Both the position numbers and the translations under genes were made by a program. A stretch of 24,217 nucleotides of DNA from a virus: positions 1 to 24,217 of the IMG/VR virus record IMGVR_UViG_3300032325_000055, one strand, 5' to 3'. Positions 1 to 24,217 of this stretch are shown here, one piece after another. A model generated the notes under the pieces. It saw only the letters and a program-made list of their open reading frames with translations. It was not told the origin of the DNA and searched no databases. Within the stretch, counting starts at the first letter, position 1. The number at the start of each line of letters is the position of its first letter.

Positions 1-23
1 GATTTAAGTTCTAGGAGAATGAT

Positions 24-1322
24 ATGGTAAAAGTTATTGTAGCAGAAACAAAGCATGATTGCTCTCATCTGTCTGGTCAGTTTATTGACGAAAGACACTA
101 TGACCTTCTTATTGAAGAAGATACCGATGTGTATATGCCATGCAAGTATGGTGAAGATCCATACACAGAGGACAAGATTGTTTTGAAGTTTCGTAAGAAC
201 TACTTTACAAAAGAACAACAGGATATGGCATATGTTGGTCTCCGTGAAGCAGCAGTTGAAACACAGAATCGTGGACTTGCAGCTGGACCACGTGGTGACA
301 AACTAGGTAATCGTGAATGGGTTACTGAGTATGAGTATGATGTGCTTGACTACTTTGTTAAGCCGACAGAGAATCTGTTTGGTGAAGATCCAATCGATCT
401 TATCAAAGAACGCCATAAAGGTAAAGCACCATCACCATCCAATCGTAATAATGTTTGGGGTATTCAGGCAGTCAAGAAAGATAACTTTGACTTTGACACA
501 TGGGTTGAGGCTACTCGTAAACTATCCAATGACGAGATGAAAGCAGAAGCCAATCGTGTAATCACAAAGTATGTTTGCGCAACTACTTATGCCAATGGTG
601 TATTCTCTGGTATTGCTGGTTGGTTTGATCGTTACCCACGTATCCCTTATGGTCGTGCAACTTCATACACTGCTCGTCATCCTGATAAGTTTGCCAAGTC
701 TTTTCCATTCCTTCAGCAATTGGCCAAAGGTTTTAAAGACTTACTTCCACAGCGTTATGCAGCACAGATGGAAGCAGCAAACAAGATCGACAAAGGTTTC
801 TTGGTTCCTGAAACACCATTCACTACTGTTACTGTGAACAAAACTTTCCGTACTGCTGCGCACTACGATGCTGGCGATCTGAATGAAGGTTTGTCTAACC
901 TACTAACACTTTCCAACGATGGCAAGTACACTGGTGGTTACCTAATTGCACCAGAGTATCGTGTTGCAGTTAATCCACGTCCAGGTGACTTGTTGTTGAT
1001 TAACAATCACGAAGTTATGCATGGCAATACTCCGATTGTTTGCGAAGAAGGTTCAGAGCGTATCTCTCTTGTTGTTTACTTCCGTGAGAAGATGCTTGAA
1101 CTTGGTTCCAAAGAATATGAAGATACTCGCTATGAGTTTGTTGAGTCACGCAGACTAAACCGAGAGCATCCTGAGTGGCGTCATCTGTGGAATGGCGTAT
1201 CACAGGGTATGTGGACTTCTGAAGAATGGTATTCATATTGTGAAAGCAAGCTGGGTCGTGAGCAAACAGAAAAGTATCACCCAGAATCAATCAAGTCATC
1301 ATCACTTGAAAGTTTCTTCTAA
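24..1322 (+). CDS. TET/JBP-type 2-oxoglutarate/Fe(II) DNA base oxygenase
   Basis: A 432-residue protein whose C-terminal half has the double-stranded beta-helix signature of 2OG/Fe(II) dioxygenases of the TET/JBP group. Visible residues are the HxD pair H280 and D282 (motif HYDAGD), a distal histidine at H333 (HGNTP; H329 is also nearby) and the 2OG-binding arginine R346 (SERISLVVYF). The spacing and the GGYL...GDLLL segment between them fit TET/JBP better than prolyl hydroxylases. Family members oxidise the 5-methyl group of thymine or 5-methylcytosine in DNA to hydroxymethyl. The N-terminal ~220 residues are not recognised. AGGAG lies 6 bases before the ATG. The stop overlaps the next start by one base (TAATG), so it heads the operon visible here. 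Whether the substrate is T or 5mC cannot be told; no cytosine methyltransferase is in the window. Confidence 0.78.
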   Translation: MVKVIVAETKHDCSHLSGQFIDERHYDLLIEEDTDVYMPCKYGEDPYTEDKIVLKFRKNYFTKEQQDMAYVGLREAAVETQNRGLAAGPRGDKLGNREWVTEYEYDVLDYFVKPTENLFGEDPIDLIKERHKGKAPSPSNRNNVWGIQAVKKDNFDFDTWVEATRKLSNDEMKAEANRVITKYVCATTYANGVFSGIAGWFDRYPRIPYGRATSYTARHPDKFAKSFPFLQQLAKGFKDLLPQRYAAQMEAANKIDKGFLVPETPFTTVTVNKTFRTAAHYDAGDLNEGLSNLLTLSNDGKYTGGYLIAPEYRVAVNPRPGDLLLINNHEVMHGNTPIVCEEGSERISLVVYFREKMLELGSKEYEDTRYEFVESRRLNREHPEWRHLWNGVSQGMWTSEEWYSYCESKLGREQTEKYHPESIKSSSLESFF

Positions 1323-2005
1323 TGTGTTCAGTTATCGGTGCAATTATTAAAGAACCTCGTACAAAGGATTTCTTAATGCTGCATCGTGTGTTCCTTGAGT
1401 CTAGGATTCGAGGAATGCATGCTACTGGTTTGTCTTATGTTAAAGCGAATTCTATCGTTACACAAAAACTGCCAGTCTCTGCAGATAAGTTTCCATTTGA
1501 TTTTGAATCATATTTAAACGAAGACGGCAATCTCTACTTGGTTGGGCATTGCCGTTATTCAACATCAGATCTTGAATACAATCAACCCATTGCCAACGAG
1601 AAAGTTTCTGTTGTCCACAATGGTGTTATTACTCAAGAACTGTATGAGGATTGGGAACTGCTTCATGGATATACCTGTGAAGGTAAGAACGATACTGAAC
1701 TGTTGTTGAGATCTCTTGATGATTACTCGCCTTTGGAACATTGGAAGCAATCCTCTCTGGCTGTTTGCGAACTACACCGAGACAAATCAATCAGAGCATA
1801 TCGCAATGGGAAGCGACCACTTTACTTGACTTCTTTAGACAATGGATGTATAATTACTTCTACTAAGGATGTTATTGTTCGTTCGGGTATTACCGATCCA
1901 ACAGTAGATGTTCCAATGAATACCTACATTACCTTTGACGAATGCCTAACAATGTCTATGGAGAAAGCTGACGTTGAAGGTGTTGATTATCAAATCGGAG
2001 TTTGA
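1322..2005 (+). CDS. Class II (Ntn-type) glutamine amidotransferase
   Basis: A 227-residue stand-alone glutaminase domain of the PurF/GlmS type, which releases ammonia from glutamine for a partner enzyme. The nucleophile would be Cys2 after removal of Met1. The other canonical residues are present: R78 in GHCRYST, N100-G101 in VHNGVI, and D124 in NDTE. These match the Arg, Asn-Gly and Asp positions of GlmS-type domains. There is no fused synthetase domain, so ammonia must go to another protein; the amidoligase that begins on the very next base is the obvious acceptor. It starts in a 1-base overlap with the oxygenase stop. A sigma70-like promoter (1826-1854) lies within its 3' part. The biochemical activity is well supported, the partner is inferred. 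Confidence 0.88.
   Translation: MCSVIGAIIKEPRTKDFLMLHRVFLESRIRGMHATGLSYVKANSIVTQKLPVSADKFPFDFESYLNEDGNLYLVGHCRYSTSDLEYNQPIANEKVSVVHNGVITQELYEDWELLHGYTCEGKNDTELLLRSLDDYSPLEHWKQSSLAVCELHRDKSIRAYRNGKRPLYLTSLDNGCIITSTKDVIVRSGITDPTVDVPMNTYITFDECLTMSMEKADVEGVDYQIGV
1826..1854 (+). promoter_or_regulatory. Sigma70-like promoter inside the amidotransferase gene
   Basis: TTGACT (1826-1831), a 17-base spacer, then a perfect TATAAT (1849-1854). It lies about 150 bases before the amidoligase start and could give a second entry for transcription of the downstream modification genes. It is inside coding sequence, so chance is possible, but the exact hexamers and spacing match several other sites in the window. 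Confidence 0.45.
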
Positions 2006-2977
2006 ATGAAATATAATACTGATGAGTTTAGCTACGGAGTTGAACTAGAGTATGGTGATAGTTATCGCTTTTGTGAGTTACCAGATGGTGCTCAGTGGAA
2101 TGACAAAGACAATACCTGCGTAAGCAGTACAGGTATCGCCAACGATCCCAATGGCAAGGTATATGCTTATGGTGGTGAGATCAATACTCGCCCAACCATG
2201 ACCATTGCTGAACAGATTGAACACATTGCCAAGATCAATGCTGCCCTTTGTCCTGCTCCGATTGTTAATTACCGTAGCAACTTACACATTCACATTCGTG
2301 TGCCAAACCTACACAACAATCTCGAAGATTGTAAAAAGTTGTTACGCTATGTTGAACGCTATCAGCAACAGGCATTTGATATCGTTGAAACCATCCCCAC
2401 ACCAAATAAAAATGTGTTACCACCAGAACAATACGAGTGGGCAATAAAGCGTATGAAGCGTCGTAAGAAGTCGCATCAGAATAAGTTGCCACCTGCTCGA
2501 GTTGAGGCTATGTTGGCTTCTGAAACAACACATGACTTCTACGTTAACCATGCGCACAAAAATGCTGATGGTGAACCAGCATGGTTCCAATGTCCACGTG
2601 CTGGTATCAATCTGCGTCAGATGTGGGAAGAAACAAACACTATCGAGTTTCGTCACTTTCCAGGAACGCTGTATATGCCAGAGATGGAATCTTGCATTCG
2701 TTGGTGCAGAGACTTTCTTGATGCAGCATTGAACCGAGATGATGTATCACCACGTGAGTTTCATGCTGAAAGCGAATGGCAGTTTCCTGACTTCCAACCC
2801 TACGAGTTTGAAACTGAACAGGTGTATCAATGGACTAACTTTGATACCAACACAAAGAAGGATATCGAAAAACGTATTGCTGCACTTAGAAAAGAAATAG
2901 ACATCGATGCTATTGGCAAGGTTACATCTCTTGATGTATTTCCTATCATGCGTCGTTTACAAGCAGAGGGTTTATGA
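2006..2977 (+). CDS. Amidoligase (Amidoligase_2-type COOH-NH2 ligase)
   Basis: A 323-residue protein with the hallmarks of the glutamine-synthetase-like amidoligase fold, which uses ATP to join a carboxylate to an amine or ammonia. Signatures in order: YGVELEYGD (E13, E15) at the N terminus, GGEINTRPT (E58), the metal/ATP-type strand NLHIHIRVP (H94, H96, R98), and NTIEFRHFPGT (E214, R216) near residue 215. The C-terminal ~80 residues are charged and helical. It follows the class II amidotransferase with no gap (TGAATG), with GGAG upstream, so the two are probably made in equal amounts and act as a glutamine-dependent pair. The substrate is unknown. From context I infer an amino acid attached to a DNA base; a peptide or cell-wall substrate is an alternative. 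Confidence 0.8.
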   Translation: MKYNTDEFSYGVELEYGDSYRFCELPDGAQWNDKDNTCVSSTGIANDPNGKVYAYGGEINTRPTMTIAEQIEHIAKINAALCPAPIVNYRSNLHIHIRVPNLHNNLEDCKKLLRYVERYQQQAFDIVETIPTPNKNVLPPEQYEWAIKRMKRRKKSHQNKLPPARVEAMLASETTHDFYVNHAHKNADGEPAWFQCPRAGINLRQMWEETNTIEFRHFPGTLYMPEMESCIRWCRDFLDAALNRDDVSPREFHAESEWQFPDFQPYEFETEQVYQWTNFDTNTKKDIEKRIAALRKEIDIDAIGKVTSLDVFPIMRRLQAEGL

Positions 2978-3396
2978 AAGTATTGTTTCTTTGCCATGGC
3001 AATGTAAACCGCAGTGCTGCTGCGGAGATTATTCTTAGGCAAGACTATCCTCACATTGAAGTTAAGTCAGCTGGTCTTAAGACTACTGATGGTAGGATTA
3101 CTGCCAAGAAGATGCGTGATGTTCTTAATGACCATGGTTACAAGACAGAAGGTATTCGTTCTACCGCAGTTACTCAAGAGTTGGTTGATTGGGCGGATGA
3201 AATCTTCTACATGGATGATGCTAATAAAAAAAGATTTGTCGATAAATTCGGAGACTTACCCAAAGCACAAAAGCTGTCCAATCTAATTCCTGGAGTTAAA
3301 AGGATTCCTGATCCAGCATTTGCTGACGGAACTGATATGCACCATGAAGTTGTTAACCTAATTAAGACTGCTTTGAATACATGGACTACCGCTTAA
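2974..3396 (+). CDS. Low-molecular-weight protein-tyrosine-phosphatase-like enzyme
   Basis: A 140-residue protein of normal family length with the phosphate-binding loop C-x5-R-S at C7-R13-S14 (CHGNVNRSAAAE) and the general-acid Asp in RIPDPAFADG (D113). The usual second Cys in the CxGNxCRS loop is Asn12. Cys7 is the only cysteine in the protein, which argues against a thioredoxin-coupled arsenate reductase, since those need extra cysteines. Start and stop overlap the amidoligase by ATGA. In host bacteria such enzymes dephosphorylate tyrosine or small phosphoesters. Inside this operon it might hydrolyse a phosphorylated pathway intermediate or counter the kinase encoded two genes later; this is inference only. 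Confidence 0.85.
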   Translation: MKVLFLCHGNVNRSAAAEIILRQDYPHIEVKSAGLKTTDGRITAKKMRDVLNDHGYKTEGIRSTAVTQELVDWADEIFYMDDANKKRFVDKFGDLPKAQKLSNLIPGVKRIPDPAFADGTDMHHEVVNLIKTALNTWTTA

Positions 3397-4400
3397 GAGA
3401 GAATCGTAGAGAAGCATTTATACGCTGGTACGCATGGTCATTGAAGTATGATGATTGCGATCCAGCTGTATGGGCTACGAATTATCTAAACAAACGCTAC
3501 GAGCACAATGACGAACAACGTCTGTGGCTTTGCTGGTTGTATGGCAACACTTACTACCTTCCAACCGCATGGGTCTTGTTAAACGAATTCCCAGACTTTG
3601 AATTGGCCACTGTCTCTCGTATGGAGCAATGGAATACGGCTAACTACAAACGATTACGTTATCAAACAGATACCAAGTGGAACAAAGGGCATCTACCAGA
3701 GATGTTTGCTTCATATCAAAAGTTTATCGGTGACAAAACACAACGTGAAGTAATGGAGAGTTATTATGGTGACAACGAGAGCAGAAATTTTGACAACCTG
3801 TGGAATGTCCTTAAAGGCGATCTTCATAAGTTTGGTCGTTACTCCACTTGGTTTTATCTTCAGCATCTTAAGCATACCGCTGGTATTCGGGTCGATCCTA
3901 CTTCTCTTATGCTGGATGACTATTCTGGTTCTCGCTCTCATCGTAATGGGTTGCTTTATGCCCTCGGCAAAGATGACCTTTGCGATACAAAACTTACTCA
4001 GTCGGAATACGCTAGTCTTGAAAGCGAGTCAATCTCCATCCTTATGGAAACAAGATCCCGTTTCCCCGATCTAGTAGATCAGGTAGACTTCTTTACGATG
4101 GAAACCTGCCTTTGTTCCTTTAAAAAGATCTTTCGTGAACACCATGGTCGTTACCTTGGTTACTACCTAGATCGTCAGGCAGAGGAGATTATGCAATGCG
4201 AAAAAGATGGTTGGTTTGGTATTGAGTGGCAGGTGCTGTGGGATGCTCGTAGCGAAACCATAGACTTACGCTTGGATAGTAAACGTGGAATTGTCAAGGA
4301 GAACTTTACTTCCTTTGTTAGAACAGGTAAAATGTCTAATCTGGAATGGATGTTTGATGATGAAGAATATGTTAATACAGGACTGGAGAACTTTTTATGA
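3381..4400 (+). CDS. Helical amino acid:DNA transferase-like (aGPT-pyrophosphorylase superfamily)
   Basis: A 339-residue, mostly helical, Trp/Tyr-rich protein. Segments such as LWLCWLYGNTYYLPTAWV, KRLRYQTDT, KFGRYSTWFYLQHL and SGSRSHRNGLLYALG resemble the amino acid:DNA transferase / alpha-glutamyl-putrescinyl-thymine pyrophosphorylase group found in phages with hypermodified thymine. In that family the enzyme replaces the (pyro)phosphate on 5-hydroxymethyl-dU in DNA with an amino acid or polyamine. It overlaps the phosphatase gene by 16 bases, has no clear ribosome site of its own (so is probably coupled), and its stop overlaps the kinase start by ATGA. The pairing with a P-loop kinase is what the pathway requires. 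The assignment is from remembered motif similarity and could not be checked by profile search. Confidence 0.62.
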   Translation: MDYRLRENRREAFIRWYAWSLKYDDCDPAVWATNYLNKRYEHNDEQRLWLCWLYGNTYYLPTAWVLLNEFPDFELATVSRMEQWNTANYKRLRYQTDTKWNKGHLPEMFASYQKFIGDKTQREVMESYYGDNESRNFDNLWNVLKGDLHKFGRYSTWFYLQHLKHTAGIRVDPTSLMLDDYSGSRSHRNGLLYALGKDDLCDTKLTQSEYASLESESISILMETRSRFPDLVDQVDFFTMETCLCSFKKIFREHHGRYLGYYLDRQAEEIMQCEKDGWFGIEWQVLWDARSETIDLRLDSKRGIVKENFTSFVRTGKMSNLEWMFDDEEYVNTGLENFL

Positions 4401-4939
4401 GAAAATTGATGGCAGTTGGTGGTCAGCCAGGAACTGGCAAAACGACACTGTTTCGTAAGTTTATGGAAAGTTACCAGTGGGAAACTGTAGAACCAAAGAA
4501 GATGCTTCCTGCTCTCTACTGTAAGGAACTAGATCTTTACGTGCTGGGCAAGTACGAAGATGGTGAAACCTTTGCTGGAACTGATCGTTTAAGTATGGCT
4601 GTTCAGCCTGTGGCACAGAGTTTTGTATCGGAAACCACTTCCAATATCCTGTTCGAAGGAGACCGAATCTTCAACCAGTCTTTCTTGGAATTTGCCATGG
4701 GTTTGGAAAACACCGATCTTCAGGTGGTTTATCTCAAGGTTCCAAATGACCTGCTAAAGCAACGCTATGCAGATCGTGGATCTGACCAGTCCGAAACCTT
4801 TCTAAAAGGTCGTGCGACTAAATATAATAATCTACTCTCAAACTTTGAGTTGATGCCCTATATTACTGAGTTTGTAAACACTAACTTAGAGGAACAAGGG
4901 AAAGTTCTTGCATTTATGGAGAAGCACTTAGTGAGTTGA
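4397..4939 (+). CDS. P-loop kinase, candidate 5-hydroxymethyl-pyrimidine DNA kinase
   Basis: A 180-residue P-loop NTPase with Walker A GQPGTGKTT (K15, T16) at the extreme N terminus, a GTDRLSM segment near residue 62, EGDRIFN near residue 95 (a likely Walker B or base-binding region), and a lid-like stretch LKQRYADRGSDQ. Size and layout fit a small-molecule or nucleic-acid kinase. Phage 5-hmdU DNA kinases have this core and sit next to the amino acid:DNA transferase, as here. GGAG lies 8 bases before the ATG, which overlaps the previous stop by four bases. The kinase fold is certain. Its acceptor is inferred from the operon; a deoxynucleotide or tRNA-end kinase is an alternative. Confidence 0.75.
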   Translation: MRKLMAVGGQPGTGKTTLFRKFMESYQWETVEPKKMLPALYCKELDLYVLGKYEDGETFAGTDRLSMAVQPVAQSFVSETTSNILFEGDRIFNQSFLEFAMGLENTDLQVVYLKVPNDLLKQRYADRGSDQSETFLKGRATKYNNLLSNFELMPYITEFVNTNLEEQGKVLAFMEKHLVS

Positions 4940-4964
4940 CCTGCAAGGATTTTCTAGGTATAAT
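4936..4964 (+). promoter_or_regulatory. Strong sigma70-like promoter before the metallopeptidase gene
   Basis: TTGACC (4936-4941), exactly 17 bases, then perfect TATAAT (4959-4964). The -35 overlaps the kinase stop codon. Transcription would start near 4970-4972, so an mRNA from here would begin at or just before the ATG at 4972. The left arm of a 10-bp inverted repeat fills the end of the spacer. Confidence 0.6.
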
Positions 4965-4989
4965 TATGAATATGAAATTCCTAGAAAAT
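4949..4989 (+). repeat. 10-bp inverted repeat around a start codon (operator or RNA hairpin)
   Basis: ATTTTCTAGG (4949-4958) is perfectly complementary to CCTAGAAAAT (4980-4989), with 21 bases between. The loop holds TATAAT and the ATG at 4966; the AGG that would serve as its ribosome site is in the left arm. In read-through mRNA this could fold over the start region. In DNA it could be a two-half-site operator on the promoter. Confidence 0.55.
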
Positions 4990-5679
4990 GCAAACTTTAA
5001 TTGGATGGAAATGCTCAACTTCTATGAGCAACCATTCAGGGCTAAACTCATTCCTGCGAAAGTCTGGAAAGACCTAGACCGATACCGCAATGATTCAGCT
5101 GGTCTTACTAACTATGTTCGCAAGTGGCGCACCAAGATCAACTGGGTCACCGTAATTCCTAAGAAGAAATCCTACGAAACCAACGTCTATGTTGGTGGTG
5201 AATACGATCCAAACGATCGTCAGTGTATCCTTATAATCTACGCCAAGGACTTTGACAACTTTCCGTTCACAGATGAAAAATGGGTTCGTTTTAAGTTTCG
5301 TCTGATTCAAACTCTGATGCATGAGATCATTCACTTTATGCAGTACGATCGCAGAGATGATATTTGGAGCACCTATGTTGTTCCTTATAAAAAGGTAGGC
5401 ATAGCAAAGAAAGATGCCGAGCGCAGATACCTTTCTGAATATGATGAGATTCAGGCATATGCCCATTGCGTTTATCTAGACTACAAGATGCGCAAACCCA
5501 ATGTTCCAATCGAAACTCTATTGGCTCGTTGCAAGAAATCCAAAGACAAAGACTCTTCCACTCTCCATTACGTTCTAAAGACATTCAACTATGACTTTAG
5601 GAACAATGGTGCGCCTCGTAAAATCATTGACCACATCGGTAAATGGCACAGAAAGTATTCTAGACTTAATCCTGCCTAA
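4966..5679 (+). CDS. HExxH metallopeptidase-like protein of unknown substrate
   Basis: A protein of 237 residues from ATG 4966, preferred over the upstream TTG at 4936 because of its position after a weak AGG; ATG 4972 is also possible. It carries a zinc-peptidase motif HEIIH (H119, E120, H123) in a helix LIQTLMHEIIHFMQYD, and an acidic cluster SEYDEIQAYAH (E158, E161) 35-40 residues later that could give the third metal ligand, as in gluzincin or SprT-like proteins. The rest is basic and aromatic, and no signal peptide is seen. It follows the kinase gene closely but has its own promoter, so it may be only a neighbour of the modification operon. A candidate role is intracellular proteolysis of a host or phage protein. 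Overall family membership is uncertain. Confidence 0.65.
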   Translation: MNMKFLENANFNWMEMLNFYEQPFRAKLIPAKVWKDLDRYRNDSAGLTNYVRKWRTKINWVTVIPKKKSYETNVYVGGEYDPNDRQCILIIYAKDFDNFPFTDEKWVRFKFRLIQTLMHEIIHFMQYDRRDDIWSTYVVPYKKVGIAKKDAERRYLSEYDEIQAYAHCVYLDYKMRKPNVPIETLLARCKKSKDKDSSTLHYVLKTFNYDFRNNGAPRKIIDHIGKWHRKYSRLNPA

Positions 5680-5684
5680 ATATA
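5676..5684 (+). promoter_or_regulatory. Possible T4-style late promoter (CTAAATATA)
   Basis: CTAAATATA overlaps the stop of the metallopeptidase gene and lies about 25 bases before the next start. T4-type late promoters are a lone -10 element, TATAAATA. The same GCCTAAATA context recurs at 7794-7802, and a related ATAAATA at 16351. Confidence 0.35.
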
Positions 5685-5706
5685 GTTTCTTACAGAGGAT
5701 ATATTG

Positions 5707-6501
5707 ATGGCACAAGAAGGTTTTTTATACGAAGAAAAAGCATATGATGCTTTGCACAAATATGGTATCAGTACTGGTGGTACTGCAGGAGCATCACATG
5801 ATAAACCAGACTTAACTATCCAGAATAAGAAAAAGATTAAAACTGGATGTGAGTTAAAAAACTCCCCAACTGCTGCTGGCTCTCTTGTTATGAAATACTA
5901 CAAAGGTAAGTGGGGGTTCTCTAGTGATACTAAAGGTGATCCTGAGAAAGAATTTATGCTTGCGCTTGCAACTAAAGCCAAGCTATTAAAAGAGATGAAT
6001 GATAGCGGTAGTGCTGGTGCTGGATGGAGAGGTAAGACTCCTGCGCTTCAGAATGATGCTTCTGGTAAAAAGATACTTGTAGGCTTTACCGATAAACGAA
6101 AAGCATATGCATATGACATAAAGATGTTCGGTGCAGAAAGCGAAGTCCATATTGACGTTGGTGGTAGAGCAGTTAGTGATTATTATAATAGTAAGAAATG
6201 CCATTATATTAATGTTGGAACTCATGGGTTTTTCTTATTGAATGGTAGCGATCCTTTAGACCTTAATAAGAAATTAACTAAAGCTGGATTAACTAAGATT
6301 CCAGATTTTTCTTCTTCAGCTAGTTGTAAGATTCGTGTTCGTTGCCAGAATAAAGGTGGTGGTGATTATCAATTTGTTATGACATTACAATTTTATGGAG
6401 TTAAATTATCTCCATATAATCTCGCCCCATTAAAATCAGGATCTAAATCTGAGATTGATGTAAAGAAATTGTCAGAAGACCCAATTCTACTATCATTTTA
6501 A
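5707..6501 (+). CDS. PD-(D/E)XK nuclease-like protein
   Basis: A protein of 264 residues from ATG 5707 (GAGG lies 8 bases upstream; the TTG three bases earlier is unlikely). The N-terminal part resembles a PD-(D/E)XK nuclease core: an acidic helix (E9, E10), then KPDLTI with D35, then CELK with E49 and K51, at a spacing typical of the fold. GTAGASHDKPD is the type of loop seen in restriction-type nucleases. The remaining ~200 residues, rich in Gly, Lys and Ser, are not recognised. In phages such folds serve as recombination, packaging or host-DNA-degrading nucleases. It stands between the modification operon and a ligase-like gene, and a strong hairpin follows it immediately. The fold call rests on one motif set. 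Confidence 0.5.
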   Translation: MAQEGFLYEEKAYDALHKYGISTGGTAGASHDKPDLTIQNKKKIKTGCELKNSPTAAGSLVMKYYKGKWGFSSDTKGDPEKEFMLALATKAKLLKEMNDSGSAGAGWRGKTPALQNDASGKKILVGFTDKRKAYAYDIKMFGAESEVHIDVGGRAVSDYYNSKKCHYINVGTHGFFLLNGSDPLDLNKKLTKAGLTKIPDFSSSASCKIRVRCQNKGGGDYQFVMTLQFYGVKLSPYNLAPLKSGSKSEIDVKKLSEDPILLSF

Positions 6502-6525
6502 TAACCTTACACATAGTAGGGTTAT
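6501..6525 (+). terminator. Strong hairpin after the nuclease-like gene
   Basis: ATAACCTTAC (6501-6510), a 5-base loop, then GTAGGGTTAT (6516-6525) form a continuous 10-bp stem with one G-U pair, starting at the last base of the stop codon. No T-run follows, so it may stabilise the 3' end or terminate weakly rather than act as a classical terminator. Confidence 0.5.
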
Positions 6526-6528
6526 CGC

Positions 6529-6557
6529 TTGACGGAAATTGGAAACTATGGTATAAT
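6529..6557 (+). promoter_or_regulatory. Strong sigma70-like promoter with extended -10
   Basis: TTGACG (6529-6534), 17 bases, then TATAAT (6552-6557), preceded by TGG, giving an extended -10. Expected transcription start is about 6563-6566, which coincides with the ATG at 6566, so the message may be leaderless. Confidence 0.75.
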
Positions 6558-6565
6558 AAGTGTAT

Positions 6566-7789
6566 ATGCTGAATCTCAAGTCCTACTTAAAAGAAGAAAA
6601 AAACACTCACATGGAGCACCTCGAAGATCTGATCTTCAATGAGGGTGTTGCGGGAACAAAACAAGCGATCAAGTTTCTGCGTGATCTGCGTGACATGCTT
6701 GCCAGCAGTGCAAAGTCAAAAGTTACTTCTACTGTAAAGTGGGATGGGTCACCTGCTATCTTTGCTGGTATTGACCCACGTGATGGAAAATTCTTTATCG
6801 CGAAGAAGGGCATCTTTAATAAAGAACCAAAGGTTTATAAAACACCAGCAGAAATTGATGCTGATACAGAAGGTGATCTGGCTGTAAAGTTTAAAGTTGC
6901 CCTGCAAGAGTTTAGTAAGTTGGGAATTAAAAAAGGTGTCTATCAGGGTGATCTAATGTTTACTCAATCAGACCTGAAAATAGAAACCATAGAAGGATCC
7001 AAGTATGTTACCTTCCATCCCAACACTATTGTTTATGCAGTGCCAGCTGAAAGCGATCTAGCCAAACAGATCAAGAAAGCAAAGATCGGTGTTGTGTGGC
7101 ATACCACTTATACTGGTGCTACCTTTGAATCAATGACTGCTTCCTTTGGTAAAGGCATCGTTGAGAAATTCAAACAAGTTCCAAGCATCTGGATGGATGA
7201 TGCAAACTACAAAGACTATTCAGGTACTGCTACCTTTACGAAAGCAGAAACCATTAAACTGGATAGCATTATCAAGAAAGCCGATGCGCTTGTCTCGTCA
7301 ATTCAAACCCCTGTGCTAAACGGCATTAGCCAGAATCCAGACTTACTGATATTGGTTAAAACCTTTGGCAATAGCAAGGTTCGTGCTGGCGAAAAGATTG
7401 CTGACACCAACAAGTACGTGACTGAACTGTTTAACTATATCCATGAGAAACTGGAGCCAAAGCAGAAAACCGAAAAGGGTAAAGCTGCTGGTGAAACAAA
7501 ACGTAAACAGATCATGGCATTCTTTGCCAACCATGATAAAAAAGAGATCGTTAAGATATTCGATCTAGCCAATACGTTGGTTGACGCCAAGCATATGATT
7601 GTTGATAAGATGAATCAGGCTGGTCATATCTCTACCTTCCTTAAGACTACCAATGGCTTTAAGGTTACTGGAGTTGAGGGTTTTGTTGCTATTGACCATA
7701 TGACTGGTGGAGCAGTTAAGATCATTAACCGCATGGAGTTTAGCCAGTCTAACTTCTCTCCAGACATTATCAAGGGTTGGCAAAGATAA
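6566..7789 (+). CDS. Ligase-type covalent nucleotidyltransferase (DUF6267-like)
   Basis: A protein of 407 residues from ATG 6566. It resembles a conserved family of T4-like phages (recalled as DUF6267). I see the ordered motifs of ATP-dependent RNA/DNA ligases and capping enzymes: motif I KWDG with K58 as the candidate AMP-accepting lysine, a motif III-like GVYQGDLMF (126-131), motif IV EGFVAI (E371) and motif V AVKIINR (K385). The long stretch between III and IV contains an insertion. This suggests sealing or adenylylation of a nucleic acid, possibly RNA repair. The start is chosen because MLNLKSYLKEEKNTHMEHLED fits the family's N terminus; there is no Shine-Dalgarno and a promoter ends 9 bases upstream. 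The activity is predicted from motifs alone. Confidence 0.6.
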   Translation: MLNLKSYLKEEKNTHMEHLEDLIFNEGVAGTKQAIKFLRDLRDMLASSAKSKVTSTVKWDGSPAIFAGIDPRDGKFFIAKKGIFNKEPKVYKTPAEIDADTEGDLAVKFKVALQEFSKLGIKKGVYQGDLMFTQSDLKIETIEGSKYVTFHPNTIVYAVPAESDLAKQIKKAKIGVVWHTTYTGATFESMTASFGKGIVEKFKQVPSIWMDDANYKDYSGTATFTKAETIKLDSIIKKADALVSSIQTPVLNGISQNPDLLILVKTFGNSKVRAGEKIADTNKYVTELFNYIHEKLEPKQKTEKGKAAGETKRKQIMAFFANHDKKEIVKIFDLANTLVDAKHMIVDKMNQAGHISTFLKTTNGFKVTGVEGFVAIDHMTGGAVKIINRMEFSQSNFSPDIIKGWQR

Positions 7790-7794
7790 AGATG

Positions 7795-7804
7795 CCTAAA
7801 TAAT
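7795..7804 (+). promoter_or_regulatory. Possible T4-style late promoter (CCTAAATAAT)
   Basis: CCTAAATAAT lies in the 41-base gap between the ligase-like gene and the first virion-type gene, about 30 bases before its ATG. It matches the TATAAATA type in seven of eight positions (TAAATA core exact) and resembles the motifs at 5676 and 16351. It would fit late transcription of the virion block. Confidence 0.4.
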
Positions 7805-7830
7805 ATGTATATTTTTATAAATGGGTAATA

Positions 7831-10800
7831 ATGAAGAATTATAGACAGCTAATCAAGGAACTTCCTTCCAAGAAAGTAGTATTTGCCTTTGGACGCTTCC
7901 AGCCTCCAACGACAGGTCACGAACTTCTTGTTAATGCTGTTAAAAAACTGGCTGGCACGACAGCTGACCATGTTATCTATGCCTCAAAGACTGAGGATAA
8001 GAAATCAAATCCCCTTCCCGTTGCTCGTAAGGTATACTTCCTTAAGAGGATGTTCCCGAAAACAAACTTCGTTGCCGCAAGTGCAGAAGTGAGAACATTT
8101 ATCGAAGCAGCAAAAGAACTCAACAAAAAATATAAAAATCTTGTTATGGTTGCTGGTAGCGACCGTATTAGCGAATATGACAAGATCTTAAACAAATATA
8201 ATGGAACAGAGTTTCATTTTGATACAATCGAAGTAGTCTCCGCAGGTGAACGTGATCCAGATAGCGATACAGCTTCTGGTATGAGTGGCACCAAGATGCG
8301 TGAAGCAGCAGTGGCTGGTGACTTTAATAAATTTAAAAAAGGTTTGCCACATACCCTAACCGAACTGGATGGTCGTCGTTTAATGAACGACATCCGCAAG
8401 GGTTTGGGTCATCCTATTATCAAAGAACAATTGGTTGTAGAAAAAGACGACCTTAGAGAAAAATACTTTAATGGTGAGATCTTTAATGTTGGAGATATCG
8501 TAGAGTCATCCGATATTCAATATGAAATCGTCAAGCGTGGTTCAAATCACCTATTACTAAAACAACAAGATGGATCCCTAGTTTCAAAGTGGATCCAAGA
8601 CGTAACACTAGTGGAAGAGATAAAAATGAACGAAGAACTATCCGATAAAACAATCAAAGGTTCCGACAAGATTAAAGTTGCACGTATTATTGCTAATACC
8701 TTTGGTGTGGAAAATGCAGAAGCAACAAGCGATCCTACACAGTTGGTTAACTCTGGTCTGCGTAAGGTTCGTGGTAAAGCATTCAATGCTGACTCACTAA
8801 AAATTATTGGTAAGATGCTTGAGTTGGCCAGAGAAGTTGGTATTCAGTATGATAACAATCTCGTTCCTACCAAGTTAAAAGAAGGTGTTATCCAGCCAAA
8901 CGGAACAGACAAGATTGATGTTCAAACCAGCGCACCAACCGATCGCACAAAAACTGTCTACTACAAAGACTTTAAGAAGATGCTTCAGAAAGAAGAAATT
9001 GTAGACAAGAAAGACAATGAAAGCGATCATGATACTGAGGCACGTGCGAAGGCACATCCTCATACTCAGGTTGGTCATGCCATGACAGCAGATACTGATA
9101 GCAGCAATGTGCGTCGTCAAAAGATTAAATATCGTCTCGGTGAAGAAGTAGAACTAGATGAGTCTGCATCTGAGTTAGATAAACACATCTCCACTTTTGG
9201 GAAAGGTGTTAAGTCTTCAGCTGCAAAACAAAGCACCTACAAAAAAGATGGTAAGCCTATTCACAATATGAAGCATGTTGAAACTGATTCGGATCATCAT
9301 GCAGTTTTTAAACATCTGCAAAAGATGGGTTACAAAAAAACTTCTGGTTACGATCCAAAACCAAATGAGTTTGACATGCACCACAATCGTGATGAGATGA
9401 CTTCAAAGAGCGATCCAGTTCACCATTCATCTGGCGTTTCTGCTCATGTTGAAAAAGAACATGGTGGTAAGACTAAGGTTCACTTTACTCATCGTGGTAT
9501 GAAAGAAGAAGTTCAGCTAGACGAATCATATGAGAAAGCTGAAGCACATCGCACTAAAGCCATGGAAGCGCAAAAGAAAGGTGATGCTGAGAAGTTTCAT
9601 CACCACATGAGCAATCACTACGAAGCACTATCGCAGTGGCATGATAGTAAAGGTCGTCACAATATGGCAGACCTAACTTCTCAAAAAGCAGACAAGCACC
9701 ATGAGGCATCACTCAATGGTGGCAAGTTAAAGACAGAAGAAGTAACTGAAGAACCAGCGATGAAACATCGTGTGGCTGTTACTGTATCTGATCCAAACCA
9801 TACTGCAGTTTCTAAACGTAAAGAGCAGGTTCAAAAGTTTGCCAAGGTAACTGCTGGCAGTGAAGAAGATGCCATTAAGAAAGCCACTGCGCACTTTAAG
9901 AAAGCTGGATTCAAGATACATGGTGCCGAACATCACTCAATGGTCAAGGAAGATCTAAACGAACTATCAAACGATACACTGGGTTCTTACAAAAAGAAAG
10001 CTGGCGCTGAAGCAAGTGCTGCTGATAAAGTTGGTGATACTAAGAAAGCAGACAAGCGTTTTTCTGGTATCATTAAAGCTACCAAAAAAGAATTTGTCAA
10101 TGATCTGAAGAAAGAAGATGTTGATACATCTGAGTATACTGTTAAAAAGTTTGTTGCTGGTGATGGCAAAACTCATGAAAGAAAAGTTCGTCCAAAGCGT
10201 ATAACCTTTGCTGCAAGCAATAGTGGTGGTGAACCAGCGCAAAGCAAGCAAAGAGACGAAAGTTACTATGTTGATGTAATCAATGCTTTAAACGAAGCCA
10301 TGACAGCTATCGACAAAGGTGAGTACGACTACGAAGGTCAGATGGCAAGAACACAGTTGCAAACAACATTACGCAATTGCAAAGATTTGATTGACATGAT
10401 CAAAGACGATGATAACATGCCAGAGTGGGTTCAATCTAAGATTACCCTAGCACAAGATTACATCACAACTGTTAGAGATTACTTACAGTCAAAAGAAGAA
10501 CTTGTTGCCGAGGGTTTGCAACCAGACAATGATCCGTTCTTTGACGAAGACGCAGATGAAGAGTTATCAGATGATGACATGGATGCCATGATCAACAATA
10601 CTCAAGATCATGAGTTCTTGGATGCTTACGAAGATGATGAATTACACATCATTGATTTAGATACTGGCGAGCCAATTGAAGACGAAGAAAAAGTAAACGA
10701 AGAAACACTCATGGAAGTGTTGTCTCGTTTTGAACGCATGCGTGCTAAGATGCGCTTTGCCAAAACAAAATCCAAACGTGAACGTCGTATGGCTATCGCA

Positions 10801-11061
10801 CTAAAGAGCCGTTCAAGCACTGAAACTTTAAATAGACGTGCACGTCACATGGCTGTTGTTCTAATGAAAAAACGTATTGCCAGAAAACCGCTGAGCCAGT
10901 TGTCAATTGGTGAAAAGGAAAGACTGGAAAAGATTATTCAAAGACGCAAAGATGTTATTGGTCGTATCGCCATGAAGCTGACACCACGCATGCGTAAGAT
11001 TGAACAAAATCGTTTGACGCACACCAAGGGTGGCACAGGCAGCACTAACAATGCCTTTTAA
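7831..11061 (+). CDS. Cytidylyltransferase-like domain fused to a long modular virion-type protein
   Basis: At 1076 residues this is the largest gene here. Residues ~15-195 form a nucleotidyltransferase of the HxGH class: GRFQPPTTGH (21-30) is the HIGH-type motif, and MSGTKMR (151-157) is the ISxTxxR-like motif, as in NMN/FAD/phosphopantetheine adenylyltransferases. The remaining ~880 residues are Lys/Glu/His-rich and modular. They include repeated acidic linkers (EEVELDES, EEVQLDES), a segment LNELSNDTLGSYKKK of a kind recalled from other T4-like virion proteins, and an Arg/Lys-rich C terminus (about 960-1076). It probably acts as a capsid or prohead-interior protein carrying an enzymatic head. 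The nucleotide substrate is unknown. It starts after a late-promoter-like motif with a weak ribosome site, and AAGGA before the next ATG links it to that gene. Confidence 0.75.
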   Translation: MKNYRQLIKELPSKKVVFAFGRFQPPTTGHELLVNAVKKLAGTTADHVIYASKTEDKKSNPLPVARKVYFLKRMFPKTNFVAASAEVRTFIEAAKELNKKYKNLVMVAGSDRISEYDKILNKYNGTEFHFDTIEVVSAGERDPDSDTASGMSGTKMREAAVAGDFNKFKKGLPHTLTELDGRRLMNDIRKGLGHPIIKEQLVVEKDDLREKYFNGEIFNVGDIVESSDIQYEIVKRGSNHLLLKQQDGSLVSKWIQDVTLVEEIKMNEELSDKTIKGSDKIKVARIIANTFGVENAEATSDPTQLVNSGLRKVRGKAFNADSLKIIGKMLELAREVGIQYDNNLVPTKLKEGVIQPNGTDKIDVQTSAPTDRTKTVYYKDFKKMLQKEEIVDKKDNESDHDTEARAKAHPHTQVGHAMTADTDSSNVRRQKIKYRLGEEVELDESASELDKHISTFGKGVKSSAAKQSTYKKDGKPIHNMKHVETDSDHHAVFKHLQKMGYKKTSGYDPKPNEFDMHHNRDEMTSKSDPVHHSSGVSAHVEKEHGGKTKVHFTHRGMKEEVQLDESYEKAEAHRTKAMEAQKKGDAEKFHHHMSNHYEALSQWHDSKGRHNMADLTSQKADKHHEASLNGGKLKTEEVTEEPAMKHRVAVTVSDPNHTAVSKRKEQVQKFAKVTAGSEEDAIKKATAHFKKAGFKIHGAEHHSMVKEDLNELSNDTLGSYKKKAGAEASAADKVGDTKKADKRFSGIIKATKKEFVNDLKKEDVDTSEYTVKKFVAGDGKTHERKVRPKRITFAASNSGGEPAQSKQRDESYYVDVINALNEAMTAIDKGEYDYEGQMARTQLQTTLRNCKDLIDMIKDDDNMPEWVQSKITLAQDYITTVRDYLQSKEELVAEGLQPDNDPFFDEDADEELSDDDMDAMINNTQDHEFLDAYEDDELHIIDLDTGEPIEDEEKVNEETLMEVLSRFERMRAKMRFAKTKSKRERRMAIALKSRSSTETLNRRARHMAVVLMKKRIARKPLSQLSIGEKERLEKIIQRRKDVIGRIAMKLTPRMRKIEQNRLTHTKGGTGSTNNAF

Positions 11062-11070
11062 GGAAAACAA

Positions 11071-12195
11071 ATGATATCGTTTAAAGATTATCAAGAACAC
11101 ATTTGCGAAACTGCTGATGCAGGACTTGCAGCAAAAGCGGCAAAGTCTGGTATCTCTATCGGCACATTGCGCAAAGTATATCGTCGTGGTGTTGCCGCAT
11201 GGAACTCTGGTCATCGCCCAGGAACTACACCACAACAATGGGGTATGGCTCGTGTAAACTCTTACATTACCAAAGGTAAAGGTACTTATCATGGTGCCGA
11301 TAAAGATCTTCATGAAGAAACTGATGCAGTTAAGTCATTGGAAACCAGCTTGGGTAAGCCAACAGGATATGACGCCATTGATCAAATGATGAAGACTATT
11401 GCCAAAGATTCTGGAATTACTCCTAAAGAGTTGCATGATCAGTTTGTGAAAAAGCATGGCAAAACTCCTGATGCTTACGCTAAAAATATGCAAGAAGCTG
11501 CAGTACCAAAAGACAAAGAGTCTGGTCTTGCAAAGAAATATGTTGCTGGTCTTTCTACTTCAACTGCAAAAGCACGTGCTGCACATTGGGATAAAGCTGA
11601 TAAATTAAGTGACAGTGATCCACGTGCATACGAACCAGCACCTGGAGATGCAACAGCCAAAACTAAACTTAGCAAACATACAATAAAGTATCGCAAAATG
11701 TTTGGTGAAGAGATGGACGAAGAACTATACGAAGCATGCTGGGATACTCACAAGCAGGTTGGTATGAAGAAAAAAGGTAACCGCATGGTTCCTGACTGTG
11801 TGCCAAAGAATGAAGAAGTTGAAGCGCAATTTGATCTCATCGAAGACATGGTAATGGCAATTGCTGAACAACATAACTTAGATCCAGAAATGGTATGGGA
11901 AAAGTTTGAAGAAGTTTCTGATACAGATCTTCTTGAAGCAGCAGTTGACGCCAAGGGACACAAGTCTTCCACTGGTGGATTGACTCAAAAGGGTCGTGAT
12001 TCTTATAATAGAGAACATGGCAGTAACCTTAAAGCACCAGTTACTACTCCACCAAGTAAATTAAAAGCTGGTAGTAAAGCAGCAAATCGTCGTAAGTCTT
12101 TCTGTGCACGTATGGGTGGCATGGAAGGCGCAATGAAAAAACCAAATGGTGAGCCTACTCGTAAGGCACTCGCACTAAGAAAATGGAATTGCTAA
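11071..12195 (+). CDS. Modular virion-associated protein (DUF5824/DUF6321-like)
   Basis: A 374-residue protein lying 9 bases after the previous gene, with AAGGA upstream. Three blocks are recognisable from T4-like aquatic phages: residues ~16-80 (GTLRKVYRRGVAAW, HRPGTTPQQWG), a central DTHKQVGMKKKGNRMVPDC block near residues 224-245, and a C-terminal SFCARMGGM...KPNGEP block ending in RKWNC. The blocks are joined by charged linkers such as EEMDEELYEA. Together with the flanking 1076- and 676-residue proteins it forms a set of lysine-rich proteins probably located in or on the capsid. No enzymatic motif is seen. The family names are recalled, not searched, and the function is inferred from context. 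Confidence 0.6.
   Translation: MISFKDYQEHICETADAGLAAKAAKSGISIGTLRKVYRRGVAAWNSGHRPGTTPQQWGMARVNSYITKGKGTYHGADKDLHEETDAVKSLETSLGKPTGYDAIDQMMKTIAKDSGITPKELHDQFVKKHGKTPDAYAKNMQEAAVPKDKESGLAKKYVAGLSTSTAKARAAHWDKADKLSDSDPRAYEPAPGDATAKTKLSKHTIKYRKMFGEEMDEELYEACWDTHKQVGMKKKGNRMVPDCVPKNEEVEAQFDLIEDMVMAIAEQHNLDPEMVWEKFEEVSDTDLLEAAVDAKGHKSSTGGLTQKGRDSYNREHGSNLKAPVTTPPSKLKAGSKAANRRKSFCARMGGMEGAMKKPNGEPTRKALALRKWNC
11980..12009 (+). promoter_or_regulatory. Sigma70-like promoter inside the virion gene
   Basis: TTGACT (11980-11985), 18 bases, TATAAT (12004-12009), about 190 bases before the C1q-like gene. It is within coding sequence and may be fortuitous. Confidence 0.3.
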
Positions 12196-12196
12196 A

Positions 12197-12850
12197 ATGG
12201 CTAACAAAACATTCAAACTATTTGCAGATAAAATGGGTGGCAGACAAGCATCTGAGTACATTGGTACTGAAGGTGAGATTTTTTATGATCCAACAACTAC
12301 TTCATTAAGAATCTCTGATGGTTCTACTGCTGGTGGAACATCAATTTCTACTGGTGGAAATAGTCCAGTATTTGGTTGCTTTCACAAAGTAGCCGATGTG
12401 GTAGCAACAGAAGCAAATGCAGCATTCTCTTTCGACTGGTTTAATAATACAACAGCCCATGTCAATACACAGGGTATCGTAGTAACAACAGGTCAGCCTA
12501 CTCGAGTAGCTTTCAGTTCAGCAGGTAGTTATTTGGTAACAGTCGAGATGCAGGTTAAGACTGAGGGTAATGCTCCAAGAGATGTGTTTTTGTGGTTGTC
12601 AAAAAATAATAGTAACATAGCAGAATCTGGAATTAAAGTTGAAGTTAGACAAGGTAGTGTAGAAACTCCAGTATATGAATATATCAGTAAGCAATGGTTA
12701 GTACACGACATTGCTGTGAATGATTACCTGGAATTGAAATTTGCTGTTAGTAGAATCGACCTTATGAAATTAGAATATACAGCAGCACAGACTACACCAT
12801 ATGTTCGACCAGCACTTCCAAGTGCAATATTAACTATTGCGAAGATTTAA
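12197..12850 (+). CDS. Fibre or decoration protein with C1q-like jelly-roll domain
   Basis: A 217-residue protein. The N-terminal segment GEIFYDPTTTSLRISDG (about 27-43) is the short beta motif common at the base of phage tail fibres and tropism determinants. After a Gly/Ser/Thr linker, residues ~75-217 look like a C1q/TNF-type jelly roll: alternating beta strands such as VAFSSAGSYLVTVEMQV and DVFLWLSKNNS, ending in the hydrophobic strand SAILTIAKI. Such domains trimerise and display receptor-binding or head-decorating surfaces. The gene starts one base after the previous stop with no clear ribosome site, suggesting coupled translation, and precedes dps by two bases. Placement in the virion is inferred. 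Confidence 0.65.
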   Translation: MANKTFKLFADKMGGRQASEYIGTEGEIFYDPTTTSLRISDGSTAGGTSISTGGNSPVFGCFHKVADVVATEANAAFSFDWFNNTTAHVNTQGIVVTTGQPTRVAFSSAGSYLVTVEMQVKTEGNAPRDVFLWLSKNNSNIAESGIKVEVRQGSVETPVYEYISKQWLVHDIAVNDYLELKFAVSRIDLMKLEYTAAQTTPYVRPALPSAILTIAKI

Positions 12851-12852
12851 TT

Positions 12853-13299
12853 ATGAACGAATTAAACATTGCAATTAAAGTGTTGCTGGCAAACACCTAT
12901 GTTTTGTATTTTAAAACACACAGTTTTCACTGGAACGTAGAAGGTGCGGATTTTAGTCAGTACCATGATTTTCTTGGTGAACTATATCAAGACATCTATG
13001 GCTCCGTAGATCCTATTGCTGAATTACTACGCAAGTTAGATGATTACGCACCTAAGAGTCTTGATGAGTTGTTCAAGTACAAAACACTGAACGAAGAAAC
13101 TACTCAAACAACTGATATTCGTGCTATTATGTTAAAACTACTTGCAGACAACGAAGAAGTTATCGCAAGCCTAAATAAAGTGTTCGCTTTGGCAAGTGCT
13201 GCCAATAAACAGGGAATAGCTGATTTTATTGCAGGTAGAATCGATGCTCATGATAAGCATAGCTGGTTCTTACGTGCTTCTGCCAAGAAAACAGGATAA
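12853..13299 (+). CDS. dps: Dps-type ferritin (DNA protection / iron oxidation)
   Basis: A 148-residue four-helix protein of Dps length. The intersubunit ferroxidase ligands are all present with canonical spacing: H26 (in HSFHWNV), H38, D53 and E57, that is 12, 15 and 4 residues apart as in E. coli Dps. The C terminus ends with the family-typical DAHDKHSWFLRAS. It lacks a long Lys-rich N-terminal tail, so direct DNA binding is doubtful; iron/peroxide detoxification inside the cell or capsid is more likely. It sits between virion genes, with a weak ribosome site after the fibre-like gene, which suggests late expression. Its link to the oxygenase operon (iron supply or protection from Fenton damage) is only speculation. 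Confidence 0.88.
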   Translation: MNELNIAIKVLLANTYVLYFKTHSFHWNVEGADFSQYHDFLGELYQDIYGSVDPIAELLRKLDDYAPKSLDELFKYKTLNEETTQTTDIRAIMLKLLADNEEVIASLNKVFALASAANKQGIADFIAGRIDAHDKHSWFLRASAKKTG

Positions 13300-13304
13300 C
13301 TAAT

Positions 13305-15335
13305 ATGGATTTTAAAGAATTCTCAGAAGGCACTGGTAGTTTGAAACCAGGATGGATGTTGAAAAAAGATCCTGAACTTGCCAAGAAACTTAAAGACCAG
13401 CAAGACCGTAAAAAGTTTGTTGCGGGTGAGCCAACTAAGAAAGAAGTAAAGGAAGATATGGAAAAATCTCATGCTCCAGTTGCACCAGTGCCTGATAAGA
13501 AATACATCAAGGGTACACCAGAAAATAAAGCATACAAGGCAACAAAGAAACCGATCAATGGTCATCCAACAAACATGAAGGAAGAAGTCAAGACAACTCA
13601 TGAAAATCCTTTGGTTGTTGTAAAAGATCAAAATGGTCATATTTACACCCATGCTAATCTATCAGTTGCAAACGCTATTCATCAAGCTAATGTTAAACAT
13701 CAGGCTATTCATACTGGCAAACCAGTAAAAGCTGGAAAATTTACATTTGAACTATCAAAGCATCATGCTAAAGAAGTTAAAGAGGAAACAATGCCACAAT
13801 CATTTAAAGGGTTCCTGACATCCCTAAACGAATTGACAGACAAACAAAAAAAGCATATTGACAAGAATAAAAATGGTCAGATCGATGCTCATGACTTTAA
13901 GTTGCTTCGCAAAGAAGAAGAAGTTAAACCAGTTAACGAATCACACTTTGATGTTGGTGATAGCGTTGTTTGCAAAGACAGCAAAACCAAAGGTAAAGTA
14001 GTAAAAGTTGATCCCAAAGAAGAGGGAAAATACTACACAGTTAAACATGCAGATGGTAAGATGGTCAAGTATTCTCCAGATGAACTTAAATTAGAAAATT
14101 ATTATATGGAAGAACTTGATGAAGCATTAGATCCTTCTGAGGTTGCTGGTAATCCTAAAATGTATGATGCTGCTACTGTTAAAAAAGCATACTACCATAA
14201 AAAAACAACTCCAGAAGATAAGAAAACTTTAGAGCGTCATTTAGATCGTCACCATGGTCAGCATGATTGGCGCAATTCAGTTAAAGAAGATCTAGAAGAA
14301 GCTATGTCTCCACAACAAGACATGGACTTTAAAAAAATGATGTCTGGTGCTATGAGTCGTGCTGAATATAATGCTAAACATAAAAAACCATTAAAGCCTA
14401 CCCAAAAAGTTATCTATGGTAAAAATGTTAAAGAAGATACTGAAGAATTAGACGAGAAGTCTGACCAAGCCAAACGTAACAAGACAATGAAAAATATGAT
14501 GGATGCTTCTCGTGGTGCTAAGTTTAAATTAAACAATCCAGTTCCAGAAGCAGATCCACAACACAAAACTGCTCAGGCACATAATAAAGCAATTGGTCGT
14601 GCATTGCGTAACGAATCTACCAAAGCTGAAGATCCACCATTTGACGGACCATACAAGAAAGTTAGTGGCGATGGTTCTGTAAAGGATAAGTCTGGTGCTG
14701 TTCATACTCCAATGAGTCGTGCACGTGATCTTGCTCGCAAAGCAATGCAGCAAAAGATGAAGGAAGATTTTAATCTCGAGATCACTGAAGAGCAAGCAGC
14801 TGACCTGTGCGATATTGCTACTATCAATGAGAAGATGGATATGTCTAAAGCAGACATGGGTGATGTTATCAAAGACTTCCAAAAATCAGACGCACCACAA
14901 TTTGCTGGTAAGTCAGATGAGAAACGTCGCCAGATGGCTATCGCTGCAAAGTTGCAGGCAGATCGTGGTGGCAAGAAAACATACCGTGAATTTGTTGAGT
15001 TACTTGCTCCACAAATTCATGAAGGTTCTGAAGATGAAAACGTAGTTGACATGGCAGAGAATGCATTTGATTACAAAAGTAATAAAGCGCCAGCATCTTC
15101 TGGTCGTTACGATGTTAAACAAGTTGGCAATCGCACGATTGTAACTCGCAAATATAATCCAGATACTGGACACAGTACTGGTACAGATGACGATGAAAAA
15201 CCAGCAGCTGAAAAGCGTGGTCGTGGTCGTCCAGCTGGTTCCACTTCTGGAGCTAAACAAAAGGGATCAGGAAATAAATCTGATTATCGTGGGATAGATC
15301 GTACTACCCATGCGTTACACTTACCAAGAAAATAA
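13305..15335 (+). CDS. Modular Lys/Glu-rich virion protein with EF-hand and AT-hook
   Basis: A 676-residue highly charged protein; AGGA lies 8 bases before the ATG. Modules in order: an N-terminal LKPGWMLKKDPELA segment; a canonical EF-hand loop at 186-197 with D-x-N-x-N-G-x-I-D-x-x-D followed by Phe; an SH3/KOW-like stretch starting FDVGDSVVCKD (about 223-268); acidic linkers MEELDEALD and TEELDEKSD; a conserved SKADMGDVIKDFQKSD block followed by RRQMAIAAKL; and a C-terminal AT-hook (RGRGRPAG, core R640-P643) in a basic tail. Such a composition suits a protein inside the head that touches packaged DNA and binds Ca2+. It shares linker style with the 1076- and 374-residue proteins. No enzymatic motif is seen. 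Confidence 0.65.
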   Translation: MDFKEFSEGTGSLKPGWMLKKDPELAKKLKDQQDRKKFVAGEPTKKEVKEDMEKSHAPVAPVPDKKYIKGTPENKAYKATKKPINGHPTNMKEEVKTTHENPLVVVKDQNGHIYTHANLSVANAIHQANVKHQAIHTGKPVKAGKFTFELSKHHAKEVKEETMPQSFKGFLTSLNELTDKQKKHIDKNKNGQIDAHDFKLLRKEEEVKPVNESHFDVGDSVVCKDSKTKGKVVKVDPKEEGKYYTVKHADGKMVKYSPDELKLENYYMEELDEALDPSEVAGNPKMYDAATVKKAYYHKKTTPEDKKTLERHLDRHHGQHDWRNSVKEDLEEAMSPQQDMDFKKMMSGAMSRAEYNAKHKKPLKPTQKVIYGKNVKEDTEELDEKSDQAKRNKTMKNMMDASRGAKFKLNNPVPEADPQHKTAQAHNKAIGRALRNESTKAEDPPFDGPYKKVSGDGSVKDKSGAVHTPMSRARDLARKAMQQKMKEDFNLEITEEQAADLCDIATINEKMDMSKADMGDVIKDFQKSDAPQFAGKSDEKRRQMAIAAKLQADRGGKKTYREFVELLAPQIHEGSEDENVVDMAENAFDYKSNKAPASSGRYDVKQVGNRTIVTRKYNPDTGHSTGTDDDEKPAAEKRGRGRPAGSTSGAKQKGSGNKSDYRGIDRTTHALHLPRK

Positions 15336-15346
15336 GGAGTCTCAAA

Positions 15347-16354
15347 ATGAGTCTATGGGGAAATAAAGATAGCAAAACAGCTACTGGTACAGTTAGCATC
15401 GCTAATACTGGTGTAGTAACTGGTTCAAGTACTCTGTTTACTACAGAAGCAAAAGTCGGCAACACCATCCGTGCAGCTGGTGTTGATTATCAAATCGTAT
15501 CTATTACAAGCAACACAGTTGCAAAAGTAGTAATGGGTGCAAACAATGGTCGTGGCTTGGTCACTACTTGTTCTGCTGAAACATATACGTTGTCTGAAAA
15601 GCCATCATCAATTGCTCAAGAGTCTGCTGACTCTGGTGTTGGTGTTCATGGTAACTCAGGTAGAGTATTCGGTGTTGATGGTGGTGAAGAATCAGCTGGT
15701 GGTGACAATGTTACTAACGTGGCAGTTGCTGGTGGTGGTGCTCGTTATCTAGAAGTTCCAGCAGTTACATTCTCTGGTGGTGCAGGATCTTCTGCTGCAG
15801 CTACTGCATCTATCGCAGGTGGCGCAGTTTCAGCAATCACTGTAACAAACGTAGGTTCTGCTTATACTTCAGTACCAACTGTTGTTGTTGCCAAACCTCG
15901 TCGTACTATTCCTACTTCTGGTATCACAACAGGTACTGATACTATCGCTTATACTGCACATGGTCTAAATGCTGGTGATGTGCTTGTATATAACAATGGT
16001 GGTGGTACTTCTGCTACTGGTTTAACTTCTGGAACTACATACTATGTTATCGCTTCTGGTTTAACTGTAGACGCATTCAAAGTTTCTGCCACTGATGGCG
16101 GTACAACTGTTGATATTACTGGTACTGGTAATAATGCACAATTCTTTGAAATTTTTGCTGTAGTAAATCAAGCAACTGCTGTAGCATCACTTGGTTCTGG
16201 TGCTGGCGGTACTCTTTTGTCCCATGCTGGTTGGGTACGTCGTACTGTTGGTACTGGTGGTCGTGCTGGTCGTGTTCAGCAAGAAGTATTGGTAGCCATG
16301 GGTTCAATCACTGGCGATCAGGCTGACGATATTCAGTATCCAGACGCTGCATAA
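15347..16354 (+). CDS. Structural (head decoration or fibre-like) protein
   Basis: A 335-residue Gly/Ser/Thr/Ala/Val-rich beta protein with AAGGAG just upstream. It opens MSLWGNKDSKTATGTV and ends with HAGWVRRTVGTGGRAGRVQ...VAMGSI, features I recall from structural proteins of marine T4-like phages. Inside are two related beta repeats (YLEVPAVTFSGG and AYTSVPTVVVA, about residues 134-184) and a segment TIAYTAHGLNAGDVLVYNNGG of fibre-type. There are no cysteine clusters or catalytic motifs. It closes the virion transcription unit, being followed by a hairpin. Exact location in the particle is unknown. Confidence 0.65.
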   Translation: MSLWGNKDSKTATGTVSIANTGVVTGSSTLFTTEAKVGNTIRAAGVDYQIVSITSNTVAKVVMGANNGRGLVTTCSAETYTLSEKPSSIAQESADSGVGVHGNSGRVFGVDGGEESAGGDNVTNVAVAGGGARYLEVPAVTFSGGAGSSAAATASIAGGAVSAITVTNVGSAYTSVPTVVVAKPRRTIPTSGITTGTDTIAYTAHGLNAGDVLVYNNGGGTSATGLTSGTTYYVIASGLTVDAFKVSATDGGTTVDITGTGNNAQFFEIFAVVNQATAVASLGSGAGGTLLSHAGWVRRTVGTGGRAGRVQQEVLVAMGSITGDQADDIQYPDAA

Positions 16355-16359
16355 ATAAT
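16351..16359 (+). promoter_or_regulatory. Possible T4-style late promoter (ATAAATAAT)
   Basis: ATAAATAAT overlaps the stop codon of the previous gene; this is the closest match here to the T4 late consensus TATAAATA (seven of eight). It lies 75 bases before the next start, but the hairpin at 16375 sits between them, which weakens the case. Confidence 0.35.
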
Positions 16360-16374
16360 TATACCTAGAGATGA

Positions 16375-16404
16375 GGTAGGGTTGTAACAAACTCTACCAT
16401 TTTC
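16375..16404 (+). terminator. Hairpin terminator candidate after the structural gene
   Basis: GGTAGGGTT (16375-16383), a 6-base loop, AACTCTACC (16390-16398) with one G-U pair, then ATTTTCC. The stem resembles the hairpin at 6501-6525 (shared GTAGGGTT). The T-run is short. Confidence 0.5.
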
Positions 16405-16426
16405 CAAATTAAGAATAGGAGCTAAA

Positions 16427-17026
16427 ATGGCTGACCAAAAAATCTCGGAGTTAACCTCCGCAGCGACTGCAGCAAGTGCAGATCTTTTACACATCGTTCA
16501 GGGTGGTAGCAATAAGAAATTAACTATTGCAAACTTCCTTGCCAACTTAAATTCCCCAGTTGTATTCAATCAGGCACAGAATGATGTCGATACACGTATT
16601 GCTGGTGACACTGATGCATACCTAATCATGGCTGATGCATCAAGTGACAGAGTTGGTATCGGTGCACAAACTCCCTCAGAGAAATTAGAAGTTGCTGGCA
16701 ACCTCGCAATCAGCGGTGGCTTTCTACGTATGTCTCAAGCACCACAATCAATTAGTGGTAATGGTGCACTAATTGCAAACGTAACTTCTGCTATCACAAA
16801 CATCACAACAACTGGATCTGCAACGATCTCTCTTGCTGATGGTGTTCAGGGGCAAATCAAACACTTTGTCATGATCACTGATGCTGGTGATGCGGTACTT
16901 ACTCCATTGAATCGTCTTGGCTTTAGCCAGATTACTTTCAATGATGTTGGTGACACAGTTACATTGATGTTCACTAATAACAAATGGGCAGTTATGTCCT
17001 TCTATGGTGCTGTAGTTTCAGGCTAA
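16427..17026 (+). CDS. Tail-fibre-type structural protein
   Basis: A 199-residue protein with AGGAG 6 bases before the ATG. The N-terminal KISELTSA...SADLLHIVQGG is the adaptor-like segment common at the start of phage fibre proteins. The middle has VDTRIAGDTDAYLIMADAS and DRVGIGAQTPSEKLEVAGNL, a motif of fibre shafts and intramolecular-chaperone-containing tails, here without the long C-terminal chaperone. Residues 125-199 form a beta-rich end (FVMITDAGDAVLTPLN). It is the last virion-type gene before the small conserved pair. Fibre or decoration is inferred from composition and motifs. Confidence 0.65.
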   Translation: MADQKISELTSAATAASADLLHIVQGGSNKKLTIANFLANLNSPVVFNQAQNDVDTRIAGDTDAYLIMADASSDRVGIGAQTPSEKLEVAGNLAISGGFLRMSQAPQSISGNGALIANVTSAITNITTTGSATISLADGVQGQIKHFVMITDAGDAVLTPLNRLGFSQITFNDVGDTVTLMFTNNKWAVMSFYGAVVSG

Positions 17027-17043
17027 TTTAACATACTCTCGTA

Positions 17044-17421
17044 ATGATTGAAAAATTGAATAATGATAACTTTTTAAGATTTGCAATGCATAACTATGAC
17101 AATCCACAATGTCATAGCCTAGATGAATTCGAAGAAGACTTAAAGAAGTTTTTGTATCTTAAGAAATTATTTTCAAGATACAGGGTCTCTCAAGAATTAC
17201 GTGAGAGACTTATTCTGAACCACATTATTGTACTGTATAATCTATTCGGTGAGCATGCAACAAGAATGTTGTTCCATAAGATAGATGAACAGGACTGGAA
17301 TGCGTTAATAACCTTTTTGGTGTTCCTTGAAAGGATGCCAGAAAGTATAGACGAGTTTGGTATAGTGACTGCTAACATGTCACTAGACGAAACGATTATA
17401 AAGTCGCTTAGGAAAATTTAA
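17044..17421 (+). CDS. Conserved T4-like phage protein of unknown function
   Basis: A 125-residue predominantly helical protein. Segments HNYDNPQCHSLDEFEEDLKKF and LRERLILNHIIVLYNLFGEHATRMLF are familiar from many aquatic T4-like phages (recalled as a DUF family) with no assigned role. It has no signal peptide or membrane segment. It follows the fibre gene after 17 bases without a clear Shine-Dalgarno, and its stop overlaps the next start by one base (TAATG), so the two proteins are probably produced together. A structural or assembly role is possible. Confidence 0.7.
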   Translation: MIEKLNNDNFLRFAMHNYDNPQCHSLDEFEEDLKKFLYLKKLFSRYRVSQELRERLILNHIIVLYNLFGEHATRMLFHKIDEQDWNALITFLVFLERMPESIDEFGIVTANMSLDETIIKSLRKI

Positions 17422-18173
17422 TGTCAAGAATTGTAGACAATCTGATTGCATATAGAATCTTATCGATGTTGGTAACTCCATTCGATAAGACACCTGCATA
17501 CAGATTGGGAATCATCGATGAGAAGGGCAAGATCCTTCGTAAGATGGCAGAGCTAAGAACTGACGAAGAACGTACTGCGTACACATACCTTCATCGTCTA
17601 GTTTTTAACCTCAAGCGCATTCTCATTAAACTTCCTGGTGGCGATTCTAAACTTAAGAATGTCGTTGCAGCATTCTTTTTGATTAAAGAATGCTACGAGA
17701 AAAATGATACAACAGCTTTGCTTGAAGAAAAATACATGGCAATTCTAGAAAAGCTGGAAGAACAAAACATTACATTGGTTGAAGAAGAACTAATGATTGA
17801 GGAATTTATGTTCCTTAATGAAGAAGGTGAAGGTCCAGCCAACGTAACTGGTGCCAATGTTAGCACTAACATACCAGTGGCAAGAATGAAGAGTGGTCGT
17901 CGTTACGCAGCATTTGTTGTTAATGATGAGATCTTCAAGAGATTTAAAAAAGGTAAGAAGAAATTCTCTCAATGGAAAGAATATCTTAACTTAGAGGACG
18001 AAGGCGAGCAGTTAATCTACAAGTACGCTATTAAGAATCCAAAGGGAATTTTAATTCTCAAGAATGGTGCGAATCAAAAAGCAATTCGTTTCAACCGTAA
18101 TGGTGGTGGCAAGTGGAATAAAGTTCAACGCAATCGAAAGCCAACTACTGAAATGCAAATAGAGGATGTTTAA
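17421..18173 (+). CDS. Conserved T4-like phage protein, possibly assembly-related
   Basis: A 250-residue protein. The N-terminal ~85 residues (IVDNLIAYRILSMLVTPF, AYTYLHRLVFNLKRILIKLPGG) form a conserved helical block that I recall in many T4-like phages. The middle is acidic (EEELMIEEFMFLNEEGEG), and the C-terminal third is basic (FKRFKKGKKKFSQW, and RFNRNGGGKWNKVQRNRK). This acidic-then-basic layout suits a scaffold or nucleic-acid-contacting virion protein, but no known domain is evident. It overlaps the upstream gene by one base and is immediately followed by the spanin start (TAAATG). Confidence 0.65.
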   Translation: MSRIVDNLIAYRILSMLVTPFDKTPAYRLGIIDEKGKILRKMAELRTDEERTAYTYLHRLVFNLKRILIKLPGGDSKLKNVVAAFFLIKECYEKNDTTALLEEKYMAILEKLEEQNITLVEEELMIEEFMFLNEEGEGPANVTGANVSTNIPVARMKSGRRYAAFVVNDEIFKRFKKGKKKFSQWKEYLNLEDEGEQLIYKYAIKNPKGILILKNGANQKAIRFNRNGGGKWNKVQRNRKPTTEMQIEDV

Positions 18174-18767
18174 ATGTGGGTTCTTGATTGGCTTCCGTTT
18201 TGGGTTTTTCATCTAGTAGTGCTTGCGGGATTTGCAGGTCTTGCAGCATCGCTAGTTCTTAAATTTATACCATTTATATCGTTATACCGACTTCCTATTC
18301 AGGTAGCATCAATCGCAGTATTGGTGTTTGGTGTGTATATGGAAGGTGGCATCTCAAATCAAGAGAAGTGGGAAGCTAAAGTTGCTGAAGTCAAACTCGA
18401 GATGGCAAAAAAAGAAACTGCTTCGGCAGAAGTTACAACAAAGGTCGTAACTAAATATATCAATAAAGTGCAAATTGTTAAGGAGAAGGGTGATGAAATC
18501 ATTAAACAAGTACCAGTATACATTTCAAAAGATGCTGATGCTAAGTGTGATGTGCCTACTGGTTTCGTCGTGCTCCACGACAGTGCCAGTCGCAATGAAG
18601 TTCCCGACCCCACCAGAAAAGTTGATGGAAGCACCTCCGAAGTTAAAATCTCTGGAGTTGCCGAAACAGTCATCGATAACTACACCACTTATTACCAAGT
18701 AGCGGAGCAACTTAGATCCCTGCAAGAGTGGATCAAAGAACAGCAGAAGATATACGGGAGTAAGTAA
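18174..18767 (+). CDS. Inner-membrane spanin (Rz-like)
   Basis: A 197-residue protein. Two N-terminal hydrophobic helices (about 10-30 and 41-58) are followed by a long periplasmic, partly coiled-coil region (WEAKVAEVKLEMAKKE; KYINKVQIVKEKGDEIIKQV) and a C-terminal helix VAEQLRSLQEWIKEQQK. This is the layout of Rz/i-spanins, which join the inner membrane to an outer-membrane lipoprotein and fuse the membranes in the last step of lysis. The diagnostic feature is a lipoprotein o-spanin encoded in its +1 frame (18493-18702). It begins on the base after the previous stop and shares TAATG with the next gene. No endolysin is present in the window. Confidence 0.85.
   Translation: MWVLDWLPFWVFHLVVLAGFAGLAASLVLKFIPFISLYRLPIQVASIAVLVFGVYMEGGISNQEKWEAKVAEVKLEMAKKETASAEVTTKVVTKYINKVQIVKEKGDEIIKQVPVYISKDADAKCDVPTGFVVLHDSASRNEVPDPTRKVDGSTSEVKISGVAETVIDNYTTYYQVAEQLRSLQEWIKEQQKIYGSK
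18493..18702 (+). CDS. Outer-membrane lipoprotein spanin (Rz1-like), embedded in the Rz frame
   Basis: A 69-residue protein fully inside the i-spanin gene in the +1 frame. AGGAG at 18481-18485 sits 7 bases before ATG 18493, an excellent ribosome site within coding sequence. It has a basic N terminus, a hydrophobic signal (MLMLSVMCLLVSS) and a lipobox VSSC with lipidated Cys27, leaving a 43-residue mature lipoprotein. The Pro-rich segment KFPTPPEKLMEAPP is typical of o-spanins. It would form the trans-periplasmic spanin with the host gene's product. This nested arrangement is well known for lambda Rz/Rz1. Confidence 0.85.
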   Translation: MKSLNKYQYTFQKMLMLSVMCLLVSSCSTTVPVAMKFPTPPEKLMEAPPKLKSLELPKQSSITTPLITK

Positions 18768-19093
18768 TGTTAGATGCAGAAAGAGTGGCTAGATTGGAAG
18801 CACAGGTAGAAGGCATTAAGGAAGATGTTGCTGCTGTGAAACAAGACATCAAAGAACTTCATTCTCGCATTACTACTGGTAATCGTGAGATTATGGACAA
18901 ACTCGATGAAAAGATCGATGAACTCGCACAATCTGATAAACAACAACATGAAACTATGAATAAAACCATGACAGAAATCAGGAATCGTGTAGACATTTTA
19001 GAAAAGTGGCGATTTATGATTGTCGGTGGATCCATAGTCTTAGGCTACATGGTTGGTAACATGGGAATCTTTAGTAAGATATTCGGTGGGTAA
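18767..19093 (+). CDS. Coiled-coil membrane protein, holin-like candidate
   Basis: A 108-residue protein. Residues 1-80 are a continuous charged heptad-like helix (VARLEAQVEGIKEDVAAVKQDI), and residues 83-104 are a single membrane helix (FMIVGGSIVLGYMVGNMGIF). This resembles XhlA-type phage membrane proteins found beside holins and lysins. It overlaps the i-spanin stop by one base and has GGGAG upstream, so it is part of the lysis module. A lysis role is inferred from position and topology; it could also be a membrane anchor for another process. It ends just before a terminator. Confidence 0.6.
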   Translation: MLDAERVARLEAQVEGIKEDVAAVKQDIKELHSRITTGNREIMDKLDEKIDELAQSDKQQHETMNKTMTEIRNRVDILEKWRFMIVGGSIVLGYMVGNMGIFSKIFGG

Positions 19094-19133
19094 TCATCCT
19101 TGACACCGTAACTCTACACTAAGTCAACATTGG

Positions 19134-19169
19134 AAGCAAGTTTGTAAAAGAACTTGCTTTTTTCTTTTA
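19134..19169 (+). terminator. Rho-independent terminator closing the lysis operon
   Basis: AAGCAAGTT (19134-19142), an 8-base loop, AACTTGCTT (19151-19159), running into a T-rich tail TTTTTTCTTTT (19158-19168). This is a perfect 9-bp stem. Its right arm also supplies the -35 of the next promoter. Confidence 0.85.
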
Positions 19170-19182
19170 GTTAGTGTATAAT
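19154..19182 (+). promoter_or_regulatory. Sigma70-like promoter for the primase operon
   Basis: TTGCTT (19154-19159), 17 bases, TATAAT (19177-19182). Expected start near 19189, giving a ~25-base leader with GGGA 7 bases before the primase ATG. It overlaps the preceding terminator, the usual compact phage arrangement. Confidence 0.75.
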
Positions 19183-19213
19183 TGACATGTGACCTTTACT
19201 CTGGGATTTTATT

Positions 19214-20242
19214 ATGTTATTTGTTGATGTTAAATTTGCATCGATGCTTGGTCCACACCTTCGAAATTTCAAACAGAAGAAGGACTACCTGTGGAACTAC
19301 AGTTGCCCTATTTGCGGTGACAGTTCCAAAAACAAACTTAAAGCACGTGGCTTTATCTATAAGGTAAAGTCTGATCTGTTCGTTAAGTGTCACAATTGCG
19401 GATATGGCACGAACATTGGAAACTTTATCAAGTTTGTCAATTCAAACCTTTATGATGAGTACGTATTGGAACGCTACAAGAGTGGCGCAACACGTTACAA
19501 TGATCACAAAGATATCAATGAAGTTGATACTCGTTTTGCCGATACCAAACCAGTCTTTTTACTAGAAGATGATTCGCTAAAAGGTGTAACACGTTTGGAC
19601 AAACTAAAGGAAACTCATCCTGCAGTTAAGTATGCAATCAAACGACAGATCCCAAGAGACATGTGGCACTTACTTTATTTTTGCGCAAAGTTTAAAAAGT
19701 GGACAAATAGCGTAGTTTATAAATTTAGTAAGGAAGATGATGATCATCCACGCATGATCTTTCCATTCTTTAATACAGCAGGTAAGATGTATGCGTTTTC
19801 GGGTAGAGCATTCGGTGCTGAAGAACCAAAGTATTATACAGTAAAACTTGACGAAAATGCTGAAAAGGTGTATGGTTTAGACAGAATTGACTACGGAAAA
19901 CATGTGTATGTAGTTGAGGGTCAGGTTGACTCACTATTCCTTCCTAATTGCATTGCAGTTGCTGGCGCATCGTTCGATCTACCAACCATACAAAAGATCA
20001 AAACTAATTGCACAATTATTATGGATAATGAGCCACGCAACAAAGATATTGTGAAGCAACTTGCTAAGTATATTGAAGAAGGGTATAATGTCTGTATGTT
20101 CCCTGATACCATTCAGGAAAAAGACATTAACGAGATGGTGCTTGCAGGTCGTACAATCGACCAAGTTTTAGAAATCATAAATACAAACTCCTTCCAAGGA
20201 ATGGAAGCGCAGTTGAAGTTTATCAATTGGAGAAAATGTTGA
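19214..20242 (+). CDS. DNA primase (T4 gp61-like)
   Basis: A 342-residue primase that makes RNA primers for lagging-strand synthesis with the replicative helicase. It has an N-terminal zinc ribbon with C31-C34 (CPICGD) and C59-C62 (CHNCG). A Toprim core follows with EGQVDS (E235, D239) and the metal-binding IIMDNEPRN (D271). Length equals that of T4 gp61. It is the first gene after a terminator-promoter pair, so it starts an early or middle operon running on through thyX and nrdA. ATG 19214 is chosen for the GGGA upstream and because translation from it gives the full zinc domain. Its end overlaps thyX by 7 bases. Confidence 0.9.
   Translation: MLFVDVKFASMLGPHLRNFKQKKDYLWNYSCPICGDSSKNKLKARGFIYKVKSDLFVKCHNCGYGTNIGNFIKFVNSNLYDEYVLERYKSGATRYNDHKDINEVDTRFADTKPVFLLEDDSLKGVTRLDKLKETHPAVKYAIKRQIPRDMWHLLYFCAKFKKWTNSVVYKFSKEDDDHPRMIFPFFNTAGKMYAFSGRAFGAEEPKYYTVKLDENAEKVYGLDRIDYGKHVYVVEGQVDSLFLPNCIAVAGASFDLPTIQKIKTNCTIIMDNEPRNKDIVKQLAKYIEEGYNVCMFPDTIQEKDINEMVLAGRTIDQVLEIINTNSFQGMEAQLKFINWRKC
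20061..20089 (+). promoter_or_regulatory. Weak sigma70-like promoter inside primase
   Basis: TTGCTA (20061-20066), 17 bases, TATAAT (20084-20089), about 150 bases before thyX. The -35 matches only four of six positions and the site is intragenic. Confidence 0.3.
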
Positions 20243-20907
20243 AAGTAAGATTAGTAAGTTATAGCAAAGCCTCCAGTGAACTAGAAAATGATGGGTTGTC
20301 GGACGTTCAAGAACTAATTGGTTATTGCGCTAGAGTGAGCAACCCAAGCAATCAACTCAACACAGAGACATCAGAGAAGTTAATTCGATACCTGATCAAG
20401 CACCAACACTGGTCTCCACTAGAGATGGTAAGTGCATGCTTAGAAATCGAAACTACACGTGACATCGCAAGACAGATATTACGACATCGCTCTTTTTCGT
20501 TTCAAGAATTCAGCCAAAGATACGCAGATCCAACAAAAGACTTATCATTTGTTCTTAGAGAAGCACGACTTCAAGATACAAAGAATCGTCAAAATAGTGT
20601 TGAGAATACTAATCTTGCGTTGGCAGCATTCTGGGAAGAAAGACAGATGCGTGTTATCAGAGAAGCTGAGGAGGCATATAACTGGGCTATTCAAAATGGT
20701 ATTGCCAAAGAACAAGCAAGAGCAGTGCTACCAGAAGGTCTAACAGTATCTCGTCTTTATATGAATGGTACATTACGTAGCTGGGTTCATTTTATCGAAC
20801 TCCGATCTGCGAATGGTACACAAAAAGAACATCAACTAATAGCAATTGAATGCGCCCGAGTCATAGCGGAAATATTCCCCATGGCCAGCGAATTCATATC
20901 AGAATAA
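20236..20907 (+). CDS. thyX: Flavin-dependent thymidylate synthase ThyX
   Basis: A protein of 223 residues that converts dUMP to dTMP using methylene-tetrahydrofolate and FAD/NADPH. The family signature RHRxxSxxEFSxRY is complete at 83-96 (RHRSFSFQEFSQRY), and GLTVSRLYMNGTLRSWVHF gives the substrate-binding Arg/Ser region. ATG 20236 overlaps the primase end; GGAG is only 3 bases upstream, so TTG 20239 is a possible alternative start. It belongs to the dNTP-supply operon with nrdA. It makes ordinary dTMP: nothing indicates a hydroxymethylase, so hydroxymethyl bases in this phage, if present, would not come from this enzyme. Confidence 0.93.
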   Translation: MLKVRLVSYSKASSELENDGLSDVQELIGYCARVSNPSNQLNTETSEKLIRYLIKHQHWSPLEMVSACLEIETTRDIARQILRHRSFSFQEFSQRYADPTKDLSFVLREARLQDTKNRQNSVENTNLALAAFWEERQMRVIREAEEAYNWAIQNGIAKEQARAVLPEGLTVSRLYMNGTLRSWVHFIELRSANGTQKEHQLIAIECARVIAEIFPMASEFISE

Positions 20908-20926
20908 CAAAAACGGAAGAAGAAAT

Positions 20927-22738
20927 ATGCAAGACATCGTGCACGGGATTAAGGTTGACTACAGTAGGGATGCACTGTTTGACGAGTTGGGTAAAATTAG
21001 ACTTAAAGAAAGTTACATGAAAGATGATGAGCAAAGCCCACAAGAAAGATTTGCGTTTGTATCAAATATGTTTGGCAGTAATCCAGAGCATGCTCAAAGG
21101 CTTTACGACTATAGTAGTAAACATTGGTTGTCTTATAGCACACCTATTCTTTCATTTGGGCGCAGTAAGCGTGGCATGCCTATCTCATGTTTTCTTAACT
21201 TTATTGAAGACACTGCGGAAGGGTTAGTTAATAACTTTAGCGAAACCAGTTGGTTGTCTATGATGGGTGGTGGTGTTGGTATTGGTTTTGGTATTCGTTC
21301 AGCAAGCGATAAGTCAACAGGTGTTATGGCTCACTTGAAAACTTACGATGCCAGTTCGCTTGCTTACAAGCAAGGTAGCACACGTCGTGGATCTTATGCT
21401 GCGTATTTGTCTATTGATCATCCTGATATTATTAATTTCTTGGAGATGCGTAAACCAACAGGCGATCAGAACATGCGTTGCTTGAACATGCACCATGGTA
21501 TTAATATTCCAGATCGTTTCATGGAGATTATCGAACAGTCCATGCTTGATCCAGAAATTGATGACAGCTGGGAATTAAAAGATCCACATAGCGGAGAAGT
21601 TCGTGAAGTGGTATCTGCCAGAGAACTTTGGCAAAAGATTATTGAATTGCGTATGATGACTGGTGAACCTTACATTCACTTTATTGATACAAGCAATGAT
21701 AAGATGCCTAAATGGTTAAAGGACAAAGGATTGAAAATTCATCAATCAAACCTTTGCTCTGAAATTATTTTACCAACCAACGAAGAACGCACTGCTGTAT
21801 GTTGCTTATCTTCACTAAATCTGGAGTACTATGATGAATGGCGCCAAGATGTTCACTTTCTTCGTGATATCGCTGAAATGCTTGACAATGTTTTGGAGCA
21901 TTTTATTCTTCATGCTCCTACCACCATTGAACGTGCAAGGTATTCTGCCGTACGTGAGCGCAGCATTGGTATCGGTGCTTTGGGTTGGCATGCTTATCTA
22001 CAACGAAACAATATCCCATGGGAATCAGCCATGGCGTCAGGAAGAAACAAACAAATCTTCAAACACATTAGAGAAAGTTTAGATGAAGCGAACAAACAGT
22101 TGGGACTGGAACGAGGTGAAGCACCTGATGCAGTGGGTACTGGGAATCGCTTTAGTCATCTTATGGCTATTGCTCCCAATGCTTCTTCTTCCATTCTTAT
22201 GGGCAACACTAGTCCTAGTATTGAACCTTATCGTGCCAATGCTTATCGCCAAGATACTCTATCGGGTGCTCACTTAAACAAAAACAAATGGCTTGATAAA
22301 GTTATTCAGAATCACTTGTCTAGCGATGGTGGAACAATATCACAAAATGATTACAACGACATTTGGTCTTCCATTATTGCGAATGATGGTTCAGTTCAGC
22401 ACTTGGATTGGATGGGAGACTGGGAGAAAGATGTGTTCAAGACATCTATGGAAATTGACCAGCGTTGGCTCATTCAACATGCTGCCGATCGTCAAGAATA
22501 CATCGACCAAGCGCAATCGTTGAATCTGTTCTTTAGACCAGACACTAACATCAAGTACTTACATGCGGTACACTTTATGGCATGGAAGACAGGATTGAAA
22601 ACCCTGTACTACTGCCGTTCAGAAAAGATCGGTAAAGCAGACAAGGTAGCAAAACGTATCGAGCGTGAAGTGATTAAAGAGATTGATCTTACTGCGCTTG
22701 CTCAAGATGACAATGCATGTATCGCATGTGAAGGATAA
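20927..22738 (+). CDS. nrdA: Ribonucleotide reductase class I, alpha subunit
   Basis: A 603-residue catalytic subunit that reduces ribonucleoside diphosphates to deoxy forms. The active-site residues are present: C88 (GMPISCF) and C292 (AVCCLSS) as the redox pair, the thiyl-radical Cys in NLCSEI (N275, C277, E279), the radical-transfer Tyr pair Y561-Y562, and the C-terminal shuttle cysteines C598 and C601 (CIACEG). It is shorter than E. coli NrdA because the N-terminal ATP-cone is absent; overall activity control by dATP is therefore probably lost, as in other phage enzymes. It has a purine-rich ribosome site (GGAAGAAG). Its partner NrdB starts 1.4 kb downstream, after two unrelated genes. 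Confidence 0.95.
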   Translation: MQDIVHGIKVDYSRDALFDELGKIRLKESYMKDDEQSPQERFAFVSNMFGSNPEHAQRLYDYSSKHWLSYSTPILSFGRSKRGMPISCFLNFIEDTAEGLVNNFSETSWLSMMGGGVGIGFGIRSASDKSTGVMAHLKTYDASSLAYKQGSTRRGSYAAYLSIDHPDIINFLEMRKPTGDQNMRCLNMHHGINIPDRFMEIIEQSMLDPEIDDSWELKDPHSGEVREVVSARELWQKIIELRMMTGEPYIHFIDTSNDKMPKWLKDKGLKIHQSNLCSEIILPTNEERTAVCCLSSLNLEYYDEWRQDVHFLRDIAEMLDNVLEHFILHAPTTIERARYSAVRERSIGIGALGWHAYLQRNNIPWESAMASGRNKQIFKHIRESLDEANKQLGLERGEAPDAVGTGNRFSHLMAIAPNASSSILMGNTSPSIEPYRANAYRQDTLSGAHLNKNKWLDKVIQNHLSSDGGTISQNDYNDIWSSIIANDGSVQHLDWMGDWEKDVFKTSMEIDQRWLIQHAADRQEYIDQAQSLNLFFRPDTNIKYLHAVHFMAWKTGLKTLYYCRSEKIGKADKVAKRIEREVIKEIDLTALAQDDNACIACEG

Positions 22739-22739
22739 T

Positions 22740-23372
22740 ATGGCACACATCGTTGCAAACTTACCTCCAGTAAAATGCTTCGTTCGCAGAGAGTTTCTCT
22801 ATGACTTTGAAAAAGGTCATGGGGAACTTGAACCCTGCTGGTGGATCTCTATAAAGTCTCAACGCAGTCAGGCATTTCGTATTGAATCGTACTTAAATCA
22901 ATATGGTGCGTTGTATGATAAACTTCCGCTACATGCTTACTGCTGGAAACCGATTGAGGGTGATCCTTATCCACTAGACTTTTTACAATTGTGGAACAGC
23001 ATGTCTTATGATATCACTGTGATTAAAAAAGCAATGATAGCAAACATGAGATGTAAAATTAAAATGAAAGATGGTTCATGGTTAGAAGGTGAATATCTTT
23101 TTACTGTTGATTCTTCTCATCCTGATTTTAACATCCTTGATTGTGGCCACAGTGAAGACGTTGAGGATCATAAGTCCTTTAACTTTATCAAATGTGACAA
23201 TGGACAATTTGCTGCACAACCAAACAATCGTGTTGTTATACTAGAACCAGCTTCGAATCCTAAAGAAATGAAGATACCAGATTTTAATGTTGCCACTACA
23301 AGATGGAATGTTGAAATGGATCCAAAGTGGGATTACGGATTACCAGAAAACAAATGGAGAATGAACGAATGA
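22740..23372 (+). CDS. Conserved phage protein of unknown function in the nrd operon
   Basis: A protein of 210 residues from ATG 22740, with AAGGAT just upstream overlapping the nrdA stop; an upstream in-frame ATT/ATG run inside nrdA is not needed. Segments VKCFVRREFLYDFEKGHGELEPCWW and SYLNQYGALYDKLPLHAYCWK are conserved-looking and recalled from T4-like phages without function. A beta-type middle (CKIKMKDGSWLEGEYLFTVD) precedes HPDFNILDCGHSEDVEDHKSF, which holds possible metal ligands. There is no membrane segment. Its place between nrdA and nrdB suggests early expression but not necessarily a role in nucleotide metabolism. It overlaps the nuclease gene by ATGA. Confidence 0.7.
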   Translation: MAHIVANLPPVKCFVRREFLYDFEKGHGELEPCWWISIKSQRSQAFRIESYLNQYGALYDKLPLHAYCWKPIEGDPYPLDFLQLWNSMSYDITVIKKAMIANMRCKIKMKDGSWLEGEYLFTVDSSHPDFNILDCGHSEDVEDHKSFNFIKCDNGQFAAQPNNRVVILEPASNPKEMKIPDFNVATTRWNVEMDPKWDYGLPENKWRMNE

Positions 23373-24127
23373 AAACAATAGCAGCAATATTCATTGCGTT
23401 CTACGCAACACTACCACTTGCTAACCCAATCGATGACCATTGCCCACAACATGTGTTCTATGGCGCACCGCAGGTAGCACAGGAAGGCAACAATCAATAT
23501 ATCTGTCGTATTGGTTATGCTGTTAACTACAGTTATCAAACCAAGACTGCTATCTTTGTTGTTGAGCATATTAAAAAGCAAAACCTTGTTGGCAACAATA
23601 AGCGCAAGGATGACTTTCGCGAAGATCCTACAGTGCCAGAACAATTTCGTTCTACGCTGAAAGACTATCAGGCATCTGGTTACGATCGTGGTCATGTTGC
23701 ACCAGCTGCAAACTTTCCATACTCGCCAGAAGCCATGAGTGAATCATTTTACCTAACAAATATGATTCCTCAAGATCCAGGTAACAATCGTGGTATCTGG
23801 AAATATGTTGAAGAGTATACTCGTTTCTGGGCAGATGCCTATGGCGAAGTTTATGTAGTATCTGGTGTTATCAATAGCCCAACTTCTAAACGTATGGGCA
23901 ATAACGTAATCGTTCCTGATTACATATGGAAGATAGTTATCGACCCAACCAAAAATCGTTCTGTTACTTTTTTGTTTCCTAACAAAAAATTGGATCCAAA
24001 AGAACTTGATAAGTATGTAACCACAATTGCTGAAATAGAAAAACTAACAAACATTAACATCTCTCCACAGTTACCTGCCAATTTGCAGGGACTTGAGAAT
24101 GTTCGAGCAAATTTAAAGGACTGGTAA
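23369..24127 (+). CDS. Secreted DNA/RNA non-specific endonuclease (NUC1/EndoG type)
   Basis: A protein of 252 residues from ATG 23369. It is a beta-beta-alpha-metal nuclease: DRGH (D106-H109) carries the catalytic His109, and NMIPQDPGNNRGIW (N131 to W144) carries the Mg-binding Asn140, as in the NUC1/Serratia family. The first ~18 residues (MKTIAAIFIAFYATLPLA) form a Sec-type signal peptide, so the product should reach the periplasm. The start is fixed by the ATGA overlap with the gene before it. Two Cys (C25, C46) could form a disulfide there. Such nucleases degrade any DNA or RNA; export would spare phage DNA in the cytoplasm. It sits between nrdA and nrdB. The role is inferred, the fold is well supported. 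Confidence 0.88.
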   Translation: MKTIAAIFIAFYATLPLANPIDDHCPQHVFYGAPQVAQEGNNQYICRIGYAVNYSYQTKTAIFVVEHIKKQNLVGNNKRKDDFREDPTVPEQFRSTLKDYQASGYDRGHVAPAANFPYSPEAMSESFYLTNMIPQDPGNNRGIWKYVEEYTRFWADAYGEVYVVSGVINSPTSKRMGNNVIVPDYIWKIVIDPTKNRSVTFLFPNKKLDPKELDKYVTTIAEIEKLTNINISPQLPANLQGLENVRANLKDW

Positions 24128-24128
24128 A

Positions 24129-24217
24129 ATGATAAAGAAAATTACATCCAACTTAACGGATGACCGCACGTATTTTAAACCCTTTAACTATCCATGGGCA
24201 TATGAAGCATGGTTAAA
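24129..24217 (+). CDS. nrdB: Ribonucleotide reductase class I, beta subunit, 5' end only
   Basis: The reading frame starts at ATG 24129, two bases after the nuclease stop, and is cut by the window edge after 29 residues. PFNYPWAYEAWL is the N-terminal motif of phage NrdB proteins (the segment before the IHW...E helix). Position downstream of nrdA agrees. The di-iron ligands and radical Tyr lie beyond the window. Confidence 0.72.
   Translation, partial: MIKKITSNLTDDRTYFKPFNYPWAYEAWL

Follow-up and report, generated by a model that had tools for sequence, protein, structure and literature searches.

A candidate post-replicative thymine hypermodification cassette with a TET/JBP oxygenase and an exchangeable finishing enzyme

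Do the six tightly packed genes at the start of this viral DNA (the window, 24,217 nucleotides) serve a single route of DNA modification, and if so, on which base? A preliminary description had proposed such a route, with a TET/JBP oxygenase making hydroxymethyl groups directly in DNA. We confirmed its six overlapping open reading frames, all on the + strand at positions 24-4939, with successive overlaps of 1, 0, 4, 16, and 4 bases. The Pfam matches of all six proteins exceed the curated cut-offs, and residues are called conserved here when shared by at least 97% of distinct homologues. Based on family assignments and gene neighbourhoods, we estimate a probability of roughly three in four that the genes form a post-replicative thymine hypermodification cassette.

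The first gene (24..1322, + strand) encodes a 432-residue TET/JBP-type Fe(II)/2OG oxygenase (Pfam Tet_JBP, 9.9e-25; 87.1 bits against a cut-off of 34.9). Residues H280, D282, H333, and R346 are near-invariant and correspond to the HxD...H iron ligands and the 2OG-binding arginine. The protein is 51% identical to one from Stenotrophomonas phage DLP_6 and 46% identical to one from Caulobacter phage Cr30; we rejected the "SNF2 DNA repair protein" label on these homologues as an annotation error. The enzyme is most likely a hydroxylase of thymine in DNA.

The fifth and sixth genes would act on its product. The 339-residue protein (3381..4400, + strand) belongs to the ADDT family of amino acid:DNA transferases (PF18724, 5.7e-22; 79 bits against a cut-off of 26.2), as first supposed, and shares this Pfam family with its phage M6 homologue (159.6 bits, 1.4e-46). 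Across 42 distinct homologues, 156 positions are near-invariant. ADDT of characterised phages acts on bases derived from 5-hydroxymethyl-dU (hmdU), and the protein here may likewise transfer an amino acid to phosphorylated hmdU. The 180-residue P-loop kinase (4397..4939, + strand), a predicted hydroxymethyl-base DNA kinase, has conserved GGxPGxGKTT and EGD(R) (87-90) motifs among distinct homologues, which lie near or beside TET in phages Cr30, Magpie, Terij, and Melnitz. Its best Pfam family is Ploopntkinase3 (PF18751, 6.8e-11) and not the 5-hmdU DNA kinase family HMUDK (PF18748), which the M6 kinase matches; the two kinases are weakly similar (E 8e-4). Thus, the proposed kinase role stands insofar as this P-loop family accompanies ADDT and TET in other phages, but not as membership of HMUDK, and we predict that the enzyme works like HMUDK though not classed in it. 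A PHROG label of "terminase small subunit" was rejected as an annotation error.

Between the oxygenase and ADDT lie three further genes. The second gene (1322..2005, + strand) encodes a stand-alone class II (Ntn) glutamine amidotransferase (GAT; 227 residues, Pfam GATase_6, 5.6e-11), with the class II set C2, R78, N100, G101, and D124 conserved and C2 as the nucleophile once Met is removed. We predict that it is an ammonia source. In genome searches, Pfam GATase_6 failed on the positive control, whose GAT a profile from our own alignment recovered; this profile detected no GAT in M6, Vi01, Simon, Cr30, or Magpie.

The third gene (2006..2977, + strand) encodes a putative amidoligase of 323 residues (glutamine synthetase-like COOH-NH2 ligase), a predicted final acylation or amidation enzyme, whose match to Amidoligase_2 (PF12224, 1e-4) scores 22.7 bits, barely above the cut-off of 22. 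Its AlphaFold model has a pLDDT of 51 and is of low confidence, so that its best fold matches, to glutamine synthetases (E 0.045, not significant), serve as hints only. Searching the sequences of solved structures with the amidoligase, GAT, or ADDT brought no useful match. The amidoligase is 41.5% identical to a protein in an hmdU cluster of phage Simon (PQ683277, unannotated). The fourth gene (2974..3396, + strand) encodes a low-molecular-weight (LMW) phosphatase of 140 residues with a CHGNVNRS loop (Pfam LMWPc, 3.8e-17). It adjoins the amidoligase in Simon; among relatives of the window, it occurs only in near-identical contigs. We therefore treat it as an accessory of one lineage and not as a core part of a common route, as had been supposed. 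Of the active-site motifs read from the window, those of TET, GAT, and the kinase are conserved across homologues, and the phosphatase loop is present; the expected profile families were matched for TET_JBP, ADDT, and, just over its cut-off, Amidoligase_2, the kinase falling outside HMUDK.

We surveyed gene neighbourhoods in 80 related contigs. All 43 contigs with both TET and the kinase also carry GAT and ADDT, in the single order TET-GAT-[amidoligase or GNAT]-ADDT-kinase. This order recurs across dozens of contigs drawn from many different samples and is thus not due to chance. The slot between GAT and ADDT holds an amidoligase in 10 of the 43 and a GNAT acetyltransferase (cluster u0) in 33, never both and never neither. 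The contigs with an amidoligase are scattered over separate branches in the TET tree, where the starred branches force at least three label changes, and their two amidoligase types share about 30% identity, which argues that the slot has been exchanged. The amidoligase, listed in the preliminary description as part of the operon, is one of two alternatives.

The locus itself is fixed: DNA polymerase B/UvsX/helicase-like genes flank it on one side, and downstream of it comes a gene with an HEIIH motif (4936..5679, + strand, outside the cassette). This downstream gene follows ADDT-type and glucosyltransferase-type loci alike. Six relatives with the same TET and flanks carry, behind TET, a protein whose predicted structure has T4 beta-glucosyltransferase as its best match, again only as a hint given its low confidence (pLDDT 53); these loci lack GAT. 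A glucosyltransferase-like gene in this position is what one would predict for a TET whose product is a hydroxymethyl base.

Among nine long relatives, we found no dUMP hydroxymethylase (PF00303) and no C5-cytosine methyltransferase (PF00145), by searches that were positive in M6, Vi01, and Simon for the former and in Melnitz-3 for the latter. One of these relatives is apparently complete (168,097 bp, with a 127-bp terminal repeat) and has both the cassette and the flavin-dependent thymidylate synthase ThyX. The window encodes ThyX outside the cassette (20227..20907, + strand, Pfam Thy1, 1.2e-44), as do 7 of the 9 long related contigs, which indicates that the phage makes ordinary dTMP. The absence of both alternative enzymes points to TET as the likely hydroxymethyl source. 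Simon carries the same downstream parts with PF00303 in place of TET. Taken together, these findings make it most likely that TET stands in for the hydroxymethylase and that its target is thymine in DNA. The choice of thymine over 5-methylcytosine (5mC) rests on the missing phage methyltransferase; some 5mC could come from the host's own methylase. The carboxymethylcytosine (CmoX/CmoY) system (PMC12783734) was dropped as an analogue, as no C5-methyltransferase family member is present.

The cassette shares an ADDT-family transferase and a P-loop DNA kinase with M6 and ViI, phages whose finishing enzymes differ from one another. There, hmdU is made at the nucleotide level by the PF00303 hydroxymethylase, whereas TET takes its place here, and the radical SAM and PALP enzymes of M6 give way to the amidotransferase and amidoligase or GNAT. 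The trio of TET, ADDT, and kinase, initially thought new, already exists elsewhere, so that the cassette is a variant of a known theme and not a new kind. At the left end of mycobacteriophage Magpie (Coopervirus), TET/JBP, ADDT, and Ploopntkinase3 genes are consecutive and, as in the nine long relatives, PF00303 and PF00145 are absent; however, Magpie is very distant in sequence, has a ParB-like gene upstream, and lacks GAT and any intervening amidoligase or acetyltransferase. Cr30 carries its TET and ADDT in the same region as a kinase of 39% identity, but differs in lacking GAT and in having a canonical-scoring thymidylate synthase and a gene that resembles TET-associated glycosyltransferases (below cut-off). 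Simon groups its amidoligase, LMW phosphatase, ADDT, and an hmdU kinase-like P-loop protein; unlike the window, it has PF00303 entry, an FAD enzyme in place of GAT, and an Nmad5 gene as in M6. New features, beside the combination of TET entry with amide-forming and capping enzymes, are an amidotransferase that is conserved, a slot taken by either amidoligase or GNAT but never both, and the replacement of the downstream module as a whole.

In phage TET-glycosyltransferase systems and kinetoplastid base J, a pyrimidine methyl group in DNA is likewise hydroxylated by TET/JBP and then decorated. The decoration predicted here is amine-based, via phosphorylation, rather than a sugar, but the relatives mentioned above have a glucosyltransferase-like gene behind the same TET. 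Iyer et al. reportedly predicted in 2013 that TET-made hydroxymethyl pyrimidines are starting points for phage DNA decoration. The TET/JBP-associated glycosyltransferase part of that prediction is described in PMC4111573.

What the sequences themselves show are the protein families and catalytic residues, the gene order and fixed locus, the mutually exclusive slot, and the lack of other entry enzymes; we infer the target base, the order of reactions, the nucleophile, and the protective role of the product as follows. ThyX would supply normal dTMP, and thymine would be incorporated into DNA, where TET/JBP would hydroxylate its methyl group to give hmdU, replacing the M6/ViI dUMP hydroxymethylase. 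The kinase would phosphorylate hmdU, and ADDT would displace the phosphate with a nitrogen nucleophile, either an amino acid or ammonia released by GAT from glutamine. One finishing enzyme would then cap the product; here this would be the amidoligase, through an ATP-dependent amide bond, whereas most relatives would use the GNAT acetyltransferase. Phosphorylated base that fails to react may be removed by the LMW phosphatase, and the modified base would shield the phage's DNA against nucleases of the host.

The role of GAT divides this thymine route. Tentatively, GAT ammonia may itself be the ADDT nucleophile, giving 5-aminomethyl-dU in DNA that is then acylated by the amidoligase or GNAT. Slightly less probable is that ADDT, as in M6 and ViI, attaches an amino acid whose free carboxyl the amidoligase amidates with GAT ammonia, as the adjacency of the two genes in the window and the usual supply of ammonia by class II GATases to a partner would suggest. 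Yet GAT is equally kept in the 33 GNAT contigs, and the Simon amidoligase occurs without a detectable GAT; GAT thus tracks ADDT and not the amidoligase. Its retention in contigs without an ATP-dependent ligase counts against the preferred reading of the cassette as a whole.

Two explanations depart further from the thymine route. TET might instead convert host-made 5mC to 5hmC for phosphorylation and substitution; PMC12730594 cites Burke 2021 for related phage TETs acting on 5mC, and in Melnitz phages a C5-methyltransferase gene immediately precedes TET and the homologue of the kinase. This we consider unlikely, given the nine long relatives without such an enzyme, the hmdU-derived substrates of characterised ADDT, and the few sites that host 5mC would cover. 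Least probable of all, GAT, the amidoligase, and the phosphatase could belong to an unrelated pathway of cofactor or cell-surface chemistry inside the operon. The amidoligase family is broad, bacterial LMW phosphatases act in capsule control, and an amidoligase of Vibrio phage 2.275.O has 7-deazaguanine genes as neighbours; but GAT is in all 43 cassettes and missing from the glucosyltransferase-type loci, and the unrelated Simon again groups amidoligase and phosphatase with ADDT and an hmdU kinase.

If the thymine hypermodification reading is true, phages reach ADDT/kinase-type hypermodification from ordinary thymine, leaving the dTTP pool unreplaced, and the finishing step is modular, with an amidoligase, an acetyltransferase, or a whole glucosyltransferase module plugged in behind one TET at one locus. 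If the aminomethyl version also holds, thymine-derived bases of some phages would bear acyl or aminoacyl groups in amide linkage, made from ordinary thymine by a wholly post-replicative route. Cr30, Magpie, and Simon are isolated phages whose DNA can be analysed now, and the cassette offers probably thymine-specific TET enzymes and candidate DNA-acylating enzymes.

The six plus-strand genes at 24-4939 lie where the preliminary description placed them, with overlaps of 1, 0, 4, 16 and 4 bases. Pfam profile searches assigned the proteins to Tet_JBP (TET; 9.9e-25), GATase_6 (the glutamine amidotransferase, GAT; 5.6e-11), Amidoligase_2 (1e-4, barely over the cut-off), LMWPc (LMW phosphatase; 3.8e-17), ADDT (5.7e-22) and Ploopntkinase3 (kinase; 6.8e-11). 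The active-site motifs recognized in three of them also held: TET H280/D282/H333 and R346, GAT Cys2, R78, N100-G101 and D124, and the kinase P-loop are at least 97% conserved among distinct homologues.

We scanned viral contigs for TET relatives and fetched the best 80 of 310 for comparison. The proposed neighborhood survey showed that the order TET-GAT-X-ADDT-(small gene)-kinase recurs throughout related contigs in this set. GAT and ADDT are both present in all 43 contigs that retain TET and kinase, though many of these are closely related and thus represent fewer independent cases. Slot X holds an amidoligase in 10 of the 43 (including the window) and a GNAT-family protein, assigned by Pfam, in 33; none has both or neither. 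In the TET tree, contigs with an amidoligase are spread over separate branches, and identity between the two amidoligase groups is just ~30%; the slot content has therefore been exchanged. This exclusivity applies to the slot only and not to acetyltransferases generally, as a further GNAT gene of another type (cluster u11) occurs in some of the amidoligase contigs. Among related contigs, the LMW phosphatase is confined to the window's own near-identical lineage, and some add a radical SAM gene. These ~500-residue proteins, possibly for further tailoring, are encoded between ADDT and kinase in contigs L031 (two copies), L061 and L065.

The cassette occupies a fixed locus. Nearly all contigs with sufficient sequence share replication-type genes 5' of TET, named from sequence appearance rather than family search (exonuclease-like, an 828-residue B-family DNA polymerase, UvsX/RecA-like, and a DnaB/gp41-like helicase), and a single fixed gene follows the cassette. 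In six contigs, the same TET precedes a different module, with identical flanks where covered and no GAT, ADDT or kinase in the module. It encodes a 335-residue protein and a small HAD-phosphatase-like protein (named from sequence), neither matched by Pfam. In a low-confidence model, the 335-residue protein best resembles T4 beta-glucosyltransferase among solved structures (E 2.9e-4, probability 1.00), and the next matches are other GT-B glycosyltransferases. In one contig, a GT4-type glycosyltransferase takes its place. Alternative decorators behind one TET are expected if TET supplies the hydroxymethyl group.

M6, ViI and phiW-14 use a 5-hmdU kinase and amine-transfer route (PMC6449724, PMC7653180). 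The suggestion that TET provides another entry to this chemistry gained support from nine long relatives (51-171 kb), on which gene absences were judged, the window's own record being a 24-kb fragment. None has a thymidylate-synthase-fold enzyme (PF00303, which would cover dUMP and dCMP hydroxymethylases) or a C5-cytosine methyltransferase (PF00145). Positive controls detected PF00303 in M6, Vi01 and Simon, and PF00145 in Melnitz-3. One of the nine, of 168,097 bp, has a 127-bp exact direct repeat at its ends, as in complete circular assemblies, and carries TET-GAT-amidoligase-ADDT-kinase. ThyX is present in seven of the nine and in the window (20227-20907), indicating ordinary dTMP synthesis by the phage. 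Read most simply, these results mean that TET oxidizes thymine in DNA; less probably, it would act on host-made 5mC. The reaction order, nucleophile and final base proposed for the pathway are inferred from sequence.

Phage Simon (PQ683277), an unannotated isolate, independently links the extra genes to thymine chemistry. Its one-strand cluster (8000-23000) encodes an ADDT (5.8e-15), a FAD enzyme (DAO), an amidoligase sharing 41.5% identity with that of the window, an LMW phosphatase, a P-loop protein for which the 5-hmdU DNA kinase family is the top Pfam match (below cut-off), an Nmad5 protein with a counterpart in M6, and a PF00303 enzyme; no TET was found in Simon. By its predicted functions, this cluster resembles the thymidine hypermodification genes of M6. 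Two settings thus combine amidoligase and LMW phosphatase with ADDT and a predicted hydroxymethyl-base kinase, one with nucleotide-level entry (Simon) and one with TET (window). This co-occurrence is the strongest support that both are part of the modification route. A 28% identical amidoligase relative in Vibrio phage 2.275.O (7035-8147) adjoins 7-deazaguanine genes, which hints at a further role for amidoligases in modifying DNA with deazaguanines.

A profile of the cassette GAT recovered GAT in a positive control and had no match in M6, Vi01, Simon, Cr30, Magpie or one glucosyltransferase-type relative. GAT therefore tracks the cassette's ADDT group and neither finishing enzyme specifically, which suggests that the ADDT step, or one close to it, consumes ammonia. 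One tentative and rather doubtful scheme is that GAT-derived ammonia would enter there, perhaps yielding 5-aminomethyl-dU, which would then be acetylated by GNAT or, alternatively, coupled to a carboxylate by the amidoligase. Lee 2022 and Wen 2024 are said to describe 5-aminomethyl-dU and acetyltransferases in other phage thymidine pathways. The title of Wen 2024, as cited in PMC11946847, names 5-NmdU.

Elsewhere in the window are a 250-residue protein (17421-18173) with an N-terminal phage domain (phrog_18642) and a C-terminal Bacterial toxin 50 (Ntox50) match barely over cut-off (1.9e-4), a 1076-residue protein (7831-11061) with an N-terminal cytidylyltransferase-like domain and a long unassigned remainder, and a phage-encoded ferritin-like (Dps-type) protein (12853-13299; Pfam 2.8e-21).

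A 2013 prediction of phage glycosyltransferases linked to TET/JBP is reported in PMC4111573, and phages combining C5-MTase, TET and glycosyltransferases are summarized in PMC12730594. Methylophilales phage Melnitz-3 has consecutive genes for an HhaI-type C5 methyltransferase, TET, a 427-residue protein and a kinase homologous to the one in the window, likely a 5mC-TET-kinase version of the same logic. The label "SNF2 DNA repair protein" on the TET/JBP proteins of DLP_6, Cr30 and S-CBWM1 (KU682439, KF301602, MG450654) looks wrong. The operon was put forward as a candidate new one, but its TET, ADDT and kinase trio is already in GenBank in Cr30 and in Magpie genes 2-4 (Tet_JBP 26.3 bits, below cut-off; ADDT 4.6e-9; Ploopntkinase3 9e-73). 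Neither PF00303 nor PF00145 was found in Magpie; the Cr30 PF00303 protein reaches 373 bits, a score resembling that of a normal thymidylate synthase, compared with 54-80 bits for the M6, Vi01 and Simon proteins. The new elements are the amidotransferase and the slot filled by amidoligase or GNAT, together with the fixed locus beside replication genes and the clean evidence for TET in place of the hydroxymethylase.
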